A stretch of 64,000 nucleotides of DNA from Roseateles puraquae (GTDB taxonomy: Bacteria > Pseudomonadota > Gammaproteobacteria > Burkholderiales > Burkholderiaceae_C). The translations under genes and the position numbers were made by a program. The stretch is taken from contig NZ_NISI01000009.1 in the NCBI RefSeq assembly GCF_002205845.1, positions 124,001 to 188,000 of the forward strand, written 5' to 3'. Below the pieces are notes generated by a model. That model had not been told where the DNA came from. It worked only from the letters and a program-made list of their open reading frames with translations, and did not search any database. Numbering within the stretch: the first letter of the stretch is position 1; each line of letters begins with the position of its first letter. Below are positions 1 to 64,000 of the stretch, piece after piece.

Positions 1-210
1 CGCCAAGCTGGCGTTGAACTGGGTGTTAACCCTTGGTTTTGCCCCGAAATCAGGTGGTTTGTTCGCAACGTCTAGGGTTTACGCAGGTGCGGTGCCAAAT
101 CTAGTTTTGATACAAACTCGTTCGAGACGTTGGGTTCTCGCCCCATTCATGTGCGCCGGGGCGGCGTGCAACGAGGGCCAAGCCGCTTTCCCGAAACAGA
201 GGAGACATTC
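1..210. other. leader region of the TonB-dependent receptor
   Basis: No convincing gene starts here. The stretch is less GC-rich than its surroundings and holds one degenerate copy of the starch-regulon palindrome (100-114). The ribosome binding site AGGAG of the receptor gene lies just before its ATG at 211. The upstream neighbour is outside the window. Confidence 0.6.
100..114. promoter_or_regulatory. degenerate starch-regulon operator
   Basis: TCTAGT-TTT-GATACA matches the pulA-proximal site TGTAGT-TTT-GCTACG at 12 of 15 positions. It is the weakest palindrome of the nine sites, so its assignment rests on similarity to the others and on its place before a receptor likely to import maltodextrins. 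Confidence 0.4.
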
Positions 211-3003
211 ATGAGCATGAGCAAGGACAAGCGCAGCCTGCAGGCTGGCATTTCGTACCGGATCAGTCCTGTGGCCGTCGGCTGCACCCTGCTGATTGCG
301 GCCGCCGCGGCTTCCGCGCAGCAGACCCAGCAGCTGGAAACCGTGACGGTCACCGGCATCCGCAAGGGCATCGAGGCCTCGATCTCGATCAAGAAGAACG
401 CCGACAACATCGTCGAGTCGGTGTCGGCGGAGGACATCGGCAAGCTGCCCGACATCTCCATCGCCGAATCGCTGGGCCGCCTGCCGGGTCTGTCGGCCCA
501 GCGCGTGGCCGGTCGTGCCCAGGTGATCAGCGTGCGTGGCCTGTCGCCTGACTTCGCCACCTCGCTGCTGAACGGTCGCGAGATCGTCAGCACCGGTGAC
601 AACCGCTCCGTCGAATTCGACCAGTACCCCTCCGAGCTGCTGGCCAGCGTGAGCGTCTACAAGACGCCGGACGGCGGCCTGATCGGCCAGGGTCTGTCGG
701 GCACCATCGACATGCAGACCGTGCGCCCGCTGAACTTCGGCACCCGCGTGATGGCTGTGAACGTGCGCGGCCAGAAGAACTCGCTGGGTGGCGCCGCCGG
801 TGCCAAGGGCACGGGCAACCGTGTCAGCGCCAGCTACATCGACCAGTTCGCTGACCGCACCGTCGGCGTCGTGCTGGGCTTTGCTCACCAGGAAACGCCG
901 ATTCAGGAAGAACAGGTCGGCCTGTACGAGCCCTGGCAGGCCGTCGGTACCGGCTGGCGTCCGGGCGTGGCCGCGGGCACGTTCTACTCCGACGGTATCA
1001 AGGCCCTGCGTCGCACGGGCGTCAACAAGCGCGACGCCTTCCTGGCGACCGCCGAGTTCCGCCCCAACAAGGACTTCACGAGCGTGGTGGACTACTACCA
1101 CACGAAGGCCAAGCAGGAAGACACGGCCAACCAGTTCGAAGTGAACCTGAGCGGCTACAACGGTGGCTACTCGCCCGGCCTGAACATCACCTCGCCGGTG
1201 GTCAACAGCAACAACACCTTCATCGGTGGCAGCGCCAGCGGCCTGTATCCGCTGGTGCGCGGCATGTACAACGACCGCAAGGACACCATCGACGCCTTCG
1301 GCTGGAACAACAAGCTCAAGCTCGCCGGCGGCTCCACGCTGACGGCCGACGTGAGCTACTCCAAGGCTGACCGCAAGGAAATCAACCTGGAGAACAACAC
1401 CCAGCTCGCGCCCAACGGCTCCACCGCGCCGCTGGACACGCTGAAGCTGAACTTCGCCACCGGCGGCTTCTCCACGCTGACCCCGACGCTGAACTACTCC
1501 GACCCGACCAAGCTGCTGCTGCGCGGCACCATCTACGGCTCGGGCTACGGCAAGACCCCGAGCGTCGTGGATGAGCTCAAGTCGTTCAAGCTGGCTGGCA
1601 ACTTCCCGATGCCGGATGCGTTCAAGGGCTTCTTCGCAGACGTGGACGTCGGCGTCAATTACGCGGACCGCTCCAAGAAGAAGCGTCAGCCTGAAGGCAA
1701 CATCAATGTCGGCGCCCAGGGCGACACCGCCATTGCCAGCGACCTGCAGTACTCGCCGGTCGACCTGAGCTTCGCAGGCGTGGGCACCATTCCCGCGTGG
1801 AATGTGCCGGCCGCCGTGGCGCGCTACATGACCTTCAACCCGAGCGAGACGAGCGCTGCCTACCTGATCCCGAAGGCCTGGAACGTCTACGAGAAGACCA
1901 CCACCGGCTTCATCAAGGGCAACATCGACAGCGAGCTGTCCGGCATCCCGGTGCGCGGCAACGTCGGCCTGCAGGTGATCCGCGTCGACCAGTCGTCCAC
2001 CTCGAACTACTGGGACAACAACGCGCCGGCCGGCAGCAACATCAAGCCCAACACGGACGGCAAGGTCCGCACCGACGTGCTGCCCAGCGCCAACCTGGTG
2101 TTCTCGCTGGCCGACGACCAGACCGTGCGCCTCGGCCTGGCCCGCCAGATGGCCCGCCCCCGTGTGGACCAGCTGCGCTCGGGCATCGAGTTCGGCGTGG
2201 ACAGCGCCACCGGCAAGCCGGGCGCGAGCGGTGGCAACCCCAAGGCCGACCCCTGGATCGCCAACGCCTTCGACGTGTCCTACGAGAAGTACTTCGGCAC
2301 CAAGGCCTATGTGTCCGCCGCCTACTTCTACAAGGACCTGAAGAGCTACGTCTACACGCAGACGCAAGATGGCTACGACCTGAGCGCCTTCACCAAGAGC
2401 TACGTGCCGCCGAGCACCTGCTCCACGCCGGCCGGCCCGAACCAGCCTTGCCCGGCTGCGCTGAGCAAGGGTACGTTCACCGCGCCGTTCAACGGCAAGG
2501 GTGGCAGCCTGTCGGGTGTGGAACTGGCCGCGTCGCTGCCGCTGTCGCTGGTGTCTGACGTCCTCAAGGGCTTCGGCATCCAGGCCAGCGCCAGCTTCAC
2601 TCACAGCGGTATCAAGGTGCGTGACCCCGAGAGCGCGTCCAGCGTGGGCGGTGGCGACATCAGCCTGCCGGGTCTGTCCAAGCAGGTCTACAACCTGACG
2701 GCCTACTACGAGATGGATGGCTTCGAGGCTCGCGTCAGCCAGCGTCGTCGCTCGGACTTCATCGGCGAGATCGGCAACTTCAACGGCGCCCGCACCCTGC
2801 GCTATGTCGTCGGCGAGAACATCACCGACCTGCAGCTGGGCTACAACTTCAACGAAGGTTCGCTGAAGGGCCTGAGCCTGCTGTTCCAGGTGAACAACCT
2901 GACGAACGCCGCCTACCAGACCTACGCCGGCACCAAGGACCGTCCGCTGGAGTACACCAAGTGGGGCCGCACCTACCTGCTGGGTGCGAACTACAAGTTC
3001 TGA
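211..3003 (+). CDS. TonB-dependent outer-membrane receptor, probably for maltooligosaccharides
   Basis: 930 aa. The start at 211 has an AGGAG box 6 nt upstream and gives a signal peptide with a hydrophobic run ending in ASA (about residue 36). A TonB-box-like LETVTVTG follows near residue 42, then the plug domain (SIAESLGRLPGLSAQRVAGR) and a beta-barrel ending in an aromatic residue (YKF), as is usual for outer-membrane proteins. The sequence resembles the Xanthomonas/Caulobacter-type receptors, which include the Caulobacter maltodextrin receptor MalA (family knowledge). No LamB porin is seen in the window, so this is the likely outer-membrane entry route for starch fragments. Substrate is inferred from the neighbouring GH13 gene and the operator-like site upstream; it cannot be read from the protein itself. 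Confidence 0.85.
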   Translation: MSMSKDKRSLQAGISYRISPVAVGCTLLIAAAAASAQQTQQLETVTVTGIRKGIEASISIKKNADNIVESVSAEDIGKLPDISIAESLGRLPGLSAQRVAGRAQVISVRGLSPDFATSLLNGREIVSTGDNRSVEFDQYPSELLASVSVYKTPDGGLIGQGLSGTIDMQTVRPLNFGTRVMAVNVRGQKNSLGGAAGAKGTGNRVSASYIDQFADRTVGVVLGFAHQETPIQEEQVGLYEPWQAVGTGWRPGVAAGTFYSDGIKALRRTGVNKRDAFLATAEFRPNKDFTSVVDYYHTKAKQEDTANQFEVNLSGYNGGYSPGLNITSPVVNSNNTFIGGSASGLYPLVRGMYNDRKDTIDAFGWNNKLKLAGGSTLTADVSYSKADRKEINLENNTQLAPNGSTAPLDTLKLNFATGGFSTLTPTLNYSDPTKLLLRGTIYGSGYGKTPSVVDELKSFKLAGNFPMPDAFKGFFADVDVGVNYADRSKKKRQPEGNINVGAQGDTAIASDLQYSPVDLSFAGVGTIPAWNVPAAVARYMTFNPSETSAAYLIPKAWNVYEKTTTGFIKGNIDSELSGIPVRGNVGLQVIRVDQSSTSNYWDNNAPAGSNIKPNTDGKVRTDVLPSANLVFSLADDQTVRLGLARQMARPRVDQLRSGIEFGVDSATGKPGASGGNPKADPWIANAFDVSYEKYFGTKAYVSAAYFYKDLKSYVYTQTQDGYDLSAFTKSYVPPSTCSTPAGPNQPCPAALSKGTFTAPFNGKGGSLSGVELAASLPLSLVSDVLKGFGIQASASFTHSGIKVRDPESASSVGGGDISLPGLSKQVYNLTAYYEMDGFEARVSQRRRSDFIGEIGNFNGARTLRYVVGENITDLQLGYNFNEGSLKGLSLLFQVNNLTNAAYQTYAGTKDRPLEYTKWGRTYLLGANYKF

Positions 3004-3034
3004 TCAGCCCACGCTTGACCTGCCTGTGAACCCT

Positions 3035-3062
3035 TGCCGGAGCGATCCGGCAGGGGTTTTTT
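3035..3062 (+). terminator. intrinsic terminator after the TonB-dependent receptor
   Basis: Perfect 7-bp stem TGCCGGA / TCCGGCA with a GCGA loop, followed by GGGG and a run of six T. It lies 31 bp after the receptor stop codon. Confidence 0.85.
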
Positions 3063-3102
3063 CTTGGCCAGGCGCGTCCGCCCCGCCATCCCTGCGCTTC
3101 AC

Positions 3103-4332
3103 ATGAACTTCACCGCCCCCGACCCGACCCCTTCAGACGGGTCTTGCCGCGCCGTGCTCTACCAGATCAACGTGCGCCAGTACGCCGCAAGCGGCACGCT
3201 CGCCGCCGTGCAAGCGGACCTGCCGCGCCTGAAGGCATTGGGCGTCGACATCCTGTGGCTGATGCCCCTCCAGCCCATCGGTGTGCTCAACCGCAAGGGC
3301 AGCCTGGGCAGCTACTACTCGATCCGCGACTACACCGCGGTGAACCCTGAGTTCGGCACGCTGGCTGACGCCAAAGCCCTCGTGGCCGCGGCGCAGGGTC
3401 TGGGGTTCAAGGTCATCCTCGACTGGGTGGCCAACCACACCGCCTGGGACCATGCCTGGGCTACGTCGCACAAGGATTGGTACCAGCTCAACGCCCAGGG
3501 CGTGATCTACCCGGTCACCTTCAATGCCGGTCAGCCGAACGAAGAGCACTGGGACGACGTCGTCGCGCTGGACTACCGCAGCGAAGGACTGCGCGCGGCC
3601 ATGATCGACGCGATGCGCTTCTGGGTGGCCGACGTGGGTGTGGACGGCTTTCGTTGTGATGTGGCGAGCCTCGTGCCGGTGGACTTTTGGGTGCGTGCCC
3701 GTCGCGAGCTGGAGGCCGTGAAGCCCCTCTTCATGCTGGCGGAATCCGACGCCGCAGTGCTGCACACCAGTGGCGCCTTTGACGTCACCTACGACTGGAC
3801 CTTGCCCGACGAGGTCTTCAAGAAGATCGGCCGGGGCGAAGCCGGCGCGCCGCTGCTCAAGGCCTGGCTCGGCCGCCAGCCGGGTGCCCATCCCGCGCAG
3901 GCCTGCCGCATGCGCTTCACGAGCAACCACGACTACAACTCCTGGCATGGCACCGACACCGAGCTCTATGGCGATGCCCGCCAGGCGCTCGCCGTGCTGA
4001 CCTTCACGCTGCCGGGCATGCCGCTGATCTACAACGGCCAGGAGGCGGGCCTGTCGCGGCGCCTGGCGTTCTTCGAGAAGGACCTCATCGACTGGCGGGA
4101 TGCGCCCCAGGCCGCTTTCTATCGTCGGCTGATCGCGCTCAAGCACCGCCACCCGGCGCTGGCGGCGCCGCCGCATGGCGGCACACTGACGCTGCTGCCG
4201 GCAGCGCCGGAGGTGGTCGCCTTCGAGCGCCGCCGCGGCGCTGATGTGGTGCGCGTGGCCGTCAACCTGTCGGCCCAACCGCAGGTCTGGGAGGGCCATG
4301 CGCTGCCGGCCTGGGGCTGGGAGATCGCATGA
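3103..4332 (+). CDS. GH13 alpha-amylase-family enzyme, cytoplasmic
   Basis: 409 aa, starting at the ATG at 3103; an in-frame TTG upstream lies inside the terminator and is rejected. There is no signal peptide. The GH13 conserved regions are present: DWVANHT (I), GFRCDVAS with nucleophile D186 (II), LAESD with acid/base E214 (III) and TSNHD with D277 (IV). It is short for the family, with a compact barrel and a small C-terminal beta domain. It probably hydrolyses short alpha-glucans such as maltodextrins inside the cell; alpha-glucosidase or alpha-amylase specificity cannot be separated by eye. Its stop overlaps the start of the next gene by 4 bp, implying translational coupling. Confidence 0.82.
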   Translation: MNFTAPDPTPSDGSCRAVLYQINVRQYAASGTLAAVQADLPRLKALGVDILWLMPLQPIGVLNRKGSLGSYYSIRDYTAVNPEFGTLADAKALVAAAQGLGFKVILDWVANHTAWDHAWATSHKDWYQLNAQGVIYPVTFNAGQPNEEHWDDVVALDYRSEGLRAAMIDAMRFWVADVGVDGFRCDVASLVPVDFWVRARRELEAVKPLFMLAESDAAVLHTSGAFDVTYDWTLPDEVFKKIGRGEAGAPLLKAWLGRQPGAHPAQACRMRFTSNHDYNSWHGTDTELYGDARQALAVLTFTLPGMPLIYNGQEAGLSRRLAFFEKDLIDWRDAPQAAFYRRLIALKHRHPALAAPPHGGTLTLLPAAPEVVAFERRRGADVVRVAVNLSAQPQVWEGHALPAWGWEIA

Positions 4333-5081
4333 AGGTGCTGATCACCGGCTTGAACGGCACCTTGGCGCCGCGCCTGGCCGAGGCGGCGCGCGCCGCAGGG
4401 CATGAGGTGGTCGGCTGGGATCGCGCCACCCTCGACCCGGAGGACGAGACCGCCAGTGCCCGGTGGCTAGAGGCTTGCGCGCCGGACGCCGTGGCGCACC
4501 TCGGCATGGGCTCGCCGCGCTTTGCCGGCTGGCTGGCGGCGCGCAGCGAGCGTTTCGTCTTCACCAGCACGGCCATGGTGTTCGATCACGAACCCGACGG
4601 CCCGCACCACGTGGGCGATGCCCGCAGTGCGCGTGATGACTACGGCCGCTACAAGATCGCCTGCGAGGACGCCATCACGGCTGTTGCGCCGCATGCGGTG
4701 ATCGCCCGCATCGGCTGGCAGATCGACCCCACGCAGCCCGGCAACAACATGCGCATGGCGCTGGACGACTGGCAGCGGCGCGACGGTCATGTCGCCGCCA
4801 GCACGGTGTGGGTGCCGGCCTGCTCGTTCATGGCAGACACCGCGGCGGCGCTGCTGCAACTGCTGGTGCAAGGGGCGCCAGGCGTGCACCACCTGGACAG
4901 CAACGCCGATGACGCCTGGACCTTCGACCAGTTGGCGCGAGCCCTGGCGCTCGCCTTCGACCGGCCCTGGCAGATTCGCCCGCACGCCGACTACCGCCAT
5001 GATCAACGCCTGGTGGGCGGGCCGACCCGCCTGCCGCCCCTGTCGGCGCGACTCAGGCCAGCGGCATCCGGCTGTCCCTGA
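4329..5081 (+). CDS. NAD-dependent epimerase/dehydratase (extended SDR, RmlD-like)
   Basis: 250 aa. The N-terminus MKVLITGLNGTLAPRLAEAA is a Rossmann fold with a GxxGxxx nucleotide-binding turn; the catalytic pattern YGRYK fits YxxxK, with a Ser/Thr-rich strand FVFTSTAMVF before it. The likely class is sugar-nucleotide-type reductase or epimerase, substrate unknown. The gene is coupled to the GH13 gene through an ATGA overlap. Its 3' end overlaps the convergent patatin gene by 29 bp. Confidence 0.75.
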   Translation: MKVLITGLNGTLAPRLAEAARAAGHEVVGWDRATLDPEDETASARWLEACAPDAVAHLGMGSPRFAGWLAARSERFVFTSTAMVFDHEPDGPHHVGDARSARDDYGRYKIACEDAITAVAPHAVIARIGWQIDPTQPGNNMRMALDDWQRRDGHVAASTVWVPACSFMADTAAALLQLLVQGAPGVHHLDSNADDAWTFDQLARALALAFDRPWQIRPHADYRHDQRLVGGPTRLPPLSARLRPAASGCP

Positions 5082-6297
5082 ACCCGGCCTGACGGCGTGC
5101 CGCCCGGGCCACCGTGAACTCGCTGGGCTGCAGCAGGGCTGACAGCGCCTCGCGCTGGGCCATGCCGTCCTGCTCTCCCAGCTCGATCAGCTCCTGCGTG
5201 TAGGCGCTCTCGAACAGCAGATAGCTGGCCAGCGCCGCCCCTTGTCGCTGGCCGTCGCGCACGCCGGTGGAGCGCAGCAGCAGTTGTACCGGCCGCGGCA
5301 GGCGGTGCACATGGCGGGCGGCGATGTCGTCCAGTCGTTGGCTGGGGGCAATGATGATGGCGTCGATCGGGGCCAGCGGGTGGCTGGTGCGCTGCTCGGG
5401 GCTGAGCATCTCCAGGGTGCGGTTGACGCGCTGCATGCGCTCGATGTCTGCCGAGAGCGCATCCAGGAAGATGCTCGACATCGCATGGCCCGCGACCTGC
5501 GCGAGGCTGGGGTAGCGCGCGTCGTCCACGACTTCGTCGGCAGGCTGGTGCATGCGCCCGGCACCGATCACGACCAAGCGCCTGGCGCCGAGGTGAATGG
5601 CCGGCGACAGCGGTGACGACTGCCGCATCGAGCCGTCGCCATACCAGCCACCGCGGCCTTCATGATGCAGCCGCGTGGCCGGAAAGATGAAGGGAATGGC
5701 GGAAGACGCCATCAGGTGCTCGTGCACCAGCATCGTCTGCGCCGCGATGGGCTGGGTGCGCACCCACGCCGGGATGGGCGTGGCACTTTGGTAGAAGGTG
5801 ACGTGCTGGCTCGTCGAATAGCTGGAGGCGCTGATCGCCAGGGCATGCAGGTGCCGGCGAGCCAGCAGCGTGGGCAGCCGGTGCATGGGCACCAGCTCGC
5901 GCAGCAGCGCGCCCAGCGGTGAGTTGTCCAGCAGCGAGCGCGGGCGCAGGCGGCGCATGGCCCAGCCCATGGACATGACGCCCATCCACCGCAGGCCGTT
6001 GGTCAGCAGGCCCAGCGCATCGCAGCGGTAGACCTGCTGCGCCCGAAAGGCCGACCAGGTCTGCACCAGGCGCTCCACGCCGGCCTCGAAGTCATCGGCA
6101 TGGCAGGCCAGGCCGGCGCCGTTGATGGCACCGGCGGACGTGCCGGAGATCACCGCGAAAGGATTGCTGGCCAGGCTGGCTGAGTCGACCTGCAGCTCGC
6201 GCCGGATGCGGGCGATGGCGCGCAGCACGCCCACCTGGTAGGCAGCGCGCGCCCCGCCGCCGCTCAGCACGAGTCCGGTCAGCGGCAGCGCATGCAT
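5053..6297 (-). CDS. patatin-like phospholipase
   Basis: 414 aa. The N-terminus has the glycine-rich oxyanion motif LSGGGARAAYQVGVL, the nucleophile elbow GTSAG with S54, and a later DGS (GDGSMRQSSPL) that supplies the Asp of the Ser-Asp dyad. These mark the patatin family of lipid acyl hydrolases. No signal peptide or membrane helix is seen, so a cytoplasmic or membrane-peripheral enzyme is likely. It is the last gene of the chemosensory operon, 11 bp after the membrane receptor gene. Its role there is not known; the short gap suggests co-transcription. Confidence 0.82.
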   Translation of the reverse strand: MHALPLTGLVLSGGGARAAYQVGVLRAIARIRRELQVDSASLASNPFAVISGTSAGAINGAGLACHADDFEAGVERLVQTWSAFRAQQVYRCDALGLLTNGLRWMGVMSMGWAMRRLRPRSLLDNSPLGALLRELVPMHRLPTLLARRHLHALAISASSYSTSQHVTFYQSATPIPAWVRTQPIAAQTMLVHEHLMASSAIPFIFPATRLHHEGRGGWYGDGSMRQSSPLSPAIHLGARRLVVIGAGRMHQPADEVVDDARYPSLAQVAGHAMSSIFLDALSADIERMQRVNRTLEMLSPEQRTSHPLAPIDAIIIAPSQRLDDIAARHVHRLPRPVQLLLRSTGVRDGQRQGAALASYLLFESAYTQELIELGEQDGMAQREALSALLQPSEFTVARAARRQAGFRDSRMPLA

Positions 6298-6308
6298 GGC
6301 CGTCTCCT

Positions 6309-7595
6309 TCAGAAGAGTTCGATGCGCGGCCCATTGGCCACCGCCAGGGCCGCGGGTGCCTCCGCGCCCTCGGCAGGCGCGCTGCCGTGCAGCGGCACCA
6401 CATTGCCCTGCGCCGCGCCGACCGCCAGCGCGTGGGCGGCCCGCTGGGCGTGCATCACGTAGTTCTGCGTCCAGCGCTGCAGCAATTCCTCCAGCATGAC
6501 GGGCGGCGGCGGGGCCTGGCCATCGATGAGCTGGTAGAGCTGCGAGAAGTGGCTGGACAGCGACGCCAGCGCGTTGTTGATCTGCTCCAGCAGCTGGCGA
6601 TTGATGTCCTGGAACTGCATGTGGCCCAGGATCTCGACGATGTCAGTCGACACGTCGGCGATGCCTTCATCCATCTGCGTGGACAGTTGGCCGAGGTAGG
6701 GCACCACCTCGGACAAGGTGCGGCTCATGTCCTGGATGTGATGCGCGATCTCGTCGAGCTGCGCCGCCGGGCTGTCGCTGACCTCGGATTCAAGCTGGGC
6801 CGCTTCGCGCTCGATGGCCTGCGCGGCCTGCTGGATGCCGTCGGTCACCTGGCGGGCGGCGTCGGCGGTCTGGGTGGACAGGCGGCGCACTTCGGCGGCC
6901 ACGACCTTGAAACCCGAACCTTCATTGCCGGCACGCGCGGCTTCGATCGCGGCGTTGATGGCCAGCATGTTGGTCTGCCGTGCAATGTCGCTGATGAGTT
7001 CGGCAAGCGGCGCCAGGTGGCGCACCTGGTAAGCCGAGTTGCGCACCCGCGCCAGGAAGTCGAGCCGCGTGCGTTCGAACAAGGTCTGGTGGCTGGCCAG
7101 GTCGGCCACCGCCGCGGCATGTTCGGTGGACTGCTGCAGCGACGCCGCCGACAACTGCCCCGAGCGCTCGACCGCCTGCACCACCTGCTCGCGCAAGCCC
7201 GTGCTGCGCTGGTGCACCCGCGACAGGCTCTCGCCCATGGCCAGCACCGCAGTCTCGGAGGTCTGGATGGTGGCGTTGACCTGCTGGCCCAGCACCGCGA
7301 AGGCCTGCTGCAGCGTGGAGATGTCTTGCGCCACCACGCTGCCGGCCTGGGCATGCTGGCCGTGCGGAGGCTGCTGGCTGCGCTCGCGCCAGCGGCGCAG
7401 TTGCCAGCCCGCCAGCGCGCCGCCGGCCGCCCACAAGAGCGGCACCGACACGCTGGCGCAGCCCTGCGCGCCCTGCACGGCCATGGCCACGCCGGCCACA
7501 CTCAAGCCGGCCGCCAGCGCAGCACCGGCATGCTCGCGAAGCCAGCGGCCGGCGCCCCCGGATGCGGCGGGCAGCGGGTTGTCGTTGCGGTCCAT
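6309..7595 (-). CDS. methyl-accepting chemotaxis protein without sensor domain
   Basis: 428 aa. Two hydrophobic N-terminal segments (about residues 24-42 and 50-65) are separated by only a few residues, so there is no periplasmic ligand domain. The cytoplasmic hairpin tip is clear: [20 protein letters not shown] followed by [20 protein letters not shown]. After the signalling region comes [14 protein letters not shown], in which D330 and Q334 have the DxxxQ spacing used by the CheZ phosphatase. The C-terminus lacks a CheR-tethering NWETF-type pentapeptide. The gene lies 12 bp after the CheY-like gene and 11 bp before the patatin gene. It could be a transducer for an internal or membrane signal. 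Confidence 0.85.
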
Positions 7596-7607
7596 GGCGA
7601 GCCCTCC

Positions 7608-7976
7608 TTACAGGCCGGGGATGATCTGGCGGATGACCTGCAGCAGCTCGTTGCCACCTACCGGCTTGACCAGCCAGCCCGTGGCGCCTTCGCGCTTGGC
7701 TTCATCGCGCTTGGTTTGCTGGCTTTCCGTGGTGAGTGCCAGGATGGGCGTGAAGCGCAGCAGCTTGCGGGCCTCACGGATCAGGCCCAGGCCATCGAGC
7801 TTGGGCATGTTGATGTCGGTGATGATCAACGCGGGCTTCAATCCGGCCTTGAGCTTGTCGAGCGCGAGGCTGCCGTCGGCGGCGGTTTCCACGGTCATGC
7901 CACTGATCGTGAGGGAGTTGCGCAGGCTCATCAGCATGGTCGCGGAGTCGTCCACGATGAGGATGGTCTTGTTCAT
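7608..7976 (-). CDS. CheY-like single-domain response regulator
   Basis: 122 aa, a lone receiver domain. The acidic pair is D9/D10 (ILIVDDSATM), the phosphorylation site is D54 (IITDINMPKLDG), the switch Thr lies in ALTTES and the conserved Lys in WLVKPV. It would be phosphorylated by the CheA of this operon. Its start overlaps the stop of the small upstream gene by 4 bp. It is distinct from the other regulator of the cluster at 10518-10958, so the pathway has two stand-alone receivers besides CheB. Confidence 0.93.
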   Translation of the reverse strand: MNKTILIVDDSATMLMSLRNSLTISGMTVETAADGSLALDKLKAGLKPALIITDINMPKLDGLGLIREARKLLRFTPILALTTESQQTKRDEAKREGATGWLVKPVGGNELLQVIRQIIPGL

Positions 7977-8224
7977 GTGGGGCTCCTGGGAGTGGGGGCG
8001 GTGAGGCCGAGGGCCTGGCAGAGCCAGACGTCGGCAGGGGCGGCCTTGATGCGCGGCTGGAGGGCGAGCAAGGTCTGCAGCAGCGCGGCATGCAGGCTCT
8101 CGCAGCGGCCCAGGTGCACCTGGCCCTTGGGGTGGCTGCGCAACCAGGCGAGCAGGCCTTCGGCCTCCTCGGCGCCGAGGTGACCTTCCAGCGCCGCGTG
8201 GGTCTTGAGGTAGCGGATGGCCAT
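7973..8224 (-). CDS. small STAS-like protein of the chemosensory operon
   Basis: 83 aa. The pattern of the central part (QVHLGRCESLHAALLQTLLA) resembles the strand-helix segment of STAS-type domains, but the resemblance is weak and was judged by eye. The coding status is strong: its ATG overlaps the cheA stop and its stop overlaps the next ATG, each by 4 bp. A role as a small scaffold or binding partner in the signalling complex is inference. Confidence 0.6.
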   Translation of the reverse strand: MAIRYLKTHAALEGHLGAEEAEGLLAWLRSHPKGQVHLGRCESLHAALLQTLLALQPRIKAAPADVWLCQALGLTAPTPRSPT

Positions 8225-10521
8225 CAGAGCAGCTCCTTGGGGTTGAGGATCATCAGCACGCTGCCGTCGCCCATCAGCGCGGAGCCGGCAAAGCCGGTCA
8301 TGCCGCCGAGCACGCCCTCCAAGGGGCGCAGGATGATGTCGGAGGTGCCGTCGAAGTCGTCGACGATCAGGCCGATGGGCTCGCCGCCCCAGCGCAGCAC
8401 CAGCACCGCGTGCTCGCCTTCGGCGTTCAGCCGGGCGGGCTCGTCCATGCCGAGCAGCTCGTTGAGCGGGCGCAGCGGCACGATGCGGCCGCGCAGCACC
8501 ACGGTCTGGGCCTGCTTGAAGCGGTGGATCTCGTCGGCCGGCACACGCACGGTCTCGACGATCAGGTCCATGGGCACGCCAAACCGGCAGCCGGCCGAGC
8601 GAATCATCATCACGTGCGTCACGGCCATCGACAGCGGCAGCGTCAGCGTCAGCGTGGTGCCCTGGCCGCGCACGCTGCTGAGCTGCACCGTGCCATTGAC
8701 CCGCTCCACCGCGGAGCGCACCACGTCCATGCCCACGCCGCGGCCCGACAGGTCCGAGATGTTGTCGGCCGTGGAGAAGCCGGGCAGGAAGACCAGCTGC
8801 ACCGCCTCGGCATCACTCAGCGCCTCGGCGCGGTCTGCAGGGATGAGGCCACGCTCCACCGCCTTGGCGCGCACCCGCGCGGTGTCGACACCGGCGCCAT
8901 CGTCGCGGATGTCCAGCACCACCCGGTCACCGTCCTGGCGGGCACTGACCCGCAGGGTGCCGTGCGCGGGCTTGCCTGCGGCCAGGCGCACGTCGGGGGT
9001 CTCGATGCCATGGTCCAGGCTGTTGCGCAGGATGTGGATGAGCGGGTCGGCCAGGCTTTCGATGACGTTCTTGTCGGCCTCGGTGTCCTCGCCCTCGATG
9101 ATGAGCTGGACCTCCTTGCCCAGGCGCTTGGAGATGTCGCGCACCAGGCGGCCGAAGCGCTGGAACACCGTGCCCACTGGCAGCATGCGCACCTGCATGA
9201 TGGCGTGCTGCATGTCTTCGGCGATGCGGTTGATGACGGCGTACTGGTTCTTGATTTCGCGCGCCAGCTCACGCTGGCTGAAGTGCGCCTCGGCACGCTG
9301 CGCCAGGTAGGGCAGGGCGTTCTTGGCCACCACCATTTCGCCGATCAGGTCCATCAGCCGGTCGACCTTGTCCTGCGCGACCTTGAGCACCTTGTGGCCG
9401 CCGCGCTCGCTGGTGGTGTCGTCGGCCAAGGCGGGCGGCGTCGCCATGCCGCGAGCAGGCTGCTCGGCAGGCGCGGCGCCCAGCGGATGGTGCTGGCGGG
9501 CCCAGGCTGCCAGCGTGGCCTGGGGCGCGTCCTCGGGCGGCAGTTGGGCCGCGGCATCCGCCAGGGCGGCGGCCTCCGTGGCATCGGCGCTGGCGAGGCC
9601 TTGGCGCACGGTCAGCAGTTGCGCGAGCACTTGCTGGGCGGCGGCCACGGTGCCGGCGGTGGCGTGGCGCTGCAGGAGCGCGATCTGGTCGCTCCACAGC
9701 TGGGCGAGGCGCTGCGCCAGCAAGGCGTGATGGGGCTCGCCCAGCGTGCGCACCGGGTCGGGTGCGGCCAGCGTCACCACCTCGCATTGTTCGGGTACGT
9801 AGCGGTAGTGCTCCATCACATAGGCCTCGGGCGCGCTGGACAGCGCCAGGAAGCCGAGCTGTGAGCGGTAGCAGTCGAAGTCCTCCACCGGCCCCCAGTC
9901 GGCGGGCGGCAGCACCTTCAGCGCGACGAGCCCCGGCGTGGCGCGGACGAGCTGCCAGGGGTCCTCGCCCTTGAAGAAGCACTGCGGCTCAGGCTGGTAG
10001 CGCAGCAGGACATGGTCGGGCCGGTGCCAGTCGGGCGCGAGCGCCGCAGCCCAGTCGGGCAGGGCTGCGGCGGCGGGCGCAGCGGTGGCGGCAAGTGCCG
10101 CCGGGGCCGGCCTGGCGGCCTGGCGCGGCGCGCCCAGGAACACGCGCAGGTCGGCTGCCAGCGTTTCAGAGCGGGCCATCGCGCCATCGGGCAGGCGGCC
10201 TTGGCTTGCGATGGCGTCGATCAGCTCGGCGCTGTGGTCCATGGCGGCGAAGAGGGCATCGGCCATCGCGCTGCTGTAGACGAGGCGGCCGGCGCGGACC
10301 TGGTCGAGCACGTCTTCGCCGGCATGGACCACATGCTCCAGCGCGCCGAACTCGAACAGGCCGCAATTGCCCTTCAGGGTGTGGACCGAGCGGAACAGGT
10401 CGTTGAGCAGGGCCGGGTTGTCAGGGCTGCGCTCGATGTCCAGCAGGCGCTGGCCGATGGCCTCCAGGCATTCGCGGGCTTCGAGCACGAACTGCTCGAG
10501 GATTTCGGCGGTGGTGTTCAT
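8224..10521 (-). CDS. cheA: chemotaxis histidine kinase CheA
   Basis: 765 aa. The N-terminal HPt domain carries the phosphorylated histidine H47 (RSVHTLKGNCGLFE). A low-complexity Ala/Pro linker leads to an unusual central domain (about residues 150-260, containing CFFKGEDPWQLVRATPGL). The dimerisation helices, the ATP-binding domain (N box HILRNSLDHGIE, G boxes DDGAGVD and GRGVGMDVVRS) and a C-terminal CheW-like domain follow. It autophosphorylates and passes phosphate to the two CheY-like proteins and CheB. Start and stop overlap their neighbours by 4 bp each. The central domain is not the usual CheY-binding P2 domain as far as can be judged by eye. Confidence 0.95.
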   Translation of the reverse strand: MNTTAEILEQFVLEARECLEAIGQRLLDIERSPDNPALLNDLFRSVHTLKGNCGLFEFGALEHVVHAGEDVLDQVRAGRLVYSSAMADALFAAMDHSAELIDAIASQGRLPDGAMARSETLAADLRVFLGAPRQAARPAPAALAATAAPAAAALPDWAAALAPDWHRPDHVLLRYQPEPQCFFKGEDPWQLVRATPGLVALKVLPPADWGPVEDFDCYRSQLGFLALSSAPEAYVMEHYRYVPEQCEVVTLAAPDPVRTLGEPHHALLAQRLAQLWSDQIALLQRHATAGTVAAAQQVLAQLLTVRQGLASADATEAAALADAAAQLPPEDAPQATLAAWARQHHPLGAAPAEQPARGMATPPALADDTTSERGGHKVLKVAQDKVDRLMDLIGEMVVAKNALPYLAQRAEAHFSQRELAREIKNQYAVINRIAEDMQHAIMQVRMLPVGTVFQRFGRLVRDISKRLGKEVQLIIEGEDTEADKNVIESLADPLIHILRNSLDHGIETPDVRLAAGKPAHGTLRVSARQDGDRVVLDIRDDGAGVDTARVRAKAVERGLIPADRAEALSDAEAVQLVFLPGFSTADNISDLSGRGVGMDVVRSAVERVNGTVQLSSVRGQGTTLTLTLPLSMAVTHVMMIRSAGCRFGVPMDLIVETVRVPADEIHRFKQAQTVVLRGRIVPLRPLNELLGMDEPARLNAEGEHAVLVLRWGGEPIGLIVDDFDGTSDIILRPLEGVLGGMTGFAGSALMGDGSVLMILNPKELL

Positions 10522-10958
10522 CGGGCGGCTCCGGGCAGCGGATGGGCCGCGGCCGCGCGGGCGGCGGCCGCGCCGTCGCCCAGCAGCAGGGCGGCGGTGA
10601 GCACGAGTTCGGCGGGGCGGGCGGGCTTGACGAGGTAGCAGTTGGCCCCAGCCTCCTGCGCGGCGGAGGCGTCCTGCAGCTGGGACTCGGTCGAGACCAT
10701 CATGACCGGCGCCTGCTGCGAGGCCGGCAGGCGGCGCAGCTCACGCACGAAGCCGTAGCCGTCGAGCTTGGGCATGTTCACGTCGACCACGTAGAGGTCG
10801 AAGGGGCGTTCCTGGCCGCCTGCGGCCACGACCTTCTCCACCGCCTCCAGCCCGTTCACGGCCTCGTCGGTCTGCCAGCCGGCGTCGCCCAGCAGCTTGC
10901 GGTGGTACATGCGCACGGTGGCGGCGTCATCGATGACAAGGATGCGCGCAGTCGTCAT
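10518..10958 (-). CDS. CheY-like response regulator
   Basis: 146 aa from the ATG at 10958, which overlaps the cheR stop by 4 bp; a longer upstream frame lies inside cheR and is rejected. Receiver residues are D10/D11 (LVIDDAAT), phosphoacceptor D59 (YVVDVNMPKLDG), the switch region VSTES and Lys in YLVKPA. An alanine-rich tail of about 20 residues follows the receiver fold and has no recognisable motif. It stands directly before cheA and is a likely primary target of the kinase. Confidence 0.9.
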   Translation of the reverse strand: MTTARILVIDDAATVRMYHRKLLGDAGWQTDEAVNGLEAVEKVVAAGGQERPFDLYVVDVNMPKLDGYGFVRELRRLPASQQAPVMMVSTESQLQDASAAQEAGANCYLVKPARPAELVLTAALLLGDGAAAARAAAAHPLPGAAR

Positions 10959-11836
10959 GGCGCCTCTCCGTTCAGGGGTTTCTGGTAGACCATGGCGTCG
11001 GCAAAGCGGCGCACGCGGTAGAGCGCGCTGATGCGGCTCATCGACTCCGAGTGGCCGAGGCAGACAAAGCCGCCCGGCCGCAGCGCGTCGTACATCGCCT
11101 CGGCGGCGGCGCGGCGCGACTGGTCGTCGAAGTAGATGAGCAGGTTGCGGCAGAAGATCAGGTCGATGTCGCGAAAGCGCCGCGTGTCGGCCGGGTCGCT
11201 CAGGTTCACGCGGCTGAACTCGACCGCGGCCACCAGGTCGCGCGAGATGACCCATTCATGCTCGCCGCGCCGCGTGAAGTATTTGTCCAGCCAAGACTTG
11301 GGCAGGTTGGCGATCGAGCGGGCGCTGTACACGCCGCGCTGGGCCGCATCCAGCACCTGCGTGTCGATGTCGCTGGACAGGATCTCCACGTCATGCGCGT
11401 CGATGCCCGGCCACTTCTCCAGCAGGTGCATCGCGATGGAATACGGCTCCTCGCCGGTGGAGGACGGGATGGACCAGATCCGCAGCCGCTCCCCGCGTGG
11501 CTTGGTGCGCACCAGCTCGTTGAGGATGTCGTTGCTCATGCAGTCGAACTGGTAGGCCTCGCGCAGGAAGTAGGTCTCGTTGACCGTCATCGCATTGACG
11601 AGGTGCTGCAGCTCCTGCCCTTCGCGTTCGAAGCGCAGCCCGACGAAGTACTCGCGGAAGTCCGCCGCGCCGGTGGCCTCCATGCGGTCCACGAGGCGCT
11701 TGTCGACGAAGTAGCGCTTGTTGTCGTCGAAGTGGATGCCCGTCTTGCGGTAGAAGAACTCGCGGAACTTCTGGAAGTCGGCATCGCTGACCACGCGGGC
11801 CGCGCGAGCCGGAGCGGAGCGCAGGGCGGTGCTCAT
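10955..11836 (-). CDS. cheR: chemoreceptor methyltransferase CheR
   Basis: 293 aa. The N-terminal helical domain (FREFFYRKTGIHFDDNKRYF) and the SAM-dependent methyltransferase domain are clear: VNETYFLRE, the SAM-binding segment RIWSIPSSTGEEPYSIAMHL, and DLIFCRNLLIYFD. It methylates glutamates of chemoreceptors using S-adenosylmethionine. The SAM loop has PSSTGEE where most relatives read GCSTGEE or GCASGEE. The gene overlaps the HEAT-repeat gene (ATGA) and the following regulator gene (ATGA). Confidence 0.95.
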   Translation of the reverse strand: MSTALRSAPARAARVVSDADFQKFREFFYRKTGIHFDDNKRYFVDKRLVDRMEATGAADFREYFVGLRFEREGQELQHLVNAMTVNETYFLREAYQFDCMSNDILNELVRTKPRGERLRIWSIPSSTGEEPYSIAMHLLEKWPGIDAHDVEILSSDIDTQVLDAAQRGVYSARSIANLPKSWLDKYFTRRGEHEWVISRDLVAAVEFSRVNLSDPADTRRFRDIDLIFCRNLLIYFDDQSRRAAAEAMYDALRPGGFVCLGHSESMSRISALYRVRRFADAMVYQKPLNGEAP

Positions 11837-12456
11837 GCGGCCTCGATTCGGCTGATGGCCAGGTCGGCCGCGAACTGGATGAAGGCGTCGTCGTCAAAGC
11901 GCTCCCGGGCTGCGCGTAAGGCCGGCAGCTCGGCATGGCTGCCCACCTCGGCCAGCACCTCAAGCGCGGCGGCCACCACGTTGACGTGGGCTTCGTGGCG
12001 CAGCACCTGCACGAGCCAGCCGGGCACGGAGGCATGGCGCAGCTCGCCGAGCAGGTTGACGGTGAAGATGCGCACGTCCGGGTCCGGGTCCAGCAGCAGG
12101 CCGTCCACGCAGGGCGCGACGGCTTGCGGCATGGCGGCCAGGGCTTCGATGGCGCCATTGCGCAGGGTCGGGTCTTCGCTGCGCAGCAGCGGCAGCAGCG
12201 ACTGCACGGCCGCTTCGCTGGCGAGCGTGGCCAGGCTCGTGAAGAGCGCCTCGCGCACGGCGCCGTCGGTTTCCACGGCGAGGGCCTGGCCCAGGCTCAG
12301 GGCGGCCTGAGGATGGGCGCCGAGGTCGCGGGCAGCCATGCGGCGCTGGCGTGGGTCGGGGTCGCCGAGCTGCTGCTGCAGGCCCAGCAGGTCGCGGGGA
12401 TGCTGGCGCGCCTGCACCGGGTGCAGGGGGCTGGGATTGCTCTTGCGCAGGGCCAT
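11833..12456 (-). CDS. HEAT-repeat protein of the chemosensory operon
   Basis: 207 aa from the ATG at 12456; a longer frame upstream runs inside cheB and is rejected. It consists of consecutive helical pairs of HEAT/PBS type, e.g. LLPLLRSEDPTLRNGAIEAL and DPDVRIFTVNLLGELRH, with the D-x-x-V/L-R signature repeated about every 31 residues. Such repeats usually serve protein-protein contact. It is 8 bp from the cheB stop and its stop overlaps the cheR start by 4 bp. It may be a scaffold or adaptor for CheB, CheR or the receptors; this is inference from position. Confidence 0.8.
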   Translation of the reverse strand: MALRKSNPSPLHPVQARQHPRDLLGLQQQLGDPDPRQRRMAARDLGAHPQAALSLGQALAVETDGAVREALFTSLATLASEAAVQSLLPLLRSEDPTLRNGAIEALAAMPQAVAPCVDGLLLDPDPDVRIFTVNLLGELRHASVPGWLVQVLRHEAHVNVVAAALEVLAEVGSHAELPALRAARERFDDDAFIQFAADLAISRIEAA

Positions 12457-12464
12457 GGCGGTGC

Positions 12465-13565
12465 TCAGTGGGGGCGGATCCAGTGGTTCAACTGGTCGCT
12501 GATGCGGTGGGAGGGCAGCACGCAGTCGGCGCCCTGGCGTTGGATGAGCTCTTGCGGCATGCCGAAGACGACGGCGCTCTCGGCCGACTCGGCGATGGTT
12601 CGCCCGCCCTGGTCGTGCAGGCGCGCCATGCTGGCGGCGCCGTCGAAGCCCATGCCGGTGAGCAGCACGCCCACGAGCTTCTCGGCCGGCATCAGGCGCA
12701 GGGCACTCTCGACGAGCACATCCACGCAGGGATGCCACGGGTGGCCGGTGGCTTCGGGAACGGGCAGGGCCACCAGCCGGCCCAGGCGCTCGGACAGCAC
12801 CATGTCGAAGCCGCCCTGGGCGATCACGACCTGGCCGGCGCGCAGCGGCGTGGGGCCATCGCACTCCTGCACATCGAGCGCGCAGATCGTGTTCATCCGC
12901 TGGGCGAAGGTGCTCGTGAACTGGGCCGGCATGTGCTGGCAGACCAGCACCGGCCAGGGGAAGTCGGCAGGCAGTTGAGGCAGGATGTCTTCCAGCGTGC
13001 GCGGGCCGCCGGTGGAGACGCCGATCAGCACCAGGCCGTCCGGTCGGCCCGCCACCGGTGCGGGGCGCGGCATCACCGGCGGCGGCGCCACGGCGCGCAC
13101 ACGCGGTGCCGGGCGTGGGCTTGCCGGGGTTGGGCTCAGCGCGCGGGCTGCGCGGGCGCGGCTGCCTCGAATGCGGGCTGTGCTGGCGGCGCGCACCTTG
13201 CGTACCAGGTCGTCCGCCACGACGTCCATGTTCAACGAGATCGTGCCGCCCGGCTTGGCGACATAGTCCACCGCGCCCAGGGCCAGGGCTTCGAGCGTGG
13301 GCAGCGCGCTGGCGGTGGTCAGCGACGAGACCATGATGACCGGCGTCGGCCGTGCGGCCATCAGCAGCGACAGCGCCGTGAGCCCGTCCATCTCGGGCAT
13401 GTTGATGTCCAGCGTGACCACGTCAGGCTCGAACACCTGGGCGAGCTCCACGCCCTCTCGGCCGCTGCGCGCCGACGCCACCTCGAAGCCCGCCTCGCTC
13501 AGCACCTGGCGCAGCACCTTGCGCATCAGCGCCGAGTCATCGACGACCAGGACCTTGTTGCCCAT
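12465..13565 (-). CDS. cheB: chemoreceptor glutamate methylesterase CheB
   Basis: 366 aa. N-terminal receiver domain with D9/D10 and phosphoacceptor D53 (VVTLDINMPEMDGL), an Ala/Pro/Arg-rich linker (about residues 130-175), then the methylesterase domain with the catalytic Ser in GVSTGGPRTL, His in CQHMPAQFT and Asp in LLTGMGFDGA. It removes methyl groups from receptor glutamates and may deamidate glutamines. It pairs with the CheR encoded two genes downstream. Confidence 0.95.
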   Translation of the reverse strand: MGNKVLVVDDSALMRKVLRQVLSEAGFEVASARSGREGVELAQVFEPDVVTLDINMPEMDGLTALSLLMAARPTPVIMVSSLTTASALPTLEALALGAVDYVAKPGGTISLNMDVVADDLVRKVRAASTARIRGSRARAARALSPTPASPRPAPRVRAVAPPPVMPRPAPVAGRPDGLVLIGVSTGGPRTLEDILPQLPADFPWPVLVCQHMPAQFTSTFAQRMNTICALDVQECDGPTPLRAGQVVIAQGGFDMVLSERLGRLVALPVPEATGHPWHPCVDVLVESALRLMPAEKLVGVLLTGMGFDGAASMARLHDQGGRTIAESAESAVVFGMPQELIQRQGADCVLPSHRISDQLNHWIRPH

Positions 13566-13592
13566 GAGTTGTCTCCTCCGGCCTCGTGTCGG

Positions 13593-15233
13593 TCAGGCGG
13601 CTTCGCGCTGCAGCTCGGGCAGCAGGGCCGGGGCTTCGGGTTCGGTCGCGGCAGGCTCATCCTGGCCTTGCCACTGCAGCAGCTGCGCCGGGTCGATGAG
13701 CATGATCAGGCGCTGCTGGCCGTCCAGGCGTGCCACCTCGCGGATCATGCGGCTCTGCGCGTCAGAGAGGGCCGGCGCGGGCGCCAGGCTCTGGCGCGGC
13801 ACGCGCAGCACCTCGGCCACCGAGTCGACGATGAAGCCGGTGCGCTGTTCGCCCAGCGTGAAGACCATGATGCGCTGGCGGTCGTTGCGCGCCAGGGCGG
13901 GCAGGCCCAGGCGGCTTCGTTGGTCGATGACCGGCAGCACGGCGCCGCGCAGGTTGATGACGCCTTCGACGAAGGCCGGGGTGCGCGGCACCTTGGTGAG
14001 CTGCTCGGGCACGCGCACGATCTCCTGCACGGCCATGATGGGCACGCCGAACTCCTCGGCGCCGAGGCGGAAGATGACAAGCTGCAGGTCGTCCTGCACG
14101 GTGCTCGCGGTGGCGATGTCCTGCATGCGGGTCTCCAGGGCCGGTGAGGGTTCGTTCGATGGGGCTGCTGCCGCGTCGGCCTGCAGCCCCTGGGTCAGGG
14201 CGGTGGCCGCGCGCACGGCATCCAGGCCGAGCAGGCGCGCGGAAGAGAGCACCGACACCAGGCGGCGGCCTTCGTCCAGGCGGCAGATGGCGTCGAACTC
14301 GGCGAGCTGGCGGTCGCGGGTCAGCAGTTCGGGCACCGCATCGCTGTGCTGGCGGGGCACGCTGAGCACTTCCTTCACTGCATCCGTCACCAGGCCCACC
14401 GGGCCGCAGCCGGGCAGGCTCACCACCACGATGCGCTGGTGGGTCTCGCCTTCGGGCTCGCCGAGGTGGAAGAGGCTGCGCAGGTCCACCAGCGGCAGCA
14501 GGCGCTGGCGCAACGAGATGACGCCTCGGACGTGGGCCGGTGCCTGGGGCAGGGCGGTCACGTCTTCGGGCAGCTGCACGATCTCCTGCACGTCTTCGAT
14601 CGGGAGGGCGTACTCCTGGCCGGCGACCGTGAAGCTGACCATGCGCAGTTCCTGCGCTGTCGCGGCGACGTTGTCCGCCGTCGCAGGGGCTGCCGTGCGG
14701 GTGTCGCGCACGCCAGCGTCGGCACGGGCGGCAGCCTCGCGCAGCACGGCCTGGAAGGCGCGCTGCACGAGCAGGTCGAAGTCCAGCACCATCAGCAGCT
14801 CATCGCGGCCATCGGCGGTCGGGCGGCGGATCAGGCCGGTCAGGCAGTCGGCCTGCACCACCGACTGGATGCCGGCGGCGGGTTGCAGTTCACCGGCTTC
14901 CACATGCAGCACGCTGCAGACGCGGTCCACCAGGAAGCCCAGGGCCTGGCCGCAGTGGATGACGAGGGCGCGGGAGGCGTCGTTCTGGGCGAGGTCCGGC
15001 AGGCCGACGAGGCGGCGCAGGCTCAGCAGCGGCAGCACGCGGCCGCGCAGGTTGGCCAAGCCCAGCAGGGCGGGCGGGGCCAGCGGCAGCCGGGCGACCT
15101 CGGGCAGGCGGATGATCTCCTGCACCGGGCCCATCGGCACCGCGAACTTCTCGCCGGCCAGCTCGAAGCTGACGAACTGGCCTTCGGCCGTGGCAGCCTC
15201 GACCGGGGGCGGTGCCAGGGAGGTGGCGTCCAT
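13593..15233 (-). CDS. triple CheW-domain coupling protein
   Basis: 546 aa. Three CheW-like beta-barrel domains in tandem: about residues 17-160 (FELAGEKFAVPMGPVQEIIR), 194-340 (FTVAGQEYALPIEDVQEIVQ) and 382-521 (FRLGAEEFGVPIMAVQEIVR). Each has the VQEI core and a following region of the type GLANLRGRVLPLL, GVISLRQRLLPLV or GVINLRGAVLPVI. No kinase, receiver or membrane part is present. Ordinary CheW is a single domain of about 160 aa. It would couple receptors to CheA, and three domains could bridge several partners in an array. It sits between the soluble receptor and cheB, 20 bp after the receptor gene. Confidence 0.92.
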   Translation of the reverse strand: MDATSLAPPPVEAATAEGQFVSFELAGEKFAVPMGPVQEIIRLPEVARLPLAPPALLGLANLRGRVLPLLSLRRLVGLPDLAQNDASRALVIHCGQALGFLVDRVCSVLHVEAGELQPAAGIQSVVQADCLTGLIRRPTADGRDELLMVLDFDLLVQRAFQAVLREAAARADAGVRDTRTAAPATADNVAATAQELRMVSFTVAGQEYALPIEDVQEIVQLPEDVTALPQAPAHVRGVISLRQRLLPLVDLRSLFHLGEPEGETHQRIVVVSLPGCGPVGLVTDAVKEVLSVPRQHSDAVPELLTRDRQLAEFDAICRLDEGRRLVSVLSSARLLGLDAVRAATALTQGLQADAAAAPSNEPSPALETRMQDIATASTVQDDLQLVIFRLGAEEFGVPIMAVQEIVRVPEQLTKVPRTPAFVEGVINLRGAVLPVIDQRSRLGLPALARNDRQRIMVFTLGEQRTGFIVDSVAEVLRVPRQSLAPAPALSDAQSRMIREVARLDGQQRLIMLIDPAQLLQWQGQDEPAATEPEAPALLPELQREAA

Positions 15234-15253
15234 GAGGGTGTCTCCCTGGCGGG

Positions 15254-17182
15254 TCAGTTGCTTTGCAGTTCGTCGGCCAGCGAGGAGATCTCCTCGATGG
15301 CAGCGCTCAGCTCATCGGCGCCCTGGCTTTGCTGCTTGGCCGCAGCGGCGGCCTGCTCGGCGGCCTTCTCGGCCTGGGCGGCAGCGGCGGAGATCTGGTC
15401 CACGCCCACCCGCACCTGGGTCAGGGCGGCCGAGATTTCCACGGCCGTCTGCGCGGCGGCTGCATTGCCGGCTTCCACCGCTTGCACGTCGCGCTCCATG
15501 TGCAGCAGGTTTTGCGTGACGTTGCGCGCCTTGTCCACCTCGGTTTGCGCCGCGCTCATGATCTCGGCGAGGTCACGACCCACGAGGGCGATCTGGTCCT
15601 GGATGCTCTTGACGAGGTCTTTGATGCGGTCGGCGTTCTCGGCCGAGTCGTGCGCGAGGTTGCGGATGTCGGTGGCCACGACGACGAAGCCCTTGCCGTA
15701 CTCGCCCGCGCGGGCGGCTTCGATGCTGCCGTTGACGGCCAGCATATTGGTCTGCACCGAGACCTGGGTGATGGCGTCGACGATCTTGTCGATCTTGCGG
15801 CTCACCAGCTCCAGTTCCTTGATCTGCTGCATGCTGGTGCGTGTGGCCTGCACGCCCGCGCTGATGCTGGTGATGAGGGCGTCGATGTGGGTCTTGTTCT
15901 CGCCCATCAGCGAGCGGATGGCGCCGGCGCGCTCGCGGGCGTCGGTGGCGCGCTGCTCGGCGAGCTGCGCGGCCTTGCCGATCTGGGTGATGGCCGCGGC
16001 CGATTCAGCCGTGGCGCTCGATTGGGTCTGCGCGCCTTTTCGGATCTGCTCCAGCGCGACCATAATCTGGCTGGCGGCGCGGGTGATCTCCTGCACGGTG
16101 CTGCTGAGCTCCTCGGCGGCGGAGGCCACCTCCTCGGCGCTCTTGGAGATGTCAGTGGAGTTCTTCAGCTCCTCGGCGATCTCGGAGAGATTGGCGGCGG
16201 TCTGCTCACATTCGGCCAGTGCGGCGGACTGCTCTTCCACCGTCTTGGCCGACTCCTCGCAGGCCGAGCTCTGCTCGGTCGACGCAGCGGCGATCAGCTC
16301 GGTGCCCTTCAAGGCCTGCTGGGCGGCCACGCTGCTTTGCGCAGCGGCCGAGGCAATGGTGGTGGCGCCTTGCACGATCTCACTGGCATCCGTGCGGATG
16401 CGGTCGAGCTGCGAGGAGATGACCTGGCTCTTCTCGACCTCGGCCTTGATGCTCTCGGCCGAGGTGTTGATGCCGGAGGCGATGCTGGTGACCTCGGTCT
16501 GGATCTGGCCGACAAGATCCTGGATCTGCTTGGCGCTTTTCTCGCTGGTCTCGGCCAGGGTGCGCACCTCGTCGGCCACCACGGCGAAGCCCTTGCCGTG
16601 CTGGCCCGCACGGGCCGCCTCGATGGCGGCGTTCAGCGCGAGCAGGTTGGTCTGGTCGGCGATGCGCACGACCGCCTTGACGATGTCGCCGATGTTGGCG
16701 GCCTGGCGCTCCAGCTCGCCCACCATCTCGACCGAGGCCGCCTGGCGTTCGGCCGCCACGCCCACCGCCTGGATGGTGGCGGAGATTTCGGTGTTGATCT
16801 GACCCGCGAGGTCTCGCATGCCCTCGGCCTTGGCCTGGGCCTCGCGGCTGGCGCCGAGCTGGCGCTCCAGCGCGCCCGTGACCTGGGTGATGGCCGCGAG
16901 CGATTCCTGCGCGGCGCCGGCAGCTTCTTCGGCCCCGCTGGAGATCTGGTCGGCGGCTCGCTTGAGTTCTTCGGCGGCAGAGGCCGCTTCGTTGATGCCG
17001 GCGGCCAGTTCGGCGCTGGCGCTGGCCACGCGCTCCGCCGCCTGCTGCTGCTTGGCCAACGTGCGGGCGCGACGGCGGTACAGCTCGGCGTCGCGGTTCA
17101 TGTTGCGGTTCAGGCCCTTGGCCACCACGGCCGGAGAGGGCGTGCCTTGCAGGGCGTCCTTGTTTTTCACCACCAGCGACAT
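15254..17182 (-). CDS. soluble chemoreceptor with two signalling tips
   Basis: 642 aa with no membrane helix and no recognisable ligand domain; the chain is almost wholly Ala/Glu/Ser-rich coiled coil. Two receptor hairpin tips occur: residues about 165-212 ([20 protein letters not shown] ... [16 protein letters not shown]) and about 463-510 ([20 protein letters not shown] ... [16 protein letters not shown]), some 298 residues apart. The second tip has diverged (VNGS for LNAA). SD GGAGA stands before the ATG. As first gene of the operon it is probably its main receptor, sensing a cytoplasmic state. Confidence 0.88.
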
Positions 17183-17462
17183 GCCGTTCTCCTTCCGACT
17201 CGGTTGTCCGGTCTTCGGGCGCCTATCGCTCGTGACCGATCGCTAAGTGATTCAATTGCACCACTGAAATGATTAAAACGCTACTTATGAAATGAGCAAA
17301 ACGTGCGGCAATCGATTGAAGCGTGCATTAGTCTGCAGAAATGCTAGGGTGCGGTCTCGCGCAGGCGGACGAGGTTCGGCCCAGGGACTGGGCTCAGGCG
17401 GGGCGCGGGCGCACAGGACATGGGGATGACGGGCTGCCCAGGCGCGCAATGGCGCCGGCGGC
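17183..17462. other. intergenic region before the chemosensory operon
   Basis: 280 bp between the neopullulanase stop and the receptor start, both minus strand. The part at 17230-17340 is AT-rich and is the likely promoter region of the chemosensory operon. No starch-regulon palindrome and no clear terminator were found; a small hairpin at 17379-17393 has no T-run. Confidence 0.5.
17272..17299 (-). promoter_or_regulatory. possible sigma-70 promoter of the chemosensory operon
   Basis: On the minus strand TTGCTC (-35, 17299-17294) and TTTAAT (-10, 17277-17272) are 16 bp apart, each matching the consensus at 4 of 6 positions, about 90 bp before the receptor ATG. No flagellar sigma-28 pattern was seen. 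Confidence 0.3.
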
Positions 17463-19856
17463 TCAGGGCAGCGTGGTGGTCAGCACACGGCCGTACAGCG
17501 GGGGCACGACGAACTGAAGACGCGAGTCGTTCACCCGCACCGGGGTGTTGGTCAGCCCATCCTGCAGCAGCGTCACGCCGGGCGGCACGGTCACGGTGAC
17601 TGTGCGCGGCACCAGGCTGTTGTTGGTCGCCGTCAGCGCCCAAGTGGCACCGTCCTGCCGGGCCAGCACCACGACCTGGTCATCCACGTGCAGCGGGGCT
17701 TGCAGGGTGCCGTGGCGCAGCACGGGCAGGTCATGGCGCAGTTGGGTCAGACGCTTGAAGTCCGCCAACAGGGCCTCGTCCGGCTGGCCGCCTTGGTCGG
17801 CCCAGGGGTAGGGCATGCGGTTGTAGGGGTCGTCACCCCCGCCCACGCCGACCTCATCGCCGTAATAGATGGTCGGCGCGCCGGGGTAGGTCATCTGGAA
17901 GAACACGGCCAGGCGCAGCCGGCGCTTGGCCAGGGCCAGGTCTTGCTCCTCGCCAAAGTGATGCAGGGCCCGGGGCTGGTCGTGCGTGGACAGCAGGTTC
18001 ATCAGCGCCGAGAAGGCCTGCGGCGGGTAGGCCTCGCGCATCAGCTCCAGGTTGGCCGCCATCACCGCTCCTGACTTGCCGGCCGCGTAGTCGAGCACGG
18101 CGTTGCGGAAGATGTAGTTCATGGTGCTGTCGAACATGTCACCAAGGAAGTACTTGGAACTGTCGAACCAGGTCTCGGCGACGGTCAGGGCATCCGCCTT
18201 GCGGGACTTCACCGCGCGGCGCCACTCGCGCCAGAAGTCGTCGGGCACCCAGGGTGCCACGTCCATGCGCCAGCCCGCCGCCCCGCGGTCGAGCCAGAGC
18301 TTGGTGACCGAATCGTCGTCGCCGTAGGCAAACGCCCGGAAGGACGGGCTGTTCTTGTCGAGTTCGGGCAGGTCGGTCACGCCCACCCAGCCCTGGAACT
18401 GCTTGTCGGGGTCCTTCTCGTCGGGTTTGAACTTGAACCAGCTCGCGTACGGCGAGGCCGGGTTGATACGGCCGTTGTCGAACGCACCGCCCGCCGGGAA
18501 GTTGTTGAAGCGGTTGAAGTAGGGCGAGTCGGCGCCGACGTGGTTCAGCGAGGTGTCGGGGATGACGCGGATGCCCCGCTTGGCCGCTTCGACGCACAGC
18601 CGCAGGAAGTCGTCGTTGCTGCCGAAGGCGGGGTCGATCTGCTTGTAGTCGGCCGCGTCGTACTTGTGGTTGCTCGGCGCGCGGAAGACGGGCGTCAGGT
18701 AGAGCGCATTGGCACCCAGGCTCTGGATGTAGTCCAGCTTCTGGATGAGGCCGGCCAGGTCGCCGCCGAAGAAGTCGTTGTTGTAGAGGGCGTCCGAGCC
18801 ATCCCCGGTGCCTGGCTTGAAAGGCTTCTCGTTCCAGCGGGCATGCCGCTCCACGTCGCGGTCCTGGTAGCGGTCCTGCGGGCGACCGCCGCCGGGCCGC
18901 GGGTCGTTGCTGGGGTCGCCGTTGCGAAAGCGTTCGGGGAAGACGTAGTAGTACACGACGTCACGCGCCCACGCCGGCACCTGGAAGTCGGCGGCGTAGA
19001 TGGTTTGCCGGTAGCGCCGGATGCGTTTGTCCTGGGCGGGCAGGCGCTCGACGCTGGCCGCGCCCATGGAGCCCTTCTCGCGAGTCCAGTAGATCGTGTC
19101 CTTGTTGTTCTGCAGCGCGTAGCGCCCCTGTGCCGTCTCCAGCTCGAACCAGTAGCCGTAGACCCCGGGCTCCGCGAAGCGGTAGCGCGCTGCGAAGCCT
19201 GTGCCCATGCCGCGTGACTCCGGCGTCATGTCGATGCGTGCCAGGGGCTCGTAGGCGAGTTGCTCCTGGTTGCCGGTCAGGCGCCGGCGTTCAACGACCA
19301 GGGTGGCGCGCTTCAGCCCCGGCACGTCGTTGCCCACGCGGAACGTGAACTCAGTGCCGGCAGGCTGGGCCCCGAAGGGCGTCTTGAACTCAGCCTCGCG
19401 CGAATGGAAGTGAGTGGTCAGCGCGGCGCGATCACGGATCGGCCGAGGCGGCGTGGGCTTGAAGGTCTGCGGGCCCACCTGCAACTGGCCGCGCCCGTCT
19501 GCGTTCAACCGTAGTCGCAGCGTATGGGTGCCGCTGAAGCTGCGCTCGAGGTTGGCGGGCGCGCCGCGCTGCGGCTGACCCTCGGCGTTGCCGCCGAAGG
19601 TGCTCGTGGCGGTCCATTCCTCGTCGGCGATCTTGAAGGCCTGCGTGCCGCGGGCGTTGAGGTTCAGGTAATAGGCATCGCAGCGGTACTCGAAGGCCTG
19701 CTCGTCCTGCGCTGCCCAGTTGTTGAGCCCGCCACGCAGGTAGAGCACCGTGTCGCCCAGCGGCGCGGGCTTGCAGGGGGCTGATGAGGCCAGGGCGGGT
19801 GCGAGCGCCAGTAGCGGCAGAAGCGCCCACAGCGCCGCTCGCAGGGTCTGGCGCAT
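17463..19856 (-). CDS. exported neopullulanase/cyclomaltodextrinase-like GH13 enzyme
   Basis: 797 aa from the ATG at 19856. The signal peptide LWALLPLLALAPALA precedes a long N-terminal part (about residues 25-300) with beta-sandwich modules, then the GH13 barrel: DTSLNHVG (I), GWRMDVAPW with D532 (II), VAETW with E561 (III), LLSTHDQPR with D626 (IV). The combination of N-terminal sandwich domains and LSTHDxPR in region IV is typical of neopullulanase/cyclomaltodextrinase relatives. It would cut alpha-1,4 (and possibly alpha-1,6) bonds of oligosaccharides in the periplasm. It is the last gene of the malKEFG operon, 5 bp after malG, so its product feeds the importer. Confidence 0.88.
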   Translation of the reverse strand: MRQTLRAALWALLPLLALAPALASSAPCKPAPLGDTVLYLRGGLNNWAAQDEQAFEYRCDAYYLNLNARGTQAFKIADEEWTATSTFGGNAEGQPQRGAPANLERSFSGTHTLRLRLNADGRGQLQVGPQTFKPTPPRPIRDRAALTTHFHSREAEFKTPFGAQPAGTEFTFRVGNDVPGLKRATLVVERRRLTGNQEQLAYEPLARIDMTPESRGMGTGFAARYRFAEPGVYGYWFELETAQGRYALQNNKDTIYWTREKGSMGAASVERLPAQDKRIRRYRQTIYAADFQVPAWARDVVYYYVFPERFRNGDPSNDPRPGGGRPQDRYQDRDVERHARWNEKPFKPGTGDGSDALYNNDFFGGDLAGLIQKLDYIQSLGANALYLTPVFRAPSNHKYDAADYKQIDPAFGSNDDFLRLCVEAAKRGIRVIPDTSLNHVGADSPYFNRFNNFPAGGAFDNGRINPASPYASWFKFKPDEKDPDKQFQGWVGVTDLPELDKNSPSFRAFAYGDDDSVTKLWLDRGAAGWRMDVAPWVPDDFWREWRRAVKSRKADALTVAETWFDSSKYFLGDMFDSTMNYIFRNAVLDYAAGKSGAVMAANLELMREAYPPQAFSALMNLLSTHDQPRALHHFGEEQDLALAKRRLRLAVFFQMTYPGAPTIYYGDEVGVGGGDDPYNRMPYPWADQGGQPDEALLADFKRLTQLRHDLPVLRHGTLQAPLHVDDQVVVLARQDGATWALTATNNSLVPRTVTVTVPPGVTLLQDGLTNTPVRVNDSRLQFVVPPLYGRVLTTTLP

Positions 19857-19861
19857 GACGC

Positions 19862-20752
19862 TCAGCCCTTGACGCCGCCTGCGGTCAGCCCGGAGACGAT
19901 CCAGCGCTGGGCCAGCAGGAAGACCAGGGTGATCGGCAGGCCCGACAGCACCGCGGCGGCGGCGAAGTCGCCCCACAGGAAACGCTGGTCATGCAGGAAG
20001 TACTTGGAGCCGACGGCGAGCGTCAGGTTGGCTTCTTCGCGCAGCAGCACCGAGGCGACCGGGTACTCGATGATGGTGCCGATGAAGGCCAGCACGAACA
20101 CCACCATCAGGATGGGCACCGCCATGGGCAGCAGCACACGGGAGAAGGCCTGCCAGTGCGTGGCGCCGTCGACCTTGGCGTTCTCCTCGATCTCCACGGG
20201 GATGGTCTCGAAGTAGCCCTTGATCGTCCACACATGCGTGGCGATGCCGCCGAGGTAGGCGAGCACCAGGCCGGCATGCGTCTCGACGCCCAGCGCGGGG
20301 ATGTAGGTGCCGATGGTCTCGAAGATCGCGAAGATGGCCACCAGCGCCAGCACCGGCGGGAACATCTGCAGCAGCAGCATGCCGTTGAGCACAGGCTTGC
20401 TGAAGTTGAACTTCAGCCGCGCGAAGGCATAGGCGGCCGTGGTGGAGATGGCCACGATCAGGAAGGCCGAGGCGGTGGCCACCTTGATGGAGTTCCAGAG
20501 CCAGGTCAGCACCGGGAACGGCGGCTGCACCAGGCTGCCGTCGGCGGCCTGGTAGGGGATGCCAAGTGCGAGCTTCCAGTGCTCCAGGCTGATCTCGGTC
20601 GGGATCAGGCTGCCGGTGGCGAAGTTGCCCGGCCGCAGCGAGATGGACACGACGGCCAGCAGCGGGAAGAGGGTCACGGCGATGAACACCCACATCACGG
20701 CGTGTGCCGCGAAGGAGCGCCAGCGGGCTTGCTTGCCGAGGACGATGGCCAT
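19862..20752 (-). CDS. malG: maltose/maltodextrin ABC transporter permease MalG
   Basis: 296 aa, six hydrophobic segments, and the permease EAA loop [20 protein letters not shown], which docks on MalK. The C-terminus ends [11 protein letters not shown], as in E. coli MalG. A GGGAG box lies 7 nt before the ATG at 20752. The gene is separated from malF by about 100 bp that consist mostly of a palindromic repeat, unlike the other genes of the operon, which overlap. Confidence 0.95.
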
Positions 20753-20770
20753 TCAAGAACTCCCAAAGAC

Positions 20771-20848
20771 AGGGGCCACAGAGGCACAGGGACACAGAGG
20801 AAAACAAGGGCGATGCCTCTGTGGCTCCGTGCCCCTGTGGCTGTGTTC
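20771..20848. repeat. palindromic CACAGAGG-type intergenic repeat, copy A
   Basis: Left arm 20771-20800 and right arm 20815-20848 are near-complementary (GCCACAGAGGCACAGG against CCTCTGTGGCTCCGTGCC), so RNA from either strand could fold into a long imperfect hairpin. It fills most of the malF-malG gap. Related copies are at 23578-23665 and 29811-29876. Confidence 0.85.
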
Positions 20849-20853
20849 GGTTT

Positions 20854-22434
20854 TCATTTCTGCGCCTTGGCGGAGAGCCGCAGGTTGATCAACGACAGCG
20901 CCGCGACCAGGAAGAAGATCAGGGTCGAGATCGCCGCCGCCAGGCCGAAGTCCGAACCCGAGTCGCGGAAGGCGATGCGGTAGGTGTAGCTGACGAGGAT
21001 GTCGGTCTGGCCCGCGGGCAGCTTGGTGGACAGGAAGTCCGGCCGGCCGTCGGTCAGCAGCGCGATCAGCACGAAGTTGTTGAAGTTGAACGCGAAGGCG
21101 CTCACCAGCAGCGGCGCCAGCGGCTTGATGATCAGCGGCGCGGTGATCTTCAGGAAGTTGGTGGCCGGGCTCGCGCCGGCCAGGGCGGAGGCTTCGTACA
21201 GGTCTGCAGGAATCGCCTTCAGCAGCCCCGAGCACAGGATCATGATGTAGGGGTAGCCCAGCCACACGTTGACGATGAGGAGCATCGTCTTGGCCAGCAG
21301 CGGGTCGGCGAACCACGCTGGCTTCACGCCGAAGAGGGCATCCAGGATGGCATTGATCTCGCCGAAGTTCTGGTTGAACAGGCCCTTGAACACGAGGATG
21401 GAGATGAAGCCCGGCACCGCGTACGGCAGGAACAGCAGGGTGCGGTAGGTGGTGCGAAACCGCATGCCTTCCCAGTTCAGCATCACCGCGAACAGCATGC
21501 CGATGGCCGTGGCGAACGCCACCGTCAGCGCCGAGAACACCACCGTCCACCAGGAGATGGACAGGAAGGGGCCGCGGAACTCGGCATCGAACAGCATGCG
21601 CGTGTAGTTGCCGACACCGATGAAGGCCTTGAAGCCGGGCTGCAGGGTTTCGCCCGCATCCGACTGGAAGAAGCCGGTGTCCCGGTTGGGCGTGAACACC
21701 ACGCCGTCGGCCATGCGGGTGAGCTTGCCGTCGCTGTGGCCCGTCCATTGCGGCTTGACCGGCCCGAACTCGCGCAGGCCGAGGTAGTGCAGGGTGGTCT
21801 GGTCAGGCAGCACCAGCACCAGCTTGGCCAGCGCTTCACGGTGCTTGATGAGTTCGGCCAGCGGCAGGGCGCCGTCTGCGGGCAGGTTGCCGGGCGCGGG
21901 GGCGGTGAGGTCCACCCGCAGTGGCGCACCGGCGCGCAGGGCCAGAGGAGGCGACACCCAGCGCGGCGTGGGCTCGCCCTCGGCGCGCAGCACCAGGCGG
22001 TATTCCGGGCCGTTGGCATGCAGGCTGTAGGCCAGCACCTGGTCCTCAACCGCATCGCGCTGCTCCAGCAGGTAGTCGCGCACGCGGCTCTCGCTGAGCA
22101 GGTGGGTGCTGGAGTAGTTGGTGAAGCCGATCTGCGCGGTGTAGACGAGCGGGAAGGCGATGAAGACCAGCATGCCCGCCACGCCCGGGAACAGGTAGCG
22201 CCATGCGAAGCCGCCCCGGCTCAGGTAGACGTAGAAGCCCGCCGTGAAGAGCACGAGCAGGCCACTCGCCCAGGCCGCCTGGCCGGCGGTGTAGATCGCA
22301 AATACGAGGTAGAGCGCGCCGAGCATCAATGCCACGGCAGCCGGCCAGTGCAGGGCCCGGGACAGTCGTTCGCCGAGCGAGGGGCCCAGGGTGGTGTAGC
22401 TGCCCTGGCCGAGGGTGGAGGAGGTCGCGTTCAT
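20854..22434 (-). CDS. malF: maltose/maltodextrin ABC transporter permease MalF
   Basis: 526 aa, the length of E. coli MalF and clearly longer than the short MalF forms of many bacteria. N-terminal membrane helices are followed by a large periplasmic P2-type loop (about residues 95-270), which in E. coli contacts the binding protein. The EAA loop reads EASALAGASPATNFLKITAP. Its ATG overlaps the malE stop by 4 bp. Together with MalG it forms the pore of the importer. Confidence 0.95.
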   Translation of the reverse strand: MNATSSTLGQGSYTTLGPSLGERLSRALHWPAAVALMLGALYLVFAIYTAGQAAWASGLLVLFTAGFYVYLSRGGFAWRYLFPGVAGMLVFIAFPLVYTAQIGFTNYSSTHLLSESRVRDYLLEQRDAVEDQVLAYSLHANGPEYRLVLRAEGEPTPRWVSPPLALRAGAPLRVDLTAPAPGNLPADGALPLAELIKHREALAKLVLVLPDQTTLHYLGLREFGPVKPQWTGHSDGKLTRMADGVVFTPNRDTGFFQSDAGETLQPGFKAFIGVGNYTRMLFDAEFRGPFLSISWWTVVFSALTVAFATAIGMLFAVMLNWEGMRFRTTYRTLLFLPYAVPGFISILVFKGLFNQNFGEINAILDALFGVKPAWFADPLLAKTMLLIVNVWLGYPYIMILCSGLLKAIPADLYEASALAGASPATNFLKITAPLIIKPLAPLLVSAFAFNFNNFVLIALLTDGRPDFLSTKLPAGQTDILVSYTYRIAFRDSGSDFGLAAAISTLIFFLVAALSLINLRLSAKAQK

Positions 22435-23675
22435 TTGTTCAGCAGCATCCGGGCAGCGGCGCCGTCGAGCGCGTCCTTCGGCGATTGCAGGCCGTTCGAG
22501 ATGGCCTCCAGCGCAGCATCCATGGCCGTCCAGAAACGACCGACCTCGGGGATGTTCGGGATGGGGGCGCCATTGCGGGCGTTGGTCATGCTGGCCTTGA
22601 TCAGCGGGTTGACCGACAGCTCGGCGTAGAAGGCCTTGTTGGCCGGCACGCCGATGGGCACGTCCGCGTCCAGCACCTTGAGCGCCTCAGGACGCATCAG
22701 GTGGTTCTCGATGAACTCCTTGGCGATGTCCTTGTTGCGGCTGGGCGCGGCAATCATGCAGCCCAGCACGCCGACGAAGCTCTTGCTGGGCTTGCCCGGG
22801 ATGACCGCTGGGATGCCGGCGACGCCGAAGTCGATCTTGGCGCGGCGCGCGTTGTCCCAGGCCCAGGGGCCGGAGATCATCATGGCCACCTCGCCGCGAG
22901 CGAAGGCCGATTCCATCTCGGCGTAGTTGGCCCCCTTGGGCATGTGGCCGTCGCGGATCAGGCGGTCCAGCATCTCGGCTGCCTTCAGGGCGCCCGGCGT
23001 GTTCACGCCGACCTGGCGGGCGTCATAGTCGCCCTGGGCGTCGCGGCGGAAGATCTCCCCGCCCGCGCCGGCCAGCATCGGCCAGGTGAAGAAGCTCTTG
23101 TTGTAGTGCCACAGGATGGCGTGCTTGCCTTGAGCCTGCAGCTGCTTGTCCAGCGCAATGACCTGGTCCCAGGTCTCGGGCGGCGTCGGGACCAGGGCCT
23201 TGTTGTAGATGAGGCCGGTCGTCTCGATCGCGATCGGGTAACCCCAGATGCGGCCGCGGTAGCTCAGCGCCTGCCAGGCCTGGTCCTCGACCTCAGCCTT
23301 GAGCTTGGCGGATGGGCGTAACGGCGTGAGCAGGCCGGCCTTGGCCCATTCGCCGACACGGTCGTGCGGCCAGCAGAAGATGTCCGGGCCCTTGCCGGCA
23401 CCGGCGGCCTGCTGGAACTTGTCGGTCGGGTCGACCGGATGCTCCACCACCACCTTGACGCCCGCCACCTTCTCGAAGGCGTTGCCGACCTTCTGCAGGC
23501 CGTTGTAGGCCTTGTCGCCGTTGATCCAGACCAATAGGCGCGGTGCGGTCTCGGCCTGCACGGGCTGAAGGAATGCGCCACACAGGCACAGAGCCACAGA
23601 GAGGCTCAGCCCTTTGACGAAGCGCGGCTTCTCTGTGCCTCCGTGCCTCTGTGGCTGTGTTCTGAACCGCCTCAT
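22431..23675 (-). CDS. malE: maltose/maltodextrin-binding protein MalE with repeat-derived signal peptide
   Basis: 414 aa. The mature part from about E42 is a type I sugar-binding protein (LLVWINGDKAYNGLQKVGNA, IFCWPHDRVGEWAKAGLL, FENHLMR-like ENHLMRPEAL). The signal peptide ends VQA at residue 41, with hydrophobic core LSLSVALCLCGAFL. Residues about 4-33 are encoded by a copy of the palindromic repeat (23578-23665): the left-hand part gives TQPQRHGGTEK, the right-hand part LSVALCLCG. The ATG at 23675 overlaps the malK stop by 4 bp, which supports this start. The protein binds maltodextrins in the periplasm and delivers them to MalFG. Confidence 0.93.
   Translation of the reverse strand: MRRFRTQPQRHGGTEKPRFVKGLSLSVALCLCGAFLQPVQAETAPRLLVWINGDKAYNGLQKVGNAFEKVAGVKVVVEHPVDPTDKFQQAAGAGKGPDIFCWPHDRVGEWAKAGLLTPLRPSAKLKAEVEDQAWQALSYRGRIWGYPIAIETTGLIYNKALVPTPPETWDQVIALDKQLQAQGKHAILWHYNKSFFTWPMLAGAGGEIFRRDAQGDYDARQVGVNTPGALKAAEMLDRLIRDGHMPKGANYAEMESAFARGEVAMMISGPWAWDNARRAKIDFGVAGIPAVIPGKPSKSFVGVLGCMIAAPSRNKDIAKEFIENHLMRPEALKVLDADVPIGVPANKAFYAELSVNPLIKASMTNARNGAPIPNIPEVGRFWTAMDAALEAISNGLQSPKDALDGAAARMLLNK
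23578..23665. repeat. palindromic CACAGAGG-type repeat, copy B, inside malE
   Basis: Arms 23578-23605 (CCACACAGGCACAGAGCCAC...) and 23627-23665 (...CTCTGTGCCTCCGTGCCTCT) are near-complementary and share words with copies A and C. The whole element lies in frame within the first 33 codons of malE. Confidence 0.85.
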
Positions 23676-24793
23676 GCCGACAGCTCCGGTGCTGCAAGGC
23701 GGCGGAGTGCACGGCCATGGCTGTCGAAGACGTAAAGCGCTTCTTCCGGCAGGTGCAGGTCCAGGGCCTGGCCGCTGCGCAGGCGGTCGGCGCCATTGCG
23801 ACCTTCGAACTGGCAGGTCAGCGGCTCCTCCAGGCCGGGGTAGGGACAGTAGGCGAAGGTGATGCCGCCCAGCGACTCGACGAAAGCCACGGTGCTTTGC
23901 AGCAGGTTGCCATGGCCGCCCTGGCGGATGTGCTCGGGCCGCACGCCCACCGTCACCTTGTCGCCAGGCTGGGCCCCCTGGCCGGAGACCCGCGCCCGAA
24001 GCGTCACGCCACTGCCGGCGAGCTTGACGTCGACATGGCCGGGCTCGATGGCGGTTAACTCCCCGGCAATGAAGTTCATCTTGGGGCTGCCGATGAAGCC
24101 CGCCACGAACAGGTTGCAGGGATGCTCGTACAGCTCCAGCGGTGACCCGACCTGCTCGACCTTGCCGGCGGACAGCACCACGATGCGGTCGGCCAGCGTC
24201 ATGGCCTCGACCTGGTCGTGCGTGACGTAGATCATCGTGGTCTTGAGGTCTTCGTGCAGCTTGGCGAACTCGTAACGCATGCGCACGCGCAGCGCGGCAT
24301 CGAGGTTGGATAGCGGCTCGTCGAAGAGGAAGACGTCGGGCTTGCGCACGATGGCGCGACCGATGGCCACGCGTTGGCGCTGGCCGCCCGACAGGTCCTT
24401 GGGCTTGCGGTCGAGCAGGTGCTCGATGTGCAGGATCTTGGCGGCGCTGCGCACGGCCGTCTCGATCTCGGCCTTGGGCACCTTGGCCAGCTTCAGTCCG
24501 AACGCCATGTTGTCGAACAGGTTCATGTGCGGGTAGAGCGCGTAGCTCTGGAACACCATCGCAATGCCCCGCTCGGCCGGCGGCACGTCATTGACGACCC
24601 GGCCGCCGATGCTCAGCTCGCCGCCGGTGATCTCTTCCAGGCCGGCGATGGAGCGCAGCAGCGTGGACTTGCCGCAGCCTGACGGGCCGACGAAGACCAT
24701 GAACTCGCCGTCGCGGATCTCCAGGTCAATGCCGTGGAGGATGCGGATGTCGCCGTAGGCCTTCTCTACGCCGGTGAGTCGAACGTCAGCCAC
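23672..24793 (-). CDS. malK: maltose/maltodextrin ABC transporter ATPase MalK
   Basis: 373 aa. Walker A GPSGCGKSTLLRS, signature LSGGQRQRVAIGRA, Walker B VFLFDEPLSNLD and H-loop VTHDQ are intact, followed by the TOBE regulatory domain. The start is a GTG at 24793 with an AAAGG box 6 nt upstream. It is the first gene of the malK-malE-malF-malG-neopullulanase operon, read divergently from glgP. It powers maltodextrin import; whether it binds a transcription factor as E. coli MalK does cannot be seen. Confidence 0.95.
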   Translation of the reverse strand: MADVRLTGVEKAYGDIRILHGIDLEIRDGEFMVFVGPSGCGKSTLLRSIAGLEEITGGELSIGGRVVNDVPPAERGIAMVFQSYALYPHMNLFDNMAFGLKLAKVPKAEIETAVRSAAKILHIEHLLDRKPKDLSGGQRQRVAIGRAIVRKPDVFLFDEPLSNLDAALRVRMRYEFAKLHEDLKTTMIYVTHDQVEAMTLADRIVVLSAGKVEQVGSPLELYEHPCNLFVAGFIGSPKMNFIAGELTAIEPGHVDVKLAGSGVTLRARVSGQGAQPGDKVTVGVRPEHIRQGGHGNLLQSTVAFVESLGGITFAYCPYPGLEEPLTCQFEGRNGADRLRSGQALDLHLPEEALYVFDSHGRALRRLAAPELSA

Positions 24794-24885
24794 TTCTAAC
24801 CTTTCAATCGCCGGGCGCCTTGTTGCTGGACTACGCCGGCCTGTCTCGCGAAATCGGGCTCAAATTTCTCGTCTTCGCCCGTGTT

Positions 24886-24900
24886 TGTAGACAATATACA
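24886..24900. promoter_or_regulatory. starch-regulon operator, malK side
   Basis: TGTAGA-CAA-TATACA, a near-palindrome about 93 bp before the malK start and 110 bp from the perfect site at 24996. Confidence 0.6.
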
Positions 24901-24995
24901 GTTCTGTAGCGCCTTGAACAACAGAGACTACCCGGTTGAATCCGAGTGAAACCGTTGTAGATCAAGCATTTGCAGATCGAGCCGGGTTTTCCCGA

Positions 24996-25010
24996 TGTAG
25001 TCAAACTACA
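24996..25010. promoter_or_regulatory. starch-regulon operator, glgP side, perfect palindrome
   Basis: TGTAGT-CAA-ACTACA is a perfect 6+3+6 palindrome, 84 bp before the glgP ATG. It is the best example of the motif that recurs before the other starch genes. Confidence 0.75.
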
Positions 25011-25093
25011 CAAGCGCTTCAAGCTGGTCGATACTTCGCTCAACGCTGCCTGTCGAGTAGCATTCTTGCCCCCGTCGCCGGGGGTCGGCACTG

Positions 25094-27607
25094 ATGAACA
25101 CCCCAACCCGCCCGCCCGTCCAACGCAAGACCCAGCCCAAGGCCGCCACTGCGATGAAGAAGCCGACTGCCCTCACTGCCGAAGACCAGGCGCTGCGCGC
25201 CGCCTTCGAGACCGCCTATGAGCGCGAGCTGTCGCAGAGCAGCCATGGCGCCACGCCTCAGGCTGCCCTGCATGCGGCGGCCATCGCTTGCCGCGAGACC
25301 CTCGCGCGCCGCTGGGCCGCCACCCAGGCGCAGGATGCCCAGCGCGGCGAGAAGGCGCCGGTGCGTCGCGTGCATTACCTGTCGATGGAGTTCCTGATGG
25401 GCCGCGCGCTGTCCAATGCGCTCGCGGCGCTGAAGCTGTCCGCGCCCCTGGAGGCCAAGCTGGCCGAGCAAGGCCTGGCCCTGGGTGACGTGCTCGAGCG
25501 CGAGCCTGACGCCGCGCTGGGCAACGGCGGCCTGGGCCGCCTGGCCGCCTGCTTCCTGGACAGCTTTGCCGAGCTGGAACTGCCGTCATTCGGCTATGGC
25601 CTGCGCTATCGCTATGGCACGTTCGCCCAGGTCATCCAGCAGGGCCGTCAGCTGGAGCAGCCCGACGACTGGACCCGCGACACCCCGGCCTGGGAGCTGC
25701 CGCGCCAGGACCTGCGCTACCACGTGGGCTTTGGCGGCCGCGTGGAGGTGGATGCCTCCGGCGTGCGCCGCTGGCTGCCGGCCGACAGCATCGAGGCCCA
25801 GGCCTATGACTTCATCGTGCCCGCCCACCACAGCGACCGGGTCTCGACCCTGCGCCAGTGGCAGGCCACGGCTGCGCCCATCGCGTTCAAGCCGTTCTGC
25901 GAAGGCGACTACGCCCGCGCTGCCCGCCACCAGGTGCTGGCCGACGCGCTGAACTGGGTGCTGTATCCGGACGACTCCACCGAGGCTGGCCGTGAGCTGC
26001 GCCTGAAGCAGGAAGCCTTCCTGGTGAGCGCTTCGCTACAGGATCTGGTGGCGCGCCATCTGCGCGAGTTCGGTTCGCTGCACAACCTGGGCAAGACCAA
26101 CGCCATCCACCTGAACGACACGCACCCGGCCCTGGCGCCGGCCGAGCTGATGCGCCTGCTGCTCGACGAGCACGGCCTGGGCTGGGACGAAGCCTGGAAG
26201 ATCACCCGCCAGGCCGTGGCCTACACCAATCACACGCTGATGCCCGAGGCGCTGGAGACCTGGCCGGTGCGCATGTTCGAGCAGCTGCTGCCGCGCCACC
26301 TCGAGATCATCTACGAGATCAACCATCGCTTCCTGGCCGAGCTGCAGCAGCGCTTCCCGGGTGACCATGGGCTGGCTTCGCGCGTGTCCCTCATCGACGA
26401 AGGCAGCCACGGTGGCGAGCGCCGCGTGCGCATGGCGTCTCTCGCGCTGGTGGCCTCGCACCGCGTCAACGGCGTGGCCGCGCTGCATTCCGAGCTGATG
26501 GTGCAGACCATCTTTGCCGACTACGCCCGCGTGTGGCCCGAGCGGTTCCACAACGTCACCAACGGCGTCACGCCGCGTCGCTGGCTGCAGCAGGCCAACC
26601 CGCTGCTGTCGCAGCTGCTGGACAGCCGCATCGGTGACGGCTGGCGCAAAGACCTGGCCGAGCTCGCCGAGCTCAAGCCCCTGGCGGCCGACCGCGTGCT
26701 GGGCGAGGAGTTCCTGGCCGTGAAGCGCGCCAACAAGGAGCGCCTGGCCGCCGTCATCCGCCGCGAGCTGGGCCTCACGGTCAACGTGGACAGCCTGTTC
26801 GACATCCAGATCAAGCGCATCCACGAGTACAAGCGCCAACTGCTGAACCTGCTGCACGTCATCAGCCGCTACCAGGCCATCCGCGACAACCCCGACGCCA
26901 ACTGGGTGCCACGCACCGTCATCATCGCGGGCAAGGCTGCCTCGGCCTACCAGATGGCCAAGAGCATCGTGCGCCTGGCGCATGACGTGGCCCGCGTGAT
27001 CAACAGCGACCCGCGCGTGGGCGACAAGCTCAAGCTGGTCTTCCTGCCCAACTACAGCGTCACGCTGGCCGAAAGCATCATCCCGGCAGCCGACCTCTCC
27101 GAGCAGATCTCCACCGCCGGTACCGAGGCCTCGGGCACGGGCAACATGAAGTTCGGCATGAACGGGGCGGTCACGATCGGCACCTGGGACGGCGCCAACA
27201 TCGAGATGGCCGAGGCCATGGGCGTGGAGAACATGTTCGTGTTCGGCCTGCGTGCTGATGCGGTGGCCAAGATCAAGTCGCTGGGCTACGACCCGCGCCT
27301 GTATGTCGAAGAGAATCGCCAGCTGAAGCGAGTCATCGACGCCATCTCGGCCGGCGTGTTCAGCAACGGCGACACCGAGCGCTACCGCGCTCTGGTGGAC
27401 AGCCTGCTGCAGCGCGACGTGTATCTGCTGATGGCCGATTTCGCTGATTACGTCGCCACCCAGGCCAAGGTCGACACGCTGTTCGCCGACCGGGCCGCCT
27501 GGGCTGAGCGCGCTTTGCGCAACATTGCCGGCATGGGCCCGTTCTCGAGTGATCGCACGATCGCAGAGTATGTGGACCGTGTCTGGTCCGTCAAATCCTT
27601 GAACTGA
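25094..27607 (+). CDS. glgP: glycogen/maltodextrin phosphorylase
   Basis: 837 aa, GT35 family. The substrate and PLP sites are recognisable: DAALGNGGLGRLAACFLDS near the N-terminus and EASGTGNMKFGMNGA near the C-terminus, where K686 is the lysine that binds pyridoxal phosphate. It releases glucose-1-phosphate from alpha-1,4-glucan ends using phosphate. The start at 25094 has only a weak GGGGG box; an internal ATG at 25154 is an alternative. The stop TGA shares one base with the glgB ATG. Since malQ is in the same operon, action on imported maltodextrins is as likely as on glycogen. Confidence 0.94.
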   Translation: MNTPTRPPVQRKTQPKAATAMKKPTALTAEDQALRAAFETAYERELSQSSHGATPQAALHAAAIACRETLARRWAATQAQDAQRGEKAPVRRVHYLSMEFLMGRALSNALAALKLSAPLEAKLAEQGLALGDVLEREPDAALGNGGLGRLAACFLDSFAELELPSFGYGLRYRYGTFAQVIQQGRQLEQPDDWTRDTPAWELPRQDLRYHVGFGGRVEVDASGVRRWLPADSIEAQAYDFIVPAHHSDRVSTLRQWQATAAPIAFKPFCEGDYARAARHQVLADALNWVLYPDDSTEAGRELRLKQEAFLVSASLQDLVARHLREFGSLHNLGKTNAIHLNDTHPALAPAELMRLLLDEHGLGWDEAWKITRQAVAYTNHTLMPEALETWPVRMFEQLLPRHLEIIYEINHRFLAELQQRFPGDHGLASRVSLIDEGSHGGERRVRMASLALVASHRVNGVAALHSELMVQTIFADYARVWPERFHNVTNGVTPRRWLQQANPLLSQLLDSRIGDGWRKDLAELAELKPLAADRVLGEEFLAVKRANKERLAAVIRRELGLTVNVDSLFDIQIKRIHEYKRQLLNLLHVISRYQAIRDNPDANWVPRTVIIAGKAASAYQMAKSIVRLAHDVARVINSDPRVGDKLKLVFLPNYSVTLAESIIPAADLSEQISTAGTEASGTGNMKFGMNGAVTIGTWDGANIEMAEAMGVENMFVFGLRADAVAKIKSLGYDPRLYVEENRQLKRVIDAISAGVFSNGDTERYRALVDSLLQRDVYLLMADFADYVATQAKVDTLFADRAAWAERALRNIAGMGPFSSDRTIAEYVDRVWSVKSLN

Positions 27608-29784
27608 TGCTGAACGACGCCGACCTCGACGCCCTGCTGGCAGGCCGCCACGCCGACCCCTTCTCGCGGCTGGGCCTGCATGCGGACGACGCGGGTCGGC
27701 TCTGGGTGCGGGTGCTGCTGCCCGGTGCGGCGGACGTGACGCTGCTGGATGCCGGCAGCGGCAAGCGCATCGTCGAGCTTGAGCACCGGCGCGGCGGCTT
27801 CTTCGAGGCCCAGGTGCCGCGGCGCAAGCACCGCTTCGACTACCGGCTGGCGGTGCACTGGGCCGGCGGCGGGGAGGGCGTGTATGCCGACCCCTACAAC
27901 TTCTACCCGCAGCTCGGCGATGACGAGCTGCAGGCCTTTGCCGAAGGCCGCAACTTCCGCCCCTGGTTGAGCCTGGGGGCGCATGTGGTGCAGTACGGCG
28001 ACGTGCGCGGCGTGCGCTTCGCGACCTGGGCACCGAATGCGCGGCGCGTCAGCGTCGTGGGCAACTTCAACAACTGGGACGGCCGTCGCCACCCGATGCG
28101 CCTGCGCCACCAGGCGGGCGTGTGGGAGATCTTCGTGCCGCATGCGGCCGAGGGCGATCTGTACAAGTTCGAGATCGTCGCCGGCAATGGGGCGCTGCTG
28201 CCGCTGAAGGCCGACCCCTACGCCCGCCGCGCGCAGCTGCGCCCCGACACGGCCAGCATCGTCACCGCCTTGCCCGAGCCCACGCCGCTGCCGCGTCAGC
28301 GCGAGCGGGCCAACCAGCGCCAGGCGCCGATCAGCGTCTACGAGGTGCACGCAGGCTCCTGGCGGCGCGGCGTGTCGGGTGAGTTCCCGACGTGGGACGA
28401 GCTCGCCGAGCATCTGCCCGGCTATGTGGCTGACCTCGGTTTCACGCATGTGCAGCTCATGCCCATCAGCGAGCATCCCTTCGACGGCTCCTGGGGTTAC
28501 CAGACCCTCGGCCTTTACGCCCCGAGTGCGCGTTTCGGCCCGCCGGAAGGCTTCGCGCGCTTCGTGAAGGCGGTGCACGACCAGGGGCTGGGCCTGCTGC
28601 TGGACTGGGTGCCCGCGCACTTCCCGGCCGATGCCCATGGCCTGGCCGAGTTCGACGGCACGCGGCTGTACGAGTACGCCGACCCGCGCGAGGGCTTCCA
28701 CCGCGACTGGAACACGCTGATCTACAACTTTGGCCGCACCGAGGTGCGCGAGTTCCTGATCGGCAGCGCCACCTACTGGATCGAGCGCTGGGGCGTGGAC
28801 GGCCTGCGCGTGGACGCCGTGGCCAGCATGCTCTACCGCGACTACTCGCGGCCCGAGGGGCAGTGGATTCCGAACGTCCGCGGCGGTCGCGAGAACCTGG
28901 AAGCCATCTCGCTGCTGCGAGAGATGAACGAGCACGTCGGCGAGATCGAAGGCGCCATCACCGTGGCCGAGGAGAGCACCAGCTTCCCCGGCGTCTCGGC
29001 GCCCACCTACGCGGGCGGCCTGGGCTTTCACTACAAGTGGAACATGGGCTGGATGAACGACACCTTGCGCTACATGGCCGAGGACCCGATCAACCGCCGC
29101 TGGCATCACGACAAGATGACCTTCGGCCTGATCTATGCGTTCAGCGAGAACTTCATGCTGCCCATCTCGCACGATGAGGTGGTGCACGGCAAGGGCTCCA
29201 TGCTCAGCAAGATGCCGGGGGACGATTGGCAGAAGTTCGCCAACCTGCGCGCCTACTACGGCTTCATGTGGGGCCACCCGGGCAAGAAGCTGCTGTTCAT
29301 GGGCCAGGAGTTTGCTCAGCGCAACGAGTGGAACCAGGCCGAGGCGCTGCCGTGGGGCCTCCTGGAAGACGACCGCCATGCCGGCGTGCAGCGCCTGGTG
29401 CGAGACCTCAACAAGCTCTACCGCGAGCACTCTGCTTTGCACCGCCTGGACAGCGAGCCCGGCGGCTTCGAGTGGATCAGCGCGCACGATGCCGAGCATT
29501 CCATCTTCGCGTGGGTGCGGCGCGACGGCACGGGCCGCATGGTCATCGTCGTCTGCAACATGACGCCGGTGCCGCGCGAGGGCTACTCGCTGGGCGTGCC
29601 GGACGGCGTGACGGCCTGGAAGGAAGCCCTGAACACCGATTCGGCCTATTACGGCGGCAGCAACATGGGCAACGGCGTGGCTGCGGCTGGCTTGCCGGTG
29701 CAGGCGCAGCCCGCCCACGGGCGGCGCCTGTCGATCACGATCAACCTGCCGCCGCTGGCGACCTTGTTCTTCGTCCCCATTTGA
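27607..29784 (+). CDS. glgB: 1,4-alpha-glucan branching enzyme
   Basis: 725 aa, GH13 with an N-terminal carbohydrate-binding region and a CBM48 domain (FATWAPNARRVSVVGNFNNW). Catalytic features: GLRVDAVASMLYRDYSR with D403, ITVAEESTSFPGV with E455, and PISHDEVVHGKGSML with D523. It makes alpha-1,6 branches by moving alpha-1,4 chains. It is fused by a 1-bp overlap to the end of glgP. No glgA or glgC is found in the window, so glycogen synthesis genes must lie elsewhere. Confidence 0.96.
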   Translation: MLNDADLDALLAGRHADPFSRLGLHADDAGRLWVRVLLPGAADVTLLDAGSGKRIVELEHRRGGFFEAQVPRRKHRFDYRLAVHWAGGGEGVYADPYNFYPQLGDDELQAFAEGRNFRPWLSLGAHVVQYGDVRGVRFATWAPNARRVSVVGNFNNWDGRRHPMRLRHQAGVWEIFVPHAAEGDLYKFEIVAGNGALLPLKADPYARRAQLRPDTASIVTALPEPTPLPRQRERANQRQAPISVYEVHAGSWRRGVSGEFPTWDELAEHLPGYVADLGFTHVQLMPISEHPFDGSWGYQTLGLYAPSARFGPPEGFARFVKAVHDQGLGLLLDWVPAHFPADAHGLAEFDGTRLYEYADPREGFHRDWNTLIYNFGRTEVREFLIGSATYWIERWGVDGLRVDAVASMLYRDYSRPEGQWIPNVRGGRENLEAISLLREMNEHVGEIEGAITVAEESTSFPGVSAPTYAGGLGFHYKWNMGWMNDTLRYMAEDPINRRWHHDKMTFGLIYAFSENFMLPISHDEVVHGKGSMLSKMPGDDWQKFANLRAYYGFMWGHPGKKLLFMGQEFAQRNEWNQAEALPWGLLEDDRHAGVQRLVRDLNKLYREHSALHRLDSEPGGFEWISAHDAEHSIFAWVRRDGTGRMVIVVCNMTPVPREGYSLGVPDGVTAWKEALNTDSAYYGGSNMGNGVAAAGLPVQAQPAHGRRLSITINLPPLATLFFVPI

Positions 29785-29810
29785 TCTCCCAGCTGCGAAC
29801 GCCGATGAAG

Positions 29811-29876
29811 ACAGCCACAGTGGCACAGAGGCACAGAGAGAACACCAGCCTCTCTGTGTCTCTGTGCCTCTGTGGC
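29811..29876. repeat. palindromic CACAGAGG-type intergenic repeat, copy C
   Basis: The most symmetric copy: left arm 29811-29840 (CCACAGTGGCACAGAGGCAC and following), 9-bp loop, right arm 29850-29876 (CTCTCTGTGTCTCTGTGCCT and following). It occupies the glgB-glgX gap within an otherwise tight operon and could form a long hairpin in the mRNA. Confidence 0.88.
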
Positions 29877-29916
29877 AAGTTCGTGCCTTTGCGGCGCAGC
29901 CTCTGCAGTCCCTGAG

Positions 29917-31998
29917 ATGGCCCACCTTCCCGACCTCCAACCCGGCTGGCACGAACCGCTCGGCGCGCTTGCGCGAGATGGGGGCGTCAACTTTGCCGTG
30001 TTCAGCGAGAATGCGACCCGCGTCGAGCTGTGCGTGTTCGACGCCGAAGGCCAGCGTGAGTTGCGCCGCTACCCGCTGGACGGGCCGCATGACGGCGTCT
30101 GGCACGGCTTCCTGCCCGGCGTCGGGCCGGGGCTGGTGTACGGCCTGCGCGCCCATGGCCCCTATGCGCCGGAGCAGGGCCATCGCTTCAATCCGAACAA
30201 GTTGCTGTTGGACCCTTATGCGCGGGAGATCGTCGGCCACTTCGGCTGGCGCGCTGAGCATCACGGCTACGAGTTGGGGCATCCCGACGGCCCTCGTTCG
30301 CTGGACACCCGCGACAACGGCACGCAGGCGCTGAAGGCCCGGGTGGCGCCGGCGCCGGCGCCGCAGGCGGCCTCGCGCCCGCGCCGCGCACCGGCCGACG
30401 TGGTGCTGTACGAGATGCACGTGAAGGGCTTCTCCAAGCTGATGCCCGGCGTGCCCGAGGCGCTGCGCGGCACTTATGCGGGCGTGGCGCATCCGGCCGC
30501 CATCGCTCATTTCAAGCGGCTGGGCGTCACCACGCTCTCGCTGCTGCCGGTGCAGTACTGCATCGATGAGCCCCACCTCGCCGAGCGCGGCCTGCGCAAC
30601 TACTGGGGCTACAACACCCTCGGCTTTTTCTGCCCCGACCCGCGCTGGGCGCAGGCGGCTCATCGCCATGACCCCACCGCGGTCACCGAGGAGTTCCGTG
30701 CCATGGTGCGGGCTCTGCATGACGCCGGGCTGGAGGTCGTGCTGGACGTGGTCTACAACCACACGCCCGAGGGCAATGAGTTCGGCCCGACGCTGTCCTT
30801 CCGCGGTCTGGACAACAAGACCTACTACCGGCTCGTCGGCGGCGACTGGAGCCGCTACGAGAACCTGACCGGCTGCGGCAACACGCTGCATGCGTCGCAT
30901 CCGCGCGTGACGCAGTTCGTGCTCGACTCGCTGCGCTACTGGGTGGCCGACATGGGCGTGGACGGTTTCCGCTTCGACCTGGCGCCGGTGCTGGGCCGCG
31001 GCTCGCATGGTTTCGACCCCAACGCCGCCTTCTTCACCGCACTGCGCCAGGACCCGGTGCTGGCGGGCGTTCATCTCATCGCCGAGCCGTGGGACGCGGC
31101 CTATGACGGCTACCAGGTCGGCCGCTTCCCGGGGCGCTTCCTGGAGTGGAATGACAAGTTCCGCGACGCGGTGCGCGGCTACTGGCTCGGCGTGGGGCAG
31201 GGCGTCGGCCGAGGCGAGCTGGCGCGTCGCTTCCTGGCGTCCAGCGATGTCTTCCACCACGGCCAACGCCTGCCCACGGCCTCGGTCAACTTCATCGCGG
31301 TGCATGACGGCTTCACGCTGGCGGACCTGACCAGCTACGCCACCAAGCACAACCAGGCCAACGGCGAAGACAACCGCGACGGGCGCGATGGCGAGCTCTG
31401 CGCCAACTTCGGCGCCGAGGGCCCGACCGACGATGCGCAGATCAACGCCACCCGCGAGCGCGTGCGCCGTGCCATGCTGGCCACCTTGCTGCTGGCCCAA
31501 GGCATGCCCATGCTGTGCGCGGGTGATGAGATCGGCAACAGCCAGGGCGGCAACAACAACGCCTATTGCCAGGACAACCCCACCACCTGGCTGAACTGGG
31601 ACCGGGCCGATGGCCGACTGACTGAACTCGTGGGCGAGTTGCTCGCGCTGCGCGCCGCCGAGCCGCTGTTGCGCCACCCGCGCTGGTTCGCCACCGGCGC
31701 CGCCGAGGCCAGCATTGCCTGGTATGCCCCGAGCGGCCACGAGATGACGCCCAACGACTGGCACGATGCCGGCCAGCGGGCCTTTGGCGCCCAACTGCGC
31801 GAGGCTGGCGCCACGGCGCCGCGCCTGATGATCGTGTTCAACCCCGATGCCGCGCCGCTGCCCTTCCTGTTGTGCAACGGGCCCTGGCAGCTCGTGCTGG
31901 ACAGCAGTGGCGAGTCGGCCCACCACACCCTCCTCGCCGGCCAGCCGCTCAATGTGCCGGCTCGCTCCCTCCTCGTGCTTCGACACGTCTCGACATGA
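29917..31998 (+). CDS. glgX: glycogen debranching enzyme GlgX
   Basis: 693 aa from the ATG at 29917; an in-frame ATG at 29872 would extend it into the repeat and is less likely. N-terminal CBM48 (GGVNFAVFSENATRVELCVF), then the GH13 isoamylase-type barrel: DVVYNHTPEGNEFGPTLSFR (I), GFRFDLAPVLGR with D354, LIAEPWD with E390, FIAVHDGFT with D464. It cleaves alpha-1,6 bonds of phosphorylase limit dextrins. The stop overlaps the malQ start by 4 bp. Confidence 0.95.
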   Translation: MAHLPDLQPGWHEPLGALARDGGVNFAVFSENATRVELCVFDAEGQRELRRYPLDGPHDGVWHGFLPGVGPGLVYGLRAHGPYAPEQGHRFNPNKLLLDPYAREIVGHFGWRAEHHGYELGHPDGPRSLDTRDNGTQALKARVAPAPAPQAASRPRRAPADVVLYEMHVKGFSKLMPGVPEALRGTYAGVAHPAAIAHFKRLGVTTLSLLPVQYCIDEPHLAERGLRNYWGYNTLGFFCPDPRWAQAAHRHDPTAVTEEFRAMVRALHDAGLEVVLDVVYNHTPEGNEFGPTLSFRGLDNKTYYRLVGGDWSRYENLTGCGNTLHASHPRVTQFVLDSLRYWVADMGVDGFRFDLAPVLGRGSHGFDPNAAFFTALRQDPVLAGVHLIAEPWDAAYDGYQVGRFPGRFLEWNDKFRDAVRGYWLGVGQGVGRGELARRFLASSDVFHHGQRLPTASVNFIAVHDGFTLADLTSYATKHNQANGEDNRDGRDGELCANFGAEGPTDDAQINATRERVRRAMLATLLLAQGMPMLCAGDEIGNSQGGNNNAYCQDNPTTWLNWDRADGRLTELVGELLALRAAEPLLRHPRWFATGAAEASIAWYAPSGHEMTPNDWHDAGQRAFGAQLREAGATAPRLMIVFNPDAAPLPFLLCNGPWQLVLDSSGESAHHTLLAGQPLNVPARSLLVLRHVST

Positions 31999-33506
31999 AC
32001 CTGAACCAACGCGCCTCCGGTGTGCTGCTGCACATCACCTCGCTGCCCGGCCCGCATGGCATGGGCGATTTCGGCCCCGATGCCTACCGCTTCGTCGACT
32101 GGCTGCAGTCGGCTGGGCAGAGCATCTGGCAGTTGCTGCCCACCACGCCCATTGGCCCCGGCGACAGCCCCTACCAGGGCGTGTCGGCCTTTGCGGGCAG
32201 CCAGTGGATGGTGGCGCTGGAGCCGCTGGTCGCCAAGGGCTGGCTGGCGGCGCCCGCGGTGCCTGACTTCGACGCGCGGCATGTGGACTACGGCCGCGTC
32301 ACCCCCTGGCGCGAGCAGCAACTGCGCGCGGCGGCCGCCGGCTTCTTCGAGCGCGCCACCGATGCCGACCGCCGGGCCTTTGCCGCCTGGTGTCTGGCCC
32401 AGCAGAGCTGGCTGGACGACTACACCCTCTTCATGGCCATCCGCTCGCCGCTGAACGGCCAGCCCTGGTGGACCTGGGAAGACGGCCTCAAGCGCCGCGA
32501 CCCGAAGGCCTTGGCCACCGCGCGCAAGCAGTACGCCGACGAGATCGCCTTCTGGCAGTTCGTGCAGTGGCAATTTGACGAACAGATCGGGGCCCTCAAG
32601 GCCTATGCCAATGCGCGCGGCGTGCACATCATGGGCGACCTGCCCATCTTCGTGGCCCACGACAGCGCCGACTGCTGGTCGCGCCCTGACCTGTACTACC
32701 TCGACGACGACTTCCAGACCACGGTGGTCGCCGGCGTGCCGCCGGATGACCTCGGGCCGTTGGGCCAGCGCTGGGGCAACCCGCTGTACCGCTGGGACCG
32801 CATGGCCGCGGAGAACTATGCCTGGTGGACGGCCCGCGTGAAGCGCGCGCTGAGCCAGGCCGACGTCTTCCGCATCGATCATTTCCGCGGCTTTGCCGGC
32901 TACTACGAGATTCCCGGCGACAGCCCTGACGCCAAGCGCGGCGAATGGAAGGTCGGCCCGGGCATGGCCCTGTTCGAGGCCATCAAGGCCGCGCTCGGCG
33001 AGCTGCCCATCGTGGCGGAAGACCTGGGCTTCATCACCGATGACGTGCACGAACTGCGCGACGGCTGCGGCTTTCCCGGCATGAAGATCCTGCAGTTCGC
33101 CTTCGGTGCCGAGGGTGACCACGAGTTCCTGCCGCATATGTGGCCCCGCGCTGCCGTGGCCTACACCGGCACGCATGACAACGACACGGTGCGTGGCTGG
33201 TGGAACCAGGCCTCGCCGCGCGAGCGCGCCTTCGTGGGGTCTTACCTGGCCTGCGGCGAGCACGACATCCACTGGGCCATGATCCGCGCCTGCGCCAACT
33301 CGGTGGCCAACATGGCCGTCTATCCGCTGCAGGACGTGCTGGGCTTCGACAGCGCCCACCGCATGAACGTGCCCGGCGTGCTCGGCGGCAACTGGGGTTG
33401 GCGCTTCCAGTGGGACTGGGTGGGCAGCGAGCCGGCGCGCGTGCTGGGCCTCATCACGGCCGCTTCGGGCCGCGGCCCGTTTGAGTTGCTGAAGCTGCCC
33501 TGCTGA
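31995..33506 (+). CDS. malQ: 4-alpha-glucanotransferase (amylomaltase)
   Basis: 503 aa from the ATG at 31995, which overlaps the glgX stop; a longer frame inside glgX is rejected. GH77 features: RASGVLLHITSLPGPHGMGD at the N-terminus, VFRIDHFRGF with nucleophile D295, PIVAEDLGF with acid/base E342 and TGTHDNDTVRGWW with D395. It disproportionates maltodextrins, giving glucose and longer chains for GlgP. It is the last gene of the operon, before a strong terminator. Confidence 0.96.
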   Translation: MNLNQRASGVLLHITSLPGPHGMGDFGPDAYRFVDWLQSAGQSIWQLLPTTPIGPGDSPYQGVSAFAGSQWMVALEPLVAKGWLAAPAVPDFDARHVDYGRVTPWREQQLRAAAAGFFERATDADRRAFAAWCLAQQSWLDDYTLFMAIRSPLNGQPWWTWEDGLKRRDPKALATARKQYADEIAFWQFVQWQFDEQIGALKAYANARGVHIMGDLPIFVAHDSADCWSRPDLYYLDDDFQTTVVAGVPPDDLGPLGQRWGNPLYRWDRMAAENYAWWTARVKRALSQADVFRIDHFRGFAGYYEIPGDSPDAKRGEWKVGPGMALFEAIKAALGELPIVAEDLGFITDDVHELRDGCGFPGMKILQFAFGAEGDHEFLPHMWPRAAVAYTGTHDNDTVRGWWNQASPRERAFVGSYLACGEHDIHWAMIRACANSVANMAVYPLQDVLGFDSAHRMNVPGVLGGNWGWRFQWDWVGSEPARVLGLITAASGRGPFELLKLPC

Positions 33507-33529
33507 CCGGCGCGCGCGTCAGCCCACAA

Positions 33530-33557
33530 GACAAAGGCCCCTGTCGGGGCCTTTGTC
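33530..33557. terminator. bidirectional terminator between malQ and the convergent GH13 gene
   Basis: Perfect 12-bp stem GACAAAGGCCCC / GGGGCCTTTGTC around a TGTC loop. The T-run on each side is short (GTTCTT on the plus strand, TTGT on the minus strand), but the stem is strong and stands between two convergent stop codons. Confidence 0.85.
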
Positions 33558-33580
33558 GTTCTTGCGGCGGCTTGGCGGGT

Positions 33581-35410
33581 TCAGCGGGCCCACTCCAGGA
33601 TCAGCGGGCTGCGCGCGGGCGCAGTGAGGCGGTCGCCCAGCGTGATGACCTTGCCGCCCAACACATCGCGGGCCTGCTCGCCGCCGCGAATCCGCTCCTG
33701 GAATCGGTCCAGCGCCAGCACGGCCGGCTGCGCGTTCTTGTTGAGCACCACCATCACGGTGCGTTCGGCATCGAAGCGGAAGAACACATAGACGCCCTGA
33801 AGCGGCGCGTATTGCATCAACTGGCCTTTGTGGATGACCGTGCTGCCCTTGCGCCAGTTGAACAGGCGTCGCACCCAGGCCTGCATGTCGCGCTGCGCCG
33901 GGCTGAGCCCGGCGCTGGTGAAGGCGTTGACCGTGTCGCCGGGCCAGCCGCCCGGCATGTCGGCACGCACGGCGCCATCGTCGCGCTCGGTCGGGCTCTG
34001 CATCAGCAGTTCGGTGCCGTAGAAGAACTGTGGGATGCGGCGCGTGGTGGCCAGGTAGGCCAGCGCGATCTGGGTCAGACCCACGTCCTGCTTCAGCACC
34101 GAGTACAGGCGGGGCGTGTCGTGGTTGCCGTCGAACAGCACGAGGTTGGCCGGGTCGGGGTAGACGAAGTCGTGGGCCAGGCCCTCGTAGAGCTTGGTCA
34201 GGCCGGTGTGCGGCCCGTCCTCTTCGAGCAGGGCGGCCAGCAGGTTGGCCTGCAGCGGGAAGTCCATCATGCTGGGCGCGTGTGACACATAGCCGTCGTG
34301 GTTCTTCTTGCCGCGCTGCCAGTAAGCCACGACCGCCGGATGCGGACTCCACTCCTCGCCGACGATGTTCAGCCGCGGGTACTCCTGCATGATGCGCGCC
34401 GACCACGCACTCAGGAAGTCGCGGTCGGAGTAGGACCAGGTGTCGGTGCGTAGACCCGACAAGCCCGCGCTCTCGATCCACCAGAGCGTCATCTGCGTGA
34501 GATAGGTCGCCAGCTCGGGGCGGCGCTGGTTCAGGTCGGGCATGCCCGGCACGAACCAGCCGTCGGTGAATCGCTTGCGGTCGCTGGGGGCGGCGTACGG
34601 GTCCTGCAGCGTCATGCGGGCGTGATGCGTCTCGGTGTACTGGGGCCAGGCGTTCAGCCAATCCGGCGCCGGCAGATCGGCCATCCACCAATGGCCGCTG
34701 CCGATGTGGTTGAGCACGATGTCCTGGATGACACCCAGGCCTTGGGTGCGTGCCTCCGCGACAAAGGCGCGGAAGTCGTCGTTGCTGCCGAAGCGTGGGT
34801 CGACCTTGTAGAAGTCGGTGGCCGCATAGCCGTGGTAGCTGTAGGTGGCGCTGTTGTTCTCGACCAGCGGCGTGGGCCAGACCTGCGTGAAGCCCAGGCC
34901 GGCGATGTAGTCCAGGTGCTGGCGCATGCCCGCCAGGTCGCCGCCATGCCGACCGCCCGGCGCGCTGCGTTTCAGGCCTTCCTTCATGCCGCCGGGCTGG
35001 CCGCTGCCGCCCTGGGCGAAACGGTCGGGCACGAGGAGGTAGATGGCATCCTTCGGTCCGAAGCCCTGGCGCTTGGCCGAGCCGGGGGCACGTGCCTTGA
35101 GCGGGTAGCGCAGCGTGCGCCCGCCCAGCGTCAGCGTGATCTCGCCGGGGGCGGCGTTGGGGGCGATGTCGAGGTCGATGAAGCGGTAGTTGGCGCTGCT
35201 CGCGCGGTGGCTGCCCTTGAGCGTCACGCCGGGGTAGGGCGCGAGGACGGGCTCGCTGTCGGCGATGCCGGGGGCGTGCAACATCAGCTGCAGGCGGGTG
35301 TCGCGCATGCCGACCCACCAGTTCGGCGGCTCGACGTGGGTGAAGGGCTCGGTGGCCATCGTGGGCAGGGTCATCAGCAGGGCGGTGGCAAGGGTGATCA
35401 GGGCCTTCAT
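33581..35410 (-). CDS. exported cyclomaltodextrinase/neopullulanase-like GH13 enzyme
   Basis: 609 aa from the ATG at 35410. Signal peptide MKALITLATALLMTLPTMA. The N-terminal sandwich domain (EPPNWWVGMRDTRLQLMLHA) is the type found in cyclomaltodextrinases such as SusA. The barrel shows QDIVLNHIGSGHWWMAD (I), GLRTDTWSYS with D323, IVGEEWSP with E352 and FDGNHDTPR with D431. It probably acts in the periplasm on cyclic or linear maltodextrins and pullulan-like chains. Its start overlaps the stop of the upstream GH13 gene by 4 bp. It differs in domain layout from the neopullulanase at 17463. Confidence 0.9.
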   Translation of the reverse strand: MKALITLATALLMTLPTMATEPFTHVEPPNWWVGMRDTRLQLMLHAPGIADSEPVLAPYPGVTLKGSHRASSANYRFIDLDIAPNAAPGEITLTLGGRTLRYPLKARAPGSAKRQGFGPKDAIYLLVPDRFAQGGSGQPGGMKEGLKRSAPGGRHGGDLAGMRQHLDYIAGLGFTQVWPTPLVENNSATYSYHGYAATDFYKVDPRFGSNDDFRAFVAEARTQGLGVIQDIVLNHIGSGHWWMADLPAPDWLNAWPQYTETHHARMTLQDPYAAPSDRKRFTDGWFVPGMPDLNQRRPELATYLTQMTLWWIESAGLSGLRTDTWSYSDRDFLSAWSARIMQEYPRLNIVGEEWSPHPAVVAYWQRGKKNHDGYVSHAPSMMDFPLQANLLAALLEEDGPHTGLTKLYEGLAHDFVYPDPANLVLFDGNHDTPRLYSVLKQDVGLTQIALAYLATTRRIPQFFYGTELLMQSPTERDDGAVRADMPGGWPGDTVNAFTSAGLSPAQRDMQAWVRRLFNWRKGSTVIHKGQLMQYAPLQGVYVFFRFDAERTVMVVLNKNAQPAVLALDRFQERIRGGEQARDVLGGKVITLGDRLTAPARSPLILEWAR

Positions 35411-37041
35411 GACGGGTCCAGTCGGTAGACGCGCAGAGACAGCGGCGGCAGCGTCACCTGACCCTGCGCCGGGGCGCTGGAGCGCGGGTGCAGCGCCTGC
35501 GCACGCGCGGGCAGCGCCACGCTCGCCGCGGTGTCGCCGTAGTTGATGGCGACGAACACCCGCTCGCGCCCGTGCACGCGCTGGAAGCTCCACACCAGGC
35601 CCTCGACGCGGTCGACCTCGTAGCGGCCGAGCGTCAACGCCGGCTGTGCGCGGCGCAGGGCGATCAGCTCGCGGTAGAAGTTGAAGAGGGAGCCCGGGTC
35701 GCGCTGCTGGCTTTCGGCGTTATGCCGGCTGCGGTTCAGTGACAGGGCGCGGTAGGGTGTGTCACTCGTGGTGAAGCCGCCCGGGCCGTGATTGCTCGGC
35801 GTCCAACTCATCGGGGCCCGCAGGGGCGCGTCGTCATCGGCGGCTTTGCCGTCGATGCCGGCCAGGCCGATCTCCTCGCCGTAGTAGACGAAGGGCGTGC
35901 CCGGCAAGAGCAGATAGCTGGCGGCGGCGAGCCGATAGCGGGCTTCATCGCCATGGAGCTGGTCCCACACGCGGTGGCCGGTGAAGATGTCGTGGTTGTG
36001 CAGGAAGGTGGCCATGGTGGGTGACATGCTGCGGTAGTAGTCCGCCACCTTCTGCACCGCGCCCGCCTCGCCTTTGGCGGCCTTCATCATCTCGTAGTTG
36101 AGGTTGAAGGCGAAGGCGCCGCCACAGAGCGCGGGGTCGCCGTAGGCGATCGGCTCGGCGGTGGCCTCGCACACCACGTAGCGGCCCGGGTAGCTCTTGA
36201 TCAGGTCCTGGAAATGCTTGGTCAGCGCGCGGCTCTCGGGCTGGTCGTTCCAGTCCTTGGCGTTGTTCTCGATGAGATGGGGCACGGCGTCGAGCCGGTA
36301 GCCGTCCAGGCCGCGGTTCAGCCAGAAGCGCAGCGAGTCTTCGTGGTACTGCACCACGGCCGGGTTGCGCATGTTGAAGTCGGGCATGTGCGGGCCGAAG
36401 GTGCCGAAGTAGACGTCGGGCGCCCCCGGCTTGAATGGCGGCAGGTCCTTCAGCGAGCCGGTCCAGGTCCAGGGCCGGGTGGCAGCGTCGTACCAAGGCA
36501 CCTTGCCCCAGATATCCCAGCCAGGGCCGGGGTCGGGGTTCCAGACGAACCAGCTGCGCCAGGGGCTGTTGCGGTCGGCCACGGCCGCCTGGAAGGGCGG
36601 GAAGGACCAGGCGGCATGGTTGATGACGTAGTCCATCACGATGCCGATGCCGCGTTTGTGCGCCTCGCGCACCAGTTCGTCGAAGTCGGCCAGCGTGCCG
36701 TATTGGGGCTCGATGCGGCGGAAGTCCGTCGTGGCGTAGCCATGGTCGCGGTCGGCGCTCGCGGTGATGGGCATCAGCCACAGGCCGCTCACGCCCAGGC
36801 GCTGGAGATAGTCGAGCCGCCGGGTCAGGCCGCGCAGATCGCCGATACCGTCCCCGTCGGTGTCCTGGTAGGCGCGCACGAAGATCTCCATGAACACGCC
36901 GTGTTGCCAATGGGCGGGCAGGGTGCTGGCGCGCGGCTCGGCGGGCACGGGGCGGGTGTCGATGAGGGGCGTCGGGTCTGCGAGCGCGGGGGGGGCCATC
37001 AGGGCGAGGGCGCTGGCCACGGCCAGGAGTGAACGGTTCAT
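35407..37041 (-). CDS. exported GH13 alpha-amylase/alpha-glucosidase
   Basis: 544 aa. Signal peptide MNRSLLAVASALALMAPPALA. The barrel starts with EIFVRAYQDTDGDGIGDLRG, a calcium-binding type loop shared with oligo-1,6-glucosidase and trehalose synthase relatives. Conserved residues: DYVINHA (I), GYRLDAVPHL with D251, VVCEATAEP with E292, FLHNHDIF with D351. A periplasmic alpha-glucosidase or alpha-amylase is likely. There is no Shine-Dalgarno box: an operator palindrome (37041-37055) touches the start codon. It is the first gene of a two-gene operon. Confidence 0.88.
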   Translation of the reverse strand: MNRSLLAVASALALMAPPALADPTPLIDTRPVPAEPRASTLPAHWQHGVFMEIFVRAYQDTDGDGIGDLRGLTRRLDYLQRLGVSGLWLMPITASADRDHGYATTDFRRIEPQYGTLADFDELVREAHKRGIGIVMDYVINHAAWSFPPFQAAVADRNSPWRSWFVWNPDPGPGWDIWGKVPWYDAATRPWTWTGSLKDLPPFKPGAPDVYFGTFGPHMPDFNMRNPAVVQYHEDSLRFWLNRGLDGYRLDAVPHLIENNAKDWNDQPESRALTKHFQDLIKSYPGRYVVCEATAEPIAYGDPALCGGAFAFNLNYEMMKAAKGEAGAVQKVADYYRSMSPTMATFLHNHDIFTGHRVWDQLHGDEARYRLAAASYLLLPGTPFVYYGEEIGLAGIDGKAADDDAPLRAPMSWTPSNHGPGGFTTSDTPYRALSLNRSRHNAESQQRDPGSLFNFYRELIALRRAQPALTLGRYEVDRVEGLVWSFQRVHGRERVFVAINYGDTAASVALPARAQALHPRSSAPAQGQVTLPPLSLRVYRLDPS

Positions 37042-37055
37042 GTAATCGAACTACT
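37041..37055. promoter_or_regulatory. starch-regulon operator at the start codon of the GH13 gene
   Basis: TGTAAT-CGA-ACTACT overlaps the first base of the minus-strand start codon and lies 77 bp from the pulA-side site. Confidence 0.6.
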
Positions 37056-37117
37056 TTGCTGGAGCGTGGCGAGCATAGCCATCTGAGATGGTCATGTCAT
37101 GCGGGGAAGGTTGTATA

Positions 37118-37132
37118 TGTAGTTTTGCTACG
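37118..37132. promoter_or_regulatory. starch-regulon operator, pulA side
   Basis: TGTAGT-TTT-GCTACG, 41 bp before the pulA ATG; its flanks (TTGTATATGTAGTTTTGCT) closely resemble the site at 44688. Confidence 0.65.
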
Positions 37133-37158
37133 ATGCTTTGCAAAACTGGAGACCTTGC

Positions 37159-39861
37159 ATGACCCCGCACGCCGTGATGCCCCTGCTGCTGGCCCTGTTG
37201 CTCTCGGTGAGTGGGGCCCATGCCAGCGACCTTGACGACTGCAATCGCGAGCCCGCAACGCCAGCGGCGGGTGCGCAGCCGGGGCCTGCCGCTGCGTACT
37301 GGCTCAATGGTCACGCGCTGCAGTGGCCGGGGCTGCAACTGCAGGCGGGAGAACGGGTGCGGCTGTTCCATGCGGCGTCAGCCGGGTTGCAAGTCGGCGG
37401 TCGTGCGATCACGGGGGCGGACGGGGTCCTGGACCTCGCGCCGGCCGACGTGCCCTTGCCTCAACGTCTGCGCTTCATCGGCGCTGGTCCGCGTTTCGTG
37501 CTGCCGCCAGGTGCCGATGTGAAGGGGCTGCTGAAGTCGCAGTTGCTGCTGGTGCATGAGACGGCTGCCGGGGAAGTGAAGGCGACGACCGGCGTTCAAA
37601 TGCCCGCCGCGTTGGACGACCTCTACGCCGCGGCCGAACAAGTGACCGATCTCGGCGCCCACCCCTCGCCATCGGGCACTCGCTTTGCGGTCTGGGCGCC
37701 GACGGCGCAGCGGGTGATGCTGTGCCGCCATGCCCGCACCGGCGGCCCGGCCACGGCCGTGGAGCCGATGGCTTTCGACGCGGCCACCGGCGTCTGGCGC
37801 GCACGCGTCGCAGGTGATCTCACCGGCCAGGCCTACCGCTTCCTTGTCGACGTGGTCACGCCAACGCAGGGGCGCGTGCGCAACCTGGTGACCGACCCCT
37901 ACTCGGTCGCCCTGACGGCCGACTCGCGGCTGAGCGTCGTGGCCGATCTGGCCTCGCCGCGGCTCAAGCCAGCGGGCTGGGACCGCCTGCCCGCACCCGC
38001 CAGGGTGAAGACCGCCACCGACCAGGTCATCTACGAGTTGCATGTGCGCGACTTCTCCATCAGCGACGAGACCGTGCGGCCGGCCTGGCGCGGCAAATAC
38101 CTGGCTTTCACCGAGCGCCGCTCCAACGGCATGCGCCACCTGCAGGCGCTGGCCCGCGCGGGCGTGACCGACGTTCACCTGCTGCCGGTCTTTGACCTGG
38201 CCAGCGTGCCCGAGCGCGGCTGCAAGACACCGGTGGTGCCCGCTGCGGCGCCCGACAGCGAAGCCCAGCAGGCGGCCGTCATGGCCGTGGCGGCCGAGGA
38301 CTGCTTCAACTGGGGCTACGACCCCTGGCACTTCAACACGCCGGAGGGCAGCTACGCGACTGACGCGGACGATGCGCTGCGCCGCATCAGGGAGTTCCGC
38401 CAGATGGTCATGGCCCTGCATCGGGCTGGCCTGCGCGTGGGCATGGACATGGTCTACAACCACATGGCGGCCGCCGGGCAGCATCCCAAGTCGGTGCTGG
38501 ATCGCCTGGTGCCGGGCTACTACCACCGGCTGGACGCGCAGGGGCGCATCGAGCGCTCGACCTGCTGTGACAACACCGCCACTGAGCACCGCATGATGGC
38601 CAAGCTGATGATCGATTCGGCGGCGCTGTGGGTGCGCGAGTACCGCATCGATTCGATGCGCTTCGACCTGATGGGCCACCAGCCTCGCGAGGCCATGGAA
38701 CGGCTGCAGCGCCGTGTGAATGCGGAGGCCGGCCGCGCCGTGCAGTTGCTGGGCGAGGGCTGGAACTTCGGTGAAGTCGCCAACGGCGCGCGCTTCGTGC
38801 AGGCCTCGCAGCTCAGCCTGAACGGCAGCGGCATCGGCGCCTTCAGCGACCGCGCCCGCGACGCGGCCCGGGGCGGTGGCGCCGGCGAGGGCGGCGATGC
38901 CAGCGTGCGCAACCAGGGCTGGCTCAACGGACTGGTGTATGCGCCGAACGCGCTGGGCAGCGGGCGACCGGACGAAGACCTGCTGCAGGCGGCTGACCTC
39001 ATTCGCGTCGGCCTGGCCGGCTCGCTTCGCAGCGTCGAGCTGACCACCTGGCGGGGCGAGACGCGCCGTCTCGATGCCATCGCCTACGGTGACCAGCCTG
39101 CGGGCTTTGCCAGCGAGCCGGGCGAGGTGGTGAATTACGTCGAGAACCACGACAACCAGACGCTGTTTGACATCAACACGCTGAAACTGCCTCGCGAGAC
39201 CTCGCGGGAGGACCGTGCCCGGGTGCAGATGCTCGGTGCGGCGCTGGTGGCCTTCAGTCAGGGCGTGGCCTACTTCCATGCCGGGCAGGACATCCTGCGC
39301 AGCAAGAGCCTGGACCGCAACAGCTATGACAGCGGCGACTGGTTCAACCGCCTGGACTGGACCTACCGCAGCAACCATTTCGGCACGGGGCTGCCGCCGC
39401 GCCAGGACAACTTCGGCGTCGAGGGGCGCGACTGGGCGCTGGCCCGTGAACGGCTGGCTGATGCGTCCATCGCCCCAGGTCCGGCCGAGATCGCCTGGTC
39501 GCGCGATGTGTTCCGCGACCTGCTGCGCATCCGGGCGTCGACGCCGCTGCTGCGCTTGCCGAGTGCAGCGCAGATCCGCGAGCGCCTGAGCTTCCCGGGC
39601 AGCGGGCCGGGGCAGAACCCCACGCTGGTCGCGCTGCGCCTGGATGGGCGCGGACTGCCGGGGCCGAAGGCGGTGATGGCGTTGATCAATGTCGCCCCAA
39701 GCGCCCAGGCGCTTGAGTTGCCGACCGAGGCGGGTGCTCGTTGGGTGCTGCATCCGGTGCAGCGTCAGGGGGTGGATGCGCGCGTGCGGCGCGAAGCCCG
39801 CTTCGTGGCGGGCCGGTTCGAGGTCCCTGCGCGCACGGCGGCGGTATTTGTTCTCGATTGA
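37159..39861 (+). CDS. pulA: exported pullulanase-type alpha-1,6-glucosidase
   Basis: 900 aa from the ATG at 37159, with GGAG 7 nt upstream; a TTG at 37138 is rejected. Signal peptide VMPLLLALLLSVSGAHA. N-terminal sandwich domains and a CBM48 (GTRFAVWAPTAQRVMLCRHA) precede the barrel. Type I pullulanase marks: FNWGYDPWHFNTPEGSY, SMRFDLMGHQP with D503, [11 protein letters not shown] with E533, [14 protein letters not shown] with D665. It cleaves alpha-1,6 bonds of pullulan and branched dextrins. No lipobox and no CBM41 are seen, unlike its paralogue at 40957, so it is probably periplasmic or secreted. Confidence 0.94.
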   Translation: MTPHAVMPLLLALLLSVSGAHASDLDDCNREPATPAAGAQPGPAAAYWLNGHALQWPGLQLQAGERVRLFHAASAGLQVGGRAITGADGVLDLAPADVPLPQRLRFIGAGPRFVLPPGADVKGLLKSQLLLVHETAAGEVKATTGVQMPAALDDLYAAAEQVTDLGAHPSPSGTRFAVWAPTAQRVMLCRHARTGGPATAVEPMAFDAATGVWRARVAGDLTGQAYRFLVDVVTPTQGRVRNLVTDPYSVALTADSRLSVVADLASPRLKPAGWDRLPAPARVKTATDQVIYELHVRDFSISDETVRPAWRGKYLAFTERRSNGMRHLQALARAGVTDVHLLPVFDLASVPERGCKTPVVPAAAPDSEAQQAAVMAVAAEDCFNWGYDPWHFNTPEGSYATDADDALRRIREFRQMVMALHRAGLRVGMDMVYNHMAAAGQHPKSVLDRLVPGYYHRLDAQGRIERSTCCDNTATEHRMMAKLMIDSAALWVREYRIDSMRFDLMGHQPREAMERLQRRVNAEAGRAVQLLGEGWNFGEVANGARFVQASQLSLNGSGIGAFSDRARDAARGGGAGEGGDASVRNQGWLNGLVYAPNALGSGRPDEDLLQAADLIRVGLAGSLRSVELTTWRGETRRLDAIAYGDQPAGFASEPGEVVNYVENHDNQTLFDINTLKLPRETSREDRARVQMLGAALVAFSQGVAYFHAGQDILRSKSLDRNSYDSGDWFNRLDWTYRSNHFGTGLPPRQDNFGVEGRDWALARERLADASIAPGPAEIAWSRDVFRDLLRIRASTPLLRLPSAAQIRERLSFPGSGPGQNPTLVALRLDGRGLPGPKAVMALINVAPSAQALELPTEAGARWVLHPVQRQGVDARVRREARFVAGRFEVPARTAAVFVLD

Positions 39862-40018
39862 GGGTGAGCGCAGCGCGGGGTGCTTCCCGTAGCATGGGCC
39901 CAGCACGCCGACGCTGGCTGCCCTGGCGCTTGAACGACGGCGGTGCGACCCTTCTCTGTGAGTGAACCGGACCGGACGCCGGGCGGGTTCCTCCTCCACT
40001 GCTTGGGACCGGAACCTG
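39862..40018. other. gap between pulA and the PilZ gene
   Basis: 157 bp. No terminator, operator palindrome or small gene could be supported; an in-frame GTG at 39962 would lengthen the PilZ protein but has no domain support. Confidence 0.5.
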
Positions 40019-40363
40019 ATGTCGGCGTCAGAAGAAGCGGAACGACGAACTGCTGAACGCAAGGGCCTGCGAACCCGAGCGACCCTCCTGCTGGGCCAGA
40101 CGCAGGCCTTCGAGGTCCGCACGCTGGACCTCGCGTCCGGTGGCATGGGGATCGTGGCTCAAGCCAATCCAAGACCCGGCACGGTGATGGTCATCCGCTT
40201 CCAGTTGCCCATCAAGCCGATGGGCTATGTGCCGATCGAGGCGCGGGCCAGGGTCGTGCACAGCGTCTACTCGGCCAGCGAGCAGGGCTTCAAGATCGGC
40301 CTGGCCTTCATCGAGATCCGGCCGGACGCCGCAGCGGCGGTGCTGCGCTACGTCCAGCCCTGA
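40019..40363 (+). CDS. PilZ domain protein
   Basis: 114 aa. A single PilZ domain, the cyclic di-GMP receptor fold: RxxxR at RKGLR (with an adjoining R-rich stretch) and the second motif DLASGGMG, matching D/NxSxxG. A small stand-alone PilZ protein usually works as an adaptor for motility, pili or exopolysaccharide. It lies between the two convergent pullulanase genes. With the EAL and HD-GYP genes downstream it is one of three cyclic di-GMP genes in the window. Confidence 0.85.
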   Translation: MSASEEAERRTAERKGLRTRATLLLGQTQAFEVRTLDLASGGMGIVAQANPRPGTVMVIRFQLPIKPMGYVPIEARARVVHSVYSASEQGFKIGLAFIEIRPDAAAAVLRYVQP

Positions 40364-40375
40364 GCGGCCTGCGCC

Positions 40376-40960
40376 TCAGCGGGTCTGGCGGCGGCGGTGC
40401 ACCGCGGCCGCCCCGAGGCCCAGCAGGCCCAGCAGGGCCAGCGCCGCGGAGCCCGGCTCCGGCACGGCGCTGGTGCTGACGTCGAAGGTCAGCGTGCCGC
40501 CGAGCCACTGGCCGTCCGCCACGGTGGTGGACAGGTCTTTGTAGAGCTCGCTGAACTCGATGCGCAGCAGGCCGTCGTCGCCGGCAGCGATGCCGAAGCC
40601 GGTCAGGTCGAGCGTGCCGCTGTAGCGGCCGCTGCCACTGGCGTCGTCGCCGAAGCCGGGCTGCAGCGTCAGCTGGTCCAGGCCGGAGGAGCTGCCAAAG
40701 CTGACCTGCAGCTCCGACAGCAGGCTGGGCGAGAAGGCTTCGAGCAGCACGTCCCAGTCGAGCGCGTTCACGGCCGCACGGGCGCCGATGTCGATCAGCC
40801 AGACGGTGTTGCCCGTCTCGCCAAGCAGGTTGCGGCTCTGGGCGCCGGCGACGTCCACCACCACCGGTGTGGCGTGGGCGCCCAGCCCGGCAAGGGCAAG
40901 TGTGGCGGCGGCGGCAAAAGGAGCGAGGCGGGACCAGGTTGTCATGGTGTTGGCTTTCAT
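40376..40960 (-). CDS. PEP-CTERM sorting domain protein
   Basis: 194 aa. Signal peptide ending GAHA, a central beta-rich part without known domain (about residues 30-160), and the C-terminal sorting tail AVPEPGSAALALLGLLGLGA followed by a hydrophobic helix and RRRQTR. PEP-CTERM proteins are processed by an exosortase in Gram-negative bacteria that make exopolysaccharide; no exosortase is in the window. Its ATG overlaps the stop of the pullulanase lipoprotein gene by 4 bp, so the two are probably made together. A surface or matrix partner of the pullulanase is an inference from this coupling. Confidence 0.88.
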   Translation of the reverse strand: MKANTMTTWSRLAPFAAAATLALAGLGAHATPVVVDVAGAQSRNLLGETGNTVWLIDIGARAAVNALDWDVLLEAFSPSLLSELQVSFGSSSGLDQLTLQPGFGDDASGSGRYSGTLDLTGFGIAAGDDGLLRIEFSELYKDLSTTVADGQWLGGTLTFDVSTSAVPEPGSAALALLGLLGLGAAAVHRRRQTR

Positions 40961-43900
40961 GGCGCGGAGGCCGGCGAGGCGACGAAGACGACGGCGGTGC
41001 GTGCCGGCAGGTTGAAGCGGCCCGTGGCGGCGTCAAAGCTCGCCTGGCGCGCACGTGCATCGGCCGCGCCGGTGGCGGTGTGCACCGGATGCAGTTGCAG
41101 CGCGTGGCCGGCGAGGCTGGGCAGCGTGAGCTGCTTGGGGTTCTTGTCGACGTTGATCAGGTAGACCAGTTCCTCGAAGTTGGCACCGGCGTAGCCCGTG
41201 CCGTCCAGGCGGCCGACCAGCACCGTGGGTTCCTGGCCCGAGCCGGTGTTCAGGAAGCTCAGGCGCTGCTTGATGTCCGCCGCGGTGCGCAGGCGCAGCA
41301 GCGTGGTGCTCTTGCGGATCTTGAGCAGGTCGCGGAAGGCGTCGCGTGTCCAGGCGATGTCGGCGGGGGCCGGCTTGATCAGCGGGTTGGCCAGCAGCGG
41401 GCGGGCGAAGGCCCAGTTGTCGCCGTTGTCGCGCGCAGGCGGCAGGCCGACGCCGAAGTTGTTGTCCTGGTAGCTCCAGTCCAGCCGGTTGAACCAGTCG
41501 CCACTGTCGTAGCTGTTGCGGTCCAGGCTCTTGCTGCGCAGGGTGTCCACGCCCGCATGGAAGTAGGCCACGCCCTGGCTGAAGGCATTGATGGCCGCAG
41601 CCAGGATCTGCACGCGGGCACGGTCCTCCTTCGAGGTGCCCGTGGGCAGGCGGAAGGCGTTGTTGTCGAACAGGGTGAGGTTGTCGTGGTTCTCCACGTA
41701 GTTCACGACCTCGCCCGGCTCCAGCACCCAGCCGGCCGGAATGCCACCCACGTCGATCTGTTCCAGCCGCAGGTTGGCGTCCCAGCTGGTCTGCATCTGG
41801 AAGCTGCGGATGGAGCCTGCCATGGAGGCCTTGATGCGGTCGGCCTGCCACATCAGCTCGCCGCGGCTCTGGCCGCTGGCGTTGCTGTTGGGGTCGTAGA
41901 AGAAGCCGTTCACATAGCCCTGGTTCGCGACCACGGCATTGCCGGAGTCGCAGCAGCCGCCGCCCCGCACCGCGTCGCGGATGATGGGATTGAAGCTGCC
42001 GATGCCCGAGCCGTTGAGCGACAGCATCTCGGCCTGCACGAAGCGGGCGCCATTGGCGACCTCGCCGAAGTTCCAGCCCTCGCCCACGATCTGAACCTTG
42101 CGGCCGGCTGCCGCCTCGACGCGCGCCTTGAGCGCTTCGATGACCGAGCGCGGGTGGTGGCCCATGATGTCAAAGCGCAGCGAGCTGATGCGGTAGTCGC
42201 GTACCCAGGTGACGGCCGAGTCGATCATCAGCTTGGCCATCATCAGGTTCTCGGCCGCGGTGTTCTCGCAGCAGGTCGAGCGCTCGATGCCGCCTCCGGC
42301 ATTGAGCCGGTAGTAGTAGCCGGGCACGACGCGGTCCAGCACCGAGTTGGCGTTCTGGCCCGACGAGGTGGTGTGGTTGTAGACCACGTCCATGCCCACG
42401 CGCAGGCCGGCGCCGTTCAGCGACTGCACCATCCGGCGGAACTCCACGATGCGGTTCAGCGGGTCGGCCGGGTTGCTGGCGTAGCTGCCCTCGGGCGTTG
42501 TGAACTGCAGTGGGTCATAGCCCCAGTTGAAGCAATCGGTGCCGGCGGTGGCCGCGACCGTGGCCTGCTGGGATTCGCTGTCGGGTGCGCCGCTTGGGCT
42601 GGGCGTGGTGCAGCTCTTCTCGTTGACGCTGGCGATGTCGAACACCGGCAGCAGGTGCACGTCCGTCAGGCCGGCGGCGGCGAGGGCGGCAAGGTGCCGC
42701 ATGCCGTTGGAGCCCGTCTCGGTGAAGGCCAGGTACTTGCCGCGCTTGGCGGCCGGCACGGTCGCATCGTTGATGGAGAAGTCGCGGACATGCAGCTCAT
42801 AGATGCTCAGGTCCGACGGCGCCGCCACGGTGGCGGGCGCGGCGCCCAGGTCCCAGCCGGCCGGCTTGGTCTGCGGCGACTGCAGGTCCACGACCACGCT
42901 CTGCTGGCTGCCCAGCGTCAGGCCGAGGGAGTAGGGGTCGGTGACGAGGTTCTTCACCAGGCCCACGCCCTTCACGAAGACTTGCACCTGGTAGCGGTAC
43001 TGCGTGCCCTGCAGGTTGCCCTGCTTGACCAGGCTCCACACGCCGGTGGTGGCGTCACGGGTCATGGGCTCGGTGCTGGTGCGGGTCAGGCCGCTGTTGC
43101 CGAGCGGCGTGGTCAGCACCGCGGACACGGCCTGCGCGGTGGGCGCCCAGACCTTGAAGCTGGTGCTGCCGTTGCGTACCACGGCACCGAGGTCGGGCAC
43201 GTCGTTGGCGGCGGCGTAGAGATCGTCCAGTGCGCCAGCCACCTGTGCGGTGGTGGCGTTCTGCACCTTGCCGTTCGCATCTTCCTGCACGAGCACGAGT
43301 TGCTGTTGGTGCAGGGCCGGCAGGCGGGCGATGTCCGCCGCGCGCACGCTGAAGACGGCGCCACTGGCGACGTACTTGAATCGCAGCGCATCGGCCGCCG
43401 GCACGGTGCCGCTGAAGGGATCGAGCGTCACGTAGCCATCCGCGCCCTGCACCGGGGCGTCGAGCGCCACGCTGATCTGGCCGGCGGCCGAGTAGTACAG
43501 CCGCACCGGGTTGCTCGTGGCCATGCGCGGCCACTTGACGAGGCTCTTGTTCAGCCATACCGCGCGTGCATCGGTGCTGGAGACCTGGCGCAGGTCGGGT
43601 GTCGCGGTGTAGACCGTGGCATCGCGCTCCACCAGCCAGATGTGGCCCACCTGGCCCTGCACGGTCAGTGCGCTGTACTCGACGCGGATGTTGTTGTCGC
43701 GGCCGTCCTTGTCGTTTTCGTTGGGCGGCATGCCGTGGATGATGAACTCCAGCCCTTTGCGGTTCACGTCGCCCTGCGGGTTGAGGACCGGGATGTCGAA
43801 CACCACCTCGCCGTCGCCAGCGGCGTAGCCCGGCATGGCGCTGAAGGCCACGGGCTGGTTCCAGATGTCGATGCTGACGCCCGCCAGGCGGCTTGTGTCC

Positions 43901-44547
43901 AGCCCGCTGCTACCCCACAGGTGCAGGCCCCAGGCGCTGTAGTTGCCGTCGAAGCGCTTGTAGTGCACGCGCACCGTCTTGATGTCGGGCACCGGCAGCA
44001 GCAGCGGGTTGGTGGTGTAGTTGGTGCTGTCGCCCTGCACGCGCCAGATTTCGTTGGCGCCGGCCTGCAGGGTATAGCTTTGGTCTGCGCCGTTGTTGTC
44101 CTTGGTGTCGCCGGCGTGGAAGAGGAAGCCCACGTTGCCGCTGCCCGCGGCGAGTGGCACGTCGTAGTAGGCACCGAAGTCGTCGCTGCCGGCGGCGTTC
44201 CAGCCGGCGTTCCAGTTCGGGCTTTGAGCCGCATTCCAGGTGTGGATCTGCCAGCCGGCGTAATTGCCGTCGGTGCGGCGGTAGTGCACACGCAGGGAGG
44301 TGGCGGGCGCAGCGGGTGTGGCCACGGCGGCGATCCGGGCACGAGGCACCTGTGCGGCGTCAGGCACGCCCGCGAGCAGTTCCACGCCCTCGGGTTGTGC
44401 CGCCGCGGCATTGGCGCTGCGCAGCGGGGGCGCGTCGGGGGCTTGGGTGCCGCCGCCGCAGCCGGCGAGCCAGCCACACAAGCCGAGGGTCAGGACCCCC
44501 AGCGCGCGTCGCGCCTGCCGCGCGACTCCATCTGCCCATGCGTGCAT
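40957..44547 (-). CDS. pullulanase lipoprotein with two CBM41-type domains
   Basis: 1196 aa. The signal peptide [12 protein letters not shown] has a lipobox LAGC, so a lipid-anchored protein is predicted. Two N-terminal pullulanase-associated starch-binding domains start with [18 protein letters not shown] (about residue 86) and [18 protein letters not shown] (about 193). Sandwich domains, a CBM48 ([13 protein letters not shown]) and the barrel follow: [28 protein letters not shown] with D793, [11 protein letters not shown] with E823, [14 protein letters not shown] with D955. It debranches starch or pullulan at the cell surface or in the periplasm. It is a paralogue of the pulA at 37159 and points towards it. 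Confidence 0.94.
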
Positions 44548-44579
44548 GGCTTGTCTCCTTTGAGTTTTCGCGATGCTAG

Positions 44580-44594
44580 TGAAGTAAAACTACA
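44580..44594. promoter_or_regulatory. starch-regulon operator, pullulanase lipoprotein side
   Basis: TGAAGT-AAA-ACTACA, 33 bp before the lipoprotein gene start; one mismatch in the palindrome. Confidence 0.65.
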
Positions 44595-44687
44595 CGGAAC
44601 AGTTGGTGGAATCCCCAGTTCTGGGTGTGTCATATGTCGCAGAGTCTGGCGAAAGTGATCGGTTGAGGCTGAACTTGGTTGCGTGTA

Positions 44688-44702
44688 TGTAGTTTTGCTT
44701 CC
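44688..44702. promoter_or_regulatory. starch-regulon operator, TPR-gene side
   Basis: TGTAGT-TTT-GCTTCC, 108 bp from the site at 44580 and 103 bp before the TPR lipoprotein gene. The left half is perfect, the right half degenerate. Confidence 0.55.
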
Positions 44703-44804
44703 ATCTTGGGTGATGCCAGCGAGCATGCCGCACCCCGTCATGCGCGTGCGATGACTCAAGACACGGTGCGAACCGAGGACTAAGCTCAAGCGAGGAGACA
44801 CGCC

Positions 44805-46019
44805 ATGAAGAACATTCGCGCCTCGATGTGTGCACTCGTGGTGGCCGGGCTGGCTCTCGGCCTTTCAGGGTGTGCGGTGGAGCCCAAGGCGCCGCCGCAG
44901 GCCGACGTCTTCCTGGACGCGGCCTTCCGCCCGCCGAGCGTCGTCATCGATGCGCAGGAGGCGCTCGCGATGAGCCCGGCGATGCAGCGTTTCGCCGAGA
45001 CCGAGATGGCCAGCGAGATTCGGCTCAAGGGCCAGCGCGATGGCCTGATCGACGCGCTCTACACCCGCGGCCGCCTGCAGCTCGACTACGACGCCGAAAC
45101 GACGCGCACGGCGGCCGAGGCCTTCGCGGCCAAGCGTGGCAACTGCATGTCGCTGGTGTTGATGACGGCCGCTTTTGCCCGCCACCTCGGCCTGCCCGTG
45201 CGCTTCAACAGCGTCTACCTGGAGGAGAGCTGGTCGCGCATGAACGGCATCTTCTTCATTGCCGGCCACGTCAACGTCAGTCTGGCGCGGCCGCTGTCGC
45301 TGCAGTCGCGCGCGGTGTTCGGCGACCCTGAGTTGCTGACCATCGATTTCCTGCCGCCGGACCAGTTGCGCGGCAACCGCAGCCGCCCGATCGAGGAATC
45401 GACCGTGCTGGCCATGTTCCTCAACAACAAGGCCGCCGAGGCGCTGACCGTGGGTCGCGTGGACGACGCCTACTGGTGGGCGCGCGAGGCCATCCGCACC
45501 GATGGCCGCTGGCTGGCGGCGTACAACACGCTGGCGGTGCTGTACCGCCGCAAGGGCCTGCTGGACCGCGCCGAGGCCACCTTGCGGCTGGTGCTGGAGC
45601 GCGAGCCGCTGAACACGCAGGCCATGTCCAACCTGATCCTGGTGCTCAGCGACACCGGCCGGCGCGACGAAGCGCAGCGCTATGCCAACCAGCTCGCGCA
45701 GATCCAGCCGGTGGCGCCGTACAAGTACTTCGACGAGGGGGTGGCGGCCATGCGCGCCGGCGATTACGCCCAGGCGCGCCAGCTCTTCCGCAAGGAGGTG
45801 GCGCGGGCAGCCTATGTGCCCGAGTTCCACTTCTGGCTGGGCCTGGCCAACTACGGCCTGGGGGACGTGTCGGCGGCGCGGGGCGAGATCGCCAAGGCGC
45901 TGGAGAACAGCGCCACCGTGAAGGACCGCGAGCTCTACGGCGCCAAGCTGGCCTGGCTCAACGAGATGCGGGAGCAGCAGCGGCAGCGCACGCCGTTGCG
46001 AGGCGCGGCAGGTTCCTAG
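44805..46019 (+). CDS. lipoprotein with transglutaminase-like segment and TPR repeats
   Basis: 404 aa. The lipobox LSGC places the lipidated cysteine at C23. The middle part contains AFAAKRGNCMSLVLMTAAFA, which resembles the Cys-containing core of transglutaminase-like folds, followed by ARHLGLPVRFNSVY. From about residue 210 tetratricopeptide repeats follow (WLAAYNTLAVLYRRKGLLDRA; LNTQAMSNLILVLSDTGRRDEA; EFHFWLGLANYGLGDVSAARG). A periplasm-facing lipoprotein acting in protein interaction is likely; its substrate or partner is unknown. It shares the control region with the pullulanase lipoprotein gene. Confidence 0.75.
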   Translation: MKNIRASMCALVVAGLALGLSGCAVEPKAPPQADVFLDAAFRPPSVVIDAQEALAMSPAMQRFAETEMASEIRLKGQRDGLIDALYTRGRLQLDYDAETTRTAAEAFAAKRGNCMSLVLMTAAFARHLGLPVRFNSVYLEESWSRMNGIFFIAGHVNVSLARPLSLQSRAVFGDPELLTIDFLPPDQLRGNRSRPIEESTVLAMFLNNKAAEALTVGRVDDAYWWAREAIRTDGRWLAAYNTLAVLYRRKGLLDRAEATLRLVLEREPLNTQAMSNLILVLSDTGRRDEAQRYANQLAQIQPVAPYKYFDEGVAAMRAGDYAQARQLFRKEVARAAYVPEFHFWLGLANYGLGDVSAARGEIAKALENSATVKDRELYGAKLAWLNEMREQQRQRTPLRGAAGS

Positions 46020-46342
46020 ATCGGCGCCAGGCCGTGGCGGGCCCGCGCACGGGCGCAGGCGTCATCGCCGATGCCCATGGGCGCGCGCTCGCCGAACTCG
46101 CGGCAGGGCGAGGGCCGCCATTCGTGGATGCCGCAGCTGGCCTTCACGCCCACCTGGCCGCTGAAGGCGGCGCAGCGCGGTTGGGCGTGGTCGGTACCGC
46201 GCATGCGCACCAGGCGGCCGGTGAGTTCCACCGCGAGGCCATCGGGCACGCGGCCGCCCTGGCTTTCGAGCTCGCTGCAGTCGAAGTCGACCCGGAAGCT
46301 CGCGCAGCAGGCGCCGCAGCTGAGGCAGGGATTGGCACTCAT
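46016..46342 (-). CDS. YkgJ-type cysteine cluster protein
   Basis: 108 aa from the ATG at 46342. The pattern CLSCGACCASFRVDF near the N-terminus and CGIHEWRPSPCREFGER near the C-terminus give the set of cysteines typical of the CxxCxxCC family, thought to bind zinc or iron-sulfur. No transmembrane segment. Function is unknown. Its stop codon overlaps that of the convergent TPR gene by 4 bp. Confidence 0.82.
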   Translation of the reverse strand: MSANPCLSCGACCASFRVDFDCSELESQGGRVPDGLAVELTGRLVRMRGTDHAQPRCAAFSGQVGVKASCGIHEWRPSPCREFGERAPMGIGDDACARARARHGLAPI

Positions 46343-46364
46343 CGCGCTGCCGGCGAAGCGGCCA

Positions 46365-46859
46365 TCAGCCCAGCATGCCCGACTCGAAGCCGTGGCCCGG
46401 CAGGTCCACGCGCGGGGCGGGCGTCCAGCCCGGCTTGCGGTGCTCGGCCACCACATTGGTGTAGATGCCGCCGCGCACGTACCACTTGGCCGTGATGCGG
46501 ATGAAGCGCGGGTCGGTCACGGCGACGATGTCGTCCAGGATCTTGTTGGTGACCTTCTCGTGGAACGCGCCCTCGTTGCGGTAGCTCCAGAAATACATCT
46601 TCAGGCTCTTGAGCTCCACGCAGAGCTCGTCCGCGATCATGTCGATCGTGAAGTGGGCGAAGTCGGGCTGGCCGGTCAGCGGGCAGTGGCAGGTGAACTC
46701 GGGCACCTGGAACTGGATGACGTAGTCGCGCTCGGGGTTCGGGTTCGGGAAGACCAGGATGTCCTTGCTGGGCTTGGACGGCGGGTTCTTCGGCACCTCG
46801 CGCATCTTGGGCTTGCTGTTCTTCTTGGTGGCGGAGGCGGGGGACTTCTTCGTGGCCAT
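46365..46859 (-). CDS. queF: NADPH-dependent 7-cyano-7-deazaguanine reductase
   Basis: 164 aa from the ATG at 46859. A Lys/Ser-rich N-terminus leads to the QueF core: [18 protein letters not shown] carries the nucleophilic Cys and the Asp, and [20 protein letters not shown] the substrate-binding Glu and His. This is the short, single-domain form. It reduces preQ0 to preQ1 in queuosine biosynthesis. No preQ1 riboswitch was recognised upstream. It is read divergently from smc. Confidence 0.92.
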
Positions 46860-46889
46860 GACTCTGGGGCTTTCTGAGAGGGTGCGAAT

Positions 46890-46897
46890 GCTATCAT
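46890..46897 (+). promoter_or_regulatory. possible extended -10 promoter of smc
   Basis: GCTATCAT preceded by T gives TGC-TATCAT, matching the extended -10 form TGnTATAAT with one mismatch. No good -35 is visible. Transcription would begin near 46904, just before a terminator-like hairpin. Confidence 0.35.
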
Positions 46898-46909
46898 CCG
46901 CCCCCGTCG

Positions 46910-46936
46910 AAGCGCCCCTCAAAGGCGCTTTTCTTT
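46910..46936 (+). terminator. terminator-like hairpin in the smc leader
   Basis: AAGCGCC / GGCGCTT, a 7-bp stem with a 7-nt loop, followed by TTCTTT. It lies 31 bp before the smc ATG, where no upstream plus-strand gene needs to be ended, so it may act as an attenuator or end a short leader transcript. Confidence 0.55.
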
Positions 46937-46966
46937 AGCCAAATCAAGGGCTTACGTCCAAGCTTC

Positions 46967-49900
46967 ATGCGGCTGAACTCGATCAAGCTGGCCGGCTTCA
47001 AATCCTTCGCTGAACCCACCACCTTCCAGTTGCCCGGGCAATTGGTGGGCGTGGTGGGACCCAACGGCTGCGGCAAGTCCAACATCATGGATGCGGTGCG
47101 CTGGGTGCTGGGCGAGAGCAAGGCCAGCGAGCTGCGTGGCGAGTCCATGCAGGACGTCATCTTCAACGGCTCAGGCAACCGCAAGCCGGCGGGGCGCTCC
47201 AGCGTGGAGCTCGTGTTCGACAACAGCAGTGCGCGCGCTGGCGGGCCCTGGAACCAGTTCACCGAGATTGCCGTCAAGCGCGTGCTGACGCGCGACGGCA
47301 CCAGCTCCTACTTCATCAACAACCAGCCGGTGCGTCGGCGCGATGTGCAGGACGTGTTCCTCGGCACGGGCCTGGGGCCCCGGGCCTACGCCATCATCGG
47401 CCAGGGCACCATCTCGCGCATCATCGAGAGCAAGCCCGAGGAACTGCGCCTCTTCCTCGAAGAAGCCGCGGGGGTCTCCAAGTACAAGGAACGCCGACGC
47501 GAGACCGAGAACCGGCTCAAGGACACCCGGGAGAACCTCACGCGGGTGGACGACATCCTGCGCGAGCTCAACAGCAACCTCGAGAAGCTGGAACGTCAGG
47601 CCGAGGTGGCCGCCAGCTACCGCCAGTTGCAGGATGCCGGCACGCTCAAGCTGCACCAGCTCTGGTGGCTCAAGCTGCGCGATGCCGGCAACGAGGCCAC
47701 GCGGGTCAAGGCGGCGCACGCCGAAGCGCTGAACGCGCTGGAGTCGCGCACCGCCGAGCTGCGCGCCGTGGAGGCCGAGCTGGAAGAGATCCGCCAGCAG
47801 CACTACGCCGCCGGCGATGAACTGCACGCCTCGCAGGGGCGCTATGCCGAGGCCCAGCTCGAAGTGAGTCGGCTCGAAGAGCGCATCCGCTTCGTCGTCG
47901 AAAGTCGCAACCGGGCCCAGCAGCGGCTGGCCGAGTTGCATGCCCAGGATGTGCAGTGGCGCGAGCGCATTGAGCAGGCCAAGGCCGAGCTCGAAGGCAT
48001 TGCCGAGCAGATTGCCGGGGCCGATGAGCAGAGCGAGATTCTGGCTGCTCAGGCCGAGGAGCAGCAGGCGCAGCTGCCCGTCGCCGAGGACGCCCTGCGT
48101 GCTGCCCAGGCGCGCGCGAACGAGCAACGCAGCCTGGTGGCCCAGGTGCAGCAGCAGATCCAGGTGCTGGCCGCCGAGAGCCGCAGCGTGGACGAGCAGG
48201 CGAGGGCGCTGCGTCAGCGTGAAGATCGCCTGACGGCTGAATCGCGCGCACTCGGCGCGCCCGACCATGACGCCTTGCAAGGCCTGCGCGAGCGCAGCAC
48301 TGCAGCCGACGAAGCCCGTGACCTCGCCGATGCCCGGCTGCAGGAGCTGGCCGAGCAACTGCCGCAACTGGAGGAGCAGCGTCGCACCGCGCAGCAGGAT
48401 GCGAACGCCCAGCTGGCCAAGCAGTCGGAGCTGACGGCCCGGCTCGAAGCCTTGAAGGCGCTGCAGGAAAAGGTGCAGACCGAAGGCAAGCTCAAGCCTT
48501 GGCTGGCCAGGCACGGCCTGGACGGGCTGCAGGGCCTGTGGACGCGCCTGCACATCGCGCAAGGCTGGGAGAACGCGCTGGAGGCGGCGCTGCGCGAGCG
48601 CATGGGGGCGCTCAGCGTCGGCCGCCTGGACACCGTGCGTGCCTTCGAGCAGGACGCGCCGCCGGCCCGCTTGGCGTTCTACTCGACCCCGGCCGCAGCG
48701 ATTGCCAACACGCACGAGACCCTGCCCAAGCTGACGTCCCTGCTCAAGCTGGACGACGCCGGCCTGGTGGCGCTGCTCAACGACTGGCTGGAAGGCGTCT
48801 ACACCGCGCCCAACCTGGACGAGGCGCTGGCAGCCCGTGGCCGCCTGACCCATGGCGAGCTCATCCTCACGCCGCAGGGGCACGCGGTGGGCCAGTTCTC
48901 GGTCACCTTCTATGCACCCGATTCGGAGCAGGCCGGCCTGCTGGCCCGGGCGCAGGAGATCGAGCAACTCACCACGGCCCAGCGCGCGCAGAACCTGATC
49001 GCCGACGAGGCGCGCGTGGCGCTCACTCGCATCGAGCATCAGTTCAACGATGCCAACGGCCGCCTGTCGGCGCTGCGCCGCGAAGCCAGCGAGGCGCAGA
49101 CCCGTGCCCACCAACTGCAGGTCGAGCTGCTGCGCCTGACGCAGCAAGCCGAGGCCAGCCAGCAGCGCCGCAGCGCGCTGGACGCCGAACTGGCCGAGAT
49201 CGCCGCCCAGCAGGAAGCCTTGCAGGAGCGCCGCGCCGAGGGCGAGGCCCGCTTCGAGGAACTGGACGTGCAACTGGGCGACGCCCAGCAGCGCCATGCC
49301 GAACTGGACGACGGCGTCATCGCCGCCGAGCGCAAGCTCGCAGACGCGCGCGAGCAGTTGCGCACGCTGGAGCGGCGCGCGCAAGAGGCGCGCTTTGCCA
49401 CGCAGACCCTGGCGGCCCGCCGCGGCGAACTGCAGCGCGGCATCGAGACGGCCGACAGCCAGATCGCCACCGTGGCCGCGTCCGCCGCCAGCCTGCAAAC
49501 CGAACTTGACGGCTTCAACGACGCGGCCGCGCAGGCGGGCTTGCAGGACGCGCTGGCCGTGAAGCTGGAGCGCGAGCAGGCCCTGGCCGCCGTGCGCTCC
49601 AACTATGACGACCTGTCGCTGCGCCTGCGCAAGGCCGACGAGCAGCGCATGGGCTTCGAGCGCAGCCTGGAGCCCCTGCGCGAGGCCATCACCAAGCTGC
49701 AGCTCGAAGAGCAGGCCGCGCAGCTCGGTGGTGCGCAGTACCGCGAGCAGCTGGAGGCCGCAGAAGTCGACCTCGAAGCGCTGGCCAGGTCCATCGAGGA
49801 GGGCGGCGTCAAGCTCTATGGCCTGCAGGGCGAGATCGATCGCATCAACCGTGAGATCGCCGCGCTCGGCGCCGTGAATCTGGCGGCCCTGGACGAACTC

Positions 49901-50479
49901 ACGGCCGCCCGCGAGCGCAAGACCTTCCTCGACTCGCAGTGCACCGACCTGAACGCGGCCATCAAGACGCTGGAAGACGCGATCCACAAGATCGACCTCG
50001 AAACCCGCGACCTGCTGGGCTCGACCTTCAACCAGGTCAACGACCACTTCGGGCGCATGTTCCCCGAACTCTTCGGCGGCGGGCAGGCCCGGCTGGTGAT
50101 GACCGGTGACGAGATCCTCGATGCGGGTGTGCAGGTCATGGCCCAGCCGCCCGGCAAGAAGAACAGCACCATCCACCTGCTGTCGGGTGGCGAGAAGGCA
50201 CTGACGGCGATCGCGCTGGTCTTTGCCATCTTCCAGCTCAACCCGGCGCCGTTCTGCCTGCTCGACGAGGTGGATGCGCCGCTGGATGACGCCAACACCG
50301 AGCGTTACGCCCGGCTCGTCACCAAGATGAGCAGCGGCACGCAATTCCTCTTCATCTCGCACAACAAGATCGCGATGGAAATGGCCGAACAATTGATCGG
50401 CGTGACCATGCAGGAGCAAGGCGTCTCCCGCATCGTTGCCGTCGACATGGACAAGGCCCTGGCCATGGCGGAGGCATGA
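46967..50479 (+). CDS. smc: chromosome segregation protein SMC
   Basis: 1170 aa. N-terminal ATPase half with Walker A GPNGCGKSN (K37), long coiled coil (about 170-500), hinge domain (about 500-660, HGLDGLQGLWTRLHIAQGWE), second coiled coil, and C-terminal half with signature LLSGGEKALTAIALVFA and Walker B FCLLDEVDAPLDD. It forms a ring-shaped dimer that compacts and separates chromosomes together with ScpA and ScpB. Length is normal. Followed at 49 bp by zipA. Confidence 0.97.
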   Translation: MRLNSIKLAGFKSFAEPTTFQLPGQLVGVVGPNGCGKSNIMDAVRWVLGESKASELRGESMQDVIFNGSGNRKPAGRSSVELVFDNSSARAGGPWNQFTEIAVKRVLTRDGTSSYFINNQPVRRRDVQDVFLGTGLGPRAYAIIGQGTISRIIESKPEELRLFLEEAAGVSKYKERRRETENRLKDTRENLTRVDDILRELNSNLEKLERQAEVAASYRQLQDAGTLKLHQLWWLKLRDAGNEATRVKAAHAEALNALESRTAELRAVEAELEEIRQQHYAAGDELHASQGRYAEAQLEVSRLEERIRFVVESRNRAQQRLAELHAQDVQWRERIEQAKAELEGIAEQIAGADEQSEILAAQAEEQQAQLPVAEDALRAAQARANEQRSLVAQVQQQIQVLAAESRSVDEQARALRQREDRLTAESRALGAPDHDALQGLRERSTAADEARDLADARLQELAEQLPQLEEQRRTAQQDANAQLAKQSELTARLEALKALQEKVQTEGKLKPWLARHGLDGLQGLWTRLHIAQGWENALEAALRERMGALSVGRLDTVRAFEQDAPPARLAFYSTPAAAIANTHETLPKLTSLLKLDDAGLVALLNDWLEGVYTAPNLDEALAARGRLTHGELILTPQGHAVGQFSVTFYAPDSEQAGLLARAQEIEQLTTAQRAQNLIADEARVALTRIEHQFNDANGRLSALRREASEAQTRAHQLQVELLRLTQQAEASQQRRSALDAELAEIAAQQEALQERRAEGEARFEELDVQLGDAQQRHAELDDGVIAAERKLADAREQLRTLERRAQEARFATQTLAARRGELQRGIETADSQIATVAASAASLQTELDGFNDAAAQAGLQDALAVKLEREQALAAVRSNYDDLSLRLRKADEQRMGFERSLEPLREAITKLQLEEQAAQLGGAQYREQLEAAEVDLEALARSIEEGGVKLYGLQGEIDRINREIAALGAVNLAALDELTAARERKTFLDSQCTDLNAAIKTLEDAIHKIDLETRDLLGSTFNQVNDHFGRMFPELFGGGQARLVMTGDEILDAGVQVMAQPPGKKNSTIHLLSGGEKALTAIALVFAIFQLNPAPFCLLDEVDAPLDDANTERYARLVTKMSSGTQFLFISHNKIAMEMAEQLIGVTMQEQGVSRIVAVDMDKALAMAEA

Positions 50480-50528
50480 TGACCTTCCCGTTTGCTCCTC
50501 TCGTTGCGCTCACCTGGCCGGAGGCCGC

Positions 50529-51593
50529 ATGAGCACGACCCTGACCCAACTTCTCGCGATTGCTGGCGGCCTGGTGCTGGCCGGTGTGGTCGCCCACGGC
50601 GCCTGGGCCGCGCGCAAGGCCGGTCCCAAGCGCGCTGCGCCCCCGCCGCAAGAGGAGCCGCACTTCGGGCTCGCGCCCGCCGGCGAGCCTGAAGTGCCCG
50701 GCGAGCCTGCGCCTGAGGTCGACCCCCTGGAGGTGACGCTGCCGGCGGTGGCGCGCCCGGTGCGCCGCCCCTCGGCACGTATCGATGCCCTCATCGACGC
50801 GATCGCCACCATCACCATCGAGTCGCCGGTGTCGGGTGAGCTGGCGCTCCAGCACCAGCCGGGCAGCCGGCGCGCCGGCACCAAACCTTTGCAGATCGAA
50901 GGCATGAACACCGCGTCCGGCGACTGGGAGCTGCCTGCACCAGGCCAGCGCTACAGCGAGTTCCAGGCGGGCCTGAAGATGGCCAACCGCAGCGGCGCGC
51001 TCAACGAGATCGAATACTCCGAGTTCGTGCAGAAGATCCAGGCCTTTGCGGATGGCATTGGCGGGTTTGTGCAGTTCCCGGACATGCTCGACGTGGTGGC
51101 CCGGGCGCGGGAGCTGGATCAATTCGCGGCCAGCCACGATGCGCAGCTCGCGCTGCTGCTGCGCGCCAAGGCCGCCGCCTGGACGCCTGGCTTCGTGCAG
51201 CAGGCGGCCGCCCGCCACGGCTTCGTGGCTGGTGCCTTGCCGGGGCGGCTGGTGATGCCTTCCGACGAAGCCGGCGCGCCCCCCGTGCTGACGCTGCAAT
51301 TCGACGCACAGGCGGCGCTGGCCGAAGATCCCGAGGCGCTGTCCCTGCGGGAGCTGACGTTGGCGCTGGACGTGCCCCAGACACCGGCCGAGGCCGAGCC
51401 CTTCGCCGCCTGGCAGGAGGCCGCTCGCGCTCTTGCCCGCGACCTGGAAGCCGAGGTGTGCGATGACCGCGGCCAGGTGCTGGGCCTGCATGCTTTCGCC
51501 GCCATCGACGTCGAGCTGAAAAAGCTCTACGAAGCGCTCGCCGAGCGCGACCTGGCGGCGGGCTCGCCGGCCGCGCGCCGACTCTTCAGCTGA
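50529..51593 (+). CDS. zipA: cell division protein ZipA
   Basis: 354 aa from the ATG at 50529. One N-terminal membrane helix (LLAIAGGLVLAGVVAHGAWA), a Pro/Glu/Ala-rich linker (about 30-80), and a C-terminal domain of the ZipA FtsZ-binding fold (GQRYSEFQAGLKMANRSGAL; PPVLTLQFDAQAALAEDP). ZipA tethers the FtsZ ring to the membrane. Position directly after smc fits the usual order; ligA, normally next, is displaced to 59346. Confidence 0.85.
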   Translation: MSTTLTQLLAIAGGLVLAGVVAHGAWAARKAGPKRAAPPPQEEPHFGLAPAGEPEVPGEPAPEVDPLEVTLPAVARPVRRPSARIDALIDAIATITIESPVSGELALQHQPGSRRAGTKPLQIEGMNTASGDWELPAPGQRYSEFQAGLKMANRSGALNEIEYSEFVQKIQAFADGIGGFVQFPDMLDVVARARELDQFAASHDAQLALLLRAKAAAWTPGFVQQAAARHGFVAGALPGRLVMPSDEAGAPPVLTLQFDAQAALAEDPEALSLRELTLALDVPQTPAEAEPFAAWQEAARALARDLEAEVCDDRGQVLGLHAFAAIDVELKKLYEALAERDLAAGSPAARRLFS

Positions 51594-51705
51594 GCCCCGC
51601 GGCCGTGACATAGGCCGCGCAAAGGCCCTCCGGTGCCTCGGGCGGCGGCGCGGTGGGGGCAGTCATGCCCCTACATTGAAGGCGTCCCAAGGCTTGGCTC
51701 GCCCG

Positions 51706-54489
51706 ATGCGTATCGGCCGCTTCTCTTTCGCTGGCGCTCTTCAACGAAGCCTGGCTCTGCCGGCTGGGTGGATCGTCCTTGGGCTGCTCTGGGGGCTGTG
51801 CACTGCAGCGCAGGCCGCAAGCGCCTTGGCGCAGCGCATCGAGGCCATCGAGGCCGATTACGGCAGCCAGCCGGCCGAAGTGGTGGCGCGGCTGCGGCCG
51901 CTGGAGGCCGAGGCGCGCAGCCTGGGTGGGGACAACCTGCGGGTGTTCATCGCCGCCTGGGGCTATGCCCATGGCCTGATGGACCAGATGACCGTGGCTG
52001 ATGCCGCCACGGCCGAGTTGATCGACCTCGGGGAGCGGGAGAGCAATGCCGCCGCGATGGCGTCCGCCTTCGCGCTGCGAGCCACGATGCTGGAGCTTTC
52101 CGGTCGCCTGGGTGCCGCTCATGACTGGATCTCGTCGGCGCTGCCCTGGGCCGAGAAGACACGGGATGAGCCGCTGCGCTATTGGGTGTTCATGACGGCC
52201 GGCAACCTGGCGGTTGCGACAGGCCGCTTGCAGGATGGCTTGCGCGCCTACCAGGCTGCCGCCCGGTCAGGTCAGGCAATGGACAACCCGCGCCGGACGG
52301 CTCAGGCTTTTGTGGCGCTGGCGCCCATTCGCCTGGCGCTGCGCGAGCCCGAGGCGGCCCGGGGCGATGCGCGTACTGCGGGTGAGCTGGCCGTGCGTGC
52401 GGGCAGCGTGTCGCTGCAGTTGGCGGCCAAGATGATCGAGGCGCTTGCGGAAGATGAGGCGGGGCATCCGGCGGCCCGTGATCGCGCGCAGGACGAGGCA
52501 CGGCGGCTGTCCAGCCTCATCCAGCCGGAGGCGGCCTCGGCACCGTTGAATCCTGCGGCCGCTGGCCCGGCCTGGTTCAGCACGCAGGCCGAGCTGGTGC
52601 AGGAGCTGGCGGACTTGTCGCTCAGTGCGCGGCACTTTGAAAGTGCGCAGCGCCACGCCGAACGCGCGCTGTCGTTGGCCCGGCGGGATGGTGGCGAGGA
52701 TGCCATCGAGCTGGCGACCATCACGCTGGGACTGGCCCGCATCGGGCTGAAGCAGGCCGCAGCCGGTGACCAACTGGTGCAGCGTGGGCTGTCGTCGCTG
52801 GAGGCACGGGGCCGCAAGGTGCGCCTGTTGGAGCAGCTCAACCGCCATGCCGAACTGCTTGAATCCCTGGGCGATGCGGCCGGTGCCTTGCGCCAGTCGC
52901 GCAAGGCTCTGGCGCTGGAGGCGGAGCTGGTGCGCAGCGACCGGGTCAGCACGGTGCTCGATCTGCAGCGCCGCTCCAGCTTCGAGCAGAACCAGCGCGC
53001 ACTGGAAGCGCTGCGCCATGACAACGAGCTGCAGGCCGAGGCCCTGGCCCGGCATGACAGCGAGCGTCGGCTGAGCATCGGCCTGGGCGCCGCGATGCTG
53101 GTGGTGGTGGTGCTGACGGTGGCGCTGCTGCATCGGGTGCGCAAGGCCAATCGCGCCTTGCAGGCGCACAACGAGGAACTGGCCTTCGTCGGCCTGCATG
53201 ACCGGGTGACCGGACTGCCCAACCGGCGGGCGCTGGAGCAGCGGGCGCGCGAGCTGCACAACGACGGCTTCATCGGCTTGGGCATCGCGATCAATCATTT
53301 CGGCCGCATCACCGGCAGCCTTGGCCATGTGGTGGGGGATGAGTTGATCGGCCAGGTGGCCGGGCGACTCAAGCCGGTCATCGACAGCGCGGGCGGCCAG
53401 CTCTATCGGCTTGACGGTCTCAGCTTTGGCGTCATCCTGCCCGCGCTCGGTGATGAAGCCGCGCTGCGGCAACTGCTCGACCGGCTGTTGCAGACGGTGC
53501 AGCCGGTGTTCGAAGTGCAGTACCAGCAGCTTGCCGTGACCCTGAGCATCGGTTCGGCCGAGTACCCGCGCGACGGGGCGCACACCACCGATGTGGCCAA
53601 GGCCATCCAGCTGGCGGTGCGCGAGGCTCAGCGGCTGTCGGGCAACAGTGCGGTGGTCTTCACGCCCCACCTGATGGCGGACCAGCAGGAGCGGCTGCAA
53701 CTGGAGGCCCGCCTGTCGCAGGCACTGGACCGCGGCGAGTTCGAGCTGTTCTATCAGGCGCAATGCGACCTGCACACCGGGCGCCTGGCGGGCTTCGAGG
53801 CGCTGCTGCGCTGGCGCGCGGCGGATGGCCTGGTCGGGCCCGACCGCTTCATTCCCGTGGCGGAAGACTCGGGCCTCATCGTGCCCATCGGGCGCTGGGT
53901 GCTGCTGCAGGCCTGCCGGCAGGCGTCGGCGTGGCATGAACGGGCCCGGGCCCTGGGAGGGCCGCTGCCCGTGATGGCCATCAACATCTCGCCGCGGCAG
54001 TTCCAGCATCCCGACTTCATGACCACGGTGCGCGAGGTGCTGAAGGCCACGAGTGTGGACCCGCGCCAGATCGAACTCGAGATCACCGAAGGCGCCGTGA
54101 TGGACCATGCCGACGCGACCATCGCCAAGATGGCCGAGCTGCGCGAGCTGGGCCTGCACCTGGCCATCGACGACTTCGGCACCGGCTATTCGAGCCTGGC
54201 CTACCTGAAGCGCTTCCCCATCGACCGGCTGAAGATCGACCGCAGTTTTGTGCGCGACCTGGGCGTCGATGCCCAGGGCGCGGCCATTGCGCGCGCCATG
54301 ATCCAGCTGGCCCACAGCCTGGACATGACCGTGGTGGCCGAAGGCGTGGAAGAGGAGGCCCAGGCGGACTGCCTTCGCACATGGGGCTGCGATCTGATGC
54401 AGGGCTACCTTTACGCGCGCCCCTTGCCGGTGGGCGAGGCGACGGCGCTGCTGGACGCCAAGCTCGGAGCGGCCCTGCACGACAGCTAA
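51706..54489 (+). CDS. membrane sensor with degenerate GGDEF and intact EAL domain
   Basis: 927 aa from the ATG at 51706. Signal peptide ending TAAQAAS; a helical periplasmic region with TPR-like pairs (about 40-430); one membrane helix at about 458-476 (GAAMLVVVVLTVALLH). The GGDEF domain (about 498-660) has LDGLSFG in place of the GG(D/E)EF active-site loop, so cyclase activity is unlikely. The EAL domain (about 670-915) keeps EALLRW, NISPRQFQ, ELEITEG, IDDFGTGYSSLAYLK and VVAEGVE, as expected of an active cyclic di-GMP phosphodiesterase. The signal sensed is unknown. It lies between zipA and the CNNM gene. Confidence 0.9.
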   Translation: MRIGRFSFAGALQRSLALPAGWIVLGLLWGLCTAAQAASALAQRIEAIEADYGSQPAEVVARLRPLEAEARSLGGDNLRVFIAAWGYAHGLMDQMTVADAATAELIDLGERESNAAAMASAFALRATMLELSGRLGAAHDWISSALPWAEKTRDEPLRYWVFMTAGNLAVATGRLQDGLRAYQAAARSGQAMDNPRRTAQAFVALAPIRLALREPEAARGDARTAGELAVRAGSVSLQLAAKMIEALAEDEAGHPAARDRAQDEARRLSSLIQPEAASAPLNPAAAGPAWFSTQAELVQELADLSLSARHFESAQRHAERALSLARRDGGEDAIELATITLGLARIGLKQAAAGDQLVQRGLSSLEARGRKVRLLEQLNRHAELLESLGDAAGALRQSRKALALEAELVRSDRVSTVLDLQRRSSFEQNQRALEALRHDNELQAEALARHDSERRLSIGLGAAMLVVVVLTVALLHRVRKANRALQAHNEELAFVGLHDRVTGLPNRRALEQRARELHNDGFIGLGIAINHFGRITGSLGHVVGDELIGQVAGRLKPVIDSAGGQLYRLDGLSFGVILPALGDEAALRQLLDRLLQTVQPVFEVQYQQLAVTLSIGSAEYPRDGAHTTDVAKAIQLAVREAQRLSGNSAVVFTPHLMADQQERLQLEARLSQALDRGEFELFYQAQCDLHTGRLAGFEALLRWRAADGLVGPDRFIPVAEDSGLIVPIGRWVLLQACRQASAWHERARALGGPLPVMAINISPRQFQHPDFMTTVREVLKATSVDPRQIELEITEGAVMDHADATIAKMAELRELGLHLAIDDFGTGYSSLAYLKRFPIDRLKIDRSFVRDLGVDAQGAAIARAMIQLAHSLDMTVVAEGVEEEAQADCLRTWGCDLMQGYLYARPLPVGEATALLDAKLGAALHDS

Positions 54490-54522
54490 ACTGGCAAGCC
54501 TCCCAGCTCCCGGTTCCGGCGT

Positions 54523-55821
54523 TTGACCACCAGCCTGCTGCTGATCGCCCTGCTGATTGCGGGCAGTGCCTTTTTCTCGATGGCCGAGCTGTCGCTTGCC
54601 GCGTCACGCCGTCTCAACCTCCAGCAGCGTGCCGATGCCGGCGACCACCGCGCCGCCCGCGTGCTGGCCGTGCAAGAGCATCCCGGTGATTACTTCACCG
54701 TCGTGCAGATCGGCGTGAACACCGTGGCCATCCTGGCCGGCATCGTGGGTGAGGGCGCCTTCACGCCTCATTTCGAAGCCGCCCTGCTGCTGATGATGGC
54801 GCCCGAAGCCGCCGCCACGCTGGGGTTTGCAGCGTCCTTCGTCAGCATCACCTCGCTCTTCATCGTGATGGCCGACCTGGTGCCCAAGCGCCTGTCCATG
54901 AATGAGCCGGAGCGCGTGGCGATGAGCCTGGTCGGCCCCATGCTCTTGCTGTGCCGCCTGCTCAAGCCGCTGGCCTGGACCTTCAGCGCCATCACCGAAG
55001 GCCTGATCCGGGTGCTGGGCCTGCCCGCCAAGCGGGACGAGACCATCAGCCATCGCGACATCCTGGCGCTGACCGAGGCCGGCTACCAGGCCGGTGTCGT
55101 GGCCGACGAGGAGCAGCAGGTCATCGAGAACGTGTTCGAGCTGGACACCCGCACGGTCGAGACGGTGATGACCAACCGTGAGCGCATCGTGTTCTTCTCG
55201 CGGGGCGATGACGATGCGCTCATCCGCACGCGGATTGCCGAGTCGCCGCACTCGACCTACCTGGTATGCGATGCGGGCGAGATCGACCAGATCGTCGGCT
55301 ACGTGGATGCGACCGACCTGTTCCAGCGCGTGCTGCGCGGCGAGGCGTTGACGCTCGGGCCGGAGCTGGTCAAGAAGGTGCTCATCGTGCCGGACCGGCT
55401 CACGCTGTCGGAGATGCTGACCCAGTTCCGCGAAGCCCATGAAGACTTCGCCGTCATCGTCAACGAGTACAGCCTGGTGGTGGGCGTGGTCACGCTCAAC
55501 GATGTGATGAGCACCGTCATGGGTGCCCTGGTGGCGCCGCACGACGAGGAGCAGATCGTGCGCCGCGAGGACGGCAGCTACCTGGCCGACGGCATCACGC
55601 CCATTCCTGATGTGGAGCGGGCTCTGGGCATCGATGGCTGGCCGCATGCCGGCTCCTACGACACGCTGGCCGGCTTCCTGATGTCCATGCTGCGCCGCAT
55701 CCCGCGCCGCACCGACGTGGTCGAGTGGGACGGCTGGCGCTTCGAGGTGGTTGACGTGGACGCCTACCGGGTGGACCAGGTCATGATCACGCCGGTGGCG
55801 CCCGCCGGGCTGCCGCACTGA
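54523..55821 (+). CDS. CNNM/CorC-type membrane protein (hemolysin family, TlyC/HlyC)
   Basis: 432 aa with a TTG start at 54523; the hydrophobic N-terminus LLLIALLIAGSAFFSMAELS begins at once, and no earlier start is available. DUF21 membrane domain with about four helices (to about residue 180), then a CBS pair (ETVMTNRERIVFF; LIVPDRLTLSEMLTQFREAH) and a CorC/HlyC C-terminal domain (EEQIVRREDGSYLADG). Relatives are linked to magnesium or cobalt efflux or resistance. The name hemolysin is historical. It ends 23 bp from the convergent amylase gene. Confidence 0.88.
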   Translation: MTTSLLLIALLIAGSAFFSMAELSLAASRRLNLQQRADAGDHRAARVLAVQEHPGDYFTVVQIGVNTVAILAGIVGEGAFTPHFEAALLLMMAPEAAATLGFAASFVSITSLFIVMADLVPKRLSMNEPERVAMSLVGPMLLLCRLLKPLAWTFSAITEGLIRVLGLPAKRDETISHRDILALTEAGYQAGVVADEEQQVIENVFELDTRTVETVMTNRERIVFFSRGDDDALIRTRIAESPHSTYLVCDAGEIDQIVGYVDATDLFQRVLRGEALTLGPELVKKVLIVPDRLTLSEMLTQFREAHEDFAVIVNEYSLVVGVVTLNDVMSTVMGALVAPHDEEQIVRREDGSYLADGITPIPDVERALGIDGWPHAGSYDTLAGFLMSMLRRIPRRTDVVEWDGWRFEVVDVDAYRVDQVMITPVAPAGLPH

Positions 55822-55844
55822 CCTCAGCGCGGCAGCCGGTCCGC

Positions 55845-57737
55845 TCAGAACTTGAAGTTGCCGTCGTTGCGCGAGACGCTGCCGCTGGCGCAGCTGGTGA
55901 ACTCGCGGTTGCCGCTGCCGGTGGCCTGGTTGCTTTCCCAGACGGCGGTGGACCCGTTCCACTTGACGTACTTGTACTGAATGGCGGCACCCGCGGGCAG
56001 GGCGACGGTGCCGGTCCATGGCACGTTGGCACCCGAGCCCTGGATGGTCAAGGCGAAGCCCGAGCCGGGGGCCCACGCGCCCAGGCCCGTGACATTGCCG
56101 ACCACGCGCAGGTTCTGGCCAAAGGTCGTGTTCGCATTGGCGATGGTGAAGGTCACCGAGCAGGTGCCGGTGCCGCCCGTGCCGCCGGTGCCGCCGCCCG
56201 TGCCGCCGCCGCTGATGGCCTGGCCGGTGTAGATCGCCACCGCCGGATTGGCCCCGCTGTTGTTGGCCGGCACTGTGAAGCTGGCGTTGCCGCTGGCGTC
56301 CACCGTGACGGTGTCGGCGGTGCAGCCGGTGCCCGCAGCGTTCTTGTTGCCGTTGATGACATTGCAGTAGGTGCCGGCCGGCAGGCCGGTGGCGAAGGTG
56401 CGCGTCCAGGCGCTGCTGCTGTTGTTCAGCGCCACGAAGCCGACGTTGCCGCGGCTGAAGGCCACCTGGTTGCCGTTGTTGCCCACGATCCAGTTCTGCT
56501 GCGCCTGACCCGTGGCCGCGTTGCGGAAGGCCACCATGTTGGCCAGTGGCGTCCAGCGGTGCGCGAAGTCCCACACCACATTGATCTGCGGCACGCCGCC
56601 GCTGTAGGGGCTGGTGGTCGGGCGGTCCGCGTCGGTGTTGCTGAACTTGAACCCGGAGTAGAGCTGCGCCTCGCCGTAGCCCTGGGCCAGCATGAAGATG
56701 TTGGCCAGGGTGTAGCGCTGGTTGGCGCCGTCATTGCCGTTGGCGTTGTTGATGTTGAGCGAGCCGCCGTTGCGTTCGGTGTCCCAGTTGGTGATGAACA
56801 CGGTCGCGTTCTGCGGCTGGATGAAGCCCCAGCTGCCGCCCCAGTTGCCCCAGGTGCCCATCACCGACGGGATGCTGGCCAGGTTCAGGCCGTTGTTGTT
56901 GCGGAAGACGTCGCGCATGGCCGACGTGAACTGGAACTCGTTGAGCGTGCCGATCGGGAAGTAGCTCGGTCGATCAACCTCGCCGTCATTGATGATCTCC
57001 TGCGTCACCCAGATCGGCTCGCCCTGCAGCGTCTTCGGATACGCCGCCTTCACGGCGCTCATGATGGACGTCCAGGCCGAGGCAGGCATGTGCTTGGCCG
57101 CATCGATGCGAAAGCCGTCCACGCCCATCGCCAGCAGCGACTTCAGGTAATTGACGATCTGGCCCTGTACATAGCTGCTCTCGGTGGCCAGGTCGGGCAG
57201 GCCGCCCAGACGGCAGTTCTGCACGTTGCTGCGGCCGGCGGGCGAGTTGTAGTCCTCCGGGTTGATGTTGCAGTTGGCGTGGAAGTCGTTGGCGCTGAAG
57301 AAGGGGTAGCTCAGCGTCGCGGCGTTCCATGTGGAGCCGTCGGTGGCGGTGCCGCTGCCATCGGCCATCTGGTTGACCACGATGTCGGCATACACCCGCA
57401 CGCCCGCCGTGTGGCAGGCATTGATCATGGCTTGCAGTTGGGCGGGCGTACCCATGCGGCTGGTGAGGTTGGCGTAGTTCACCGGCTGGTAGACGCCCCA
57501 CCAGCCGTTGGCCACCTTGGACGCGCCGGGTGGCGAGATCTGTACGCCGCCGAAGCCCTTTGGGCCCAGCCACTGGGTGCATTCGGTGGCGATGTCGGGC
57601 CAGCTCCATTCGAACATCTGGACCGAGGTCGAGTTAGGGTTCAAGGCCAGCGCTGGCGTCGCGAAGGCCGCAAGGGCGACGCTGGTGGTCAGCGTCAAGG
57701 CGTGGGCGAGCCGTTGGCTCAAGGGCAGCTTGTGCAT
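55845..57737 (-). CDS. secreted alpha-amylase with C-terminal starch-binding domain (CBM20)
   Basis: 630 aa from the ATG at 57737, with a GGAGA box. Signal peptide ending TPALA. GH13 barrel: region I DIVVNQM has Gln (Q123) where most members have His; II GFRIDAAKHM with D212; III WVTQEIINDGE with E247; IV FITNWDTERNG has Trp (W318) before D319 instead of His. A Gly/Thr linker (near residues 510-525) joins a CBM20-like domain (CSVTFTIANANTTFGQNLRV ... YKYVKWNGSTAVWE). It would attack raw starch outside the cell. The His changes may be normal in its subfamily. Confidence 0.92.
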   Translation of the reverse strand: MHKLPLSQRLAHALTLTTSVALAAFATPALALNPNSTSVQMFEWSWPDIATECTQWLGPKGFGGVQISPPGASKVANGWWGVYQPVNYANLTSRMGTPAQLQAMINACHTAGVRVYADIVVNQMADGSGTATDGSTWNAATLSYPFFSANDFHANCNINPEDYNSPAGRSNVQNCRLGGLPDLATESSYVQGQIVNYLKSLLAMGVDGFRIDAAKHMPASAWTSIMSAVKAAYPKTLQGEPIWVTQEIINDGEVDRPSYFPIGTLNEFQFTSAMRDVFRNNNGLNLASIPSVMGTWGNWGGSWGFIQPQNATVFITNWDTERNGGSLNINNANGNDGANQRYTLANIFMLAQGYGEAQLYSGFKFSNTDADRPTTSPYSGGVPQINVVWDFAHRWTPLANMVAFRNAATGQAQQNWIVGNNGNQVAFSRGNVGFVALNNSSSAWTRTFATGLPAGTYCNVINGNKNAAGTGCTADTVTVDASGNASFTVPANNSGANPAVAIYTGQAISGGGTGGGTGGTGGTGTCSVTFTIANANTTFGQNLRVVGNVTGLGAWAPGSGFALTIQGSGANVPWTGTVALPAGAAIQYKYVKWNGSTAVWESNQATGSGNREFTSCASGSVSRNDGNFKF

Positions 57738-57868
57738 GGTCTGTCTCCGTTGTGATCTGCCGCTCTCGGTGTGGAGCGGCTGTACCAGCCAGTCGAGGGC
57801 GCGCCCCGGCCGCACTCCCGGCGCCTGCCGGAAGCAGGCGAACTCTAGGCACAAGCAGCTGTGGAAAA

Positions 57869-57883
57869 TGTAGGAATACTACT
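57869..57883. promoter_or_regulatory. starch-regulon operator, amylase side
   Basis: TGTAGG-AAT-ACTACT, 132 bp before the amylase ATG and 98 bp from the second site. Confidence 0.6.
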
Positions 57884-57966
57884 TATCGGGTCTTGGTGTC
57901 GCTGAAAGAATGGTCATTAAAAGCTTGAAAACGGATCATTTGCCGTTTCATGGGCGAGGCAGATGA

Positions 57967-57981
57967 TGTAGTTTGGTAACA
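57967..57981. promoter_or_regulatory. starch-regulon operator, distal site of the amylase/HD-GYP region
   Basis: TGTAGT-TTG-GTAACA; the left half is perfect, the right half degenerate. Confidence 0.5.
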
Positions 57982-58163
57982 ATTTTGCGGGTTGCGGCGT
58001 GGGCTGGCGGCGTGCCGAATCTGCGCAGCAGCGCCTCAGTCGGGAAGAATTCCCGCCGCCTGCATGTGTTGTGTTGAGCGCCCTCCGGCGCAACACCTGC
58101 CACCGGTATCCCGGCCTAACATCGGCCCGCCGCGCCGGGTGGCTGGCGTCAGGTGAGGGCGTC

Positions 58164-59285
58164 ATGCGAACTTCGGAACAGGTGTTGAACCAGGCGGAGA
58201 TCGAGCGGTCCGGGCTGGGGGCGCGCATTCAAAGCCTGCATGCCATCCTGTCGGCGCGTTACCCCTTCATCGGGCGCATCGCGCTGGCGGTCTATGACCC
58301 CGGCACCGACCTGCTCAAGACCTTTGTCAGCAGCAACGACGGCGGCCCGGCGCTTCAGCGCTACGAGGCCGCGCTGGCCCAGGTGCCGTCTCTGGCCAGC
58401 CTGCGGGACACGCGGAGCCCGCGGGTGGTGGACGACATCGACGATCGCTACCCCGCCGCCTCCACCCATACCGACTGGCTCAAGGCCCACCACTTTCGCA
58501 GCAGCTACACCCTGCCCATCTTCCGTGGGGCCGATCTCTCGGCCTTCCTGTTCTTCGACTCCACCACACGGGCCGCGTTCACGCCAACGGTGCGCGCCGT
58601 GCTGGATCAGTTCGCCGACATCATCACCCAGCTCTACCTGCTGCGGCTGTCAGCGGTGCAGCACCTCATCGGCGCGGTCGACATCGCCACCGGCCTGGCC
58701 CGCATCCGTGACGTCGAGACCGGGCGCCACCTGGAGCGCATGGCCAAGTATTCGCGCCTCATCGCCCGCGGCGTGGCCGAGCGATACGGGCTGAGCGACG
58801 AGGCGGTGGAGTACCTGCACCTCTTCGCGCCACTGCATGACATCGGCAAGGTCGGCATCCCGGATGCGATCCTGCTCAAGCCCGGCAAGCTCGATGCCGA
58901 CGAGTGGGCACTCATGCAGCAGCATGTGCGCATCGGCGAGCAGCTCATCGACCACATCATTGGCGACCTGGGCCTGCAGGGTGACGAGGCTGCGACGCTC
59001 ATGCGCGACGTGGTCGCCGGCCACCATGAGCGCGGCGATGGCAGTGGCTACCCGCGCGGCCTGCGGATGGCGGACATCCCGGTGGCGGCCCGCATCGTGG
59101 CGGTGGCCGACATGTACGACGCGTTGTCCTCCGCCCGGCCGTACAAGGCGCCTTGGGATGAGGCCCGTTGTGCCGAGGAGCTCCGTGCGCAGGTCGGCCG
59201 CGGGTTGACCGATGCTGCCTGCGTAGAGGCGCTGCTGGGCAATGACGCAGCCCGGCGCGAGATCCGGGAGCGCTACGCGGACTGA
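58164..59285 (+). CDS. HD-GYP domain protein with N-terminal GAF-like domain
   Basis: 373 aa from the ATG at 58164 (AGGTGAGG upstream). The first 170 residues look like a GAF sensor (FIGRIALAVYDPGTDLLKTF; YTLPIFRGADLSAFLFFDS). The C-terminal HD-GYP domain has LHDIGKVGIPD and HHERGDGSGYPRGL, so metal-dependent cyclic di-GMP phosphodiesterase activity is expected. Cytoplasmic. It is read away from the amylase gene and towards ligA, 60 bp upstream of the ligA ATG. Confidence 0.9.
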   Translation: MRTSEQVLNQAEIERSGLGARIQSLHAILSARYPFIGRIALAVYDPGTDLLKTFVSSNDGGPALQRYEAALAQVPSLASLRDTRSPRVVDDIDDRYPAASTHTDWLKAHHFRSSYTLPIFRGADLSAFLFFDSTTRAAFTPTVRAVLDQFADIITQLYLLRLSAVQHLIGAVDIATGLARIRDVETGRHLERMAKYSRLIARGVAERYGLSDEAVEYLHLFAPLHDIGKVGIPDAILLKPGKLDADEWALMQQHVRIGEQLIDHIIGDLGLQGDEAATLMRDVVAGHHERGDGSGYPRGLRMADIPVAARIVAVADMYDALSSARPYKAPWDEARCAEELRAQVGRGLTDAACVEALLGNDAARREIRERYAD

Positions 59286-62268
<2,983 letters not shown>

Positions 62269-62326
62269 GGGCAGGCTCCGTTGATGTGTTTCGATTGTGG
62301 AACGGACTGTTTGCATTTTGTGGCTG

Positions 62327-62336
62327 TTCCTCGGAA
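62327..62336. promoter_or_regulatory. palindrome in the lysR / pirin divergent promoter region
   Basis: TTCCTCGGAA is a 10-bp near-perfect palindrome 28 bp before the pirin ATG; GGAAC about 27 bp further upstream pairs with its GTTCC. It is a candidate LysR binding site. Confidence 0.3.
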
Positions 62337-62363
62337 ATGGAACTCCCTACAGTCGCGGCCACC

Positions 62364-63191
62364 ATGTCAACGCTTCGACTGCTGCAGGCCCAACGGCACC
62401 GCATCGGCACCGGCTTTCAGGCCGAGGGCTGGCGCGAGCCTGTGGCCGTGCTCGATCCGTTCATCATGGTGGATCACTTCCGCATGCGCGAGGCGGTGTT
62501 CGCGCCCCATCCGCATGCTGGGTTTTCGGCCGTGACCTATCTGTTCGACGACTCGGCGACGGCCGTCATCAGCCGCGACTCGCTCGGCGGTGAGTACGAC
62601 ATCCTCCCCGGCGGACTGCATTGGTCCTTGGCCGGTCGCGGTTTGATCCACGATGAATATCCGGCAGACGCCGGCGGCGAGGCCCACGGCCTGCAGCTGT
62701 TCGTGAACCTGCCAGCCGAGCAGAAGCTGCGTGAACCGGCCGTGATGCGGCTGTCACCCGAGCAGATGCCGCGCCGCAGCGGCGACGGCTGGTCGGCCGT
62801 GCAGGTCTTCGGCGGCACGGCCGAACTCGCCTTGCCCTGGCCGACCGCGCTCGCGGTGGTCGATGTGCAGCCGGGTGCCCTTTACCCGCTGACCTTGGCG
62901 GCCGGCGAACAGGGCTTTGCCCTCGTCGTGCACGGCCGTGGCCACGCGGGTGACCTGCCGGTTGCTCCGGGGCAGGCCGTGCACCTGGCTGGGCCGGCTG
63001 CCGCCGTGATCAAGGCCGAGACCGTGCTGCGGCTGGCGGTGTGCTCCGGCCGCCCGCTGCAGGAACCCGTCGTGCGGCATGGCCCTTTCGTGATGAACGA
63101 CGAGGGCCAGATTGTGGCCGCCCTGCAGCGATATCAAACCGGCGCGATGGGCCGCCTGCCTGCCCGTCACCTCTCCAACGAACAACGATGA
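62364..63191 (+). CDS. pirin family protein
   Basis: 275 aa from the ATG at 62364. Bicupin fold: the N-terminal cupin has the metal ligands in PHPHAGF and in AGRGLIHDEYP (two His, then His and Glu), as in iron-binding pirins, some of which have quercetinase activity. The C-terminal cupin-like half is less conserved. No clear Shine-Dalgarno box. Pirin, a LysR regulator and an HlyD-type gene together are often linked to stress or drug response (inference from context). Confidence 0.88.
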   Translation: MSTLRLLQAQRHRIGTGFQAEGWREPVAVLDPFIMVDHFRMREAVFAPHPHAGFSAVTYLFDDSATAVISRDSLGGEYDILPGGLHWSLAGRGLIHDEYPADAGGEAHGLQLFVNLPAEQKLREPAVMRLSPEQMPRRSGDGWSAVQVFGGTAELALPWPTALAVVDVQPGALYPLTLAAGEQGFALVVHGRGHAGDLPVAPGQAVHLAGPAAAVIKAETVLRLAVCSGRPLQEPVVRHGPFVMNDEGQIVAALQRYQTGAMGRLPARHLSNEQR

Positions 63192-63220
63192 ACGCCTGAC
63201 TCCAGGCCCCAAGGACTGCC

Positions 63221-64000
63221 ATGAACGCACCTCAAGACAAAGCCTCTGCCGCGCCTCAGCCTGCCGACAACGGCAAGAAGAGCGGCCCGCCCGTGCCGTT
63301 GATGATCGTCGGCGCGCTGTTGCTGATCGGGGGCATCGGCCTGGGCGGTCGCATGTGGTGGCGCAGCCAGCATTTCGTCGAGACCGACAACGCCTTCGTC
63401 GCCGGCCGTATCCACCCGGTGGCCACCCGGGTGGCCGGCGTGGTCACCGAGATGCGCATGCAGGACAACGCGGTCGTCAAGGCTGGTGACGTGCTGCTGC
63501 GGCTGGACCCGGCGGACGCCGCGGTGCAGATCGAGCGGCTGAAGGCGCAGGTCGCGCAGGCTGACGCGGCCATCGCCACCAGCGGCGCGCAGGTGGCGCA
63601 GGCCAAGGCACAAGCGGCCGCGACCGGCTCGCAAGTGGCCCAGGCCGAGGCGGTGCTGGCCCGCACCGAGCTGGACGCCAAGCGCAGCCAGGCCCTGTTC
63701 GGTGCCGAACTGCGCGCCACCAGCAAGCAGGAACTCGATGCCGCCCTGGCTGCCCGTGACGTCGCCCGCGCCGACCTGGCAGCCCGCAAGGCCAGCGCCA
63801 ATGCGGCCAAGGAGGCTGTGGCCGCCGCCGAGAGTGCCCGCCAGTCGGCCGCGGCGCAAAAGGCTGCCACGCTCGCCCAATTGAAGGATGCCCAGAATCA
63901 GCTTGGCTATGTGGAGGTCAAGGCAGCGAGTGACGGCCGCATCGGCAAGCGCACGGTCGAGGTGGGCCAGCGCGTGCAGCCCGGGCAGCAGCTCGCCGCC
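63221..64000 (+). CDS. EmrA/HlyD-family membrane fusion protein, 3' end beyond window
   Basis: First 260 codons only; the frame is open to the window edge. An N-terminal membrane helix (VPLMIVGALLLIGGIGLGGR) is followed by the lipoyl half-motif TDNAFVAGRIHPVATRVAGV, typical of EmrA-type adaptors (TDNAYV), then a long Ala/Gln-rich coiled coil and the second half-motif ASDGRIGKRTVEVGQRVQPG. It would link an inner-membrane exporter, probably MFS type encoded beyond the window, to the outer membrane. Confidence 0.92.
   Translation, partial: MNAPQDKASAAPQPADNGKKSGPPVPLMIVGALLLIGGIGLGGRMWWRSQHFVETDNAFVAGRIHPVATRVAGVVTEMRMQDNAVVKAGDVLLRLDPADAAVQIERLKAQVAQADAAIATSGAQVAQAKAQAAATGSQVAQAEAVLARTELDAKRSQALFGAELRATSKQELDAALAARDVARADLAARKASANAAKEAVAAAESARQSAAAQKAATLAQLKDAQNQLGYVEVKAASDGRIGKRTVEVGQRVQPGQQLAA

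Follow-up and report, generated by a model that had tools for sequence, protein, structure and literature searches.

The window analyzed here, a stretch of 64,000 nucleotides of Roseateles puraquae, is part of contig C41 (window base 1 corresponds to C41:124001) and carries a series of starch genes next to chemosensory, smc and lysR genes. Nine 15-bp palindromes of the TGTAGT-N3-ACTACA type stand in the gaps beside the starch genes and are given here, without strand, as predicted operators among the genes.

100..114, proximal receptor operator (predicted), TCTAGTTTTGATACA; a similar proximal site is present in the loci of 12 relatives
130..3003, plus strand, TonB-dependent receptor
3034-4332, GH13 gene after the receptor gene
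17463..24793, minus strand, malK-malE-malF-malG and a GH13 (MalZ/cyclomaltodextrinase-like) gene
24886..24900, weak predicted operator before malK, TGTAGACAATATACA
24996..25010, perfect predicted operator before glgP, TGTAGTCAAACTACA
25094..33506, plus strand, glgP-glgB-glgX-malQ
35407..37041, minus strand, GH13 enzyme (TreS/oligo-glucosidase-like)
37041..37055, predicted operator before the TreS/oligo-glucosidase-like GH13 gene, TGTAATCGAACTACT
37118..37132, predicted operator before pulA1, TGTAGTTTTGCTACG
37138..39861, plus strand, pulA1, pullulanase
40957..44547, minus strand, pulA2, pullulanase
44580..44594, predicted operator before pulA2, TGAAGTAAAACTACA
44688..44702, predicted operator before the TPR/transglutaminase-like gene, TGTAGTTTTGCTTCC
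44805..46019, plus strand, transglutaminase-like/TPR protein
55845..57854, minus strand, alpha-amylase with a CBM20 starch-binding domain
57869..57883, predicted operator before the CBM20 amylase, TGTAGGAATACTACT
57967..57981, second predicted site of the amylase gap, before an HD-domain/GAF gene, TGTAGTTTGGTAACA

As the first base of the site at 37041 overlaps the ATG of the GH13 open reading frame, the real start of this gene may be located downstream. A homologue of the transglutaminase-like/TPR protein comes after pulA1 in four relatives, and therefore this protein looks like a part of starch use and its gene seems to be included in the regulon. A second inverted repeat (CGGG....CCCG) was observed at 24982-24995, directly upstream of the glgP site; it is kept in most of 18 aligned glgP promoters and is perhaps the site of another regulator.

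All nine palindromes named in the original prediction were found, with the following mismatches to TGTAGTNNNACTACA: 100 (3), 24886 (3), 24996 (0), 37041 (2), 37118 (2), 44580 (1), 44688 (3), 57869 (2) and 57967 (3). Allowing up to three mismatches, the window holds 24 matches to TGTAGTNNNACTACA compared to 3.75 expected from 100 shuffles (sd 1.89, largest count 9), and ten of them, including a weak one at 24821 besides the nine, fall within 926 bp of starch-gene gaps (binomial P = 7e-13). As the remaining 14 are all located inside ORFs, two of them in the MCP gene, none occupies a gap next to the chemosensory, smc or lysR genes, in agreement with the earlier remark that no comparable palindrome had been noticed there. 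A weight matrix was derived from sites of other genomes with at most two mismatches to the same pattern, which is why it is not fully independent of that pattern, and in a scan of 124 kb of contig C41 it placed the nine sites at ranks 1, 5, 6, 7, 8, 9, 11, 15 and 23. Ranks 2-4 belong to three additional sites just left of the window and rank 10 to a site inside an ORF (2831), so that single weak sites are unsafe by score alone.

In the whole 6.06-Mb genome only five matches with up to one mismatch were detected, four of them within 46 kb at the starch locus and the fifth, as judged by eye, inside a porin-like ORF. With up to two mismatches there are 76 places versus 266 for the same pattern reversed, showing that the palindrome is clustered at the locus and not abundant; the places with two mismatches are all on other contigs among the matches listed. 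Six distinct places match the pattern TGTAGTNNNRCTAC (11 and 8 for the controls); five of them belong to the starch locus, and the sole match elsewhere (G000:C12:519947) stands 91 bp before an ORF that shows no Pfam match. Similarly, the 14-mer TGTAGTTTTGCTAC, present with up to one mismatch in 40 of 150 family genomes, is found at three places in the R. puraquae genome, all at the starch locus. Thus the even spread over the genome that had been named beforehand as refuting the idea was not seen for the strong sites, the weak ones with two mismatches being spread as by chance. Chance or a repeat family as the origin of the sites has a practically negligible probability: several of them do carry three mismatches and the pattern is not plentiful across the genome, but the shuffles, permuted half-sites, the matrix from other genomes and the conservation described below all oppose chance for the set, even if single weak sites could be due to it.

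The R. puraquae genome encodes two proteins with an RpiR-type HTH domain. One of them, here called Glk-HexR, has its gene 1.6 kb to the left of the window; the original prediction that no candidate regulator is encoded within the window agrees with what was found for the window genes screened. The glk-hexR gene diverges from a second glucokinase gene, glk2, which is followed by the receptor gene, and the sites sought before a regulator gene are indeed present both before glk-hexR and before glk2.

C41:120538-122436 (L016:16538-18436), minus strand, glk-hexR
C41:122531, predicted operator before glk-hexR, TGTAGCTTCACTACA
C41:122655, predicted operator before glk2, TGTAGTTTTGCTACC
L016:18662-19762, plus strand, glk2, start uncertain
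C41:123947, predicted distal receptor operator, TGTAGTTGCGCTACA

Glk-HexR is a single chain of 632 amino acids with a glucokinase (residues 9-322), an HTH_6 (335-405) and an SIS domain (457-583), the latter two with Pfam scores of 67.4 and 55.7 bits and in the order RpiR HTH then SIS, as in the HexR/RccR group. The kinase part is above the cut-offs of PF02685 (368.7 bits, cut-off 22.1) and TIGR00749 (309.1 bits, cut-off 225.45), aligns throughout with E. coli glucokinase 1q18, to which it is 42% identical in the structure match, and looks intact. The whole protein shares its domain order with PRK14101, the bifunctional transcriptional regulator/glucokinase of NCBIfam, but with 833 bits over residues 5-592 it stays below the curated cut-off of 920 and its C-terminal tail is unmatched; against the HexR family PRK11302 it reaches 238.8 bits (cut-off 296). 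The predicted structure (mean pLDDT 76.7, pTM 0.61, five segments below 50, including 411-444 and 597-632) matches the two known folds, the best solved-structure match of the HexR part being RccR (8ju9/8k3b), but the model is too uncertain to judge the pocket or the domain arrangement. Directly downstream of zwf lies the gene of the second RpiR protein, an ordinary HexR.

According to the accessible text of PMC5489143, Pseudomonas RccR binds the same 15-bp palindrome, and its operators TGTAGTTTTACTACT and TGTAGTAAAACTACA are paired 68 bp apart before aceE. Glk-HexR thus resembles RccR in its HTH and SIS architecture and, by sequence, in the TGTAGT-N3-ACTACA operator, and we consider the palindrome very probably to be the docking site of Glk-HexR.

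As co-occurrence bears on this assignment, we compared genomes with and without the fusion gene. The exact palindrome was located in 14 of 22 fusion genomes, at 19 places altogether, and in none of 22 non-fusion genomes (reversed control pattern: 12 versus 4 places), the former being 22 of the 32 genomes with a full-length fusion, with G045 and G027 (shorter matches) and eight more distant ones omitted, and the latter our own choice among the genomes lacking it. Seventeen of the 19 belong to the starch locus, 13 as glgP operator and four within 1.5 kb of the fusion gene, and the last two stand before a gene judged by eye to be TonB-like in two relatives (L254:1558 and L255:1570). This TonB-like gene was rejected as a regulon member, as 30 loci from 17 genomes gave two exact sites and one site with two mismatches; its two loci in the R. 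puraquae genome show no site with up to three mismatches, and its product has no Pfam match. Sites with up to one mismatch are present in the glgP promoters of 17 of 22 fusion genomes and in none of eight others, the non-fusion L138 and possibly the fusion L131 being cut by a contig end and both scored as misses. All contrasts between fusion and non-fusion genomes are confounded by relatedness and by genome choice. That another regulator, a LacI protein or an activator of some other kind, owns the palindrome and Glk-HexR is merely one of its targets appears very improbable to us: the genome does encode nine LacI proteins, a site before a gene is no proof that this gene encodes the binder, and the second conserved inverted repeat adjoins the glgP site, but none of the nine LacI genes is located on contig C41, for which reason a LacI-family maltose regulon was dropped as a lead, and the palindrome is a known operator of an RpiR homologue whose exact form is absent from the 22 non-fusion genomes.

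For a closer look at conservation we used 80 named fusion loci (the best 80 of 165) from Roseateles, Pelomonas, Paucibacter, Rubrivivax, Ideonella, Undibacterium and others, as well as further locus sets of the best 30 matches each, in which some genomes are of the same species as named loci and rows therefore overlap. In the best 80 of 165 loci, 131 sites with up to two mismatches are found in the 32 kb made up of the 400-bp stretches upstream of glk-hexR, versus 110 in the remaining 1.50 Mb. A site upstream of glk-hexR is present in 74 of these best 80 loci, a count free of row-selection bias, and 59 permuted half-sites averaged 0.8 of 80 loci in the same place, with 11 as the highest count. 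Five of the six loci without the site show the fusion gene in a different setting, either behind a pullulanase gene (L048, L082 and L101, with a two-mismatch site before the pullulanase gene in L048 only) or behind edd-eda-zwf (L058 and L063, with a two-mismatch site before edd); the sixth, L077, has a site before the receptor gene instead. Where the receptor gene is farther away, it is preceded by a site with up to one mismatch in nine loci, while L065 has no such site before it. One MAG labelled Methylotenera (L031) encodes a 98% identical fusion protein in the same neighbourhood and is probably mislabelled or contaminated.

The same is seen for the structural genes. The starch loci of seven relatives all have sites with up to two mismatches before glk-hexR, the receptor gene and malK/glgP, and the five whose stretches include pulA1 have one before this gene as well. 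Pullulanase genes on contigs other than that of glk-hexR also have a site, pulA2 in two genomes and pulA1 in two. Alignments of five sets gave 1.68-2.00 bits for the site positions versus 0.10-0.64 for the flanks; as rows were picked for having the site (for glk2 only those with AAAACTACA, a selection that favours site conservation), these values show that the flanks are free to vary and are not an unbiased score of the site. The idea of a local glucan regulon was thus borne out, as the strong sites concentrate at the starch locus genome-wide, are kept at orthologous promoters and follow genes that have moved. The expected conservation at orthologous promoters held for the strong sites and could not be extended to the pair at 57869 and 57967, for which the relatives' stretches searched contain no orthologue of the CBM20 amylase and hence no promoter for comparison. 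Six distant fusions (L180-L185) show no clear operator of the TGTAGT type, with two two-mismatch sites in L185.

As the genome has two RpiR proteins, the zwf-linked HexR, or both paralogues, could also bind the palindrome, which would turn the starch genes into additional members of a classical KDPG-responsive HexR regulon. The regulator parts of both proteins are 46% identical and the two operator types differ at just two half-site positions; in addition, a TGTAGT-type site is found less than 300 bp before edd in two of the 22 fusion genomes (G108 and G140). On the other hand, the edd promoters of 18 of the 22 show TGTAAY-N3-RTTACA (TGTAAYNNNRTTACA) with up to two mismatches, and R. puraquae and G030 a weaker form of this HexR palindrome (AGTAATATGGTTACC). 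The ordinary HexR-like gene is present in 19 loci, of which 11 include the bases before zwf, and the TGTAAY type (up to two mismatches) stands close before zwf in ten of these, that of R. puraquae included. A TGTAGT-type site with up to three mismatches is absent from the zwf-hexR and edd-eda loci of R. puraquae, and the palindrome tracks the fusion gene, which speaks against the zwf-linked HexR. With its own operator type at zwf and edd, we ruled this protein out as owner of the palindrome in R. puraquae, and the explanation as a whole, shared binding included, is improbable.

The recognition helix reads VSQPTVIRFCR..GC in all 80 fusions (best 80 of 165), VSKPTV(V/I)RFCR..GY in the 18 ordinary HexRs matching the search expression and VSEPTIVRFCR..GC in RccR; the expression missed the single RpiR genes of L058, L063 and L241, which were left unclassed. 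In the lineages of these three loci edd is divergent from the RpiR gene, and TGTAGA/TGTAGT-type palindromes stand before edd (L058:3795, L063:4694 and L241:2720) with a weaker partner 98-128 bp away. A phylogenetic tree of 43 rows, in which the RccR branch is long and for which the program warned of long branches meeting, separates starch-linked fusions, distant fusions and ordinary HexRs into three groups, with both kinds of fusion placed together.

Taking everything together, the best explanation, which we regard as highly probable from comparative sequence data, is that the palindrome is the operator of Glk-HexR, which would control its own gene and the starch genes. A dimer of its helix-turn-helix domains would bind TGTAGT-N3-ACTACA and repress glk-hexR, glk2 and the genes for the receptor, the maltodextrin importer, the phosphorylase operon, two pullulanases and the amylase, until a signal lifts the repression once starch breakdown yields glucose. 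Six gaps each contain a pair of sites, 124, 153, 110, 77, 108 and 98 bp apart, and such spacings of 77-153 bp would suit cooperative binding or looping. In 52 glk2-type sequences of relatives a conserved TTG begins 12 bases upstream of the site and a gT follows it, a pattern that agrees with a −35 element separated by a 17-bp spacer from an extended −10 element (TACCGT), part of which the operator covers. A lenient hexamer scan allows such overlaps to be placed at glk-hexR, malK and glgP of R. puraquae as well; it gave several near-equal candidates per site, and those conserved in relatives were preferred. A sigma-70 consensus scan of the malK/glgP gap called no promoter, and the overlap of operator and promoter thus rests on lenient hexamer scores and conservation. 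As several sites appear to overlap promoter elements in this way, we consider it likely that binding means repression.

The signal itself is less clear. The accessible text of PMC5489143 reports that KDPG weakens DNA binding by RccR, and that of PMC10810197 describes nine contacting residues, with R152 essential for KDPG and with DNA binding lost upon mutation of S139, H148 or H164 to Ala, residues that are thus needed for it. All 18 ordinary HexRs keep these KDPG residues (with Thr for S188 in 13 and Arg for K270 in one), whereas 104 starch-linked fusions, 91 of them distinct, do not retain the nine-residue pocket: Tyr replaces S139 in 102, Phe or Tyr replaces H148 in 100, Arg replaces H164 in 100, Leu, Val, Ile or Met replaces S188 in 103, and K270 is Lys in only four. 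R152 and S183 are kept in all 104 and S185 in 61, and an Arg aligns with R277 in 64, in a region of unsure alignment, since the fusions have, instead of the tail with K270 and R277, a longer tail whose end shows a conservation of its own. This C-terminal tail (APGVS..SPLA.LTSHS), which takes the place of the RccR helix carrying both residues, is shared by the fusions. In the six distant fusions S139 and H148 are retained, but not H164.

We infer from these replacements that the signal of Glk-HexR has changed and that KDPG sensing may have been lost; S139, H148 and H164 are, however, needed for DNA binding of RccR, and R152 and S183 are kept. We lean slightly towards an inducer that is not KDPG and could be glucose or a glucose phosphate, acting via the fused kinase or an altered SIS pocket. 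Glk-HexR might also bind the sites and still answer to KDPG, so that the starch genes would be induced by Entner-Doudoroff flux. This is a serious possibility, if somewhat on the doubtful side: in the accessible text of PMC5489143 KDPG releases RccR, which has the same operator, and the kept R152 and S183, the S185 of 61 fusions and the uncertainly aligned Arg at R277 point in the same direction, but at least 100 of the 104 fusions have replaced each of S139, H148, H164 and S188, Lys is rare at K270, and the 18 HexRs retain the pocket. Returning to an inducer other than KDPG, we tentatively suggest, as an idea that may well turn out to be wrong, that Glk-HexR is a trigger enzyme composed of a working glucokinase and a repressor blind to KDPG, in which the glucose/glucose-6-phosphate state of the kinase would gate the starch regulon, the sister HexR keeping the KDPG circuit.

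In E. coli, maltodextrin import and pullulanase-type genes are controlled by MalT, an activator that is large, depends on ATP and recognizes a different box. Compared to RccR, which in the accessible text of PMC5489143 and PMC10810197 controls genes of pyruvate, glyoxylate and gluconeogenesis metabolism, Glk-HexR differs by its glucokinase fusion and by the KDPG residues that RccR has and most fusions here lack. The gamma-proteobacterial HexR is likewise an RpiR regulator of hexose metabolism with glucokinase among its targets, but the accessible text of PMC5343134 names zwf, pgl, edd, eda, glk, pykA and further central metabolism as targets, and no starch genes, the ordinary HexR of R. puraquae is a separate protein with a different operator, and control of zwf and edd-eda was not found for the TGTAGT site, which stands before edd in only two of 22 fusion genomes. 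A starch cluster of Opacimonas immobilis combines amylase, GH77, glk, edd, pgl, zwf and hexR, but no fusion, operator or regulon is described in the accessible text of PMC12844025. In the open-access literature we found nothing linking a HexR/RpiR protein to a starch regulon and no study of a glucokinase-HexR fusion or of PRK14101 targets. As it falls below two curated family cut-offs and lacks the complete KDPG pocket, we have filed Glk-HexR as a putative variant of the HexR/RccR type rather than HexR proper.

In summary, Glk-HexR seems to have been redirected from central sugar metabolism towards the control of starch use in its bacterial group. For a large group of Burkholderiales, both a regulator and an operator of starch use are thereby predicted. 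They would also offer a clear case of paralogous regulators that share a cell and split their targets via two operator bases, along with a corresponding change of the recognition helix and the probable loss of the ancestral ligand pocket in one of the two. If the trigger-enzyme idea is true, the sister HexR with its operator differing in two bases would run the classical KDPG circuit in the same cell. The fusion of kinase and regulator would permit a direct test of an enzyme as transcriptional sensor.
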